64,000 bases of DNA from Acanthamoeba castellanii str. Neff (Eukaryota; Discosea; Longamoebia; Acanthamoebidae), in assembly GCF_000313135.1 (NCBI RefSeq), contig NW_004457584.1:460768-524767 (forward strand), given 5' to 3'. The notes below the pieces were generated by a model. That model was not told the origin of the DNA and ran no database searches. It saw only the letters and a list, made by a program, of their open reading frames with translations. Positions 1-64,000 of the stretch are shown piece by piece. Positions within the stretch are counted from its first letter, which is position 1. The number at the start of each line of letters is the position of its first letter. The translations under genes were made by a program, and so were the position numbers.

Positions 1-604
1 GGCCCGTGAGCCGAATGAGGCCCTTGCCGCGGCCATCCTGCACCACCACCTCCTTCATCTTTTCCTTCTCCTTCTCCTTGGTCTCCTCTTCTTCCTTCTT
101 CTCCTCCTCCTCTTCCTCTTTTTTCGTTTTCGTCGCATCTTCTTCTTCTTTCTTCTTCTTGGCTGCTGCTCCACCTTCACCCTCTTCTTCTTCTTCATGT
201 TCGAGTTGAGGCTTCAGCTTGCGGTAGGGGTGGGTCTTCTCCCACTGGACCACCCAGGCGTCTGGGTCGCGATCGCTGTCGGGTGTCTGCACCACCCGCT
301 GCGCGCGACGCGCGTACTTGCCCCGGGCTCTACTTTCATCTTCTTCTTCTCGTTGTTGTTGTTGTTGTTTGCTGATCGTTGTTGCTTCCTTGTCCCCCTC
401 TTTCCCTGCTCGAGAGAAAGACAAGAAAAAGTTGAAGGTGATGATGGTGAGTTGGGTGGCGACCACACAAGTTCTAGGGGTGAAGCCACCTTCATCGAGG
501 CCGCGAGGGGTGGGGAAGGTGAAGCGGTGCCGCTTGTGCTGGAACTCGCCCGGCTCAAGCTGCGCGAGGTGCGCACAAGCGGAGTGCTGCTGCTGCATGC
601 TCAT
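1..604 (-). CDS. Charged Lys/Glu-rich protein, 3' end outside window
   Basis: This is an unrecognised gene, cut off by the window edge. Reading the minus strand, an ATG at 604 opens MSMQQQHSACAHLAQLEPGE. Exon 1 is 604-490 and ends in phase 1 at a GT. An AG at 407-406 rejoins the frame, and exon 2 runs from 405 to base 1. Exon 2 first carries a conserved-looking globular stretch, with a Trp-containing PDAWVVQWEKTHPYRK segment. A long low-complexity tract of Lys and Glu follows and ends near VVVQDGRGKGLIRLTG. The intron is inferred from phase and from the T-rich sequence before the AG. I assign no function; the low-complexity tail would mislead a homology search unless it is masked. Confidence 0.5.
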   Translation of the reverse strand, partial: MSMQQQHSACAHLAQLEPGEFQHKRHRFTFPTPRGLDEGGFTPRTCVVATQLTIITFNFFLSFSRAGKEGDKEATTISKQQQQQREEEDESRARGKYARRAQRVVQTPDSDRDPDAWVVQWEKTHPYRKLKPQLEHEEEEEGEGGAAAKKKKEEEDATKTKKEEEEEEKKEEEETKEKEKEKMKEVVVQDGRGKGLIRLTG

Positions 605-1009
605 GATATGATGAGAGATGGTTGGAATGACCCAAACGAGGGCAGTGTACTTCAAGTGTAGTAGTGGTGTTGACTGGGTCTCGTACTCTGCATGGCGGCT
701 GGTGCCGCAGTACACTCGCTTACCACGTTCCTGAAGAAAAGCGGCCGAAACCCCATATGTCGCCCGCAACAGCAACTTCGCACAACGTTTTTTATCTCTA
801 ATTATCTATCTGCGATCGTAACAAATGATATAATAAAAAATAAATAAATAACAATAAACAATAAATAAAATAGTGTACGTTGCAAGTGTTTGGTGTTTGG
901 GGTATTCATTCATTGATGCTGTGGAGGGGCAATAAATTAACATGACAGAGAGAAGAAGGAGAAGAAGAGTAGTCGGCTACTCGCCGAGAAGGGGTCGGTG
1001 GGTCGGGTC
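605..1009. other. Intergenic, promoter of the partial gene and 3' flank of PRP8
   Basis: About 400 bp without a supported gene. Positions 790-875 are strongly A/T-rich (repeated AATAAA-like words), which fits 3' UTR and polyadenylation signals for the minus-strand PRP8 gene. The rest is the upstream region of the partial gene at 1-604. Confidence 0.5.
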
Positions 1010-3479
1010 TTAGTCGAAGAGGTTCTCGCGGTCGGCGTCGAGTCCGTCGTCGGCTCCTCCTTCGGCGGTGGCGGTGTCCTCGGAGGAGACCCAGGAGAGG
1101 AAGTGGGTGGGGCGGAAGGCCTCGTTGTAGAACTCGCGCGGGTTGGCGAGGACGAGCGAGTACTTCATGTTGGGGTTGTGCTTGACGCCGGAGAAGTTGT
1201 AGTTCCACATGCCGTGCTCGGGGACCATGTAGAAGCCGAGGAAGCGGTCGGAGAGGAGCATGGGCACCTTCTCGTAGAAGAGCGGGGAGTAGCCGGAGAA
1301 GTTGTGGGTGTGGTTGTCGCGGTTCTGCTGGCCCCAGGTGTAGCCGGCGGGGGTGAGCTTGTAGGCGGTGAGGGAGCAGGAGCCGGGGGTGAAGGAGACG
1401 GTGATGACGATGGCCTTCTCGGCGTCCCAGGCCTTGTTGTCGGTCATGATGCCGGCGTGGGTGATGACGTCGCCGGGCGGGAGCTGCGGGAGCTCGTTGG
1501 GCTGGGTGTGGATCCAGCCGAGGGGCTCCATGTCGGCGAGGTACTCGTGCTCGGGGAGCTGGTGGGGCAGGTTGACCTCCTGGTGCGTGCCCCACTGCGG
1601 CGGCATGACGATGCAGCGGATCTCCTTGACCATCGGGTTGTCCGGCGGGCTGATGCCGTACATGAAGCCGGCCACCTGCGTGCGGAGGTCGGAGATGGTG
1701 ATGAACTTCTTGAGCACGTTCTTGGGCAGCACGTAGGTGAAGCCCGTCTCCTTGACGTCGTCCGACGAGACGTAGATGTGGTTGGTACGGAGGTGGAGGT
1801 TGGTCGCCGAGATGGCCCGCACGCGCCAGTCGGTCTTGGAGGTGAACATCTTCTGGCCGTAGGGCGAGGTCGTGGTGACGGTGATCTCGTCGCCGTGCAC
1901 GTTGGTGGTCTTGGTCGTCACCGCCGTCAGCTGGCTGGCCTCCTTGGTCTGCTTCTCGATCTCGGCGATCTGCTGGCGCTGCTCCGACGGCGGCGAGATC
2001 TCCATGCCGAGGATGATGTCGCGGATCTCCGACTGCGTGAGCGAGGCCACGTTGACGTTGTTCTTCTTGCCGTAGTCGGAGAGGATGAGGTCCTTGAGCG
2101 ACACCTCGACCTTGATCCACTGCTCGTCGTTGAGCGAGGGCCAGATGTGGTGCGGCTGCGTGACCACGGTCTTGTCGGGCTTGAGGATGACGCGCGTCTT
2201 CTCGTGGTTGACGTGCAGCGAACGCAGGATGAGCACCAGTCGCGAGAAGGCCGTGTAGGACGAGATCGTCTTGAGCCAGTCGTCGTAGATGTTGAAGAGC
2301 ACCATCTGCGGCTCGGTGGCCTTGAGGATGAGGTCGCCGAACTTCTCGATCTTGAGGCACGCCTGGAAGGGCAGCTGGAGCTCGGAGCCCTTGATGACGA
2401 TGTTGGGGAAGTCGAGCAGGTGCACCTCGAGCGGGTCGAGCATGCCCTTGCGCGTGACGATGATCTGCTTGGGCTGCTCCTCGACGGGCAGCGACCGGAT
2501 GAGCGCCGCCACCTCCTCGGCCGTCTTCCACTTGGCCAGCTGGCCGAGACGCTTCTGGCCGGCCCACACCGACGTGTGGATGATCTTGAGGAAGAGCTGG
2601 CCGGTGCGCGGGTTGAAGATGAAGATGCCGCCGTTGATGGGCTTGGTCGTCAAGTTACCCTCGAACGTCTTGTGGATGGTGACGCGGTAGACGTTGGTGT
2701 CGTCGACGAACCAGATGATCTGGTTGGAGAAGAGCTCGCCGTAGTTCTGCGACGACAGGTAGGGCTCGGTGGGCTCGGACGAGTAGAGCTGGAGGCCCTT
2801 GCGGATGCGCTCGCGGAGCACGTAGAGGGCCGGGTTCGACTTCATGATCTTGGCCATGGCCTGGCCGAGCAGGGGCTTGACGCCGGTGAACCAGTTGCCG
2901 AAGGCGCTGTAGAGGTTGTAGGCCAGGTCGAGCGCGATGAGCACGCCGGTGGGCGACGGGTAGATGCTCATGTTGTCGGTCGTGTAGTCGAGGAACTTGG
3001 CGCGCGCGTAGCGCTCGATGTCGTGCGAGTCGTAGTCGCCCCAGCGGAGCTGGACGTCGATCCAGTACTTGGTCGTGTGCGAGTCGAAGACGTCGTTGGT
3101 GTCGGTCAGGAGCGAGGGCTTCGACACGGGCCACTTGTACGCGGCGAAGAGGAGCACGTCGGCGCACGACGAGTTCATCTTGTAGGACTTGCGCGGGTGG
3201 ATCGTCTCCTTCTGCACCGTCTCGATCTCGAGCGCGTCGAGCTCCTGGTCGAACACCTGGCACAGATCCATCACGACGCTCTCGTGGACCTTCTGCCAGA
3301 GATGCGCGCGGAAGATCTGGATGAGCGAGATCTTGAGCGTGGGGATCTTGCCGTGCATGAAGATGCCCGTCAGGTCGAGCTGCACTTGGAAGCCGACGTA
3401 GACGTTGGCGCGGTTGATCGTCGGCGACCACCAGAGCGTGAACCGACGGTTCGGGATCTGGTTGAGACCCGAGCGCTGC

Positions 3480-3517
<38 letters not shown>

Positions 3518-3566
3518 GCCCGACGCCTTCTCCCAGAAGAGACCCTCCCACGTCGGGAAGTAGGTG

Positions 3567-3601
<35 letters not shown>

Positions 3602-6600
3602 GCCGCCCAGCGCCTGGATCATGTCCGTCCGGTAGTTGTTGAGGTTCCACAGCTTGCCGTCGTGGCGCTGGTGGGTCCACCAGAACGGGTTCTGCTTGAG
3701 GACCTGGTACTGCTTCCAGTCCGTGCGCAGACGCCAGCCCTTGTCGTAGGCCAGCGTGTGGCGGTCCTTCTGGAAGAGCGTGTTGATCCGCGGGATGCCG
3801 CGGTCCCACGAGTCCTCGAGGTCCTCGAGCGTGAGCCGCTTGTTCTGCGCGTTGGCCTCCTGCCGCTTGAGCGCGTACTCGGCCCACACGCGCTGCGAGT
3901 CGATGAACTCCTGCTCCCACGGCTGGATGTAGCGGTAGAGGTTCGGAATCAGCTGGTCCTCCTCGTGCGACATACCGCTCCGGAAGTGCGTCGTGCCGAC
4001 GTTGGTCTGGTTGGGTGAGAAAAAGAAAGAAGAAGAGAAAAAGAAGAGAAAAAGAAAGTGAGTGCTTCAACCAGCACGACACACAACCAAGGAGAGCTCG
4101 TACCTGCTTCGAGTAGCGGAGGTCGGACTGGGGGATGAGCACGTGGCCCATTGAGAGCATGCCGAGGCCGCCGAGCTCCTTCGGGGTGTAGAAGACGACG
4201 GGCGGGAAGCGGGAGGGCATCTTCGAGTTGAGGCCGATCTTGACGCGGGTCTGGATCTTGTTCTCGCACTTGACGAGGAGGTCGAGCAGCTCCTGGGTGT
4301 GGACGGTGGCCTCGCGGTAGTAGGTCATGAGGCCGATGAGCGACGTGTTCCACTTGTTGACGATCTTGGTGAAGGTGGTGGAGCCCGAGGCCATGAGCAC
4401 CATGCGGATGCGGTTCTCGAAGCGGCCGAGCGACTCCTCGTCGACGCGCAGGAAGGCCTGCGCCGTGCGCTCCTTGGTGTTCTCGTTCTGGAGGTTCCAC
4501 ACGCCGTCCTGCTGGGTGAACTCCTCGTTGAGCGAGCGGCACTTGGGCAGGATGCGGACTTCGAAGCCGCACATGGCGAACAGCAGGTTGGGGTTGTCCT
4601 TGCTGTAGACCGAGAGGAACGAGTTGTCCCACTCGATCGTGGTGAGCGACCGCAGGAGCCGGTTCTTGATGTCCCAGAAGACGGCGCGGCCGAGGTTGAC
4701 GTCGTGCTTCATGAGGCGCATGCGGGCGTCGCGGGGCCAGCACTTCTTGTTGTTGTAGCCGACGATGTTCTCGTTGTTGGGGTCCGGGTGCTCGGTGAGG
4801 TAGCGCTGGATGAGCTCCTTGGCCTCGTCGTGCGTGAAGCGGAAGCACATGTGGATCCGGTCGATGTAGCGCGAGTAGAGGCGGATCGGGTGGCGGGTCT
4901 CCTCCTCGACGGAGCGGAAGGTGAGGAAGTCGTTGGGCATCTGCGGCGGGCCGGCGATCTCCGACGCGCGGGTGAGGCCGAGCACGAGGAGGTCGAGCAC
5001 GAGGCCGTAGTACTGGAAGATGAACGACGCGAACTGGAGGCCGCGGATGAGGCCGTACGAGTTGGTGTGGTTCATGTCCTTGTAGTTCATGACCACGTTG
5101 TTCTTGGCCGTCATGTAGTCGGCGATGTTGTGGTCGAGGATGAGGCGCAGGAGCCGGTTGAGCAGCGTGAGATCGATCTTCTCGTAGACCTTCTCGAGCT
5201 TGGTCTCCATCAGCACGACGCACTCGCCCTCGCTCGTGTCCCACACGTTGGTGAGGTTGTTGATGCCCTGGCACCACTTGTAGGTGAGGAGCGGCGGCGG
5301 CTCGGTGTCGGCGGGCTTGATCCAGTTGGGGAAGAGGTGACGCTTGTCGGCCTCATACCACACGTACTGGTCGAGGTAGGCGTCGGTGATCTTCTCGAGC
5401 GGCTCGATGTCGTAGACCGGGATCAGGTAGCTGTAGAGGTCCATGAACTCGATGCCCAGCTCCTTGAAGGCCCGCTGCGTGAGGAGGTGGCGCTTGATCC
5501 GCGACAGGGCCTCGTGCGGGTTGTCGTAGGCCTGCTCGACGAGGCCGAGCTCCTCGCGCTGCGACTGGTTGAGCCGGCTCTTGACGCTGTAGGCCTCCTT
5601 GAGGTGCTCGAGCGACAGGATGAGCAGCTTCGTGTCGTGCTTGTAGTTGAGCGGCGGGAACGGGATCGGCGAGAACTTGCGGCTCTCGAGCCAGTGCACC
5701 GTCGTGGTGTAGATCGCGACGGCCTCCTCGGCGGTGATGTACGGCCCGTCCTTGAGGTAGTTGTGCTGCCGCTCCTGCTCGGCCTTGAGCCACAGCCGCG
5801 TGAGCCGACCGAGGTTCTTCTTGCACACGGTCTTGTCGACGGTGGCGCCCCGGCGGATGCGCTCGCGGTTGTAGTGCGCGACGTTGGTCCACCAGTCGGC
5901 CTTGGACTTGACGTAGCGCAGGATCATGTTCTCGATCGGCGCCGGCAGGCCGGGCACCTTCCACGGGATGTTGGCCTTCCAGCAGCGCCACGCCTCGCTG
6001 AGGTGCTGGAGGATGGTGCGCGACTTGTTGGCCCGGATGCCCTCGGGCATCATGTCGAGGATGTCGTGCATGACCGCGGCCCTGAGCTCGAGATCGAAGT
6101 GGCTCTCCACGCGCTGCTTGGTGACGGTCTTGGCGATGCCCTTGGAGTGGCGGCCCTCGAACTGCCTGGCGAGCAGGTTGCCCAGCCACCGCTCGAGCAG
6201 CGGCACGACGCCGCGGAGGAAGAAGAGCCACACGCGCCAGGCCGGCGCCCAGACGCCGCAGCCGGGACCCTTGCCGACGGGACCGGTGTTGAAGCGGTAG
6301 TAGATGAGGTGCTTGAGGTCCTTGCACATGCGGATCTGGCGCATGAGGCGGTACTTGTATCGGTACATGCCGGTGAGCTGGCCAACGTGCGCGAAGATGT
6401 ACTGGAGGCCGTCGGCGAGCTGGAAGGCGTCGACGTGGCCGAGGCGGAAGTGGACGTTGGCGTCGACGACGAGCTTCGTGAGCCGGAGGATCTCGCGACA
6501 CAGATGGAAGGCGTTACCGAAACGCGACTTCTTGCGCTCCTTGGTGGTGAGCGTCTTGACGGGCTTGAGGTTGAAGTTGTAGTCGAGGTGGAGGTAGTTG

Positions 6601-8126
6601 AGGTTCTTGCGGTGGATGAGGAGGTTGAGCATGTTGTAGCCCTGCCGACACACCTGCAGACCGGCCTCCACCCAATCGAGCTCCGTCGACTGGAAGAACT
6701 TGGTCGCCGCCAGCGAGCGGAAGAGGTAGCGCTTGTTGAGCGCCTTCGGCGGCCGGTGCTTGAGCTGGTTGAGCACGTAGCACTTGAGCAGCTTCTGGTA
6801 GCTCACGCGGACCTTGACCGGGTGGTTCTGCGGGCAGTGCTCCATGTACCACGACTTGACGAGCGGCACGTCCTGCGCGCGCCTCGTGCGGCCCGAGCGG
6901 AGGTTGAACGGGCGCGGCGCCCAGTAGAGCGCGATGCCGCTGGCCGTGTTGTCGGTGAAGAGGTCGGTGTCCTTGAGCAGCGGCTCGACGCCCTCCGGCA
7001 GCGCGAACGGGGCCTCCTCGTCGTCGTCGAACTCGTCGTCGTCGCCGTCGCCGCCGCGGCCCTTCTCGCCTCGCCACGACGCGATGGGGTTGATGAGCGG
7101 GTCGAAGTAGAACGCCGGCAGATCGGGGTCGTCGGTCTTGATGTAGACGGAGAGCGGGTGGTGGTAGGGGGTGATGTGCACGCTCCTCGGGCGGTTGTTG
7201 TAGAGGTAGGGGAACGCGACCTTGTACTCCGTGCGCAGCTGGTGGCGGATGATGAGTTTGTTGATGTCGTTGAACTCGTTCCAGTCCTCGTCGGCCTCGT
7301 CGATGTCGCGGTACATGGGCTCGAATTTGGGGCCGCCGGGGATGGCCATGTTGAGCGCCTTGGCCGTGAAGAAGGACTTGGTGTCGAAGAGGTAGAAGTA
7401 GTTCTTGTCGTTGAGGTCGCTGAGCAGCTGGCTGGCGAGACGGTAGAGATTGGCCATGATGGGGAGCGGCAGACGCCAGCTCTTGTAGCTCGGCCCGTTG
7501 ATGTACTTGGTGTCGGCGAGCGGCCGGTTGTCGTACAGCCAATCTTTGACTGGGGCGTCCTCGATCTCCTCGAATTCCATCTGGATCGGGTCGAGCGGCT
7601 CGACGTCCATGATGTTGTCGCCGTAGTCGAGCGGCGGCTCCTCGTCGTCGAACGGCGGGAATCGCATGCGCTTGAAATGCCGACGATCTCGCTTCTCGCG
7701 CCTCATCATGATCCACATCGAACCCCACTGCGCGATGTAGATGGGCTCGACGACCAGCGGGATCTGGTTGACGAACGTGATGGCGCCCGTGATGTGGTAG
7801 AGCACCGGCACGTCGCGCACCTGCTCCCACGGCATCGGCATGTTCTCGAGCAGCTTGAGGATCGCATGCGGCACGTACTTGAGCGCTCCCAGGTACACGC
7901 GCTTGTCGTGCCTGAACTTCTTGCTCGACATGTCGCCGTGATCCTTGATGATCTTGCGGATGTGCTCGGGGGGCATGTCCTCCTTCTGCGGCTCGACGTG
8001 CCCGAATTTCCTCTTCTCTCCATATCGCTTTGAATTGAGCTGATGCCACTTGCGCGACTTCTCCTCCAGCGCCTTGTCGGCGGCAGAGGGTGCGTCGTGC
8101 ATGTGCACGGTCTCAGTGTCCGCCAT
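1010..8126 (-). CDS. PRPF8: Pre-mRNA-processing-splicing factor 8 (U5 snRNP PRP8)
   Basis: PRP8 is the scaffold at the catalytic centre of the spliceosome. It contacts U5, U6 and both splice sites and controls the helicase BRR2. Two exons, 8126-4104 and 4006-1010, are split by a 97-bp GTACGA...CCAG intron in phase 0, giving 2339 residues (human 2335). The start is the first in-frame ATG ([11 protein letters not shown]). The expected order is visible. The N-terminal region carries [20 protein letters not shown]. The highly conserved core reads [20 protein letters not shown], and the intron joins SDLRYSKQ to [19 protein letters not shown]. The RNase H-like part follows, then a C-terminal Jab1/MPN-like domain containing [14 protein letters not shown]. 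Residues of about 420-445 form an acidic Asp/Glu/Gly insertion. Long open frames on the opposite strand are shadows of its GC-rich codons. Confidence 0.98.
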
Positions 8127-8533
8127 TTCTGATGGAGATGCCGAGAGATGCGGCCTCGATCGAAAGTAGAGAAGAAAAAGAACAAAGGAAATCGAATCTC
8201 TGCCGCTCGGCTTGTACCGCGCCCGCCAGACAGGCCTCTTCTGTCCCAAAATTTTTCTCGTCTCGAAAGTCCCCTCCACGAAATTTCCGGGGCCGCACAC
8301 GCACGGAAAAGTTGTTTTCTTTTACGAACCAACAAGCAAGACAGCACACCACGACACGCACACGACGGCGACGGCGACGAGCATTAGCTTCACACGCGGG
8401 ATGATGCGGCTACGGCAAGAGAAGAGGTTGTGAGAAGCGTGGACGAAAAGATGTGGGAAGAGAGTGTGCGTGCGTGCGACAAGCGTGGGCATTCATTCTG
8501 AGGAAACGCAAAGAAAGCGGCAGCGCCCTGGGC
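8127..8533. other. Intergenic, PRP8 promoter and LAMTOR5 3' flank
   Basis: PRP8 is transcribed leftward from this side, and LAMTOR5 ends at 8534. I see no further gene and no clear TATA box. Short reading frames here run through upstream or antisense sequence and match nothing I recognise. Confidence 0.5.
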
Positions 8534-9123
8534 TCAGGGAATGCGATAGACGGCCACCGTCAGGTTGTCCTCGTCGCGGATGAAGATGTTTCTGTACAAT
8601 GAGCGAAGGCAATGAGTATCGAAGGCTGGTGCTCAGAAAAGAGAAGGCGGAGAGTGCAGGGTGCGTGAGGAGACACGCTGAGGAAAAGAGAAGACAACGC
8701 AGAGAGGAGAAAGAGTAAGAAGGCGTCTTCACGTACGTCGACTCGGTCTCAATGCAGATGGTGGGCTTCTCAGAGTCGCTAGGGGCAAGCTCCCTGGCGC
8801 GGTTGGCCAGAGATCGGATGTAGCCGGATGCAGAAGCGTTGGCGCTGCCCTTGGCTGCAGCGAGCGGGTCAGAAGGAAGATCAGAGGGGTTGGAGGAAGG
8901 CAAGTACCGCTAACGCAAAGGCCATTCTGATCGGTGCTGCTCACGCCGACAACTCCACTTTCGTGCAGCCTTGAGTAATCGTTATGCCGATTACACAAAA
9001 TGGGAGGAGCATTAGAAAAATGTATGTTGGTGTACTTTGTTGCTCAATCTTAAGATTGGAGGCGTCGTACAAGTTGGTCATCGCCTTCTCGAAAGAGCCG
9101 TCCAAGAATCCATTACTGGCCAT
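8534..9123 (-). CDS. LAMTOR5: Ragulator complex protein LAMTOR5
   Basis: LAMTOR5 (HBXIP) is a roadblock-fold subunit of the Ragulator, which anchors Rag GTPases and mTORC1 on the lysosome. Four exons join in frame: 9123-9071, 8969-8908, 8854-8737 and 8591-8534, giving 96 residues (human short form 91). Exon 1 reads MASNGFLDGSFEKAMTNL, followed by HESGVVGVSSTDQNGLCVS. This aligns with the human run of a helix followed by IVGVLCTDSQGLNL. The end, NIFIRDEDNLTVAVYRIP, matches the human NIMIQKHDGITVAVHKM region. Exons this short are easily missed by gene finders. The assignment rests on the remembered human sequence and on matching length, phase and motif order. The gene is divergent from eIF4A. 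Confidence 0.85.
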
Positions 9124-9653
9124 GTTGGTTCAATTATTTTTGATTGCAGGCCGAAAAACCAAAAGAAAAACTTCCCCTTGCCCAAAACGCGCAGGAAAGC
9201 TGTAACACTTGCATGCGTGGCATTCCTGTGTTCCTGCTTATTTCTTCACACGTAAGTCCGTGAATCAAAGCCAAAGGGGCTGGTGCCGGAGGTGCTCTTT
9301 GTTTCCGACCGTCTACAGCGAAGCGTACAAAAAGGTGCGTGGTACTCTCTACTCGCTCGGGATCTCTCTCTTTCGTCTTGCATGTAGTGCTCGTTTGTAA
9401 GATCGAGTGTGTTCTCTCGTTCCTAGTTGCTCTTCGCTCTCTTTTCTGTGTTGCCTTCGCTGAGATCTCGATTCGAGTAGCGACGCACCAGATTTTTCCT
9501 CATTTCTTCCCTTCTTCCCAATTTTCCTGCGTTCCGACGATCTTCCCGAGAAATTGGACCATTGGATGGGTGGAGGTATAAAAGACGTCAACTGACCTTC
9601 GCTACCATTCACCAACAACGTCAACAACAACAATCAACAGTTCAATCATCAAC
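9124..9653. promoter_or_regulatory. Divergent promoter region between LAMTOR5 and eIF4A
   Basis: A 530-bp region separates the two start codons. Its right end holds a TATA box for eIF4A and a CAA-rich leader (9607-9650) just before the ATG. I see no coding sequence that I can support. Confidence 0.6.
9577..9583 (+). promoter_or_regulatory. TATA box of eIF4A
   Basis: TATAAAA lies 71 bp upstream of the eIF4A start codon. Transcription would be expected to begin about 25-30 bp downstream, near 9605-9612, leaving a short leader rich in CAA repeats that suits efficient translation of an abundant protein. Confidence 0.7.
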
Positions 9654-10892
9654 ATGGATCAGGCTAAACTCAGCGAGCAATTCGACAAGGCTGCCGAGGG
9701 TGGTGAGCGCTCCGGTGCTGGCTACACCGCTACCTACGAGACCGTCGAATCCGATGTCGAGCCCATCGGCGACTTCGACAGCATGGGCCTCAGGGATGAG
9801 CTCCTCCGCGGCATCTACGCCTACGGTTTCGAGAAGCCCTCGGCCATCCAGCAGCGCGCGATCGTGCCGCTCTCCCAGGGCAAGGACATCATCGCCCAGG
9901 CCCAGTCCGGTACCGGCAAGACCGCCACGTTCGGCATCGGTATCCTCCAGCAGATCGATCTGGCCGGCAAGGACGCCCAGGCCCTGATCGTCGTGCCCAC
10001 CCGCGAGCTGGCCCAGCAGGTCCACCGCGTCATCCAGGCTCTGGGCGCCCACATGAACATCAAGGCCCACATCCTCACCGGAGGCACCCGCGTCGATGAC
10101 GACAGGCGCATTCTCCGCGATGGCGTCCACGTCGTGGTCGGTACCCCCGGCCGCATCTTCGACATGATCACTCGCGGCGAGCTCATCGCCGAGAGGATCA
10201 GGACCTTCGTGCTCGACGAGGCCGACGAGATGCTCTCCAAGGGTTTCGAGGAAATCATCAGGGACATCTTCAAGACGCTGCCTCACAGCGTGCAGGTCGG
10301 CATCTTCTCGGCCACCCTGCCCCCCGAGTGCCTCGACATCACCAAGCGCTTCATGAACAACCCCGTCAACATCCTCGTCAAGCAGGAGGAGCTCACCCTC
10401 CAGGGTATCAACCAGTTCTACGTCAACTGCGAGCGCGAGCAGTGGAAGTACGAGACGCTCTGCGATCTCTACAACGACATCAACATCACACAGGCCGTCA
10501 TCTTCTGTAACGCCAGGAGGAAGGTCGACTGGCTCACCGAGAGGATGACCAGGGACAACTTCACCGTCTCGGCCACCCACGGTTCCGTCGACCCCAGCGA
10601 GAGGAAGAAGATCATGGAGGAGTTCAGGACCGGCTCGAGCCGAGTTCTCATCACCACCGATCTGCTCGCCCGCGGTATCGACGTCCAGCAGGTCTCCGTC
10701 GTCATCAACTACGACCTCCCCCGCAGCAAGGAGAACTACCTTCACAGGATCGGTCGCTCGGGCCGTTTCGGCCGCAAGGGTCTCGCCCTCAATTTTGTCA
10801 CCCAGGACGATCTCAAGGATCTCCGCGATCTCGAGAGGTACTACGACACCGTCATCGAGCCCATGCCCGTCGACGTGGCCTCCTACCTGTAA
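9654..10892 (+). CDS. EIF4A: Eukaryotic initiation factor 4A, DEAD-box helicase
   Basis: eIF4A is the ATP-dependent RNA helicase that unwinds 5' leaders as part of eIF4F. The gene is a single uninterrupted exon of 412 residues, the family length, and intronless genes are rare in this window. Motifs in order: Q motif near 59-66 ([10 protein letters not shown]), motif I AQSGTGKT at 83-90, PTRELA, TPGR, DEAD at 188-191, SAT at 219-221, then [13 protein letters not shown] near the C-terminus. One oddity is the sequence [17 protein letters not shown], where the family usually has HGD or HGE followed by Gln. Bias toward C-ending codons is very strong, as expected for a highly expressed gene. The exon-junction paralogue eIF4A3 is the main alternative, because the two differ only subtly. 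Confidence 0.93.
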
Positions 10893-11273
10893 GCTCCTCC
10901 AGCCTCGGCCTTCGTCTTCTCGCCACGCGCGGACGATGCGACCGACGGTGATGACTCTCCGGTAATCTCTCGATCTTCTCGATTTCGGCGGCCTCTCAAT
11001 CATCATCTTCGACGACCATCGTCCGTGCTCAGCGGGCGGCGAGGGTGGGTCTCTTGCGAGCTACGGGCAGCGTGGTTTCTTCAATGGCTGAGCTTTGTAA
11101 CGCATTACTAGTTCGGAAGGAAACCAAAAATCAAATATAAAAATCGAAATATTCAAAATCAATCTCTGTGCGGCCTCTCTTCCCTTATTGTCGCCCGGGC
11201 GGTGGGTTGTGTTCGGCCGAAGAGTACTCTAAACTGTTCGCTCATCTCGTATGTACAAGGTTTGTGCAGCGTC
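10893..11273. other. Convergent 3' region of eIF4A and the zinc-ribbon gene
   Basis: Untranslated sequence between two convergent stop codons. An A/T-rich patch at 11125-11165 probably carries the eIF4A polyadenylation signal. No gene seen. Confidence 0.5.
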
Positions 11274-11600
11274 TCAATTGTCCTTCCTTTTCCACGTAAT
11301 CGCTTGAGCGATCATCTTCCACGCCGGCGCGCCGTTGATGAATCTTACCTGCCCAAATTCAGTCTTGCACTGTGGGCAAACAGGCTCCGTCAAGGCAGGG
11401 CCTGCAAAGGGGATCGACTCAGATTTCATCGCATCTCATGATTACCGCGAAAATGCAACGGTGGACGCACTCTTCTGTATCTTGTCGATGAAGCATTTCA
11501 TAACCGGGCCGTCCGAGCTTTTGCGGTACTTGAACAAGAACGAAGAACAGCCTCTGCAGAACACATCCACAAATCTCGGCGTGTAGCGATTGGCGTTCAT
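11274..11600 (-). CDS. Small zinc-ribbon protein of bacterial type
   Basis: Two exons (11600-11471 and 11401-11274) join at a GTGCGT...GCAG intron in phase 1 and give 85 residues. The N-terminal half carries FVDVFCRGCSSFLFKYRK with a CxxC pair. The second exon carries EPVCPQCKTEFGQ with another CxxC, then VRFINGAPAWKMI. Two CxxC knuckles about 45 residues apart suggest one zinc ribbon. The pattern (Cys pair, KYRK, G, Cys pair, then a G-x-PAxKxI tail) resembles short uncharacterised bacterial zinc-ribbon proteins that I recall, so transfer or an organellar origin is possible. The function is unknown. The donor was chosen because only it keeps the second CPxC in frame. An additional 5' exon is possible. 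Confidence 0.65.
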
Positions 11601-11793
11601 CTTGATCTGCTGACACGAAAACGACGAAAGAAAAGGGGCCTGAAAAGAAAAAGTACTTTTCCGTGTGGTTGCCGCTGGTGTCGGGACGTCGATCGTGAGA
11701 GGGTTTCCTTCAAGTTGGTGCTCGTCGAGGCCCAGTGAAGAAAAGCACAACACAATTGAAGCTGCACAAGCTACATTCGATTGAGGAATTGAA

Positions 11794-13741
11794 ATGATTA
11801 GACTCGATTGCAAGAGCCAACAGTACGCGTGGGGCAAGAAGGGTAGCGAGAGTGTTGTGGCCCAGCTCTTGTGCGCCGCCAGCCGAGCGGATGATGGAAA
11901 TGGAGGAAATCCCTCCATCATCAAAGAAGATCAGCCCTACGCCGAGTTCTGGATGGGCACCCACCCCAACTGCCCCTCGCACCTCGCCAAGCTTGGCCAG
12001 GCCGACGAGGCTCAGTCGACCCTCGCTACTTGGTTGCAGCTCCATCCAGAGGCGCTCGGCTCGGTCGTGCAGCAGCGGTGGCCCGTCGAAGAGTCGAAGG
12101 GGAAGAAGGACGAGGGACGTCAGCTGCCCTTCCTCTTCAAGGTGCTGAGCATCAGCCAGGCCCTCTCCATCCAGGCTCACCCCGACCGCAGCCTGGGGCG
12201 CATCCTGCGCGACACCAAGCCGCAGCACTACCCCGACGACAACCACAAGCCCGTGCGCTCAGCCCTTCTCTTCACCACCTGTGCCTCCCCGCATTGATTC
12301 ATGGGGTGCGCGTTCTGTGGTGCGTGTGTGCGTGTGCGGTGTGCGGTGTGCGGTGTGCGGTGTGCGGTGTGCGGTGTGCGGTGTGCGCTGCGTGTCGTGT
12401 GCAGGAAATGGCTTTGGCTGTGACGCCGTGCGAGGTTCTCTGCGGATTCCGCACTGTGGCCCAGATGGCGCTCCTCTTCCGCCACGCCCCCGAGTTCGCT
12501 CGCGTCGTTGGCCAGGTTCGTGTGTGCGTGTGCGTGTGCGTGTGCGTGTGAATCGTTTATGTTGTATATGGTTTATTGTTATTCTCACTCGCTCTGCCCA
12601 CGCGCGCACGCACAGGAGCACGTCGACCAATTCCTCGCCGAGCACGAGTACGGCAAGAAGAGCGACAAGGAGGTGGTGAAGCCGCTCTTCGACCGCCTCA
12701 TGCGCGCTGACCCCGCCAAGATCGCCCAGGGCCTCACCGAGCTCCAGACTCGGCTCAGTCAGGGTCCAGGCAGTGAAGATGACGTGGTGCAGAAGACGGA
12801 AGCCCTCGTGGTGCGGCTCAGCGAGCAGTTCCCCGGGGACGTGGGCTGCTTCGTGGCCTACTTCCTCAACCACCTCCACCTCGTGCCCGGGCAGGCCGTC
12901 TTCCTGGGTCCCAACGTGCCACACGCCTACATCAATGGGTAACACAACACACACACACACACACCACACACACACACATACACACACCACACAACACACA
13001 AGGCACGCACAAGACACACTCGGTCGCTTTGACTCACACGAGCTCCGCGTAACGTCGTGTGCAGTGACATGGTCGAGTGCATGGCCTCATCGGACAACAC
13101 TGTGCGGGCAGGCCTCACCCCCAAATTCAAGGTATGCACACACGACACGCACCACACGAGATGACCATCATAGCACACGGCACGGCACGGCACGACACGA
13201 TACACGATGTCTCACTCGGTGCGACACAGGATGTGGACACCTTGGTGGAGATGCTCACCTACAAGTGCGGCGAGCCCGACTGGGTCCATCCCACCGTCCG
13301 TGATGGCGTCAGAGTACTGTGCCCTCATGACATCTCACCATCACCGCCCGCTGCCAGCCTCTCATACGTGTGTCGTGTGTGTGTGTGTCGCGTGTTGTGT
13401 GCTGTCGGCAGGTGTACAGTCCGCCCGTGGAGGAGTTTGTGGTGTCGTCGGTGAGCCTCGGCAGTGACGGTGACGGTGCGGCGGTCCTGCCACCCTGCGA
13501 CTCGTTTGGGCTGGTTCTGGTCTACGACGGCGAGGGAACGGTCGACGTCTTCTCCGCGGAGAACGCCGACAAGCAGCAGCTCCGCGTGGCCAAGGGCCAG
13601 GTCTACGGCCTCCCCGCGGGCCACGGCCTCTGCGTTGCCGGCCATCTCACCCTCTTCAAGGCCAACGTCAACTGCGAGCGCGCTGAGACTCTTCGACGAA
13701 GCAGCGCCTCGGCCACGCCCGACGTATCCTCCGCCCTGTGA
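11794..13741 (+). CDS. MPI: Mannose-6-phosphate isomerase (type I PMI)
   Basis: The enzyme interconverts fructose-6-phosphate and mannose-6-phosphate, feeding GDP-mannose for glycosylation. It is a Zn-dependent cytosolic cupin. Six exons: 11794-12252, 12405-12515, 12616-12938, 13065-13131, 13230-13313 and 13412-13741, giving 457 residues, slightly longer than human (423). Family signatures are the N-terminal QQYAWGKKG, then PYAEFWMGTHPNCPS, and the metal-binding SIQAHPDRSLG. A second signature, LGPNVPHAYINGDMVECMA, spans the third intron, followed by RAGLTPKFKDVDTLVEML. Introns hold GTGCGGT and CA repeats. The gene converges on the oxygenase at 13818. Confidence 0.95.
12333..12387. repeat. 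(GTGCGGT)n heptamer repeat in MPI intron 1
   Basis: About eight head-to-tail copies of a G/T-rich heptamer lie just upstream of the 3' splice site of MPI intron 1. The unit is close to the larger heptamer array in the LSG1 intron at 55702-56002. Confidence 0.85.
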
Positions 13742-13817
13742 GCCGTGGTGTGTCGCTTTTCGTTCTTTTAAGACTGTCGCTTTCGTTCTTCAATTTTAAA
13801 ATTGTTGTGTTGAGCGC

Positions 13818-14877
13818 CTAGAACTTTTCGGTATTCAGCGCCCGGTACATGACGTCCGAGCGTAGCACGTACTTGCGCCCCTTGGTCACCACCATCCCCT
13901 CGTGTTCTGTCGGTCCCACAACACAGCACGACATGCAACACGGCACGACACGCGACACAGTGAGGTCCAAACGGAATGTGCGTCGTTGGTCGTGCCGTGT
14001 GGTGTAGCACCAGGGCTGCGTTCGTGTTCGCCGTGGAAGAAGATGCAGGCCATGCCCTTGACCGGCCGCACCTCGAAGAGCTTGGGGTAGAACATGGTGC
14101 CGCCGCCTTCGAAGTCGTCGGTGAGGTAGACGATGAAGGTGAGCAGTGACCGGTCCCACGGCTCCAGCATGTAGCATTGGTCGTAGTGTGCCCCGAACAT
14201 CTCCTCCTTGTCATCTGCACGTGCGTGCTCTTGGCCATTCACTCCCACATCGGACACGCACACGCCGCACACGCACACGCACACGCCACAGGTGTGGTAC
14301 ATCGATAGAAGCGGAGGCGTTCGTTGAGGCAGTAGGTGTCGCACATGTTGATGGCGTTGGGGATGTGGGGCGCCACGCGCTCCCAGATGGGCTCCCACAC
14401 GTCCGCCGTCGCGCGCCACAGCACCCGCTCGTTGTTGCGCCGCTCTGTGCCGATTGACCAATTGCATTAAATGATGCGTGCGTGCTGCGTGTGCGGTCGT
14501 GCGTGTGCGGCGTGTGTCGCGTGTGCTCTTACCTGGCATCTTGACCATGCCATCATGGGTGTCGACCATGGCCTCCTCGTAGCCCATCTTCTCGGTGAGG
14601 TCGATGAACTGCTGGCACTCCTCGGGCGTCAGCACGTCGTACAGCAGAAACGCGCCCTGGGTGGTAGTAGTTGTTCAGTGAACAGCCGGACAAAATGGCG
14701 ATTGGCTCTGCAATGTAGGGTGGTGCAGTGGGGGGGGGCAACCTCAATTGGTGTGGCGACCTTGCGTATGGGGGTGCGCGGTTGGGAGGTGTAGGTGATC
14801 GGGTTGGTGGAGTTGAAGACGTTGATGCCACTCTCCCGTCCACCGACTGTGATAAGCTTCTCCAGTTCTGCCTCCAT
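13818..14877 (-). CDS. 2-oxoglutarate/Fe(II)-dependent dioxygenase (prolyl hydroxylase-like)
   Basis: Five exons (14877-14743, 14656-14533, 14444-14301, 14214-14011 and 13906-13818) give 231 residues. The double-stranded beta-helix core shows the iron triad: HYD (H144, D146) in MFGAHYDQCYMLEPWDRS and the distal His204 in EHEGMVVTKGRKYVL. Lys214 or Arg218 would hold 2-oxoglutarate. Between them, DDFEGGGTMFYPK is the usual strand-loop before the distal His, and the intron just before the distal His is in phase 1. The N-terminal exon runs MEAELEKLITVGG; an upstream Met at 14919 is an alternative start that I rejected as probable leader. The substrate is unknown: it could be a protein (prolyl or lysyl) or a small molecule. 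I see no signal peptide, which argues for a cytosolic or nuclear enzyme. Confidence 0.85.
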
Positions 14878-15017
14878 CTTTAGTGCTTTCCTGCAAAGGG
14901 CGCAAAACCTTTCATCCAACTCCTTCCCTTCACCGCTGCAGTCAGTCGCAGTGAATTAAAAAGCTGCAGCCAATTTGTTTTTTTTTGCGACTGGCGGGGC
15001 AAAAAAATGATCAAGCT

Positions 15018-15089
15018 CGCTCACGGTGGGGATCGAACCCACAATCTTCCGCTTAGGAGGCGGACGCCTTTCCATTGGGCCACGCGAGC
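15018..15089 (-). tRNA. tRNA-Arg(CCT)
   Basis: The cloverleaf reads on the minus strand: 7-bp acceptor GCTCGCG/CGTGAGC, anticodon stem TCCGC/GCGGA, loop CTCCTAA with anticodon CCT, T arm GTGGG-TTCGATC-CCCAC. It is identical to the copy at 30235-30306, including some flank. A T-run follows on the minus strand as a pol III terminator. Confidence 0.95.
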
Positions 15090-15211
15090 TGATTTCTGGC
15101 ATTCGAGTCATAGCGCGAATAGTGTTGGGTGTTGTGAGTGTGAAGGCATCCCAAATACAAGTTGTGTGAACCGTCATCAAGGGTGAATGGTGGTCGAACC
15201 CACTTCTGCAT

Positions 15212-17523
15212 TTAGAGGGCGTTCATCTTCTCGAGGGGTTTGATGGCACACTGGTGGTCGGCGCCGAACCACACCGACCGCATGGTGTGGCACTTGCCGA
15301 AGGCCTCCTTCGCCCGCCTCGTGTCGTCGGCTGCGTCGCCCGCCGGCGCCACCGCGTCGCCGCCGGCGCCTTGTCGCTTGGCCAGCTGCTCGCTGTAGAG
15401 CATGCCCTGGTAATAGTAGTAGTTGGACGTCTCCAGGTGGTTCATCGGCAGCACGGCCTCGGCGCAGCGCAACACCGCCTCGCAGTGGTCGATCGACATG
15501 TGTGTGTAGCCCAGCGCGTCGCTCACATTGATCGAATCTACGTGAGCCTGTGTGTCGTGTCGTTGGTCGTGTCGTGTCAGAGGGGAAAGGGAGGTGAGCA
15601 GAAGGTAGAGGGCAAGAGACGCACCTGGAAGACGGTGGGGTGGTAGGGGTGGAGCTGGACGTCGGGGGAGTAGCCGCCAGTGAGGAGCTTGTCCAGCATC
15701 GTCTTGGAATCGCTCGTTCGCTTCTGGTCGTAGTACAGCGACTGGCTCGCCGTGAGCATGATCTGTGCGATGCGCGCCGCATTCCAACCTCTTAGCCACG
15801 TGGGCACGCGCGACGCGACACGCACTAGACACACACGCACTAGACACACACGCACTAGACACACACACACACACACACACTAGACACACACACACACACA
15901 CACACAGAGTAAACACGCAACACGGCAATGGCACGCACCTCGGCTCGCTTCTGGGCCTTGAGGAGGTCGCCGGCGGTTTTGGTTTCGCCGCACCCGGCAG
16001 TGCAGCTGACCGGCTTCTCCGACGCGAGGCCCTCGCCGTCGGGCAGCACCAGCAGCCCGTCGCACGACGTCTTGGCCTTGTTGGGGCACTGGAATCCGCT
16101 CAGGTACCGATCCTACACAAAATAAATAACAAACAAATAAATATTACAATAAAAATAAAAATAAACTAATAAATAAGAGTAAGAGCTAGGCTAGGCGCGT
16201 ACAACAGAGTCGGTGATGGGGGGCGAGCAGCGGTTGCAGAGGCAGTCGAAGTGCTTGGTCTCGAGCAGCTCGGCCTTCCTCTTGCTCCTGCTCTGGTACA
16301 GGTCGATGTACGAATAGCACAGCTCCTCGCCCTCCTTCACGTCTGTGTGCACCACCCAACATCACGCACGCCACACAAATGTGGTTGAGCGATGAGGCCT
16401 GTGTTGTGTGTGTGTCGTGTGTCGTGTGTCGTGCGTCGTGTGTCGTGCGTCGTGTGTCGTGTGGTGTGTTGTCGGTACCGCAGAGGGTGCGGATGTAGAG
16501 CGTGGGTCCGCGGTTGTAGAATCCGCAGTTGGGCTGGCAGCTGTGGTTGATGAGCGAGGCCAGCGGGTAGAGCCCCACGCCCAGGATGCGCTGGGGCACG
16601 AACATGTGGTGCTGTCGGTGCGAGTTGGTGTTGATGCGCGCGCACACCTTGACGAACTCGCGGGCCGACAGGCGGGCCGGCTTGGGGAGCAGCGGCATCA
16701 CCAGCTTCGCGGTCTCGGTGATGCTGTCCACCCACTGCTGCGGGCACTCGTCCTCGTGGCCCATCATGGCCATGACGCCCCGCTCGAACTGCACTCGGTG
16801 GCCCTCGCTCAGCGACCTGTGGTGTATTGAGTTGGGTTGGGTTGGCTACAGGCCGCTACGCGAGGAATGCAAAGCACGCAGACGATGATGTGGTGGTGGT
16901 GGTACAGTACCGTAGGGCGATGATGCGGGTGGCGAGCTTGATGAGGGTGATGTCCGCCTTGGTCCGGTTGGCGATGTCGCGGGCCTGCAGGAAAACCTTG
17001 TGTTCGACGCGGTGCAGCGCCTCGCTGGCCTCCCGGCACTTGGGCGAGCAGTAGCCCAGGCCCGAGCAGCCGCCCGCGCCTTCACCACAACCGACCGCCC
17101 ATCTGTGTAGCAGGTGTGGAGGAATGAGAATTAATTAAATTTGTGTAGAGAGCATAAATCGCCATGAGAAGATGAAATGGTGGGGAGAGAGTACCTAGGC
17201 ACTTCGGTCATGCAATGATGGCACACGGACATGATGCGATCCTCGAGCGGCTGCCAGGCAATGGCCGGCTCCGCGAGGATGGTCGTCCCAGCCGGAATGT
17301 CCTTCTTGGCGATGACGACGGTGCCCTTGGCCGGCGTCTTCTCGCACATGATGGTCTTGACCAGGTCGGTCTCCAGCTGCCGCTTGAAATTCATCAATTC
17401 ATCCACAATCCCGCTCCCATCTCCATTTTCAATCGCGGCAGGGCGCGACGCGGAGGAAGACGAAATCTTCACCTCATCCGCATGCCTCTTGTTCTTCCCA
17501 CCGCGATTCTTTTGGTTGCTCAT
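15212..17523 (-). CDS. SMYD-type SET and MYND domain protein
   Basis: Seven exons (17523-17195, 17102-16911, 16816-16479, 16342-16203, 16112-15939, 15762-15625 and 15547-15212) give 548 residues. SMYD proteins are lysine methyltransferases in which a MYND zinc finger interrupts the SET domain. The first SET piece is KGTVVIAKKDIPAGTTILAE. The MYND finger then spans intron 1: CHHC, CGEGAGGC and YCSPKC, ending with His. The catalytic SET motif is LASLINHSCQPNCGF, followed by EGEELCYSYIDLY and a post-SET Cys cluster (FDCLCNRC). The C-terminal half is helical, as in SMYD TPR-like domains. The N-terminal 60 residues are Lys/Ser-rich and probably disordered. The substrate cannot be told from sequence. 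Confidence 0.9.
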
Positions 17524-17845
17524 CTCGTGATAGATCGGACCAGATACGATGAAATAGCGAACTGTTGGATTTAGCTCGGTCCCACCACAAATTACATTTT
17601 TTTGAATTCACTTTCAAATATGTTGCAAAGTTTCGTTTGAGTTTCGCCCTAAACGAAAGAAATTCCGAGGGTGGAGTGGGCTGCAGGACAGCGCGAGCTG
17701 GTGTGCTGGCGGACGAACCTGCGGCGAAGCCTCCCTGGAAGCCCTCAGCGCCATTGACATGTCGGACTCGCGAGCGGTCTCTTGATCTCAGGAGCCGGCA
17801 CAGCTGCATTCAGTTGCACAAAAATACACAAATCAATCAAGAGCC
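17524..17845. promoter_or_regulatory. Divergent promoter region, SMYD and cytochrome b561
   Basis: A 322-bp region between two divergent start codons. I see no TATA box at a useful distance and no other gene. Confidence 0.45.
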
Positions 17846-18929
17846 ATGGCACCCTACTGCGAAGACGCGCCAGACTACGTCAACGTCTTCCTCCACTGCG
17901 AGCGATGTGACCTTCACGGTACCCTTACGTCACAACGCAACCACGAGAGTCTTTTTAAGGTGGCTGCTGACATCTCAACACTTGTGTAGCGATACTGACT
18001 ACCGTGGGCTTCGCGGGCCTCCTCACGTTCGGCGTCTTCGTGTCGCGCTACCTCCGCTACCGCGCCTGGTGGTGGGGCCTACACCTTCTTGCACAGGTTC
18101 GCACAGTCATTCCTGCCATATGTGTGCGTGTAGCGCAAGATGCTGATCCCTGTGTGTCATGCACTCAGGCGGTCGGTTTGGCGTTCGTGCTGTCCGGCAC
18201 TGTAGTGGCCATCCGCTTCATGGGCGGCGTCCTGCCCGAGAGCAAGGGTATTGCTTCTTCTTCTGCTTCTTCTCCTTCGTCCAGAGGAGCGCATAGTGGT
18301 ACTGATGGCGATCGATGGTCGCTGCAGGCGGACCCAGCGACACGTGGGTGCTGGTGCACAGGTATGTGGGCTACGTGACAGTGGGATTCCTCGTGGTCCA
18401 GACCATCCTCGGCCTATGCACCTACTTCAAGCGCAAGGTCGAGGGCCAGCGCATCCCTGCCTTCCCCGACAGAATCCACTGTACCATGATTTATTTATTT
18501 ATTTATTTATTGTTTTATTTACTCACACGTTCATGCCACAGGGGCGTTGAACTGGCTCACCCTCATCCTGGCGTACACCACCATCTTCACCGGCTTGTGG
18601 GTGATGGTCCTGCCCTGGTATTCAATCGCTATTCTTTTTAAATATTTTTTTATTTTTTTTTGTAAGCACAACAATGAATAATCATTCTTTCTCGCCACAG
18701 GTACTACAAGGTCATCTTCGGCGCCTACACGGCCTGTGTGGTGCTCTTCTCGCTCTTCCTGGACATCGCCACCTATACCGACCTCAGAGTGGTGCGCGAG
18801 GAGCTCATCATGGAGCCCGAAGTGGAGTCCCAGGTGTGGGGCGATCGCGGTCGTATCATCAAGCAGGATCACGTTGTCCAACGCGACGCCCGCGTGGAAA
18901 CTCAGGAGTCGCAGCCGCTCCTCTCCTAG
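17846..18929 (+). CDS. Cytochrome b561-like membrane protein
   Basis: Six exons (17846-17918, 17990-18096, 18169-18247, 18328-18480, 18542-18617 and 18701-18929) give 238 residues. Five hydrophobic segments follow one another: AILTTVGFAGLLTFGVFVS, LHLLAQ followed by AVGLAFVLSGTVVAI, VLVHRYVGYVTVGFLVVQ, WLTLILAYTTIFTGLWVMV and YYKVIFGAYTACVVLFSLFL. The WGLHLLAQ and VHRYVGY motifs look like two of the heme-ligating His helices of the b561 family, which passes electrons across membranes. The position where a later His would be expected reads ALNW instead, so only two of the four usual His ligands are evident. The C-terminal tail is charged and ends QPLLS. It could be a one-heme or altered relative, so treat the redox function as tentative. 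Confidence 0.65.
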
Positions 18930-19308
18930 AGCCGCTCTTCCCCCGCCACCGCCGCACTATGGGCCTGGTACATTCGGTTCAAAGGCCGTCCAGGCCGTGT
19001 ACAAACGAATAAATCTTCTAAAAAGTACCTGGTGTCTGCCCCTCCAACAACGTGGCATATGGTCGGTCGCAGATACCCCGCATCATGCAAGAAATGTACG
19101 TGAGTTACCAAAAAAGAGTCCAGGGTTGCACCCAAAAAGGGGAAAACTATCAATTTCTGGACCCAACTGGTAACTGGCGGATCGGTGGAAAATGAGATTC
19201 GAGCTCACAAATCCCCCCCCCCCTCAAGCCAGGGTTAAGATTGGCACACATCAGTTGGGGGAAAAAGTACTGCCAGCTCACGTGAGCTCTCCTTTTGTAC
19301 AAATTATC
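18930..19308. other. Convergent 3' region of b561 and RFX
   Basis: Short untranslated ends of two convergent genes. An AATAAA word near 19008 suits polyadenylation of the plus-strand gene. A run of C lies at 19213-19224. No gene seen. Confidence 0.5.
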
Positions 19309-20791
19309 TTACATTACGCCGTGGTGGGAGGTGTCGAGGGACAACCCCGGATGGAGCCACATGTGGGTCGCAACAGGGCTTGAGCCAGCGGAGTCGAGCC
19401 GCCTGTATTGGCGGAAAAGGAGGTCGGGGGAGGTGCTTGCGCCGAAGTTGCGGTAGTCCTCGCCCGGGAGGCCGATGTCGCCATGGGCCAAGCCCGTCAG
19501 GAATGAGCGGAATCTCTCGATGTCGTCGACGCCCGAAGACCACGACGATGCGGAAGTTGTTGATGTTGGGGTGGTGGTCGAAGGCGCCACGGAGGTGGGC
19601 GTGGTCAAGGTGGGAGAGGGGCAGAAGTCGGAGAGGTCGGAGAGCTGGAAGTAGTCCACCTCGAGCGGACTGATGTAGGCCGGTGGGTCCATACGAGTCA
19701 GCTGGTCCGCATGCTGACCGACGCCGACGTCGGCCAGTGCAGAAGATGAGGAATGCGCGGAATGTTCGCAGGCTGACTGGTGGTTAGCGAAGCCGAGCGG
19801 GTGGACAAACGAAGCGTTCGTCTGGGCCGCGTAGTGGAGCAGAGGAGAGCTTCCCTCGCTCTTGACCGGCCCCGTCGGCTGGATCTGTGGGCGCCAATTG
19901 ACGTCGACGAGCCGAGGAGGCGATGACCCACAGGTGGTCCGTGGAGACGACGTGGAACCGAGGCTGCCGAGGTAGTAGCTCGACGTGGGCGACGTAGGCG
20001 GGGTCGACGAGTTAGTGGTGCAAGTGGTCGCCGGCCACGGCGAAGAAGTTGATAACTGGTCCCGACGCGGCTCCGCGGGCTTCTTCTCGGGCGCCTCCTC
20101 CTTGTCACGGCTCCTGCGATGGGCCACCGTCGCCAGTATGGTGGAGCTCAGCGAGTGACCCACCGATGATGTCGGCGCGGTCGAGCTGGTCGGATAGGTG
20201 GCCGACCGGGGCCGACTCGTCGCTGTGGCGGTGGATCTTGATGAGGGTGGCGGGTTGGCTGTGGTTGTGGTAGGCGACCGTCGGCGAAGGCACTTGTAGC
20301 AGTGCTTGGATTGACCGCGGGCGCCCAGGCGCGAGCTGCGTAGGCCGGGGAAGGCGCGGTGTACGAGCTTACCGAACATCGACGCCATGAGGGGCGCCTT
20401 GTGGTCGTTCTCGCACATGCGGAGGTAGTCCGCAAAGATCTCCTCCTTGGTCATCGACGTTTTCCCAGCCGCCTCGAAGCTGTCCCTCAGCCTGTATATG
20501 TGTGTGTGTGTGTGGTGTGTGTGTTGGCGTAACAACGTTGTTATTATGGGCACGAAACATAAGTGTTCCCAACAACGTTTGGATGCCAAACAGAACTGAC
20601 TGAACGCACCAAGCGATGATGTGGCCGCTCTGGTGGAACTCGAGTTGGTGGGGTTGTGCGGTAGCCGTTGACGTGGTGGTCGATGTAGTGGTAGTGTGGG
20701 TCGAGCCCGGTGAGGCGTCCAGCTGGGCCCAGGCCGGCAAGCCTGCCCGGGCCATGTAGCATTCCTCATCTTGGTCCAGGTTCCTTTTCAT
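19309..20791 (-). CDS. RFX-family transcription factor
   Basis: Two exons (20791-20610 and 20491-19309) give 454 residues. Residues of about 58-134 are an RFX winged-helix DNA-binding domain: IAWLRDSFEAAGKTSMTKEE, then DYLRMC, MASMFGKLVHRAFPGLRSSR and LGARGQSKHCYKC. The RLGxRGQSK element that contacts X-box DNA is intact, and the intron falls inside the first helix (AW|LRD). Downstream is a long Ser/Thr/Pro-rich region with an acidic, aromatic-containing tail, consistent with an activation region. I do not see the dimerisation domain of vertebrate RFX1-3. In animals RFX factors drive ciliary genes; an amoeba without cilia must use it for something else, such as the cell cycle as in yeast. The target genes are unknown. 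Confidence 0.9.
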
Positions 20792-21565
20792 CAATGTAGT
20801 TGTTGTGGCTTATGGCCCTAGTGGGTCAAGACTCTGGAGGGGAAGATGCACTCGAGTGCGCTGACGTGCGGAGCAGGTGGCGCAAGATCTTGGATGGTCA
20901 GAAAGTAGGAAGCGCAAAGGGCGTGCTGCTAGTGAGTGCGTGTGGTGCACTACGGATGATAAGAAAGAAGAAACGATGACACGATCGCAGGTTTGTCAGG
21001 GGTCGTGGTCGTGGGCCGTTTTGCGGTTGGCGGTTTCGCACCCCAGCTTCGATGCCGAACTAAGACGCTGTTGCGCAGGGCGACCAACTGCCGCGGGCGC
21101 CCCAGGGGCTTGTTTGCAAATAAATAGAGAGACCGAGAGTGTTCAGCACAGCTCGGCTCTCTCCAGACAGCGCTGAGGTCTCGTAGAAGCGCTAGGGCCA
21201 GTTTGAATGCTTGACCTTGCACCCATAAGCAATCACCAACCCGAGTTGTCATGGGAACTAAACACTTAAGGTTTCAGGCGACAACTTGTTTTGGTAAAAC
21301 CTGGATCCTCACAGCCCAAATACAAATCCGCACCCTATAAACAGGCCGCCGCCATGTAACCGGGTGGTGTGGTGCTCCCAGGTTCCTGATCTGGTTAACC
21401 TATCATCGTTCCGGCGACAGAAACAAGACTGGAGAACTATCAGGTGGTCCTAATTGTGGTGTGTACTGGTGAGCACGATTCTGTTTTTCATTTGTTCTCC
21501 TTCTCCAGAGCCAGGCTTGGACTTGGCGTGTGCGCAGCGTGGGCGGGCGCGAGAGCAGCCCTAGG
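20792..21565. other. Intergenic, upstream of RFX and downstream of the SHK kinase
   Basis: A stretch of 774 bp without a supported gene. Open frames here show no recognisable protein and no exon-like flanks. It should hold the RFX promoter and the 3' UTR of the SH2 kinase. Confidence 0.45.
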
Positions 21566-24500
21566 CTAGGCTTGTGCCGAGGGATCAAAGAAGGCGTAGG
21601 CGTCGTCGTCGTCCTCCTCCTCCTGGTCGTCGTCGTTGCCTTGGCGCATTCGGCGGCCCTCCCAGAGCTTGGCGTAGGTCGACCCAGGGCAGTACATCTT
21701 GAGGTTGAGGCTGCGCTGCTGCGCCCTGATGAAGTCGTCCAGGTTCGTGTAGGCCGCATCGGCGTACACCAGTTCGCCCTTGTCGTTCCTTGTTTTGTGG
21801 GGGGGGGGAGTAAGCAGAACCAAACAGTGACGGGCGTGAGTGCACTGCAGACGCAATGCCAGCACAGCGAGCAAAAAAAAAAAAATGAAAATAGCACATG
21901 AGAACATAATAAAATAAAAATAGGAAACATAACACACTAAAAATAAATTTGAACTTGCATAAGAAAAGACGGTTGTGCGGTTGCAGTGCACCCGCAGTGG
22001 TGAAAAGGAAAGGGAACATGCATTTAAAGTAACGCACAGTAACCGGAGTCGTGAACAGTTTTGTGAACATGATCCAATTAAACTAAGTTCCTGTATGTGC
22101 CATATATGCAGGTTTTCCCTTTCCTTTTCACGATGATCACAACTGCAAAACGAAACGAAACATAACATAACAAAACGAAATGAAATAAAACGCAAAGAAG
22201 AACTGTAACAGTTACGCGTGGTACCTGTTGATGCGGATGTGCTTGGGGCCGGTCTGGGGCGAGTAAAGGAAGGAGATGGTGAACGATCCAGGCTGGCTCG
22301 CGCTAGATCACGGTGGAAATAAGGTCAGCGCTCAAGACGACACGAACCGCGCAGCTGATCTAGGCGGTTGGCGCCAATCATTCTTCGCCAACCGATGATG
22401 GGCATCTTCTTTTCTCGAGCAGCGCCCCAAAAAGAGGGCGGGTCCAAGGTGGTCGCAGGGAAAGATGTGATTTGGGCATGTGCCTAGGAGCACCCAGGTG
22501 GTAGATAGAGAAGGAAATACAAGAAAAAGAGAAAAGAAAATGAATGGTTAAAAACAATTGATAACAAGTGGTACCTGAAGCGGATGAGGAAGGAGCCCTT
22601 GTTGGCCGCCCGCAGGCGCGACTCGGCCTCGATGCGCGATATGTCGCCGAAGAACCACCTGTCCAGGTGGTGTTTTGATAAACCAGATCATCAGTTGGCC
22701 AGACATCGCACGTGTGCGGGCAAACAGCGGTGATAAGGGAGTGGGGTGGTCGTGTTACCCCTTGGAGGAGACGTTGGTGATGTTGGCCAGGAAGGCCGTG
22801 GCCTGCGGGTCGAGCGGTCCGAACCACTGGAGGGCGTTGCCCCAGGCCTCCAGCGTCACCGACTCATCACCAGCCGCGTCGCCTGGCCGCAACGAATGAT
22901 ATTAATATATTATGATATTATTATATTATTATAATTTGAATTATCATAAATAAATAAAGAAAAGATAATAATATAAATAAAAAAGCAAATAAAAGTAGAA
23001 ATTGTATTCGTACAGAGGAGAAGCTTGAGGGATTGGATGACGGGCTCGTCGTCCTTGACCTTACTGGCCAGCACACCAAAGTACTTGCGGAAGCCCTCCA
23101 GCCACTCGCGCCAACCAACCACGTCCTGCAACCACACATGCCAGTCAGTGACATAGTCAGTGTCACATATATGACACACACGCGCTATCTCGCAATTGCA
23201 AGTGTGTCGACATGCGTGTCTGATGGTAGATAGAACGTTACGTATTCGACAAAGTGCTGGATCCAGAAGGCCTGGCCGATGGTGTCCTTGACGGCCGATT
23301 GGATGATGACCATGTCCAAGGTGTTCTCCTTCAGGATCTCTCCAAACGAAGGTCTGTCGCCAACATGTTTGTATTGTGTGTGTCGTGTGTGTGTGTGTGT
23401 GTGTTGTGTGTGGTGTGTGTCGTGCGTGTGGTGTGTGTGGTGTGTGGTACCTGAGGGCCGGGTCGGTCTGCCAGCAGGAAACGATGAGCTTCTTCAACAG
23501 AGGAGGACAGTCGTCGGGCATCTCTGGCCGCTCCTCGTCCAACGCCACCGCTTCGATCAGTTCGTCCAACGAATCAAAGAGGCCCTTGTAGGGTTCCTCC
23601 GTAGTGTGCAACTCCCACAGCACCACGCCTGTTGTGGAATTTGACGCACGCACGGGTTGTTTAGGCTGGGATGGTTCAAAGAGCGAGCGAGCGAGCGAGC
23701 GAGAAAGCGGGGCACACAACGTACCGAAGGCGTAGACGTCGACCTTTTCGTCGAAGTCCTTCTGCAGGAGGAGCTCGGGCGCCATCTATTTTTATATATA
23801 TAGATTTATGAATATAATAGTTAATTAACAAAGAACGAAAACGAAAGGAGAAATAGAACGAAAGCGGCGGGTGAACGTACGTAGAAGGGCGACCCCACCA
23901 TCTCGCCGTCGCCGGCGGCCTCGGGGTTGTAGACCTTCGACAGACCGAAATCTGAAATGAAATTGTTTTGGGCGTAGTGCTGGCGGTGAGGTCACAGGCC
24001 CGACGGTCACGAGTGAGGGAGGGGGAAACACGGACCGGCAACTTTGACGTTCCAATTCTGGTCCACGAGGAGATTGCCCAGCTTCAGATCGAGATGGAGG
24101 AACGGCGGCTTGAGCCGATGCAGCCAATTCATGCCCAACGCGCAGTCCTTTCCGATCTGGCCACATAATAACATATCAAAAATAAATAGTTAATAACTGA
24201 TTTCAATATTATTAATAACAACAATTCTTTGCTATTTTACCATCATAATGTAAATAAATAATTATGGTAAGGAGGGTATATTACCTTCATGCGCTGCTTG
24301 AAGGGGAGCTGCGTTTTGCTCTTGTGGATGAGGTCCTCCACGGAACCGCGCGGCATGAGCTCGGTCACGATCATCAGCTGATCGCCCTCCACGCAGGCGC
24401 CCATGAACAGCAGAATGTTGGGATGCCTGTCGACATCATCGTCATCAGTTCTCCACTGTGTGGTGTGTGGTGTGTGGTGTGTGGTGTGTGCGTGTGTGCG

Positions 24501-25305
24501 TGTGTGCGTGTGTGCGTGTGTGCGTGTGTGCGTGTGTGCGTGTGTGCGTGTGTGGTGTGTGCGTGTGTGGTGTGTGCGTGTGTGGTGTGTGGTGTGTGCG
24601 TGTGTGGTGTGTGCGTGTGTGCGTGTGTGGTGTGTGCGTGTGTGGTGTGTGCGTGTGTGGTGTGTGGTGTGTGGTGTGTGCGTGTGTGGTGTGTGCGTGT
24701 GTGGTGTGTGGTGTGTGCGTGTGCGTCTACACAAGACAACGAACCTGAGCTTGTTCATGATGTCGACCTCGTGCTTGAAGGCGGCGAGGGCCTCCTGGTC
24801 GATCTCGGCGGCCAGCAGCTTCTTGACGGCGACCTCCTTGCCGTGCAGCTTGCCGGCGTACACAACACCGAAGGCGCCCTTGCCCAGGGTGCGGCCGAGG
24901 ATGATGTCGTTCGAGCTCAGCTCCCACACGTGCTTCTCCCCGCCCTCGGCCTGACGCCTGCGCTGCTCCTCCTCTTCCATCTCCTTTCGCAGCTTGGCCT
25001 CGATCTCCTTTTTCCTGTGTGTCGTGTGCGTGCGTGCCGAGAGCGTCGTGTGTCGTGTGTGTGTCGTGTGTCAATGATGAGGCCATGATGGTGTTGGTGT
25101 TGGTGATGATGGTGGACAGGAATGAACCATTGCTCGGCGTTGAAGCTCTGCTGGAGGCGGTTCTTCTGTTTGGCGATCTTCTCCTCGCCCTTCCTGCGCT
25201 CCTCTTCGAGCAACCTCTCCGCCTCGCGCTCGCGCTCCTTTCCCCCAGAGAAGTCAGACAAGTGTCAGACAAGAAGAAGCCAATGGCTTCGAGCCCAGAT
25301 GGGAG

Positions 25306-25340
<35 letters not shown>

Positions 25341-26636
25341 GAGAAGGTACCTCGTGCTCCTTCTTGACGCGTGCCTCTTCTTCGTTCTTCTTGCGTTGCT
25401 CTTCGAGCTGCGTAATTCGGAGCTTCTCGCGAACTTCGATTTCCTCCCGCTGCTTCTGCAGTTCCTCCTCCAGCTTCTTCCTCCGCTCCTCCTCTGCAGA
25501 AAATAAACAAATAAAATGCAACAACATTAATCAAAAAGGATACATATATATATAAATAAAAGAAAAAGAGAAAACCTTGCTGGCGCATTTGGACTTCGAC
25601 TTGCTGAAGGAGCTGCTGCTCTTGCTGCTTGAGTCGCTCCTCGACTGCTCGCTTGATGCGTTCCTCCACGGCCGCCTCTGCAAGCACGATCGCGCCGCCA
25701 ACGCACACGCACGCACGCACGCACACGCACCAACCACACACAGGTCGGCCAAGGCCGTGCCACACGTGAGGTTGGGACGCGAGGTCGTGTACCCATCTGC
25801 TGCCGCTCTTGCTCGAGACGCGCCCGTTCCTCAACGAGCTGACGTCGGCTTTGGGCATCTTCCGCTGGCTGCTGGCTTTCCCCCTCCTCCTAATCAAAAG
25901 AAAAAAAAGGGTTAAAAATGATATTCGTATTATTAGTAGTTAGAGCGTACCGCGGGGTTCTGTTCTTGCAGTTCCTTCTTTTTGAGCTCCTCGTTCTGCT
26001 TCTTGACCTCTTCCTTCTTCTTTTCCCTCAGCTCCCTCCGCTTCCTCCTTTCCTCTTCCACTTCCTTATCTGTGTACGCCACATCTCGCTCGTCAGTACC
26101 AAAGAACGAAGCGCCAGAAAAGAAAAAGAACGAAACACGACGCTCGGGGGGGGGAGGGAGCCGGTTGGGGAGAACCGAACCCTTGAGCATCTCCTGGAGG
26201 GTGTTGCGGTGGCCGCCGCCCAGCAACGGATTGCGGAGCAGGTGGGCCTTCGTGGCGCCCGCCTTCTGCGGCTCCGTAGTCTCCGCCGCCGCCGCCGTGG
26301 GGTGGTGGTGCCCGCCATCAGCGGCGGGCGTGCCCTGGTGGTCCCCCTTCTCGCCAGACTGGCCCTTGCGGTGCCGGGCCAGGTCCGTGTTGCGCCGGCC
26401 CTTGCCCAGGCCCGCGATGGCGCCGAGAATCGAGCGGCGGGGCGACGGTGGCACCGCCTGCTGCCCGGCGGCGGGCGAGTCGGCGGAGACGGGCGCTGTC
26501 GCGGGGGCGGGGGCGGGGGCGGAGCCGGGCGCGGCGGGCGTGCGCATGATGAGCGAGGGCGGGCGCGGGGGCACGAACGCCTTGCTCTGCGCGACAGCGG
26601 GCGGCAGCACCAGCGACTGCGGCCGGGGCACCAGCG

Positions 26637-26671
<35 letters not shown>

Positions 26672-27862
26672 GGCTGTGGCTGTTGGCCCGACGCCGGGCC
26701 GTGGCCGAACACAAACTGCTGCTGCTGTTGCGGCTGTTGCGGCGGCTGCTGGTGCTGGTAGTGGTGCGCGCCAAGCAGGGGCGGATGGTGCGGTTGGTGC
26801 GAGTGCTGCTGGTGGTGGTGCACAGCGTCGGGGCCGCGCTGGAGCTGCGACGTCGAGGCCGCGTGCCTCAGCGGCGGGGCGTGTGCGAGCGGCGCCGGTG
26901 CCGGCCCCGAACCGGGTGCAGCGGCCGAGGAGGCGTGCAGGTCGGGCGACGAAGACCACGACGCGGCCGGGGGCGCCGTGGGCACCTGCTGGGCGTAGTA
27001 CGACGGCTGCGAAGGGTAGTACGGGAAGCCGTCTATACGTCCGACACACAGATGGGCGCAGGGGGAGATGAGTTAACTTGGCTCGGACTTAAAATAACAT
27101 AACACACGACACGACACACGCACACACGACACACACGACACACACTCACGCACGCCACACACGCACACGTACGCGAGCCAGGACCCGACGAGTTGTACTG
27201 CGGCGGATAGGCGCCGTGCTGCTGTGGTGGTGGCTGCTGGTAGTACTGCTGCTGCTGCTGCTGTGCGTACTGCGGAGGAGCCGAGGCGCCGTAGTAGCTC
27301 GGTTGCTGTTAGACACACCACGCCCCACGCACGCGGATGTCGACGGTGAGCTGCGACAGGACACGTCGAGGGGCGATTGGGAAGGAGGAGAGGGTCATTG
27401 GGGGGGGGGGCAATTGCGTACGCCGGGGTAGGAGGGGACGGAGGGGAACGCGTAGCCGTGCTGGGCCTGGGCCTGCGGCTGTTGCTGCTGCTGGGGCTGG
27501 GTACCACCATAATAGACTTGCTGCTGCTGGCCCGCCTGTTGCTGCTGCTGCTGCTGCGGAGCACTGCCCAATTGACCGTCATGTCAGCAGACTGACAACG
27601 CGCCAGAGAGCAGCAAAGACAAAAGATGGAGATGGTTGCCGGGTTGTCCTTCTTCACCAAATACCACTCAATCCACACGCACGGAAAAAACAAAACAAAA
27701 ATACAATCATAATACAGATTGAGGGAAAGAGAAGACGGTGGGGGGGATGGTGAACCTGGCGGCGCCGTAGGGGTGTGGCCTGGGCGGGACTGGGACACCG
27801 GAAGCGGGGACGCCCCAGAACTCGTCGTCGCTCGAGTCCTTGGGCTGCTTTCGTGCGAACAT
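21566..27862 (-). CDS. SH2-domain-containing TKL-type protein kinase (SHK family)
   Basis: Twenty-one exons join in frame to 1126 residues: 27862-27756, 27563-27422, 27305-27173, 27032-26181, 26069-25951, 25889-25793, 25677-25576, 25493-25351, 25237-25128, 25014-24745, 24426-24285, 24156-24036, 23951-23881, 23785-23725, 23628-23451, 23353-23242, 23125-23014, 22882-22759, 22658-22575, 22302-22225 and 21788-21566. Order: Gln/Pro/His-rich N-terminus (1-410); long charged coiled coil (about 412-628); kinase domain (about 637-920) with LGKGAFGVVYAG, Lys666, HLDLKLGN (Asp762, Asn767), DFG at 780-782 and MAPELL; a linker with WREWLEGFRKYFGVLASK; SH2 domain (about 999-1090) with WFFGDISRIEAESRL and FLIRFS (Arg1025 for phosphotyrosine); acidic tail. 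The kinase-then-SH2 order defines Dictyostelium SHK kinases. The coiled coil suggests oligomer-driven activation (inference). Confidence 0.93.
24458..24726. repeat. GTGTGCG/GTGTGGT intronic repeat
   Basis: About 270 bp of interspersed GTGTGCG and GTGTGGT words fill most of one intron (24427-24744) of the SH2 kinase gene. Both strands are open over long distances because of the repeat, which creates false His/Thr-rich and Cys/Val-rich reading frames. Confidence 0.9.
26640..26672. repeat. CAG/CTG trinucleotide run encoding polyglutamine
   Basis: Eleven CTG triplets on the plus strand encode a polyglutamine run on the minus strand, within the Gln-rich N-terminus of the SH2 kinase. Such runs vary in length between strains. 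Confidence 0.9.
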
Positions 27863-28220
27863 CTCTTCGCTCTTCTGTTATTATTTTGTTTTCTTTCTTT
27901 CTTTCCAAGCCACTTCTTCGCTTTCGTGTTCTTCCGCCTTCTGGAATAGCCCCCTTCGTCTTTTGGAAATCAAGGCCCACAGCCTCCCTGAAGTCTTGAG
28001 TTCAAAATGAAATTAAAATGAGCGCAAAAGTCATTTTCCTTTTTTTCCCAGCCTCATTTTTTTAAGATCTTTTGTAGAAACTATATCTTTTGTAGTTTTC
28101 ACCATGGAGCGAACGCCTTGGCCAGAGGAGCAACATGGGTACCCACCCGTTTTTTCTTTGGTGCTTTTACTGTTGTAATCTTTTGAGTTATCATGATTAT
28201 GAAATTGTTTTAAATAAAGA
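27863..28220. promoter_or_regulatory. Divergent promoter region, SH2 kinase and FGase-like gene
   Basis: 358 bp between divergent start codons. It contains T-rich patches (28030-28110) but no clear TATA box and no further gene. Confidence 0.45.
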
Positions 28221-30096
28221 ATGAATAACACAATCAGGAGGGAAGCGGGCAGAGCCTATTTCGAGGTGCCCCTGACCAAGGAGGAGAGCCAACGTCGCAT
28301 ACCCGACCGCACCCCCGAACAGGTTGGTTGCTTTCACGGCCACACCATTTATTTTATTTTATTTTATTTTTTATTTTTACTATTTATATTTATTATACAT
28401 TCTTTGTAATAACACAGCCGCCACCACCGTACGCCGTCGAGTACGTGCGCGGCAACCTGCCCATCGTGCTCACCGTGCCACACGGCGGCTACATATCGCC
28501 ACCCTCCATTCCTTCACGTACGTGTGCGGTCGTGTGCGGTCGTGCGGTCGTGTGCGGTCGTGTGCGGTCGTGTGTGTGCGGCTGTGGCGATGACTCACGG
28601 CGGCACAGGGCGGAAAGGGTGCTTGGAGCACGATGACTGCTCTCAGGAGCTGGCCAGGGCCATCTACGCCCAAATGGTGGCCTACGTCAACAACGACCAC
28701 GACCACGACCACGACCACAACGACAAACCACCACGACCCGCGGCAGAACCGCGCTTCTACCCACACTTGGTCGTGCTCCACCTCAACCGGCTCAAGGTCG
28801 ACGTGAATCGACCCCTCGACGGCGCCGTCGACGACCCCAGCCGAGGTGCGCTTGGCCTTGGCCCTGCGATATGATCGACGTGTGCTGACGTGTCACCATT
28901 TATCGTCTCGCTCACACCAGACACGAAGGCGGTGGCGGCGCACAGGGCCTACCACGGCTGCATAGAGGAGGCGCTACGGTGGTCGGTCGACACGTGGGGC
29001 TTCGCGCACCTGTTCGACATCCACGGCCAGTCCCATCGGCAGGTCATGGAGTTCGGTACGCCACTAATATCTGTGGCACACTTCCATTCATCTTCATTTT
29101 GATTTATGTGTCGTGTGTGTCGTGTCGTGTCGTGTCGTGCTGTGCTGTGTGTCGTGTTGTGTCGTGCGTGCGCGTGTCGTGTGTGGTATAGGGTTTTTGC
29201 TGTCGACTGAGCACCTGAGGAGCAGCGACGAGCAGCTGGACGAGGCCGCGCAGGACTTCTTGTCAAAATCGTCGCTCTCTGGCATGGAACGGTGCCACCG
29301 CTCCGTCTCTCACAGGCCCAGGTAAACAACAAACAACAACCAACACACAACACACAACAACAACACGTTGCCTACATCCACACCAGAAGAAGGGTGCGCC
29401 TGACATGGTCCCTGCGTGACGTGCATGCTGTTGTGTGTCGGCAGCTTCTGCCTCTCGGCGGTGGTGCGAGGCGAAAAGAGTCTCGGGGCGCTCCTCCAGG
29501 CTCACGGGTTCGATTCCGTGCCCTCCCCCAAGTACCCCAGCGTACGCGCATCCTCTCTCTCCACGGCTCGGCACGACACACGACACACAGCACACAGCAC
29601 GACACACGCTCATTCGTCCTTATCAGCCTTCACAAACGCCGCCATTCCGGGCTGATATGCCGTACTTTTGGGGAGCTTGGACGACCCGACACTACGCTCA
29701 GTCCTATCAGCAGTACGCACGCAGCAACTCGTTTCGTTATTGTTTTTGTTATTATCATTATAATTATTATTTTATTTTTATTTATCTTTGATTTGATTTG
29801 CTTTGTTGTTGTTGTTGTTGTTGCACAGGGAGCAGGACCGTGTGCGAAGAGAGTGGCTTGCGTTTGTGAGTACCACGCAAGTTGAACCCACACACGCCAT
29901 CAGGTAAAGCAAAGCCGCTATCTCTGCGCATTGCTTGGTAGTTGGTGTGTGACGTGACGTGCAACACGTTTACAGGTGTGACTTGCCCACACGGGCTGCT
30001 TTTGCACATGCGTTGGCACAGACATTTGTTGAGTTCATCAAGCTGAACTACAACTGCGAGATTGGCACGTCTGTGCGAGGACCCCTCCCATGCTGA
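28221..30096 (+). CDS. N-formylglutamate amidohydrolase-like protein
   Basis: Nine exons (28221-28322, 28418-28517, 28609-28845, 28921-29055, 29192-29321, 29445-29541, 29627-29712, 29829-29903 and 29976-30096) give 360 residues. Family signatures: LPIVLTVPHGGYISPP near 45-60, EHDDCSQELARAI, HLVVLHLNRLKVDVNRPLDG (the N-R-x-x-x-D-x-N-R element), LFDIHGQSH with metal or catalytic residues, and later PYFWGAWTTRHY. In bacteria this zinc-dependent family releases formate from N-formylglutamate in histidine degradation. The eukaryotic members are mostly uncharacterised, so the substrate is open. An apparent tRNA-like T arm inside exon 6 is just coding sequence. The start is the first Met of the open exon; the first 34 residues are charged and show no signal peptide. 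Confidence 0.8.
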
Positions 30097-30234
30097 TATC
30101 GTAAAGTTCTGTGATGGTAATAGTGAACTTGTGTAGCACCACTGACCAGCAAGGATAAGTGTCACTGGGGAATGGTGGCTGAGTCTTCCACAAATGTTTT
30201 GTGTGGCGGCAAAACGTTAATGAGACAGAAATCA

Positions 30235-30306
30235 GCTCGCGTGGCCCAATGGAAAGGCGTCCGCCTCCTAAGCGGAAGATTGTGGGTTCGATCCCCACCG
30301 TGAGCG
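30235..30306 (+). tRNA. tRNA-Arg(CCT), second copy
   Basis: Same 72-nt sequence as the minus-strand gene at 15018-15089, with anticodon CCT in the loop CTCCTAA. A run of six T follows after 11 bp as pol III terminator. Flanks shared by both copies are AATCA before and GAGCTTGATC after. Confidence 0.95.
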
Positions 30307-30385
30307 AGCTTGATCTTTTTTGTTCTGGCCAAGACTACTTTTGGGTTTAGTCGAAATCGATTCTTTTTGAAGATCTGCCGTTGCA

Positions 30386-32397
30386 TCACTTCCTGCCGCC
30401 AGCGGCGGGGTTGAAGAGGTTGTAGCTGTGCTCGGCGGTGAGGGCGCCCTCCTGGAGATTGACGGCCATGTTCCACGGGATGAAGGAGGTCTTGTTGCCC
30501 GTGGCTTCCACGATCTCCCTCGTAGCGCGCATGATGGCCAGCTGCTTGGCCAGCTCCGTGTCGGCCTGCAACTTCGCGCCCTTGGCCCGCTGCTCCGCCG
30601 AGTAGAGCTCCGCATCAGCCCTGATCCGCTCCTCCTGCGCCAGACCTGCAATCATAGAATTGTGAGCAACACATCACTCCAACACGACACACACACACAC
30701 GCACACGACACAACACGACACGACACGCACCTTGAGCCTTCTGGATGCCGGTCTGGGCCTGGGCGGCGATGTTGGCCCGGTTGGAGGCGGTCTGGAGCTT
30801 GTTCGAGGCCCGGTCGGTGAGCAGCACCCGCAGGGCCGGGTCGTGGAACTCGAGCTTCTCGATGCTCATGTCGATCAGGGCAACGCCCCAGGTCGCTACG
30901 TAGTCCTTGAGCTCCTCCATAAAGGCCTGGCGCACGATGTCGCTGAACAGGATCGAGTCCGGCTTGTCCAAGTCGGCAAACTTCGCATTCCTCTTGTTCA
31001 TCTTCTTCTTTGAGCTCTTCTTGTTGACGCTGGCGTCGAGCTCGTCGTCGTCATCGTTATCATCGTCATCGCCTTCTTCGTCGGACGAACCGAACCCGGG
31101 CTGCTGAAGTGATTCGTGGGCCGCCGAGGGGATGGTGGGCGCGATCTCGTCGATCGAGTGGTGCAGGAAGATCGACGTCAGCAGCGCCTCCGCCTTCTCG
31201 AACAGCGCCTCATTCACGTTCATCACGTCCTATCCTCCGCACACGCCGCACACACCGCACACACCGCACACCGCACACCGCACACACCGCACACACCGCA
31301 CACAACAATTGTTGTTAACAAGTTGAGATGGTGGTCTGGTGCAGTTAAAGAAAAGTACCCTGTAGGCCCGGACGGGGTCTTCGACGCGGTAGGTGATGAT
31401 GGCGTTGACGAGGATGGCGATGCCGTCGTTGGTGTTGACCTTGAGCGGCTCCAGGTGGCGCACCTGCTCCTGGACCGACACGAACTCGCGGAAGCGGAAC
31501 GTGGGCGACTTCCGGATGTGCAGGCCCGGGAGCAGCACCTCGAGCTTGCCCGCGTCGTACGAGATGCCCACCTATAGAGGTACCCACGTGTCATCATGCG
31601 TGTGCGGTCGTGCGTGTGCGGTGTGGGGAACGTACGTGGCCCTCCTCCACAGTGATGCGCTTGATAGGTCCCAGGTCGACGACGTTGGCGGTGATGTCCT
31701 TGGCCGCCTGGAACACGTGCGGCGCCACCAGGATGTGGCGGCCGGGCTCCAGAATGATCGTCTCTCCATTCCTCCAGCTCAAGCCCAGTTGGCCCTAATT
31801 GAAAATATAATACATGAATTAAATAAATAAGAATAAAAAAAATGTAAAAAGGCTAATGAGGCGGTGGTGATTGCTACCTTCTTGATGGTGACAATGGTGA
31901 GGGGTCCAAACTTGATGAGGTCGTCGTTGATGGACTTCTGCTCGACGAAGTGGTGCAGGGGCGACAGCAGGACGTAGCGGCCGGGCCGCAGGACGACCGG
32001 CCGGCCGTTGCGCGTGGACAGCCCCATCGAGCCCTCCTCGATCACCTTCATCTTGCCCAACACGTAGGGCAGAGCTGCACGTTACATGGTAGCCACATAT
32101 ATCGACATGATGAGCCATAGCAACATTCCACATAGCATCATTCCACATTCCAGGATAAGGGTCCGAGGGGCGAGGGTGGTGCCTACCCAAGCCTGTGGCG
32201 CTGGTCAGGCCCACCCCGATGCGCCGGCCGGCCGATGGGCGCTGTACGAAGCCCAGCCGATCGAGGGCGTCTAGGAGGTTCACTCCGTCCTTGACGCGCG
32301 TGGCGGTGGAGATGACGATATCGTCCTCGTCATCACTAGCGGCCAGGTGGTCGTCGTGGCTCGCGGTCTTGAGTGCCTTCATCTTCAACTCGGTCAT
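30386..32397 (-). CDS. SPFH/band-7 protein with tandem vault-like beta repeats
   Basis: Six exons (32397-32187, 32074-31878, 31794-31636, 31571-31359, 31229-30731 and 30645-30386) give 512 residues. After an acidic N-terminus come three tandem units of about 52 residues, each opening with a Gly-Leu strand and a PGR/PGL turn: MGLSTRNGRPVVLRPGRYVL, LGLSWRNGETIILEPGRHIL and VGISYDAGKLEVLLPGLHI. An SPFH domain follows (NTNDGIAILVNAIITYRVED), interrupted by an acidic/Lys-rich insertion. It ends in the typical helical stalk (AQAQTGIQKAQGLAQEERIR). Repeats before an SPFH domain recall the major vault protein, whose shoulder has this fold. SPFH proteins build large membrane-associated or vault-like assemblies. 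I see no transmembrane helix. The function is inferred only. Confidence 0.8.
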
Positions 32398-32906
32398 GAT
32401 GTGAGATGGTGGTGGTGTGCAAACAAGAACGACCGTTGGTGCCCGACCGTTGGCGCAGTTTGGTGAGTTGTGTGTTGTTGGTCGTGAGTGGTGCGACGGT
32501 TTTGTAGGGGCGGGAGTCGACCAAAAACGGCAAGCACGGTTCGCCGAACAAAATCTGCCAACGAACCTGCCCCGGGGCGCCTGCCTGGTTGGTGGAACGA
32601 AAAGGCATTTTGGCCCTGGCATTGGCATAAGAGAGACCCAGGAAGCACAAAGGCCCAAGTGCGCTAGTACTAGTTCGTAGCGGACAGCTCATTGGAGAGG
32701 TTGTCGATCGAACACCCCCCAAGGTGCACAGAAAAGAGACAGCAGGAAGTCGTTAGCGATTCTTTGAGTGGCTGAGAAAGGAAAGTGCTGTTGTTCGTGA
32801 ACGTAGTCAGGTCGTGAGCTTCGGGGAGGGCAACTTAAGTTCTCAGAAGCTCACGACAAAAGAAAGACAGGTGATTTATCAAAGAGGATCCAAGCCGGAT
32901 GTGCAA
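32398..32906. other. Intergenic, SPFH promoter and tRNA-Cys upstream region
   Basis: 509 bp without a protein gene. The one structure I see is an inverted repeat at 32811-32857, described separately. Confidence 0.5.
32811..32857. repeat. 12-bp perfect inverted repeat upstream of tRNA-Cys
   Basis: GTCGTGAGCTTC at 32811-32822 is the exact reverse complement of 32846-32857, with a 23-bp spacer. It ends 49 bp before tRNA-Cys and could form a hairpin or bind a dimeric protein. Confidence 0.75.
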
Positions 32907-32978
32907 GGGGGCGTAGCTCAGTGGTAGAGCAGGCGACTGCAGATCGTCAGGTCCCCGGTTCAAACCCGGGCGCCCCCT
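32907..32978 (+). tRNA. tRNA-Cys(GCA)
   Basis: Acceptor GGGGGCG/CGCCCCC, D arm GCTC...GAGC, anticodon loop CTGCAGA (GCA), T arm CCCGG/CCGGG-type. A TTTTT terminator follows within a few bases. No intron. Confidence 0.95.
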
Positions 32979-33138
32979 TCTTTTTGTCGAATGTTACAGG
33001 TTCTTCTGCAACGATGCTTCATCTCCCAAGCTTTTGTCTGAGTCCTCCCTTGCTTCCCTTGCTGTTGCGCAACGGATGGTCGTCTCATGCATGCGTCAGA
33101 CTGAACGACGCGCTGTTGTGTGTTTGGTAGGAAGAAAC

Positions 33139-35985
33139 TCAACCGAGGACACCGAGGGAGGCGATGGCCAGCAGGGCGATCAGGGCGGCCAGCGCCAGAC
33201 CGATAACCACTGCGCTGCTGCTGCTGCTGCGCTCCTCCCTCCTGGCCACGGTGCCGCCGCCAGGCTCGGGTTCGGCGTGCGCCAGCAGTCTCGGCGAAAG
33301 AGCGCCCTTGATGTCCTCCTCCGCTTCCTCCTCGTCGTCCTCTGTCTCCTCCGTCGGCTTCTTCGCCTTCGCCTTCGTCTTCGTTTCCTGTGTCGTCTTC
33401 GCTTTCTTGGCCGCCGCTCCCCTGGTCGGCGTGGTGGTCGACGACAGCTCGGCCTCCAGGTCATCTGCGGCAGCCAGACCACCCCCGCGATCGATTGGGC
33501 GGTTAGTCCACAAAAGAAGAGAGAGGGGAGCCCTTTTAGTGAAAGTTGTACCTGAGGCGAAGCGTTCGGGTGTGACAAAGTCCTGCTCGCTCGGCTGCAG
33601 GTCAAGCAGCGCCTTGGCCCGCTCGCAGCAGTCCTCCTGCCGCGCGCGCGCGCGTAAGCGCACAGCACGACACGACACACACGCTGGTAGGTGGGGGTGG
33701 AGCGCACCCGCACGGTCTCGAAGGGCATGAGGTAGTCGGCGACGAGGAGGGGCTTGACGAACGGGAAGAAGACGCGCTGGGGAAGACCCCACCGCTGCTC
33801 GAACTTGGGGCCCTGCTTGCTCTCCCCGAACGGATTGAACAGCTCATCTGGCGTGTCTCGTACGTCAGACACACACACACAACACACACACACACACACC
33901 GCACGCACTTCTTCCTCACGACCGCACGCACCGCACACGCGCATACCAGACGAGGCTTTCTTCTTGCGCTCCTTGAGGTCGGACTCGCGTCGTTCGAGCT
34001 CCTCGCAGAGGAAATCGAATCGCGCGGCCAGCGATTTGCCGATGTCGGCCTTCAGCGCGGCGATCGCCGCCCCGTAGCTGTTCTTGGGGTGGCAGTAGGC
34101 ACGCCCGAGGATCGAACCTTGAGGAAGGGGGGGGGGTGGAACGCGAATGCGGTGAATGATCGGTTCATGCGTGCGCGGTGTGTGCGACTGAGTGCGTGTG
34201 CGTGTGCGTGTGCGATTGTGTGCGTTGCCGTGCGGTGCGTTGCGTGTGTGCGGTGGTGTCGCACCGCTGAAGGTAAAGGTGCCTAGGGCGTCCTTGGAGG
34301 GACTTGCTCCGGTGAGTGAGGAGGGGAGGCCCTCGGTGAAGATGTCAACGGCGTGCCTGCGGTGCACGAAGGCCGATCAAGTTCGTTGTTAGCGCGCGTG
34401 TGCGGTGGTGCGTGTGCGGTGGTGCGTGCGCGTATCGTACACAGCGTAGGCAGGGAGGTTGCCTGGCTTCGCCTTCTTCTTGCCCTTCGCATCGCCCTCT
34501 GCCAAACCAGCTTTAAGTCAGTCATCCTCCCTCGGAGATGAACGCGCCGTGATCACCGTGAGGGAAAGAGAGAAGAAGAACGAAGAACGTCGACGTACTT
34601 CCGCCAGACTTTTTGTTGCCGCAGATGGGGGCATCTTCGTCCACTACAGTTCGGTTGACAAGCACCACGCCCTTGCGCAGCGCCTCTGCCTCTCGCTCGA
34701 GCGCAGCCTGCATGTACACGATTCGCATCAGTCGCGCGATTGACCAACGCACACACGACACACGACACACAACGCAGCACGGACCTCAATTTGCTCGCGC
34801 GGGCTCTGTCCAGGGGAGAGCGTGATGGCCAGGGAGACATCGACCGAACACGTGAAGCATTGGAACGAGGATGCGATGCTCTGGAACACCAAATCTACGG
34901 GCTTGGTGTCGCCCTTCTTGTTCGTTATGTCGATGCTCTTGGCCGTGTACCTGACACGACACGCACACGACACGACACGACACGACCAACGACACGACAC
35001 GACCAACGACACGACACGACCAACGACACGACACGACACGACACGACCAACGACACGACACGATACGACAGACAACACAACACAATGACGCACATTCCGT
35101 TTGGACCTCGCTGATGACACACGCGGTGGTCGTGAGGAGTGCGCTAGGTACGTACTTCTTGGTGTCAGACGCGATCTGGAGGAGAAGGAGCTCCGACGGC
35201 CCGCCCTGCTTGCCCCGATACCCGGCCGCCTCCCTGGTTCCATGCGCGTGTGTCGTGTTGTGTGTTGTGTGTTGTGTGTCGTGTCGTGTCGTGTCGTGTC
35301 GTGTCGTGTCGTGTCGTGTCGTGTCGTGTCGTGCCACACGATGCGCGATGAGGATTTGATGCAGATGAAGACGAGTGGTGACGGAGAGACGGCACCTGAT
35401 GCTGTGGAGCAGAAGATGCATTTTGGGCAGCAGGGCGGCCGACGCATCGGCGCCGGCGAAGAGGTAGGCGCCCACGATCGCCAGCCCGCCCGGCAGCATC
35501 CTATTCACCTGCAACCCAACCGTTTGTACGCGTGCGTGCGTGCGTGCGTGTGCGGTGGTGCGTGTGCGTGTGCGTGTGCGTGTGCGTGTGCGTGTGCGTG
35601 TGCGGCGATGAGTGTGCGGTGGTGCGTGTGTGTACCTGGTGTGCGTGCTCGCTCATCCACTCAGCGTCGAGCACATCAACGGGCGAGAGCTTCTTCTTCT
35701 TGCCTGTCGTTGCCCACGAGATTGATTAAAATAATCATCAACTAAATATTAATATTATTAATAAAAATGAATTAACGAGGAGGATTGAAGGGGAGCGTTA
35801 CCAGCGGTGGGTTCCACTTCAGGGAGCGGGGTGGGAATGAGCCCAATTACGAAGCAATCTTCGGGATCTGCTCGCAATTGCCCCACAAGAAGGCCAACCT
35901 GCTCGCGCGCCGCACCAGCAGCAAAGAGCCGCTGTTGCGTGTGGGCCTCGACCCCCGTCTCATCCACCACCACCGTTCGTCCCAT
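33139..35985 (-). CDS. ODR4: ODR4 homologue, tail-anchored membrane protein
   Basis: Twelve exons (35985-35802, 35703-35636, 35508-35396, 35233-35156, 34950-34785, 34707-34599, 34498-34441, 34356-34265, 34117-33947, 33847-33708, 33636-33552 and 33464-33139) give 529 residues. The N-terminus MGRTVVVDETG, then DAEWMSEHAHQVNRMLPGG, matches human ODR4 (MGRTYIVEE...EEWATEHACQVSRMLPGG). Further matches are REAEALRKGVVLVNRTVVDE and RVFFPFVKPLLVADY. The C-terminal 25 residues form a single transmembrane anchor (AVVIGLALAALIALLAIASL) after a Lys/Glu-rich linker. ODR-4 was found in C. elegans as a factor for ciliary delivery of odorant receptors, and in mammals it pairs with the UFM1 protease UFSP2 at the ER (established). 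In a non-ciliate amoeba the ER/ufmylation role is more likely (inference). No UFSP2 gene is in the window. Confidence 0.9.
35277..35332. repeat. (GTCGT)n pentamer repeat in ODR4 intron
   Basis: About eleven copies of a GTCGT pentamer lie within ODR4 intron 3 (35234-35395). A complementary ACGAC-rich stretch lies in the next intron (34951-35155), at about 34965-35060. Confidence 0.85.
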
Positions 35986-36110
35986 CCTCTTTTTCCTTTC
36001 CTTTTTAAAAAAGAAATCCTAAATCCTAAATACAAATATAAAAACTTAAAAAAGAGGCCCAACGGAGATAGAGAAGAGATCCAGCTCTGCGCATTTCCTT
36101 GGCTTTCTTG

Positions 36111-37576
36111 ATGCAGACAAGTACCGGTGCCGCAGGGGAAGGCGAGAATGCAACCGCGTTGTGCAAATTTTGGGCCAACGCCAAGTGCAAGGTACTTACT
36201 GACCACCCTCTATTTATTTATTTATTTTTGTATTTATTTATTTATATATATATTTCTCTCTTATTACATTAAATATATCACAAGGGAGGCGGCTGTCGCT
36301 TCCGCCATGCATTCCTCGACGAGGCCGAGCGGCAGCACTCGGCGGAGCTGCGGCGACACAAGGAGGAGCTGAAGCAGCGGCAGCACGACCCTCTCGACCC
36401 GTTCGAAGACAAGCTCCCTCGCTCCACTCGCGCGCTCGTGTACGCGCTCATGCTCGTCTGCAGCTTATCATCGTCATCGTCGTCATCATCTTCTTCTTCT
36501 TCATCTTTTCTTCCTCCTCTGTAGGTTCGGCGAGTGGCTGGTGAAGACGTTTGGAGCGGAGCGGCTGCGCCAGGGGAGCGGAGTGGTGGACGTGGCGGGG
36601 GGCAAGGGCTACCTCTCGTTCCAGCTGCAGTGCGCCGGCCACGACGTCCCGACCACCCTCATCGAGCCTCGTCCCGCCAAGCTACACCGCAAGCAAGTCA
36701 AGTCCGTGTCCATGTGTGCCGTGTGTGCCGTGTGTGCCGTGTGCGTGTGCGTGTGCGTGTGCGTGTTAACCACAACAACATGCAATCAAACAACAACGTC
36801 AGGTTGTTGAAGAAACAGAAGAAGCCGGCCTTTCGCCAGGTATGCGCCTGGTTCGAGCCCAAGTTGTGGAGCGAGACCGACAGCGAAGAAGTCAGCCCAC
36901 GACACGCAGAGGCTGACGGTACAGCGCGAGCAACAAGGCGAGACGAAGAAGAAGAAGGCGACGATCATCAAACAGCGCCTTCCGAGGCTTCCTCTTCTTC
37001 TACTACATCCCAGCTCAACCTGCGCGTAGAGCGATTGGAGGCGGAGACGGCCCGCACCATCCTACGTGATTGCTCCGCCGTGGTGGGTCTCCACTCGGAC
37101 CAGGCCACCGAGCCGGTACAGTCTACTTCCTCGATGATGAACGTCTTCTTTAAGCTGAAGTGCCCTCTTCACCATGTGTGTGTGTGTGTGCGTGTGTGTG
37201 TGCTATGACAGATCGTGGACTTTGCCCTGGCCCACAACAAATGCTTCGCGGTGGTGCCTTGTTGTGTCTTCCCCTCCCAGTTCCCCGACCGGTGCGTCGC
37301 ACAACAAACATGGCCACTTCTTGCTTGAACAGCTGTCCTGACTCGTGAGCATGCTTGATGTACGCAAATGCAGGCGACTAAAGGACGGACGGCGCGTTGT
37401 TGTGCCCGAGGAGTTCATTCGCTACTTGATGGAGAAGGACGCGCGCATCAAGGTGGACTACGTACGTCGCTGCCGCGGAGGTTCATGATTCCTTTAATTC
37501 TGACTGACACCACGTTCTCTTCCATCCGCAGCTGGAGATGGCGGGAAGGAACAAGGTGGTGTACATGCTCCCATGA
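36111..37576 (+). CDS. CCCH zinc finger plus SAM-methyltransferase-like protein
   Basis: Seven exons (36111-36191, 36285-36439, 36525-36701, 36803-37115, 37212-37291, 37374-37461 and 37532-37576) give 312 residues. Residues of about 18-35 are a C3H1 finger (CKFWANAKCKGGGCRFRH, spacing 7-4-3) that spans intron 1. A Rossmann-type methyltransferase motif I follows (GSGVVDVAGGKGYLSFQL) with an acidic motif II (TTLIEPRPAKL). The C-terminal signature GLHSDQATEPIVDFALAH with KCFAVVPCCVFP has the Pro-Cys-Cys seen in TRM13/METTL25-type enzymes. The predicted activity is RNA or protein methylation; the zinc finger points to RNA. A Glu/Ser-rich insertion (about 165-210) separates the parts. Divergent from ODR4 with only 125 bp between starts. 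I cannot give a gene symbol. Confidence 0.75.
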
Positions 37577-37639
37577 AGTTACAATGCATGGTCCTCCGTA
37601 CTGCTAAACAAAAACGGTGTTGGTGGGGGGAAAAAGAAT

Positions 37640-37735
37640 TCCGGCTGCCCGGACTCGAACCAGGAACCGATAGATGACTACCGAGGTGAGCATCAAGACT
37701 ACAGTCTACCGCGCTACCAATTGCGCCACAGCCGG
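37640..37735 (-). tRNA. tRNA-Tyr(GTA) with 23-nt intron
   Basis: Minus-strand cloverleaf CCGGCTG...CAGCCGG, anticodon GTA, and a 23-nt intron one base after the anticodon, as in nuclear tRNA-Tyr. Identical over its full 96 nt to the plus-strand copy at 41781-41876. A T5 terminator follows on its strand. Confidence 0.95.
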
Positions 37736-38115
37736 TTTTGCTGTTCACCCTGCCCATTTGGGCCTTGTCGCCCCTTTCCCCAATACACAAACTGTTTTGC
37801 ACCGCCATCGCAATCACCCGCCCGTACATACATGATTCTCTTGCGTGTGCGTGTGCGTGTGCGTGTGCTGGACTTATGCCAAGTGGTGTGAACGCATTTA
37901 CTCTCTGGTGGGACAGTAGGACAAAAAGGGAGCACGCGTGTGGAAGTGCGGGCTTGACCTTCGCGCATAGGGAAAAGGAGAAGAAGCGCCAGCGTCGGCC
38001 GCTGAAACGTCGCGTGGAAGAGTTGATGTCGAAAGCGAAGCCAAAGTCCGCGCTTGCCACAGGTGCGGCGGTGGGGCCAAGAAGGTGGAAAGATGGTCTC
38101 CTCCCCGCGACTGGG
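37736..38115. other. Intergenic between tRNA-Tyr and the desaturase 3' end
   Basis: 380 bp with a short (GTGTGC)n run at 37842-37868 and otherwise nothing recognisable. It should contain the desaturase 3' UTR. Confidence 0.5.
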
Positions 38116-40362
38116 TTAGTTCTCAGCACCCATCTTCTTGAGCTGGTGGTAGTGCTTGGTCACGGCACCCATCATCGACGGCGACAGAGTGTAGGGCAAG
38201 TTGAACTCCTTGCACGTCTGCTGCACAATCTTGGACAGGGCTGCATTCATGCCGCGAGAAACACCCACACTCGATCAGCACAACGACAACGCAACGCCGC
38301 ACACGACGCACAAAAGCGTACCAGGGTAGTGAGTGTAGTGGACGGAGGGGAAGAGGTGGTGCTCGATCTGAAGGTTGAGGCCACCGCTGAAGTGGAGCGA
38401 CAGCAGGGAGTCGGCAGAGTAGTTGTGCGAGGCCCGAACCTGGTGCGCGCCCCAGTCGACGAGGCCGCCCTGGTTGACGATGCCCTTGGCCTCGTTGGCC
38501 TTGAGGGTGTCGAGGACCGACTTCTCGTGCTCGACGCACTCGTCGACCTCGTGGCTCACGGCGAACTGCAGCGCGAACCAGGTCGAGCAGGTCCACTCGG
38601 AGAGCAGGAACACCGCGGCGGCCGTGGTGAAGGGCAGGCACAGGAAGGGCAGCAGCAGACGGAAGAACGTGAAGAAGAACAGCGTCATGGCCGTCTCCAC
38701 CCAGTCACCCGAGGTCTCTTGGCTCACCTACGACAATGAAAGAACGAATGAGAATGAAGAACGAAGAATGAAGAAGAACGAGCGAAGAAAATGGAGTAAG
38801 CGTTACCTTGGCGATACCCTCGTACATCTGACCGCGAGCGGCGCCGAGGGCGAGCTTGGCCAGGTTGGAGAAGTGCCACAAGATGGTGGTGTAGGGGTAC
38901 ACCAGCCAGATGTAGATGTGCTGGTACTTGTGGAAGAACAGACGAGGGAACTCGTGCAGGATGCGCTGCACACATGACACGCGAAGACGGAGGTAAGAGA
39001 TCATCATCATCATCATCGAGAGAGAGAGAGAGTAGATGGTAATAGCTGAATAGCTACCTTGATGGGGTACATGGTGTCGTCATCGGTGGGGCACAGGTTG
39101 GTCTCGACGTGATGGTTGATGATGTGCTTGGTGGTCCACTGGGCCGGCGACGATCCGCTGACGGCCATGGAGATCCTGTAGGCCCACTGGTTGAGCCACA
39201 CTGAGCGGAACATGGCGTAGTGCGAAGTCGCATGAGTCGGTTGTATGATACAGATCGCACGGCCCACTCCCTGTGGTGTGTGGTGTGTCGGCCCAGAGTG
39301 AGCGCTCGGAGTGGAGTTTGAAGAAACAGGACTGCAGAATGGGAGAAGCGTAATCCCTCGAGATACGTACGTGAAGGACAGCGGCGATGAGGGAACCCTG
39401 CACGAAGGCGGCCCACGTGCAGAAGTAGATGCTGAGGATGGTGGCCACGAAGTAGATGACCTCCATCGTGGTGGCCTTGGTGCTCAGGTTGTTGGTCTTG
39501 AAGTACTCGCGCGTTCTGTAGCCAGCCAGCCAACAACGAGACACGCATTGGGGAGCGAGGGAGAGAGGTGAGCACTTGACACTCACGATAGCACGAGAGC
39601 AGCTTTGAAGGTTGTGCGAACCGCTGCTTGAGGGTTCGGTAGAAGCCACCCTCCTCGAACGAGAACAGCTTGGCTGACCGGCTCTCCTCGAGCTTGGCCT
39701 GCACAGAGGAGAAACGCGCCCATGCGACGCAAGGTGGTGAGTAAGCGAGGCGCAAACTGAGTGCAAAGTGGCGGAGAGTAAGCCACACGCAACCGCGACG
39801 AAGAAGACAACCGGACACCGGCGAGGTGGTTCGCGTCCACTTCCGGAATTAAGGGGATAATGGGCGCGTGTTGGTAGTGGCACGAAATTAACCGGAAAGT
39901 GGCAAAGCAAACAAACCAAACTGACCAAGGGCAAAATTTCTTGATTATACGTGGCCACGTGGAAACAAAATAGTAAGATGTGTGGGCCTCGAGTATTACG
40001 CAAAACGAGAGGAGTTGGAGAGAACGCTTGTGTAATCCAACGTCCCCTGAGATTCGAAAGTAATCTTGTGCAAAAGATGAATTGGGGAGGGGAAGACTGA
40101 GTGTAGTACATACGTTGGGAGCAGAGACGCGGTACTTCTCGAGAAGAGCATCGGAAGGCAGGACTGTGTGGTAGGACTCGAAGAGCACGGTACAATCACG
40201 GCCACGGCCGAGCAGGATGGCCCTGCTGCCGGCCGGGTGGTACTTGACAAAGTCGGTGAAATCGTACACCTGGCCGTGAAGGACCCAGAGCTTGGAAAGC
40301 TCCTCCTGGGTGAACGACGTTCGTTCCTTCTTCAGGTTGAGGGCCGGGGTTGTGAGGACCAT
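38116..40362 (-). CDS. Cytochrome b5-fused front-end fatty-acid desaturase
   Basis: Seven exons (40362-40114, 39698-39583, 39515-39371, 39270-39058, 38965-38807, 38727-38322 and 38240-38116) give 470 residues. An N-terminal cytochrome b5 domain carries the heme ligands in YHPAGS (His42) and ESYH (His65). The membrane di-iron desaturase follows, with three His boxes: HATSH at 183-187, HIINHH at 219-224 and QIEHH at 414-418. Gln in place of the first His of box three, together with the fused b5 domain, marks front-end (delta-5/6-type) desaturases. These insert double bonds between an existing one and the carboxyl end, giving polyunsaturated C20 acids at the ER. Hydrophobic pairs FVATILSIYFCTWAAFV and LFFFTFFRLLLPFLCLPF are the membrane turns. 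Delta-5 activity is my guess; regiospecificity cannot be read from sequence. Confidence 0.92.
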
Positions 40363-41268
40363 CTTGGCCGATGCTGGGCGCGTAGCGGTCGAAATCTTGA
40401 AAGAAGTGCTGTACAAGAAAACGTAGGAGGTAAAAGTAGATTAGAGGAAGGAAGGATAAAGTAACGTCATCAGGTTCCCATCAAAGATCATATCTGAGAA
40501 TCAAATCTTTTCACTCCGAAGTGTCAATTGAGTGCGATGAGGAGCGAGATCTACGTACAACGAGAACGGCGTGTGTAGATCTAAGGTGATTCGACACAGG
40601 GACAGATGGTCAAATCACTGTGGGGTGGTGTCGCTGTTTGTGTGATGCGTGTGTGGCAAAGCGAGAGCACAAAGAGAAGGCTCGCGCTTCCGCACTTTCT
40701 TGCCGTGGCTGTCGGCAGGATCCGCAGTTCGAACCCCGCCCTGGTAACGAACGCGCTGACGTCATCAAACTTCGCCAGCGAGAAGTGAGAATGTACGCCC
40801 TAACTTGGAATCTTGGTTGTGGAGTTATTCCGCAGAACCCCATTGCAGTCATCGTTGTTCAACTTTGTTTTCAACTTTTATGAGCTTGTTTGTACTCACA
40901 GTTGGTATTGAGTGATTGAACATGCAGCTGTATGAAATGTGAGGTACAAGGGTGCAAGTTATGGTATGCAACCCACCTGCCAGAGGTGGAGGGTGCCTCT
41001 TGAGTGCTGCATGATCAGAAAAAAACACACCCTGTGGTGGCTTTGTTAAACCTTTGCAACAAAAATGTAACACAAAAAGCCAATATCAGGCAAAAGAAGA
41101 CAAAAACTGAGGTGGGAACTTGGATAAAAGAAATAATAATAAGTGTAGAAAAAGAAGAATACTCTCAGTAGAAATCTTACCTCAATTTTTTATTTTGTGG
41201 TAAATTCACAGGTCCCATGACATTTTCACTAAATTTTTTGCCTGGCGCACAGGAAACTGAGCAACAAT
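40363..41268. other. Intergenic, desaturase upstream region
   Basis: About 900 bp, the longest gene-free stretch here. It should hold the desaturase promoter and perhaps a non-coding first exon. A tRNA-like T arm near 40730 has no matching cloverleaf. The right half is A/T-richer than the surroundings. No gene supported. Confidence 0.45.
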
Positions 41269-41340
41269 ACGCTCGTGGCCTAATGGAAAGGCGTCTGACT
41301 CCGGATCAGAAGATTGCGAGTTCGAGTCTCGCCGAGCGTG
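41269..41340 (+). tRNA. tRNA-Arg(CCG)
   Basis: Acceptor ACGCTCG/CGAGCGT, anticodon stem TCTGA/TCAGA, loop CTCCGGA with anticodon CCG, T arm GCGAG/CTCGC. T5 terminator at about 41355. Its D arm and variable loop resemble the tRNA-Arg(CCT) genes. Confidence 0.93.
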
Positions 41341-41780
41341 ATAACCAGCCCCTTTTTGCCCACATGTGGGCCTGGTTGCTTTTGCATTTGTCCTTTTTTG
41401 TTTTTTTGAGTGTCTTTTTGTGGCCACTGTTGGACTTTCAGTCCCTAATTCTTTATTTAGTTTTTCCTTATTCCTTCCTACCTTACTCCTTTCAGATGGA
41501 TACACCTTCATGTACTTCCAATCCCAATTCAATATGGACCCACATCCCCACCCATGTGCCCACCACCCTCACACAAAAACAATCATGCCACCAAATGTAT
41601 GTTGAAGGGGCCTTTGTTTACAAACATGAGGCCACCTGACAACACCACAGATCCACTCCAGCATGCACCCAGATGACATGCTCAGTGTTCCACTTAGCTG
41701 GAGTCTGAACCAGGGACTGTTCCTTCTTGTTCAGCTCAGTCTGAGCTGTGAAGGCAGGGTGAGTGTGCTCACCAGCAAAA
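41341..41780. other. Intergenic between two tRNA genes
   Basis: 440 bp, noticeably richer in A and T than coding regions. It contains open frames without protein resemblance. No gene supported. Confidence 0.45.
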
Positions 41781-41876
41781 CCGGCTGTGGCGCAATTGGT
41801 AGCGCGGTAGACTGTAGTCTTGATGCTCACCTCGGTAGTCATCTATCGGTTCCTGGTTCGAGTCCGGGCAGCCGGA
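41781..41876 (+). tRNA. tRNA-Tyr(GTA) with 23-nt intron, second copy
   Basis: Anticodon GTA at 41814-41816, intron 41818-41840. The exons and the intron are identical to the minus-strand gene at 37640-37735, so the pair forms a 4-kb-spaced inverted duplication. T5 terminator follows. Confidence 0.95.
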
Positions 41877-42009
41877 ATTCTTTTTCACAACCCGAATCAA
41901 AAATTTAATCGCTTTGTGGTGGGTGCCCTAAGAAGCGAAGGTGGCACCTTCCGGGTCACTCTGCTGCACCAATCGTGAACTTCCTTTTGCCCGCTTACAT
42001 GATGAAAGC

Positions 42010-42644
42010 TTACTTGGCTGTACTTTGGGCTGCCATCACCACTTTGTCAACAGTCTCACTCAGTTCCAGCACCACCTCGGCATCACGGTAGTAGCCGTTG
42101 TCCTTGAGGTATCGGTAGACCTCACTCATTGCCGCCATATGCGTGGGATCTGATGGCGTGTGGTCAGCCACACACACAACATACAACACAACACACAACA
42201 CACAACACACACACACACACACACAAGTAAAGACTCGATTGCGCACCGGCTTCTACTGCCCGTAGGAGGTAGTCGACCGCCTTGGCTTGGTCGCCGCAGC
42301 GCTTGAGGAAACAGGCGTACTGGTAGAGGGAGTAGGTGTCCTGCGGGTCGGCCCGCACCGACTGCGCAAAGTAGTCCCGCGCTCGCCGCATCAACGGGCG
42401 CTCCAAGTCAGCCGAATGTGGCTTACTCTTGGGCACCGATCCCCAGGCCGTTGCACTGCTGCGTTTAAGACAACCTTGAGTGTGTGCCGTGTTGCGTGTC
42501 GCGTTGCGTGTCATGTGTCGTGATGCAAGCACGTACTGGCCGTCTTGGTCAATCATGTCCAGGTGCATGCAGATCTGTCCCGCATTGCGTAGAGTGATTT
42601 TGTTGGCCGGGTTGGATTCGAGCACCTCTGTGGAGCGCGCACGC

Positions 42645-42681
<37 letters not shown>

Positions 42682-45600
42682 CGAACAGGAAAGCCTGCGT
42701 GAGCGCGCACGTCGTGCAAGGTTTCATGTATCAGATGGCGTGGCAACAACACCTTCAAAACATTTGAGCGCTTTGTGAAGGAGCTTTTTGCATCTCTTGT
42801 TGTCTCTCCGCTGCAGTGCCTTCATCTGCGTCGCCAACCATCAGTCAGACACTCTGACTATAGTGTCGCGTGTGGTGGCGTGGCGCTGTGTCGCGTTTCG
42901 TGTGAGCGTTACCTTATAGATGTAGCCGCGTGAGTGGCCAATGATGCCCAAGTGCTTGACCCGCTCGTGAATGGCGGCCAGATCAATGCTGTCGAACCGC
43001 GTCAAGGCGAATTCCTTCTCGCTCACCTCTGTCAAAAAATCTGCCACACTCACGTTTTCAGTTGCGTGTGTGTCGGTGTGTGTGTCGGTGTGTGTCTCGT
43101 TATGCAGCGTACTCTCAACGGTGTCTTTGGTGAGCTTGACTTGCAGGAGAGCAAGCAGCCGAAGCAGAAGCAGCGGCCGCCCGTCCGCCAGGTGCGCCTC
43201 GTCGCCCGACGGCACCGCCGCCATCGCCGCCGATTTCTGTGTCTTCTTTTCTCCGGTGCTGCCGGAGCGCTTCGCGTGCTTGGCCTTCGTGTTTCCCTTC
43301 TTCTCGCCGAGGCCTTCGAGCCTCTCTCTCGCGGTGCGCTGAGGCACGAGGAGGCCCAGCAGGTTGAAGTCGTCGCGCTTCTCGTGGGCGTCGAGCGCGT
43401 CGGGTCCGAACTTCTTCATAATCGCGCTCTTGAGCGGCCCATTAAAATATCGAATCTGGGACCGCACACGCACACGCACACGCACACGCACACGCACGAC
43501 ACACGCCACCGCACACACGACGCTGAGCTTAGCGCGGTGAAGTCGACGTGTGTTGTGTTGCGTACGTCTCGGTCGGCCAGGGGCACGAAGAGCTTGTTGA
43601 GGTAGTACAGGTAGACCTCGCGATAGGGCTCCTCGAGCGGCACGCGCAGCTTCTTCATCCGCTGCCTCAGCTTCGCGAACACGATCTTCCTGTACCATGT
43701 GTCGTGTCGTGTCGTGTGCGTGTGCGTGTGCGTGTGCGTGTGCGTGTGCGTGTGCGTGTGCGTGTGCGTGTGCGTGTGCGTGTGCGTGTCAAGTCGGACG
43801 CACCGCACGCACAAAGGCACGAAGGCGCGTTGCGTTATTGTACCGTATCGTGCGGGCGCACATCTCGAGGAAGAGCAGCTGACGGGTGTCGGTGAGGCCC
43901 GGGGTGTTGGGCGGCACGAGCTGGCCCACCATGTGCCGCACGCGACCCAAATTCCTCAAATTGATTCCCTGTCGAGCAGCCCGAGACGCAGCAACTCCCT
44001 CCCAATCAGCCCGCACGAACACCACCGCACACGCACAAACACCACCGCACGCGCATGACACGCACGCGCACCTTTGCGTGGAGGAGTTGCTTGAGCGGGA
44101 ACATGGCCAAGAACACGGTGCGACTGGGCTTCTCCTTTTCCTGATCCGCGTTGTGCTCCCTGTGCATCCATCGACAATTGGTCGTTTGGTACCACTTGTG
44201 ACGTGTGTGCGTGTGCGTGTGCGGTGTGCGTTGCACGTTTTGGTCTCGCGTTGCGGGAAGGTGTACGATTTACGGGCGAAGGTGGTCCATTCGTAGGCCA
44301 CCCGGGCTGTGAGCTTGCGGGCGAACTTGGGGATCACCTCCAGGTGCAAGTAATCCGTCGCCGCTCGCACCTATCCGTTTAAATCCACGCACGCACGCGT
44401 CAGCGCGTGCGATTCATGTCGTTTGTGCGTGTCGTGTGTCGTGTGGTGTGTGTGTGTCATGTGATGTGTGTCGTGTCGTGTCGCACCTCTTTGTTGTGTT
44501 CTGCGAGGTCCTGCTTGGAGGCCGACACGAAGCCACTGGACAGGAGGTACAGTGAGTCACGTGCGCCCGATCGGGCGGCTAAGCACCACCCACCCACCCA
44601 ACCAGCGCCTTGCGCCCTAGAATGAAAAGACGCACCTGAACGCGTCGCTGCAAAGCGGGGTCGGGAAACGCTTCACCAGCTCTGGAATTCGAGGCAGGCG
44701 TCAGTTCGCCTTGCGCGCTGGTGGCGGGGGGGAGAGAGTACCTGGCCGGAGGAGGCGATAGAGGTGGCCCATTCGCGCGCTGCTGCAATTGGTCGATGGG
44801 GAGCAATGAAGAGTGAGGCGCGATCGGAGCTACACCTTTTTTTAAGGTCCGGAAGTCGAGCGCGAGATCCGGGGGGGCGCACCTCGCATCGGGGGCCTCG
44901 GGCGGGAAGACTCGCGACAGGTCCACCAGGTAGAATTGGCCATTCTTGTAGTCGCACACACGCACACGCACACGCACACACGCATACGCGCGCGCATACA
45001 CGGGTGAATGACCATGCCACGCAACGGGGGCGGCGAGGAGGGAGCGGGGCCTACGATGTGGTGGCCCTCGACGTCGGCGGCGGTGGCGAGTCGCTGGGGC
45101 GGAATGCCGGATAGGGGGTGCGGATACACCATGTGCTCCTTGATGTTCAGCTTCTGTGCCGCTTCCCTGCAGCCACGCACCAACGCAACGTTGAGCTGCA
45201 CGCACACGAACGTCGTACGCAACGCAACGCACGACACAAACGCATGGTTCAGGGAAGGCACCTCATCTTGGCATCAAGGACGGGGTTGGTGTTGACTACT
45301 GTGTGGCCGGCGTTGGGCGAACCGTAGCAGAGGGTGCCGGGGCTGATGGGCAGCAGCGAAACAGCCAACAGTCGAAACCCTGGACGGCGTACCACACGAA
45401 CATTAGAAAATGGGAAAGAAAAAAGGAAAAAAGAAAAGGGGGAACATACCTCGAAAATCGATCACTGCAGTCATGGGCGTGTGCAGGCTGGGGATGTGGC
45501 AGTTGTAGTAGGCCATCACCCCCTTCAGCTCGTGCCCTGCATGCGTGTCGCATGTCGTGTCGTGCGTGTCGTGCGCGTGTTGCGCGTGTTGTGATGTCAC

Positions 45601-47367
45601 GCAAGGATTAGAATCATCTGCACCGAACGAGGAGGTGACTGAGCAGCGAGTACCGGCGAGCTTGGCAGCCGCGTCATCGCTCTGGTACAGGCCTCGCGAG
45701 TCCATGCTGAACTTGAACAAGATGTCCCGCACCAGATCTGTGTGTCGCGTCACAATGAGCGTGTGCACGGGCGTGTGCGTGTGCGGTGTGCGGCGACGTA
45801 CATTTGGTTCCGCCCGCAATGCCGCCGATGGCGACGGGTTGGATGGTCTTGAGGTGTGCGGGCATGAACGCCTCCGAGATGATGATCTTCCCGTACGTGC
45901 GCGCCGACAGCAGGAAATCTCTGAGGGTGGTGTGATGGCGTGTGGCTTGCCACATCAGCAGCGCGACTGTCGGATACCAGTGCGAATGGATGATGTACCG
46001 AGAGAGTTGGGTCAGTCTGTTGGTGGCCGCAACGCGCTGCGCGAAGGGCGCGTTGGAGCTCATCATGCGCAGCGTCTCGGTGGCCTCTCGAAACCGCTCG
46101 GTCCAGCCGCGCGTCGACTCCGCCCAGTATGCCGACGCCGGCGATCCAGGAGCCCCTGTTCAACGTCGACCGCGCCCACTACCCTCATCAATATGAGGAA
46201 TTCCAGGAATGCCACATAAGGTTTGCATACCGTCTTCGTCTTCGTCTTCGTCTTCATTCTCGCCCTCCCTGCTGGTGGTGGTGATGGTGTGGGTGGTAGT
46301 GGACCCAGGGTCGGTGTTTACGCTGTACACCAGCGCACGCGCAACGTCCTCGTCGCTGATGATCGAACTCGCATTCTCATTCTTCTGCATCACGTCGTTC
46401 GTTTCCTGCGCTTTCTTCTCCCTGCCGTTTTCACCACTGTCACGGCCGCTTCCGCCGTCGTCGTCGATGTGGAATTGGCTTGTCTCGTCGCCGTCGTGCT
46501 CCACGTCGTGGTACATATAGATGTCATCGGATCTGGTGTCGACTTTGCTGACGTGGGTAGAGTCCGCGGTGAAGGTGACGAGGTAGTTGTTGTCGTCCTC
46601 TTGGCCCTGCTGAGGCACTGGCGGCGGCGGCGGCTTCGCGTCTGTCTGCGGAGGTGGTGGCGCTCCCTCGACGTCCTCGTAGGCCGACGACACATACCCA
46701 CCCGTGTCGTCCGTGTCTAAACCACCGCACGCACACACGCACACACGCACACGCACCAAAAAGAGGTTAGTCGTGACTGCGCAGGCGGTAATTCGACACA
46801 CGCGGGCACCTTGGTAAAAGCTGTCAGATCCCTCGCCGGCATACGCTCCATCACACCTGCACACGACACACACACCACACACCACACACGCAATCACTCT
46901 TAGAAGGTTGCCTGTGTCTTTGGTGGTGTCGTGTCGGCTGTTGTACTCCGCATAGTCCACGCTGGTGGCTGTGTCCGCCTTGCTCTGCGCGCGTTCGCTG
47001 CGCTCAGACAGCTCTTCTTCGGAGTTGGTGGGCGTGGTGATGGCCGACAGCGAGAGGTTGGGTCGCGGCAGCGAGGCCGCGTCCAGGGTCAGCACCCGCT
47101 CACGGAGGGCTTCCAGCCTGGCCGCCTGCGGGAAGCGCCTCTGCCCCTCTTGCTGCTGCTGTGCCTGCAATGTTGTGGTTATTTATTTAATTATTTTATA
47201 AAATGTACAATAAATAGGCCATAAAATAATAAATAAAAAAGCGGTACACTTGTGGCTGGCTGGGAAGCATGATGGGCGCCAATCAATGGGTCCACGTGGT
47301 CTTCGCCTTCTCGTGTTGTTGATGAGACTTTGGGGCCGCCCCCGAGGCGGCTCCAGAAATGCTTCAT
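42010..47367 (-). CDS. CLU-domain (clustered mitochondria family) protein with C-terminal helical repeats
   Basis: Twenty-three exons give 1079 residues: 47367-47248, 47164-46947, 46856-46810, 46716-46231, 46155-45802, 45737-45654, 45536-45450, 45379-45262, 45166-45055, 44944-44883, 44782-44742, 44681-44636, 44535-44487, 44370-44267, 44159-44072, 43968-43844, 43689-43566, 43455-43113, 43028-42913, 42825-42753, 42627-42537, 42458-42247 and 42149-42010. The CLU core reads TAVIDFRGFRLLAVSLLPIS, YGSPNAGHTVVN, NGQFYLVDLSRVFPPEAP, HLYRLLRPELVKRF, then GINLRNLGRVRHMVG. A C-terminal array resembles TPR (DTYSLYQYACFLKRCGDQAK). CLU/CLUH proteins bind mRNAs of mitochondrial proteins and keep mitochondria dispersed. 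The first 340 residues are acidic, Pro/Ser/Thr-rich and not family-like. Several exons are only 41-62 nt, so a few edges may shift (two acceptors have in-frame alternatives). Confidence 0.82.
42643..42682. repeat. (CAA)n run in CLU intron
   Basis: About thirteen CAA triplets in the intron between CLU exons 20 and 21 (42628-42752). On the coding strand this is (TTG)n near the 3' splice site. Confidence 0.85.
43714..43788. repeat. (GTGTGC)n hexamer repeat in CLU intron
   Basis: Twelve or more perfect GTGTGC hexamers, the purest microsatellite in the window, in the intron 43690-43843 of the CLU-family gene. Confidence 0.92.
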
Positions 47368-47805
47368 CTTTGCAAATCCAATAAATTACAAAATAAAAGA
47401 AAAGGAAATAAAACAAGACGAATATTTTTTCGGCAATATTCGCAGGTATTCCGACGCCAAGACGACGAAAGCGAACAGACCACAGCACCATGGTGCTGCC
47501 TCGCGAGGTAGTGCTTTCAGGCCTCACCGACGATCGCCACACCTACTGGACACACTGCTTGATTGCTTCACCTTTTCCTTTTCGATACGAAGATTAGAGC
47601 CGCTACCCGCACACGATTTTTACTTCAATCTCGCGTCTGCACCGCTCGCGCCGCTCCTCCTACAGCTCCTCGAGCCTTGACGACTCGACCCGCTTCAGCC
47701 ACCGGCCTACTTCGCCCTCTCCACCCACTCCACCGAATCTCGCCAGCACCACAGGTGGACCATCAATTGGACAGTGCTAGATCCTACTGCTACTCGAGCA
47801 AGGAG
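47368..47805. promoter_or_regulatory. Divergent promoter region, CLU and PRPP-synthetase-like genes
   Basis: 438 bp between divergent start codons, with an A-rich patch at 47385-47435. I see no TATA box and no other gene. Confidence 0.45.
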
Positions 47806-49452
47806 ATGGACCCACACAAACACCACACTCGCGCGGAGCCGAGAACCCACCGCCACGTGTCATCGTCGCCATCGTCGAAGCCGCACGGCCAGGACCTGTG
47901 GATCTTTGCCTACCCAGAGATGCAGTCCATGGCCGACGGCGTGCGCCAGGCCCTCGACCTCGCCGACGATGTACGTATGCATGGCCTATGTGTGCATCTC
48001 TGCAACGTGGAAAGATGTAAAGATACGTATTACACAAACAGAACGAGGAAGGGCCGCTGGTGGTGGCCAGGAGGGGAGACATCAAGTGGGGCCGATTCCC
48101 AGACTCGTTTCCCAACCTGTTCATCGACAAGCCCCATCAGACCGTGCGCGGGAAGCATCTCGTCTTCTTCGCCTCCTTCTTCCATCCCGAGAGCATGTTC
48201 GCCCAGCTGTCAGGTACCCTGAGCTCGGCACCTGCAGGCGCTCACCTGCATAGGTCTTGGGTGGCTCACACACGCAGTATTGTTTGCTGCTGCTTTGGTT
48301 TGTGGTGACTTTCCACTACTACCCTAGTGCTCTTCCACCTGCCACGCTACTGTGCCCGATCGTTGGTCGTTGTGCTTCCCTACTTCCCCACAGGCACCAT
48401 GGAGAGAGTTGACGAAGGTATACACACATTCGCGCACCACCCACACGCGGTTGCTTACGGTTGTTCAACTTTATGTGGGTCTTGCAGAGGGACAGATCGC
48501 CACGGCCATGTCGCTCGCCCGGCTGTTGTCGTCCATCCCACCGCTTGGAGAGGGTCCCGCCAAGGTGTTGATCTACGACATTCACGCCCTCGGGGAACGG
48601 TACCGTTAGCCTTCATCACCGCGTAGGCCGTGTCCAATGCACTGACCGTTGCCCTCTCCGACTTACCGTGAATCACAGCTTCTACTTTGGGGACAACATC
48701 ATCCCCATGTTCGAAACAGCCATCCCGCTGATCATCGACAAGATCAAGACTGCCCACCGAGACGAGGTACCATGTCTCATGCCACATCTCGTGCGCGTGT
48801 GCGTGTGCGTGTGTGTGATGGCCATTGGAGTAACCCACGCGTGCTCCAGAACGTGGCGATTGCATTCCCGGACGAGGGAGCGATCAAACGATTCGGCGGT
48901 CAATTCCACGAGTTCGACACCATCCTCTGCTCCAAGGTGAGAGGGGAGGGCAACAAACGGATCGTCACCGTCAAGGAAGGCGACGCCGCTGGCCGCCACG
49001 TGTTCATCATCGACGACCTCGTGCAGACCGGTACTGCGACTTGCAACACCTGCTGAGACAGCACAACATTGACTTCAACGTTGGGTGCGTGTCGCGTGTC
49101 AGGCGGAACACTCATTGAGTGCAAGAACGCACTGATCAAGCAGGGCGCCAAGGACGTGTCGGCCTATGTGACTCACGCCATCTTCCCTGGCGACAGCTGG
49201 AAGCGCTTCACTGGTTTGTTTCTCCTCTCTTCTTCGCTCTTCGCTCTTCGTTCTTTGTTTCTCTACTGTCCTACTAAACTAACGTTGAGCAACTCGCATC
49301 AAAACACAGACCCGACCGACGAGAAGCCCTTCAAAAACTTCTACATCACCGACTCGTGCCCCTCCGTCGCCGCGACGCTGCAGGACACCAAACCCTTCGC
49401 CGTGCTGCCGCTGGCCGAGCCCATCTCCGCCTTCCTCCGCGAGATCGCCTGA
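47806..49452 (+). CDS. Ribose-phosphate pyrophosphokinase-like protein (plant PRS3/4 type)
   Basis: Eight exons (47806-47970, 48042-48213, 48328-48417, 48488-48599, 48679-48766, 48850-49030, 49103-49213 and 49310-49452) give 353 residues. PRPP synthetases make 5-phosphoribosyl-1-pyrophosphate for nucleotide, His and Trp synthesis. Visible signatures: VLPYFPTGTMERVDEEGQIA, IYDIHALGERFYFGD, the PRPP loop HVFIIDDLVQTGGTLIEC (split by an intron), and AKDVSAYVTHAIFPGDSWKR. This last element and the shortened catalytic region match the second plant class (PRS3/4). Class I has the ATP-binding RQDKK pattern; I do not see it here. The N-terminal 30 residues are His/Arg/Ser-rich and may be disordered or a targeting extension. 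Activity is likely but not certain. Confidence 0.88.
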
Positions 49453-49511
49453 TCCACAACACACACGCACTGGTTCGTCGTTGCAATGCAACTCAGGTTT
49501 GGCTGGTCTTA

Positions 49512-50646
49512 CTACACGCTGCCCAGGAGTTTGTGGCAGCCCCAGGCGGCGAGGGACACCGTGAGGTTGTCCCAGTCGCTGACCGGGAGGGACTCGACCA
49601 CCGTCGACACGAGCGTCACGGCGACGATGGTGGGCAGGCTCTGGGCCAGGCCGACGCGCAGCCAGCCCTGGGCGTGGAACAGGTGGGCGTAGGCGCACTG
49701 GAAGGCCAGCGACGCGACGAAGAAGGCGCACGAGCCGGCCCACGACTTCGACCGGTTGTGCGGCAGTCGCGCCGCACCACCGTACTTGCGTCCGGCCAGA
49801 TCAGCAAACCCTGTGTGTGCGTGTGTATCGTAGGTTGTGTGCGGTGCGTGTCGTGCTGTGAGCAAGACGGTTGCACGCGCCGGTTAGGCAAGAGAAGCGG
49901 TACCATCGCCGGCGCATAGGATGAGGAGGATGGAGATGCCGACGGAGGAGTCTCGCCAGTACACGCACGTACAGACCACAAATATGATTCCTACACGACA
50001 CGACACGACACGACACAACACGACACACGCACGACACGCACGTATCGTTAAGTTTGTGGTTCAGAAGCCTCGCGTGGGCCACCGGTCTCGGCGCAGTACC
50101 GTAGATCAAGGGACCCTTGAGTAGTTCGGTGCGATCGCCCGTTCGCGACAGCGATCTGACCGTCTTCTCGTCCTTGAGCACTCCCTGCCAGCACGCACGC
50201 ACCACACGAGGGAACGTGCTTAGCAGGGCGCGTGTTGCGTGTTGTGCGCTGCGTGCGGTGTGCAAGTACCAAGCCGAGGAGGGCGAAGCGGAGGGTGATG
50301 AGGCCGGGCACCACCGCGGCCCAGTACCGCGCCTGAGCGTCTTGCGGGAACGCCAACCAGCACAGGATAAATCTGAACAAATGAAGAAATGAATAAAACA
50401 AACAAATAAATAAATATTGAGAAAATCAAAACAAAGTCATAGAGGGAACATAAGTTAAATAAATAGATAAATAAATCGTCGGAAAGGCGGGGAGGCAGTG
50501 TACAGTGGCCCGGTGCCGACGTGAATCCATTTGCGGCACGCATTGGCCGAGAGGACGCCCCGGTCGCGAAGCGTTTCCATGGCCTTGAGCCACAAAAGGG
50601 CCACCACCGTCGTGCCCGACGTGGGCACCAGCAGGTGCGCAACCAT
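49512..50646 (-). CDS. Phytol/polyprenol kinase-like membrane protein
   Basis: Five exons (50646-50504, 50372-50270, 50184-50100, 49990-49904 and 49810-49512) give 238 residues, rich in hydrophobic helices. The signature CAGDGFADLAGRKYG, then LPHNRSKSWAGSCAFFVAS and VVESLPVSDWDNLTVSLAA, matches the CTP-dependent kinases of plants (VTE5 phytol kinase, FOLK farnesol kinase) and the related dolichol kinase/CDP-diglyceride synthase fold. The conserved KSWAGS and the Asp of DNLT would bind CTP and metal. The N-terminal RKWIHVGTGPLFILCWLAFP is the other family block. The substrate is probably a polyprenol or phytol-like alcohol in an internal membrane; an organism without chloroplasts would use farnesol, geranylgeraniol or dolichol (inference). 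Phases close through all four introns. Confidence 0.85.
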
Positions 50647-50764
50647 CTCTTAAAAGTAAAATTAACAAAGAAAATCTTTTCATTCGCGTTTTCCTTCCAA
50701 TTGAGAGTGGGAAAAGCTATATTTCAAATAAAACAAATAAAACAAAGAAAGCGTGGGGTGTGCA

Positions 50765-53700
50765 CTACTGCGGGTAGGCCGAGAGGTAGAAGGGCGCGGA
50801 GGCGGTGGGCAGAATGACGGGGGACTTGGCGCCGAGGATCTGCTTGTCGCCCTTGCTCGACGTGACGGCCAGCGCCTGCGCACCCTGGCTGGTGAGGCCG
50901 AACGTGATCTGCTTGTCATCGAACGCAATGTCGATCTGGCTGCCCAGGTAGTGGAACTGGTTGTTGTTGTTGTTGTTGTTGTTGTTAGGGCATCATTAAG
51001 GAGGTCGGCGAACATTAAGGTGGTGCTGGTGTGGCTTAAGGAGGCGGCGCACCTGGCGGTACTTGAGGTAGGTGGTGTGCTCGGGGAGGACGGGCTTGAA
51101 CACGACGCGGTCGTTGAGGATGCGTACGCCGCCGAAGCCGGCCCACAGGCCCTGCAGGAAACCGCCCGCGCCGGTGATGAAGTGGGGGCAGCCTCCGTTG
51201 ACCGTCTCCTGCCAGGCGTTGAACGGCAAGTTCAAGTTGAGCCTGCGCGTATGTCGTGCGAGTCGTGTTGTGCGTGTGTCGTGTCGTGTGTCGCGCGTGT
51301 CGTGTTGTGTGCCACGATGAGAAAGGAATCATGATCGAGATAGGCGAAGGGGTCGCCGTACTGGTAGCTCTGGTTGAAGTACTTGGCGGCGAGCTGGTAC
51401 TCGCCGACCTCGAGCCAGCCGATGGCGAACATGCCCCAGGACATGGCCGGGCCGTTGATGTCGGTCACCTCCTCGTAGTACTCCAGGTCGTTCCTTCGCA
51501 CCTGCTCCGGCAGCTGGTCGAGCGCCGGATAGCCCATCAAGATCGTGTCGGCCTGCATTCCACACATTACTCACAAGTTATTTAAATTTTCTTACATAAA
51601 AATACCAATATTATTTTATTATAATTCTTTTTTTAAAAAAAAAGAAAGATAAATAAGTCTATTTTATAAAATTGAAGGGAAGTAAGTACCTGCTTGACGA
51701 CCTGGCCGTACTCGTAGCCCACGTACTCGGGGTGGAAGTTGCCGGTGGCGTTGAAGGGCACGTAGATGTTGCTCGAGATGTTGAGCCAGACCGGGTCCAC
51801 CTTAAGGCCCAATATCTGTTCATTTACACGTTTTTTAGAATATATAGATAGACATATATTCGATATATAGTGTGGGTACAAGACAATAGTAAAAGAATGC
51901 AAGGAATGTACCTGCATGGCCTCGGCGGCGAACTCGATGCTGATGCGGGCGATGGTGTTGGTGTAGGCGTTGTCGTTGATGCCCTTGTTGTCGGGTCCCG
52001 TGGCGTACTCGTCCGGGCCGAGCACATGATTGATGGAATATTTCTGTGTGGCCACCATTTGAGCGGCAGGGGTTAGGGTCAACCCTCTACGGACCGCACA
52101 CGCACACGCACAACGCACACGCGGATGGAGGGCAATGGGCGAACCTGGGTGGTGGAGTTCCACTCGACGTGCGAGATCCAGAAGGCGGCGATGCCCACGG
52201 CGAGGTTGATGCCCTCCTCCTTCAGCCACTGCTTGTCCCGCGTGAGGCGCCAGTACTGCTGGACCGCCAGCGCTGCACACGCGGCACACACGACAATACA
52301 GGTCAGTCCACAATGAAACGCTCGCACCACAAACGTCACTCCGAGCGTGTGCTTGGCGTACCGATGTCGCCCATGAGGTGGTGCTCGAACAGACCCGGCG
52401 GCCAGGGGCACACCTCGGAGCCGGTGTAGCCGCTCTCCCACGGGAACTTGAGGCCCTGCAAAAAAATAGAAAAATTAATATAATGTGTATATTTGTTAAA
52501 ATGAATAAATAAATAGAAATAAATAAATAAGGTGGTAAAGGTGCACCACCTTGAATCCGTTGAGGGCGGCGTTGGCCGAGGCTTCGGGGATGCGGTCGGA
52601 ACGGTACTGGAGGAGGTTGCGGGCCACCTCGGGGTAGAAGAGGGCCATCGTGGGGTACATCCACGTCTCGCCGTCCCAGAACGAGTGGCCGCTGTAGCCC
52701 GTGGTGGCCAACGACCCGGGCGACACACTGACACACACCGCCACCGCGAAGAATTAACTACGTTTGCAGTGTGTGCGGTGGTGCGTGTGCGGTGGTACGG
52801 TGGTGCGCGTGGGTGTGCGTGTGCGGTCTACCTGTAGGACTTGACGCGGAAAGCGGAGCCGAAGCGGCTGGAGTTGGTCTCGTAGTCGCCCGCGCGGATG
52901 GAGCTGAGGAGGTAGTAGATCGACGAGTTGACGGCCTGGCCGAGCTCGAATCGAGCGCCCACCTCAATACCGGCCTCCCAAATCTTTTCCCATTCCTGTT
53001 CACGACACGACACACACGACACGACACGACACGACACACGCGACAACACGGGTTGGTCCAACTGCAACTGAGTGAAGATCGAGTGAAGCGGGGCGTTACC
53101 TCGATATGGTGCTTCCGGAGGGAGCCCTGCATGAACTGCGCGTTCTGCAAATCGGTGAGCGCGGCGTCGATCGGGTACTCGCTGTCGTGGTTGGTCCTGT
53201 GACACATTTTGCCACGTCAGCAAGAAAAAGAAAAAGAATCTAAAAGAAAAATAAATATAATTCAAGTAAAAATAAATAAAGAATGTAAATAAATCAAAAT
53301 AGTCTAACCTGATGGCGGTGATGAAGTAGAAGGTGGTGGAGCTGCCGGTGGCGTTGACGGTGATGCTGTCGGGCACGTTGTTGGTGGCGACGGCGACGAA
53401 GGTCGGCTGCTGCTTGGGCGTCTCGAGCAGGCGCGTGGGGCCGGCGATGACCGCGAGGCCCGGCGGCGCGCCGTACGGGCTCAGGTCGAGGTCGGTCGTG
53501 GCCGTGCCGTTGTTGTTAGCCAGCGTGAGCGTGATCGACTCGTTGGTGGGGCTCACCGTCGTGCGCACCTGGATCTCGTGCACGAGCAGCGACGGATAGA
53601 AACGGTGCGCATACCTGGCGGGGAGGAGAAGTGAGTCGTGCGCGGCGTGTGCGGTGTGCGGTGTGCGTCGTGCGATGCGGTGCGTGCGAGTGTGTGTCGC

Positions 53701-54541
53701 GCGCGGCGTGTGCGATGTGTGGTGTGCGGTGTGAGTGGTACCAGCGCTGTTCGATATCGGCCTCGGCGCAAGCGATGCACGGCTTGAAGTAAGACCTCCT
53801 GTAAAAGACGCCTGCGGTTGTGTGTGTGTGTGTGTGTGGTGTGTGTGCGTGTGTGCGTGCGTGTGTGTGGGTTAGTCATTGATCGCGTTGGTCACAGGCA
53901 AAGTGCAAATGCGCGGGTACCCTCTCGAATGTTGAGTGCGGAACCGGTGTGCAGGGCGTTGGTGACGGTGATGGCGTTGGTGGCCGGAAGGCGGGCTCGC
54001 TTCGAAAGCGACTCCTCGCCGTTGAAAACACCTGGGGCGCCAACGAGCCACACAAGCTTTTGCGGTGAGACCAAACAATGCCATGGCAATAGTAGAGAAA
54101 GTAGAGGTACCAGAGACGTAGATGTCCGGGCTGCCGACCACAGTGGCCATGTAGCCGTTGCCCACCACCGCCTACGCACACGCGCACACGCAACCCAGCC
54201 ACCGCACACGGCACACGTCAGCAATCGGGCCGGAGTTTCACCACACCAACACAAAAAACCACCATTGGGGTGGAAAAGGCGGAAGAGGATCCCTCGTGTT
54301 GGATTTGATTGATGGTTTCGTTTTCTCGCGAGATCGCAGTGCGAGATGAGGTGGGTACCTGGCGATAGGTCTGCTGGGGTTCGTCGGTGCCGAAGAGGAG
54401 GTCGCCCTGCTTCCACGGCCCGACCCAATCTGCGGGGATACCCAGGGGAGGCGACGGTGCGGCCGCCCTCGTCAGCGCGACGAGCGACACCGCCACGAAG
54501 AGCAGCGCCGCCAAGGCTACTTGGCTTCTTGGTCCTTTCAT
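50765..54541 (-). CDS. Secreted GH65 glycoside hydrolase (PGGHG/acid trehalase family)
   Basis: Fifteen exons give 740 residues: 54541-54359, 54171-54111, 54031-53921, 53811-53742, 53614-53309, 53196-53100, 52995-52832, 52727-52550, 52455-52362, 52272-52145, 52043-51912, 51815-51690, 51552-51362, 51242-51053 and 50956-50765. A signal peptide (VALAALLFVAVSLVALTRAA) opens the protein. The order is the GH65 one: N-terminal beta-sandwich (VVGNGYMATVVGSPDIY), the (alpha/alpha)6 barrel with TTGYSGHSFWDGETWMYPTM, the catalytic acid Glu476 in LGPDEYATG, then TGAGGFLQGLWAGFGGVRI and a short C-terminal beta domain. Relatives remove glucose from glucosylgalactosyl-hydroxylysine or hydrolyse trehalose. 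Several Asn-Xaa-Ser/Thr sites suit a lysosomal or secreted enzyme. The substrate is unproven. Confidence 0.92.
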
Positions 54542-54758
54542 CTTTCTCTTTTCTCTTCGTAGCGCCCAACAAACACAAAGAGACACGCCCGAGGAGGTTA
54601 ATTAAATTGAGAATCTCAAAAAAGAAAAAGAGAAATAGAAAATAAATTGTTCTTTTTTGTCGCCACTGATAAGTTTGACATGTTGAGCACGTGTACGGAG
54701 TTGGCAAGCACACATAACACTCCCATACATGTGCGACGTCCCACCACACATAATCACA

Positions 54759-57700
54759 CTACTGGGGTGGCTGGTTGGCGGCGGCCTGGGCCTGGGCCTG
54801 GGCGGCAGCTTGGGCGGCCTTGTGGCGCTGCTGGATGGCGTGGATCTGGGCCTGGGCGATTTTTCGCACCGGCACCACCGAGTGGTACGTGTTCTGGACG
54901 CGCGTGAAGCCCTTCTTGCCCTTCCGCCGGCCCGCCGAGTGGGCCAGCACCTGGTTCTGCCTCTCATCATACGACACATGGCCGCTCTTCTGCACATGGC
55001 CAAGAAAAAAAAATAAGCAAATAACAAACAAACAATAATAATAAATATAATAATTGATGTGATGGTGGACGTGCCCTCTCGGCGAGTCGCTCCCGGCGAA
55101 GCTTGACGGCTTCGGTGTCCTCTTCGGTGGGCAGCCTGAGGGTCTCCTTGACGTCCCAGCCGAAGGACTTGTACTGCTCGCGCGCGTTCTCCTCGTCCCA
55201 CCACTGCGTGTACTCCTTCTCCTTGCCGGGCACGGGGTGGCAGTACAGGAGCTTGCCCTGTGCTCATCGTTGGTTGCGTGCGCAGTCATCCATGAGTCGA
55301 CGAAACACACGACGCACACGGCACACGGCACACACGACACACACGGCAAAGGCGCGGGGGGGGGGGCGTACAGAGACATAGTCCTTGAGGATGATTCGTG
55401 CAGCGCGAGACTCGTCGGGAGAACCGTGAACGGTCATGAAGCCTCGGATGCGACCGTAGGCCTTGAGCAGCTCGCTCGGCGTCGGCACGCGGTTCGGATC
55501 CTTAACGAGGCGGCACACAGAGAGAGAGATTGGGGGTCAGCCCCGACGACATAGCAAGGACATGCCATGCCAGGCACAGCACGCGTACCTCCTCTTCGGT
55601 TGGCTTGGGCAGCATGATACCGTAGGTACCCTCCAAAATGCTGCGTGGTATCCGCTCGCACACCTACACGCACGCAAACCGTAAGTGTTCAGGCTGCAGC
55701 TGTGCGTGGTGCGTGGTGCGTGGTGCGTGGTGCGTGGTGCGTGGTGCGTGGTGCGTGGTGCGTGGTGCGTGGTGCGTGGTGCGTGGTGCGTGGTGCGTGG
55801 TGCGTGGTGCGTGGTGCGTGGTGCGTGGTGCGTGGTGCGTGGTGCGTGGTGCGTGGTGCGTGGTGCGTGGTGCGTGGTGCGTGGTGCGTGGTGCGTGGTG
55901 CGTGGTGCGTGGTGCGTGGTGCGTGGTGCGTGGTGCGTGGTGCGTGGTGCGTGGTGCGTGGTGCGTGGTGCGTGGTGCGTGGTGCGTGGTGCGTGGTGCG
56001 TGTGGTGAGTGAAAGGGGTTGCGTACGAGAGCGGTGGGCGGCCTGGGGTCGCGCATGTGGTCGATGGGGAGCAGACCGCTGCAGATCATGTCGGCCTTGG
56101 TGGTGAGGAACGACGGGAAGACGAGACCCGGGCAATCGCACAGCATGATCTGGTCGCTCAGCTTGATCGTCTGCAGATGCTTCGTCTTACCGGGGGTCAT
56201 CGACACGTTGACCTTCTTCTCGCCGCAGAGCACGTTGATGGTCGACGACTTACCCACGTTGGGGTAGCCCACCATACCCACCGTGATTCCGCCTCCCTCT
56301 GCGCAAGGAGAAAAAGAGAAAGAACGAAGAAAGAAGAAGAAGGCGGATCAGAAAAAGAACAAAGAACGAAGAAGAATGAAGAAGGTAACGTACTCTCCTT
56401 GGGCGGGCAGTAGCTCAAGATGTGTTCCAAGAGCTCGTCGATGCCGTGGACTTTGGCGAGCTTCTCCACCTCCTCCTCGGACAGACCGTCCTCCTCCGCT
56501 TCCGCCTCCGCCTTCTTCTCAGCTTCGACGTCAGCTTCGACGTTAGCCTCGGCCGACGTGGTCGTCGTAGTGGTGGTCGTTGCCTCGACAGTTTCGTTGG
56601 TGGTCAACTGCACCTCCTCATGCTGCTCTCCCTCCTCCTCTTCTCCCTCTTCTTCGCCATCGGCCGTGTTGGCGGCAGCGTCGGCGTCGGCGTTGCCTCC
56701 CTCGTCATTGGATAGAGGGCCCTCCTCGGCCTCGGTCTCGGCCTCTTCGTTGTCATCCTCCTCCGAGCTCTCCTCCTCCGGTTGCGGCTGTCGCGGCTGT
56801 CGGTGCCTGACCGCGGGCTTCGACTCGGCGTCGATGATGCCGGCCTCCTCCAGCTCCAGCCTCTTCAGCTCGGCCTCGCGCTCCTCCTGCCTCAGCTTCT
56901 CGTAGTTGGCCGACCAGAACAGGAAGTGGAGCCCCTTCGAGTGGAAATACCTCGTCCACATGAGCCTGCACCCCCCGAAAAAATGAATCATTAAATACAT
57001 AAATAAAGAGAATACTAAATAAAGAACACAGTAATTATTGCTTTTTTTATACCTCTGTTTCGTGGTGAGCAAGTCGGCCTTGTTGACCAGGAGCAGGCTC
57101 TTCTTGGCGGGGTCGACCTCCTGTACGTACTTGTCCAAATCTGTACACATCACCATCGGATTACGCGCGTCCACGATCTGTTGCGCGCTCAGGTGTACAC
57201 GTTTACGCGTTTAGCAAGCCGCCTTTGTCCGAAGAAAAGTTGCAGTTGCAGTTGAAGGTGTAGCTGTAGCTGTAGCTGTAGCGGTAGTAGCGGTACCTGA
57301 ACGATGACGTTGGACCGCTCCACCACGCGCCACAGCTGACGCCACACCTCGAGGTTCTTCTCGAAGGGGGTGAGCACCAGGTCCTCCTGCTGCTCCAGCC
57401 TGCATGAATGAAGAAGAAGGAGAAGACCCAAACATCATCAACACCAAATGCAGCAAAAGAGACTCGCAGATGGTGATGCGCATGAATGAACGTACGTGGC
57501 TAGCGTTTTGCGCCACTCGAGGAAGCACTGCTTTTCGTTGTGATCCAGCTCCAGAGGCGTCATCGTGGCATCCCAGGCAGGTCTGCCAACATATATGAAA
57601 GAGGACCCTCGGGTTAGAGTCTCGCACACAGACACACGCGACGGGGAGAGCTATCCTGCACGCACCTCCGCGGGATTTTGAGGTCGTTGGCGTGCTTGAG

Positions 57701-58246
57701 CTGCAGTTCGAGCTGCTTGGCCGTGGCCTGCGTGCGTACTGTGGGCAGCGACGCGATGAGATCAAACACAAATTAATTAAAATAAAACGAGAATAAATCG
57801 CGAAAGATGTAGAAGAGCTGTAGAGATAGATGCGGTGGAGAAGATCGTGCACGAATGAACGAACCTGTGTACGATTGCGTGGTGAGAATGACCACGTTCT
57901 GCTTCTCGGCAAAGAACTCCTTCTCCGCGAGATCGGCTTGCAGAAGGAAATCGCCCAAATCGCTGGTTTGCGTGAGGGAGTTGAGCTTGTTGAGCTCATT
58001 CTTCTTCTGGGTCTCTTCGATGTCTGTCGGATAGAACTAGAGATGGGACAGAATGAAGAGAGATGATGAAAATGAGACGAGATCGAGAAATGATGACAAT
58101 GAGAAAGAATCAATCATACAACACGATGTGATGCACCGTACGTTGATCTTGTCGTGTGTGGTGGGGGCGGCCCTCCGCTTCCTATCCTTGTCGCGCACCA
58201 TGGCACGACCCAGCTCTCCATGACTCTTTCCTCCTCTCTTCGGCAT
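54759..58246 (-). CDS. LSG1: Large subunit GTPase 1 (LSG1), 60S ribosome biogenesis
   Basis: LSG1 is a cytoplasmic GTPase that helps release the export adaptor NMD3 from pre-60S particles. Twelve exons (58246-58142, 58036-57865, 57738-57666, 57582-57496, 57399-57297, 57177-57053, 56965-56394, 56298-56027, 55663-55589, 55500-55372, 55257-55075 and 54989-54759) give 708 residues (human 658). The GTPase is circularly permuted, as in this family: G4 NKAD (212-215) comes before G1 GYPNVGKSS (423-431) and G3 DCPG. The start MPKRGGKSHGELGRAMVRD and PAWDATMTPLELDHNEK are LSG1-specific. An acidic insertion (about 250-400) precedes G1, as in relatives. Intron 8 holds a 300-bp heptamer array. The last intron appears to use a GC donor. 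The C-terminus is Ala/Gln-rich. Confidence 0.95.
55702..56002. repeat. 43-copy GTGCGTG heptamer tandem array in an LSG1 intron
   Basis: About 43 nearly perfect copies of the 7-bp unit GTGCGTG fill 300 of the 363 bp of an LSG1 intron (55664-56026). The array is open in several frames on both strands (Val-Arg-Gly-Ala-Trp-Cys or His-Ala-Pro-Arg-Thr-Thr repeats), which are artefacts. Confidence 0.97.
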
Positions 58247-58611
58247 CTTCTCTCTCCTCCTTCTTATCTTAAAAAGATGTGCTAATCTCCAAGCCGCTAG
58301 CTACCTCCAATAACTGCAGTCCCGATTGATTGATTGCCGAAGCGGCTGATTTGATTTCGCCGGCAAATCTGAAGTCCTTCCTTTCCCGGCGATTTCTTTC
58401 CTTCCTCGCTCTTTCTCTTTTCCTTGTGGAAAACTGCTGGTGTTGTGCAACAAAGCTGTCCTGACATTCCAGTATATCAGGAACATTTCCGGATGTGTAC
58501 CACCATCGCTCTGTACCGAGAGATGTACCTAATTGGCATCAACCAATCCCAGTTGGCACATCTGACAGTGTTGAACGCACGGAGAAGAACGAAGACAAAC
58601 CACCTCTCGCA
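58247..58611. promoter_or_regulatory. Divergent promoter region, LSG1 and the 5'-nucleotidase/RasGAP gene
   Basis: 365 bp between divergent start codons. I see no TATA box and no other gene. Confidence 0.45.
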
Positions 58612-61600
58612 ATGGACTCGCGTTCAGTCCCGTTGGCGCTACTTCTGCTCTTCCTCGTTCTCTGCGTGGTCGGAGTTCGTCCCGCCGGTACACCATCCCC
58701 CTCCCTCTTTCTCTTTCTCTTTCGCTCTTCTTCTCTTCGTTCTTTTGGAACTAAGATCAACCTCCCCCAACAGGTTCGTGGTCGTTGACCCTCGTACATT
58801 CGCAGGACAGCTATGGCGCAGTGGTGGCGGTCGACGGCGCCAACAACCCGTGCGCCCCCGTGGGCCTCTCCTACGCCGGGGGCGAAGGCCTGGGCGGGTG
58901 CCTCGGCGGCAACGCCCGACGCGAGGCAGCCATCGCGCAACTCCGGAGCAACGCAAGCACGAACCTGTTGGTGGTGGACATCGGCAACGTCTTCTCAGGT
59001 AATGCCGGGGTCTCTTCTTCGGGGCCATTCTGCATTTAAATGTGTTGTGTGAGCTCATTACTTACTTTTTTCGTGTCCGCAGGCGGGCAGTACTTCTTGT
59101 TCTCGTACGACACGGTGCTCAAATATACGCTAAAAATTGGCTACGACATCATCAAGCTCGACCTCTATGACATGCTCGTCGGAGCGGACAGGGTACTCAG
59201 AAAGTGATGAGTCGTGCTCTCATCCCATACACTGACCACATCTCTTTACTGCGATACAGTTCACGAAGTTCGTGCCGCAGTTCACGGGAAACAACACCCG
59301 GATCGTGAGCTCCAACCTGGTTGGACTGCAGGACGATCCGGTGACGGCCGCACTCGACATCCAAACCCAAACAATCATCTCCTACGACGATGGCGAAAAG
59401 GTGTGTTCGCGCCATCGTTGCGAATGTTGAACATTGGTCATCGTCTAACGATCAACCTCCAATGGCAGGTGGGGTTCGCAGGCACCATGCCAGTGAACTT
59501 GCAAGTACTGGCCAACGACCTTGGTACTATGGTATGCTCGCGTCGGTCGCTTGACTCCGCGCCAACGAAATCACATAATACTTCTTCTTTTTTGTCATTC
59601 AGGACTCGACGGACGAGGTCGACGCCTTGCAGGTTGCCGTCGCCATCTTGCAGAACCAGGGAGGTTCGTTCGCCGTCCACCACTCACTGTACAACAACAG
59701 CCATCACGCCACGCCGTGGTCGCCTGACATCAACATACTGCACAGTAAACAAGGTGATTGTGGCGGTGAGCAACATCAAGTTCGTCGACCCGCTTCTTGA
59801 GCGGGTCAGCGGTATCGACGTCGTGTTGGTTCAGCGACAGTACTACGCCAACAACAACGGTAACTACTACAACCACACCTTCATTTAGAGCTAACTCTAG
59901 CGCTAAAGATCGCCAACCAACCCGGCTTGCGCAGAGACCGGCACCGCGGTGGGACCCTATCCCGTGGTAAAGCAGATGAGGTGGAACCAGGTGGTGTGCA
60001 TCGCCGGCGCAGGCGTGTGGGGCGCGCACCTGGGCCAGCTCGATCTCGAGTTCGACCAGTACGGCGTGATCCAGTCGTGCAGCGGTAACGCCATCCCTCT
60101 CTCCGACGCCATTACCCCGAACGCCACGCTCCAGGTACTTGTTGCTTTGTCGTTGGAATGCAATGCCAGAGCCACCTCCTGACCCAGGCGTGAGTGCCAC
60201 CCACGTGCCACACAGAATGAAGTCATTGCCGACTACAACATGTCCTTGGCCGGCGTGAAGCGCGTCATCGGCCATGCCTCTGTCAATCTCGATCTCAACG
60301 TACGTGCATGTTGTCCGCTCCACGCAACACACCCTTTGAGGCCATAAAGTGTCAACTCAGCCGCTAATGGGTACGCGCAGCACAAATGCTGGTTTGGCGA
60401 GTGCGGAATCGGAAGCTGGGCTGCCGACCAGTTTCTTGCGGCTGGCAAGACCGACATGGCCTTCATCAACGGAGGCGCCTTGGCGTACATTCTTCTCATT
60501 CCTTCAGCCCCAGACTCTTTTGCCATAACGTTGTGTGTCGCGCGTGTTGTGTCGTAGGAGGGCGATCGCGGAGGGCAATATCACGGTGGAGGACTACACG
60601 CGGGCTTTCCCCTACCCCGCCGACGTGATCACGACCTTCGGCCTGCTCGGGAAGCACCTCCTCCTCGCACTGGAACACTCGGTCTCCCTGGCCAACGAGA
60701 CCACCTATGACATCAGCCAGGGTGTCGGTCGCTTCCTTCAGGTACTCCCACACACCGCACGCAGCAACGCACGCACGCACGCACGCGCGCACACGCGCGC
60801 GCGCGCACACACACACTCACACACACACGCACACGCGCGCACACACGCACACACACGCACTCACGAATTCTATGCGATCAGATATCGGGCGTCAAGTTCA
60901 CCTGGAACCCGAGGGAGGAGGTGGGCATGCGCATCGTCAACGCCTGGGTGCGAGTGGCGGCATCGCCCAAAGTTCCTACCGACCCGGCTCTCGCGGCGAA
61001 GCGGCAGGACGAACTGTACCGCACGACCAAGCAGTGGGAGCTGGTCGAGCCCGAGCGCGTCTACACCGCCACCACCATCTCGTTCCTGTCCTCGGGCCTC
61101 GACGGCTACTCCTCGCTCAGCGACAACGCGCTCGATCTCCAGACCCCCGGCCTCACCGCCGACTCGGTACCCAATCTCCACGCCTTCTCGTCACAAGCTT
61201 CACATCTGAATGCGCCGTGTGTCGTGTCGTGTGTCGTGTGCGCTGTTTACAGGTGATCTTGGGCGGGTTGAGCAGCGGCTCGGTCACGCTCACCGAAACG
61301 GGGCGCATCGTGGCCTCTGCGGCGACGCGGCGCACGTGTATTCCACCCGGGGGCACGCTCTCTTGCAACGACAACGGCGCGTGCCTCGCTGGTGTATGCC
61401 AATGCACCGCGCCCGACACCTCAGGTGCGTGCGTGTGCGTGTGCGCGTGTGTGCATGTCCACCTGGTGCTGACGTGTGTCCACTTCCAGGGGACTTTTGT
61501 ACGGTGCAGACCTCGTCGGGTTCCGATTCCACGTTGGCGATCGTGCTGGGCGTCATCCTGCCGATCACGCTCCTGCTGGTGGTGCTGGCCATACTCTTCG

Positions 61601-61689
61601 CCGTGCTCCTGCTCGGGTACATGCGGTACAAGCGGCCCAAGGTGATCCTCAAGGTACTCAACATTCCTCACATTCTCTTGGCTGTGCAC

Positions 61690-61734
<45 letters not shown>

Positions 61735-62567
61735 CACACCACCGCGCATTCTCAATGATGACCACATGAACAACAGGAGCCCAACTACCAGCTGTTGGTT
61801 TGGCGCAGGGATTCGATGGAGAGCAATGAGGGCATGAAGATGCTCCCCATGCGGCGACTCAACCTCAAGGTCCAGAGCGTGCTCATCGAGGTACTTCCCT
61901 TCCCCCAGCTGCTGCCTTTTCAATCAACAATCTTGCTGCTCGCTCGCTCGCTCACTCACTCCTGTTCAATCAATCAGTTCCTGATGGACCAGCACGTCGC
62001 TCAGGCCATCGGCAGCGTCGCCCACGCCAACCCGTCCAGCATTGACGAAGTGGCAGCAGCCATGGTACGACGTACATGCATTCCACACGTTCTGTGGGTA
62101 GGATGGCGGTTGATGATGCGCGTGTGCAGGTGTTGGTGCATCAGTCGGCGGACAAGGGCACGGAGCTGATCAGGCTTCTGCTGAAGAACGAATTGCTGTC
62201 GCAGGACGACGAGCAGGTCCTCTTCCGAGAGGAGACGCCCGGCGTGAAGGCCTTCTCCGTGTTCAGCCGCATGGTGGGCCTGCCTTTCCTCTGGCACACC
62301 TTCGCCTACCCCATCGCCGAACTCGAGATTGCCAACAACGTATCATCACCCTCCTGCCTGCCCGAAATCGCACACATGCATGTAACACACACGCACATGG
62401 CACCACCGCACACGCACACCGCACACGCACACCGCACACCGCACACGCACACACAGGTGGACGCCAAGTCGCCTCGATCGAACTTGACCGACAGCGACCC
62501 CGCCCCGTTTGGCAGCATCTTCTCCCTCGCAACTGCGGTTGAGGTTTGCATTCGCCACCATGCCCGA

Positions 62568-62606
<39 letters not shown>

Positions 62607-63609
62607 TGACCAACTGTCACTCATCTTGTTCCACATCACAACACAGATCAATCCCAAGATGATGGAGGAGGGCCAGGACAACTTTGTGGGACGCCTCCAG
62701 CTGGAGCTCCTGGTGCAGAAGCTGTTCACTCGAATTCTGGATTCGCTGCATCAATTCCCGTTGTACATGCGACAGCTGTGCCGCATGTTGTACGAGGACA
62801 TGCGCTACGACCACCCCGACTACATTCATCGCGTCCTTGGCAACCTCATCTTCCTCCGATTCATCGTACGACACACACGACACACGACTCTGAAACAACA
62901 CGACACGCGCGACACGCACGCCTTCGGTAATGACATCAACATGTGCGCAGTGTCCAGCCCTGTTGGTGCCGCAGACGTACGGTCTGGTCAAGGAACAGAC
63001 CCACCCGCAGACGCACCGCACACTCATCCTCATCACCAAGGTGCTCCAGAACCTGGCCAGCAAGAACGAATTCAGCGACAAGGAGGTGTTCATGGAAGCC
63101 ATGAACGGATTCATCAAGCGCAACGTCTGCAAGGTGCGTGTGCGGTGTTGCGTGTGAGCTGAGTGTGCGGTGGAACATGGAACGAACTGAACGATCGACT
63201 CGGTGCTACACGTCTAGTTGGAAGCGTTCTTCGACCAGCTGTGCGCGCCTACGGACGATCCCACCTTCGGAGATCCGCCGACGTCGATCGTGCCGCGCCA
63301 GTTCAAGCGGAAGGCGCTCACTGTGATGTACCAGTTCGTGCAAGCCCACGCCAAGGAGATCCACGACGAGCTGCAGGAATTCCCGGCCTATGCCGTGCAG
63401 GTGCCTGATCCGACCGCACACACCGCACGCACCGCACGCAAGTGTACCTTGATGCTGCGGGAACGCACACCACTCACTTTTGAGAGACAACACAGGAATC
63501 GCTGGAGCGTCTGAAGTACCTCACGCAAGACCGAGAGAACGAAAACGATGGCAGCACGAGCGACAGCGAAGAGAGCGAAGACGAAATGCCCAACACCCAA
63601 AAGCTCTGA
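58612..63609 (+). CDS. Transmembrane 5'-nucleotidase-like ectodomain fused to RasGAP
   Basis: Twenty-two exons join in frame to 1059 residues: 58612-58687, 58774-58998, 59083-59192, 59260-59400, 59469-59531, 59603-59663, 59746-59859, 59935-60134, 60216-60299, 60381-60484, 60558-60741, 60882-61166, 61253-61424, 61490-61653, 61777-61890, 61978-62064, 62130-62339, 62457-62543, 62647-62865, 62951-63133, 63218-63400 and 63496-63609. Order: signal peptide (1-25); calcineurin-like phosphoesterase fold (about 28-300); 5'-nucleotidase C-terminal domain (about 320-520: DMAFINGGALARAIAEGNIT, GRFLQISGVKF); EGF-like cysteines (about 578-610); one transmembrane helix (622-650); RasGAP (about 700-970) with LFREETPGVKAFSVF (finger Arg761), FLRFICPALL (Arg898) and LILITKVLQNLASKNEFS; acidic tail. 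The metal-ligand positions of the phosphoesterase are replaced, so the ectodomain probably binds rather than cleaves. Predicted type I membrane receptor-like negative regulator of Ras. Confidence 0.92.
61689..61735. repeat. (CGCA)n tetramer in RasGAP-fusion intron
   Basis: About eleven CGCA units in the intron 61654-61776, between the exon for the transmembrane helix and the next cytoplasmic exon. Confidence 0.9.
62570..62606. repeat. (ATT)n trinucleotide run in RasGAP-fusion intron
   Basis: About twelve ATT triplets in the intron 62544-62646, a rare A/T-only microsatellite in this GC-rich window. Confidence 0.9.
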
Positions 63610-63610
63610 C

Positions 63611-63769
63611 AACCTGGAGTGTGCGGCGAAGACGCAGGGGGGCATGAAGAACCTGTTCCACGAGGCCATTCGAGTGGCGCTAAACTCGGCCCATAAAAAC
63701 AGCAACAGTGACACTGTCCCGATCTCTTTGGCCAGCTGCTCGCCCTGCTCCGTCGTAGGCGAGAAGTAA
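63611..63769 (+). pseudogene. Rho/Rac GTPase C-terminal-like fragment
   Basis: Immediately after the RasGAP stop, the plus-strand frame reads NLECAAKTQGGMKNLFHEAI and then RVAL. This matches the last helix of Rho/Rac GTPases (Rac1: ECSALTQRGLKTVFDEAI). The preceding part of a GTPase is absent, and no start or splice acceptor supports a gene. After the helix the frame shows no CAAX prenylation box and stops at 63769. I read it as a remnant, possibly the last exon of a broken gene. It is weak evidence on its own, strengthened by the P-loop fragment on the other strand. Confidence 0.45.
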
Positions 63770-63835
63770 GGACGTCTTGCCCAGTCCATCATCGCCCACC
63801 TCAACCCACTTGACCACTTGCGCCCGGCTCTCCAT
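63680..63835 (-). pseudogene. Rho/Rac GTPase N-terminal (P-loop)-like fragment
   Basis: A 51-codon minus-strand frame starts at an ATG (63835-63833) and reads MESRAQVVKWVEVGDDGLGK then TSLLLAYD. This has the shape of a Rac/Rho N-terminus (Rac1: [20 protein letters not shown]) with a GxxxxGKTS P-loop. After Tyr-Asp the frame loses switch I resemblance and stops at 63680. It could be a first exon with a donor I cannot place, but the downstream minus strand offers no switch II, so a broken remnant is more likely. It points toward, and slightly overlaps, the C-terminal-like fragment of the opposite orientation. Confidence 0.45.
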
Positions 63836-63862
63836 CTTGTTTGTTTGCAGCAAACAAACAAG
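63836..63862. repeat. Perfect 12-bp inverted repeat
   Basis: CTTGTTTGTTTG at 63836-63847 is exactly reverse-complementary to 63851-63862, with a 3-bp spacer. It abuts the start codon of the minus-strand Rho-like fragment. Confidence 0.85.
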
Positions 63863-64000
63863 TTGCGCTGGAACGTGCTGACTTCACACGGGGTGATCCT
63901 TCGCAGGTGCAACAAAAGAAAGGCAATTTCCCTCGCATTTTCTTTTGGTTTTCTTTGGAAGTCCAACAATCAATTCAAAAATCGATCAGGATCAATCAGG

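Follow-up and report, generated by a model that had tools for sequence, protein, structure and literature searches.

To our knowledge, receptors that directly switch off a Ras-family GTPase are known mainly from plexins, which are semaphorin receptors. The cytoplasmic GAP of plexins acts directly on Rap by a non-canonical mechanism and is switched through ligand-induced dimerisation (PMC3787391, in excerpt). On the extracellular side, 5'-nucleotidases move by rotation of a lobe, up to 114 degrees in CD73 and 96 degrees in UshA. Choanoflagellate glutamate-family GPCRs bear 5_nucleotid_C domains extracellularly (PMC12716839, in excerpt).

The window analysed here is a stretch of 64,000 nucleotides of Acanthamoeba castellanii DNA; judged by profilin II identity, the source is this species or one closely related to it. 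The first-pass annotation proposed that one gene in it encodes a RasGAP domain linked by one membrane helix to a 5'-nucleotidase-like ectodomain, and this is borne out by a single reading frame and by Pfam and PDB matches (Table 1). Splicing the exons by hand reproduced the proposed structure, with GT..AG at 21 of 21 introns and 1059 codons in frame. A spliced-alignment script returned the same 22 exons from the hand-made protein and the DNA, and its agreement is hence not independent. The frame contains no in-frame stop, including between the ectodomain and RasGAP exons, where one would count against a joined gene. The last part of the EGF module is encoded in one exon (61490-61653) together with the helix and the start of the juxtamembrane segment.

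Table 1. Features of the receptor-like RasGAP gene, in window coordinates.
Feature	Position	Strand	Remarks
Whole gene	58612..63609	+	22 exons, 1059 codons + stop
Exon 1, hydrophobic N-terminus, taken as signal peptide	58612..58687	+	by eye
N-terminal metallophosphatase-like lobe, residues ~26-346, metal ligands mostly lost	58774..60263	+	exons 2-8 and start of exon 9
5'-nucleotidase C-terminal domain, residues 347-533	60264..61118	+	exons 9-12; PF02872, E 8.4e-24
EGF-like module, six cysteines, residues 578-610	61337..61500	+	exons 13-14; Pfam below cut-off; cysteines invariant in 6 sequences
Transmembrane helix, residues ~622-650, then basic RYKRPK	61534..61620	+	exon 14
Juxtamembrane motif LKEPNYQLLVWRRDSM	61648..61818	+	spans phase-0 intron, exons 14/15
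RasGAP domain, residues 741-937	62166..63061	+	exons 17-20; PF00616, E 1.2e-26
Arg761 (arginine finger) codon	62226..62228	+	sequence motif
Arg898 (FLR motif) codon	62857..62859	+	sequence motif
Remainder of GAP module and acidic tail	63062..63606	+	exons 20-22

Checking the predicted protein against Pfam, we found the RasGAP domain (94.3 bits against a cut-off of 28.3, model positions 1-207 of 207) and 5_nucleotid_C (84.9 bits against 23.6) over their cut-offs, and EGF_integrin at residues 575-610 below its own (21.3 bits against 27). Among PDB sequences, the T. thermophilus 5'-nucleotidase 2z1a matched residues 26-480 (E 3.5e-28) and p120GAP 1wer matched residues 824-1037 (E 1e-19). The phosphoesterase fold claimed for the ectodomain thus holds by homology, while Pfam gave no match to the metallophosphatase family PF00149 in the window protein. 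One strong hydrophobic membrane helix lies around residues 622-650 in addition to the hydrophobic N-terminus, and N-glycosylation-type sites number seven in the ectodomain and one in the cytoplasmic part. The product is predicted to be a single-pass membrane protein with a pseudo-5'-nucleotidase outside and a RasGAP inside.

Both arginines named by the earlier annotation are present, Arg761 within LFREET and Arg898 within FLRFICPA, and both recur in the two paralogues described below. Arg761 falls opposite the IFR of SynGAP in an aligned segment scoring 15.5 bits; its pairing with p120GAP's LFR comes from a segment that scores only about 1 bit. The RasGAP domain, arginine finger and FLR motif are shared with p120GAP, neurofibromin and SynGAP, none of which is known as a single-pass receptor. 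The likeness to plexins, read for the window protein from its sequence only, is that of a single-pass receptor carrying a RasGAP-fold GAP with an arginine finger behind a juxtamembrane segment. However, the plexin GAP is Rap-specific and its cytoplasmic part has an inserted RBD, whereas the window protein has the canonical PF00616 domain. No Pfam match to the plexin cytoplasmic GAP/RBD or to a sema domain was found in the window protein at E up to 1, so we rejected membership of the plexin family. Because GAP family and target differ, plexin-type switching may not transfer to this protein.

To characterise the ectodomain, residue columns were compared between 12 family ectodomains and 7 enzyme-type sequences. 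In the seven enzyme-type sequences, the columns that we assign from UshA and CD73 to metal ligands and catalytic dyad show no variation; in the family they are replaced. His at 39 and Asp at 97 occur in 0 of 11 family ectodomains; Asn at 128, Asp at 132 and His at 234 in 0 of 12; and His at 129 in 3 of 12, the window gene not among them. The first metal-ligand aspartate (D37) is retained in the window protein, which does not have the dimetal site and His-Asp dyad of a metallophosphatase lobe. A substrate arginine is lost. Residues retained in most members are the NGG asparagine (11 of 12) and the aromatics of the two clamp columns (10 and 12 of 12). No PF00149 match falls at the 12 family loci among the 24 listed for the genome. 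With the catalytic dyad and the majority of the metal ligands gone from the 12 family ectodomains, the ectodomain is, judged by its residues, a catalytically dead pseudo-enzyme. The nucleotide-like ligand suggested by the annotation is reduced to a guess by these losses, even with the asparagine and the clamp aromatics mostly kept.

A set of invariant residues marks the family itself. G270, W280, Q282, W371, N463 and five stalk cysteines are each present in 12 of 12 members and absent from the seven enzyme-type sequences, and the sixth stalk cysteine, C610, is invariant in the 6 sequences compared. The window protein carries all six cysteines together with Trp280, Gln282 and Trp371, by which we recognise the family. 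Such invariants argue that the family is maintained rather than decaying. The two-lobed fold (by sequence homology) is common to CD73, UshA and the snake venom 5'-nucleotidase, and the CxFxEC cysteine pair of the venom enzyme is also found in the window protein. Unlike these GPI-anchored, secreted or periplasmic enzymes, the window protein is transmembrane, mostly lacks the catalytic and metal residues and is fused to a signalling domain. A scan of 14 loci for intact 5'-nucleotidase motifs found the catalytic-type RESNLG at L018/L025 alone, where the surrounding sequence is given as N, and no complete catalytic 5'-nucleotidase to serve as a control from the same genome.

Contig C124 bears two tandem paralogues, C124a and C124b, with the domain order of the window gene. 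Their identities to it are 52% for C124a, a model of 18 exons from residue 27 on whose ectodomain part is the least sure, and 65% for C124b, a model that begins within the signal region. LFRE and FLRFICP are present in all three genes. Introns are only partly common: exons 19-21 measure 219, 183 and 183 in all three, C124b agrees with the window gene in exon length at many more exons, and exons 15-18 are fused in C124a. Intron 14/15, which could have marked a swap point, is absent from C124b, where the exons are fused. Comparing the window gene with C124b, we obtained dN/dS of 0.378/0.95 for the ectodomain, 0.194/0.47 for the helix and juxtamembrane segment and 0.14/0.61 for the RasGAP, a ratio below 1 in each segment. 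The ectodomain diverges faster than the RasGAP (56% against 79% identity).

We found 12 loci of this ectodomain family, of which three are of the RasGAP type and nine of the kinase type. By tblastn, a kinase match lies behind a window-type ectodomain and EGF module at 9 of 9 non-RasGAP loci, two of which are the source loci of the queries and match each other, and the three RasGAP loci, as controls, gave no kinase match. In Pfam scans of seven kinase-type ORFs (C94 and C189 being outside this set), a kinase family was over the cut-off in four (C190, C64, C226, C234), below it at C80 and absent at C207 and C221; the kinase domains were traced through their first exons only. The C189 model is without its first ~120 residues, and at C94 the frame changes behind the EGF module and the helix lies outside the model. 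In an ectodomain tree, the 12 members separate from three enzyme-type sequences (100/100), and the three RasGAP members cluster (96/96). By sequence, the cytoplasmic part has been exchanged within the family, and the sister kinase genes suggest a family of mix-and-match receptors at the cell surface. Nine sister loci with a kinase in place of the RasGAP lend weight to the receptor idea, in which one kind of sensor is wired to different outputs. A unique, one-off fusion was rejected in view of the three copies and nine kinase relatives.

The best explanation, to which we give a probability of about 0.68, is a modular receptor in which a dead, ligand-binding 5'-nucleotidase ectodomain switches a membrane-held RasGAP. 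The rival to be taken most seriously is a constitutively active, membrane-tethered RasGAP whose ectodomain has a role in adhesion, anchoring or sorting (to phagocytic cups, for instance) and whose GAP works free of ligand control. The faster divergence of the ectodomain would suit it. We consider it unlikely, since the other nine loci found join this ectodomain to kinases, the pattern expected of signal receivers, and the substrate-side residues are largely kept.

Errors in the gene itself have also to be weighed. With 21 introns, short junction exons and a model made from genomic sequence, there is room for two adjacent genes to have been misjoined, or for a decaying pseudogene to be mistaken for a gene. 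Such an error is very improbable: tandem paralogues share the domain order and every segment has a dN/dS under 1, so the fused gene is not a misjoin, and we rejected two misjoined genes on that order. The exon that crosses the membrane is even fused with the next one in C124b, no stop interrupts the frame, and other transmembrane RasGAPs bear a similar juxtamembrane motif. A working ecto-5'-nucleotidase fused by chance to a RasGAP is the least credible reading of all. It could draw on the clear homology over residues 26-480, a 5_nucleotid_C match far over its cut-off and the retained D37; against it stand the replaced columns that are invariant in enzymes and the PF00149 matches, listed at 0 of 12 loci. 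With the ligands lost, an intact ecto-nucleotidase was rejected.

Under the receptor reading, the gene product would be a type I single-pass cell-surface receptor with a two-lobed, dead 5'-nucleotidase fold atop an EGF-like stalk. The ectodomain would bind a small molecule, a nucleoside-like molecule or a protein, and the ligand would open or close the clamshell as in living 5'-nucleotidases. This motion, or a dimer resulting from it, could travel along the helix and juxtamembrane segment and alter the activity of the canonical RasGAP, and Ras, the presumed substrate, would be switched off at the membrane site where the ligand is encountered.

More tentatively, Acanthamoeba might possess a receptor superfamily in which the dead clamshell acts as a Venus-flytrap-like sensor and has been recombined with outputs that can replace one another, among them a Ras-off switch that works directly, with no intermediate. 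Such receptors would let the amoeba suppress Ras, hence cups and pseudopods, where it contacts a nucleoside-like or prey-derived cue; we hold this broader picture to be possible, with the odds somewhat against it. Dictyostelium feeding involves Ras patches (PMC4374526 and PMC5154761, in excerpt), and by analogy Acanthamoeba feeding may depend on them. If the receptor reading is true, one ectodomain type sits on kinases or on a canonical RasGAP, receptor-GAPs extend beyond plexins and have arisen in several forms, and an amoeba provides a testable path by which an outside cue leads to local Ras inactivation. It would also be a further use of the 5'-nucleotidase fold as a receptor ectodomain beside the choanoflagellate GPCRs. 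These are likewise protist receptors with the 5'-nucleotidase C-terminal domain outside; they differ in having seven helices, and the section on them reports neither RasGAP nor kinase (PMC12716839, that section).

The annotation knew of no described receptor of this kind, a statement that overlooked plexins (PMC3787391, in excerpt) and other transmembrane RasGAPs in this genome and elsewhere. The main text of the A. castellanii genome paper mentions neither nucleotidase nor RasGAP (PMC4053784, in the part available). Literature searches with transmembrane or receptor RasGAP phrases, and with RasGAP and amoebozoan receptor terms, returned no paper. Protein searches, in which no match was named Acanthamoeba, found the full architecture in no other species. 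A search with the ectodomain alignment, its scoring limited to the 7998 candidates that had the most words in common, gave 21 proteins, all with PF02872 and 15 also with PF00149, none of them with a kinase or RasGAP domain.

Within the genome, we found four more transmembrane RasGAPs with other ectodomains. A juxtamembrane motif like that of the window protein occurs at L002, L006, L008 and L056. RasGAP matches are over the cut-off at C85, C101, C203 and C246; at L008 one piece is over it and the other below, and L006 is below. No helix precedes the GAP at RasGAP locus C196 (L057). Helix candidates upstream of the RasGAP loci L004, L005/L035 and L029-L034 were rejected by eye as repeat-coded, intronic, too distant or unclear.

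In other organisms, a hydropathy scan found no helix in eight further RasGAP matches (P0005, P0008, P0010-P0015). Four foreign proteins, P0006, P0009, P0001 and P0007, have one hydrophobic helix followed by a PF00616 RasGAP, and our literature search found no description of them. Unlike the window protein, they are without a 5'-nucleotidase domain. P0009 and P0001 have a TIG/PSI ectodomain (the PSI of P0001 being below cut-off), and the ectodomain of P0007 belongs to no recognised family. P0006, from Lithocolla globosa, carries EGF repeats, and its helix and GAP align to the window protein at 29%.

Splicing the window gene by hand, we obtained the single frame through GT/AG junctions that the first-pass annotation had claimed. 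A purpose-written spliced-alignment script, given the hand-spliced protein and the DNA as input, recovered the same 22 exons. Running Pfam on the 1059-residue protein, we matched the RasGAP and the 5'-nucleotidase (5'NT) C-terminal domain, with EGF below the cut-off. In sequence comparisons with structures, solved 5'-nucleotidases align with residues 26-480 and p120GAP with residues 824-1037. A hydropathy peak at about 622-650 is followed by RYKRPK, and the two RasGAP arginines lie at the positions first proposed, Arg761 in LFREET and Arg898 in FLRFICPA. The end of the EGF-like module, the helix and the opening residues of the juxtamembrane segment are encoded by a single exon; a phase-0 intron after it divides this cassette from the RasGAP exons. 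In the assembly that contains the window, a profilin ORF matches profilin II of Acanthamoeba castellanii (PDB 1f2k) at 125 of 125 residues, which points to A. castellanii or a close relative as the source.

Could two genes have been misjoined? Performing tblastn and spliced alignment on the 38.4-Mb assembly (250 contigs), we found two tandem paralogues on contig C124, C124a (52% identity to the window protein over 979 aligned residues) and C124b (65% over 1020). All three genes have the same order of ectodomain, EGF-like module, helix, juxtamembrane segment and RasGAP. Exons 19-21 have lengths of 219, 183 and 183 in all three, and many further exon lengths agree between C124b and the window gene; in C124b, however, exons 14 and 15 are not split by an intron, and exons 15-18 are one piece in C124a. 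Nei-Gojobori dN/dS estimates are below 1 for all three segments in all three pairs. The shared domain order and these estimates argue strongly against a misjoin. Compared with each other, the tandem C124 genes (L026 and L027) show a dS of 0.96 in the ectodomain half and only 0.40 in the RasGAP half; the difference may reflect gene conversion of the GAP part or a poorer ectodomain model.

Features of the window gene and protein, of related loci and proteins, and of other window genes
Feature	Location	Result
Window gene	58612-63609 (+)	22 exons, GT..AG introns, 1059 codons plus stop
5'NT C-terminal domain (PF02872)	residues 347-533	Pfam E 8.4e-24
RasGAP, whole-length (PF00616)	residues 741-937	Pfam E 1.2e-26
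His	residue 39	kept 0/11
Asp	residue 97	kept 0/11
Asn	residue 128	kept 0/12
His	residue 129	kept 3/12 (C94, C226, C221)
Asp	residue 132	kept 0/12
His	residue 234	kept 0/12
Ectodomain, window vs C124b		dN 0.378, dS 0.95; identity 56%
Helix + juxtamembrane, window vs C124b		dN 0.194, dS 0.47; identity 74%
RasGAP, window vs C124b		dN 0.14, dS 0.61; identity 79%
Nine kinase-type loci	L044, L045, L046, L047, L048, L050, L051, L009, L017	
P0001		TIG; PSI below cut-off; helix, PF00616
P0006 (Lithocolla globosa)		EGF repeats, helix, PF00616
P0007		one hydrophobic helix, PF00616
P0009		TIG and PSI domains, helix, PF00616
PRP8 (spliceosome core protein)	2658-8321 (-)	open frame, 1888 codons, four domains
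RFX DNA-binding domain	19312-20787 (-)	in frame, E 4.5e-17
Protein kinase gene	22913-23785 (-)	pieces
ODR4-like	33183-35652 (-)	two frames, one over cut-off, one just below
Glycosyl hydrolase 65 gene	51636-52757 (-)	pieces

Searching the genome with the ectodomain, we recovered at least 12 loci from 43 exon matches: the window gene, its two paralogues and nine others. We aligned these 12 ectodomains with seven enzyme-type proteins in which the metallophosphatase motif is intact and both Pfam domains are present. Columns 39, 97, 128, 129, 132 and 234, which from UshA and CD73 we take to be metal-binding or catalytic, are invariant in the seven enzyme-type sequences and almost wholly replaced in the family. 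The first Asp (37) is retained nearly throughout; the GHxH stretch is gone, in a gappy part of the alignment. The C-terminal lobe was counted against three of the seven enzyme-type proteins. Here the substrate Arg at 362 is absent in 12/12, and the second, CD73 R395, is kept in four (C207, C80, C64, C234) and missing from the window gene. The NGG Asn (388) is kept in 11/12, and the clamp columns are aromatic in 10/12 and 12/12. The metallophosphatase domain PF00149 gave 24 matches genome-wide and none at the 12 family loci. G270, W280, Q282, W371, N463 and five stalk cysteines are present in all 12 family ectodomains and in 0/7 enzyme-type proteins. Judged by these residues, the family ectodomain is a dead enzyme. 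Since catalytic columns were replaced while new residues became fixed in 12/12, the fold appears to be kept for a role other than hydrolysis.

At the nine other loci, a protein kinase with the pattern W-I-D-F-ELE-G-LG-GGFGEVY comes shortly after the ectodomain and EGF module. Pfam placed the kinase over the cut-off in four of seven ORFs tested, below it in one and nowhere in two; tblastn with two of these kinases found kinase exons at 9/9 loci and none at the RasGAP loci, used as controls. Seven of the nine have, in their open frames, a hydrophobic helix separating the EGF module from the kinase, and the spliced C189 model has one too; C94, whose frame changes, is outside this count. The ectodomain tree separates all 12 family members from three enzyme-type sequences at 100/100 and unites the RasGAP-type members at 96/96. 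By sequence, the nine loci are a receptor-kinase family in their own right, and a shared ectodomain wired to different outputs is the pattern expected of receptors. Kinase-type loci are mostly intron-poor (C189 is an exception), the RasGAP members intron-rich.

We also examined 16 further RasGAP loci (L001-L008, L029-L034, L056, L057; L035, a repeat of C48, is outside the count), often with flanks of only 1.5 kb per side. Four (C85, C101, C203, C246) have a helix, a juxtamembrane motif (e.g. KLSQPDYEQLIYGD; window counterpart LKEPNYQLLVWRRD) and a RasGAP. Their ectodomains are unlike that of the window gene, one piece giving a sub-threshold Ig match. These four (loci L002 at 907-2508, L006, L008 and L056) make up a second transmembrane RasGAP group, with a QPDY juxtamembrane motif in common and possibly a beta-sandwich or Ig-like ectodomain. 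Outside this genome, one hydrophobic helix precedes PF00616 in 4/15 protein-search matches scanned (P0001-P0015); BLASTP aligned P0006 with the window protein at 29% through helix, juxtamembrane part and RasGAP.

The first-pass annotation knew of no described receptor of this kind; the kind is already known, because plexins wire a receptor directly to a GAP. As far as the open-access literature searched goes, three things are new: a dead 5'NT ectodomain on a canonical RasGAP, receptor kinases with the same ectodomain, and several transmembrane RasGAPs within one amoeba. Public databases may well carry automatic domain labels for family proteins.

In living 5'-nucleotidases, lobe rotation closes the enzyme, by 96 degrees in UshA (PMC8475336) and by up to 114 degrees in CD73 (PMC8677862). 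The dead version could reuse this motion as a switch, in the manner of a Venus-flytrap domain. In the mechanism we consider most likely, binding of a putative ligand would alter how the juxtamembrane segments are posed or paired, and with that the local activity of the predicted GAP. Choanoflagellate glutamate-family GPCRs are reported to have a 5_nucleotid_C domain in their extracellular region (PMC12716839), and in plexins dimerisation outside can open the GAP inside (PMC3787391). Since the Dictyostelium RasGAP NF1 is described as controlling macropinocytosis and phagocytosis (PMC4374526), feeding structures may, by analogy, be a sensible place to look.

Elsewhere in the window, the two ODR4-like frames are probably one gene.
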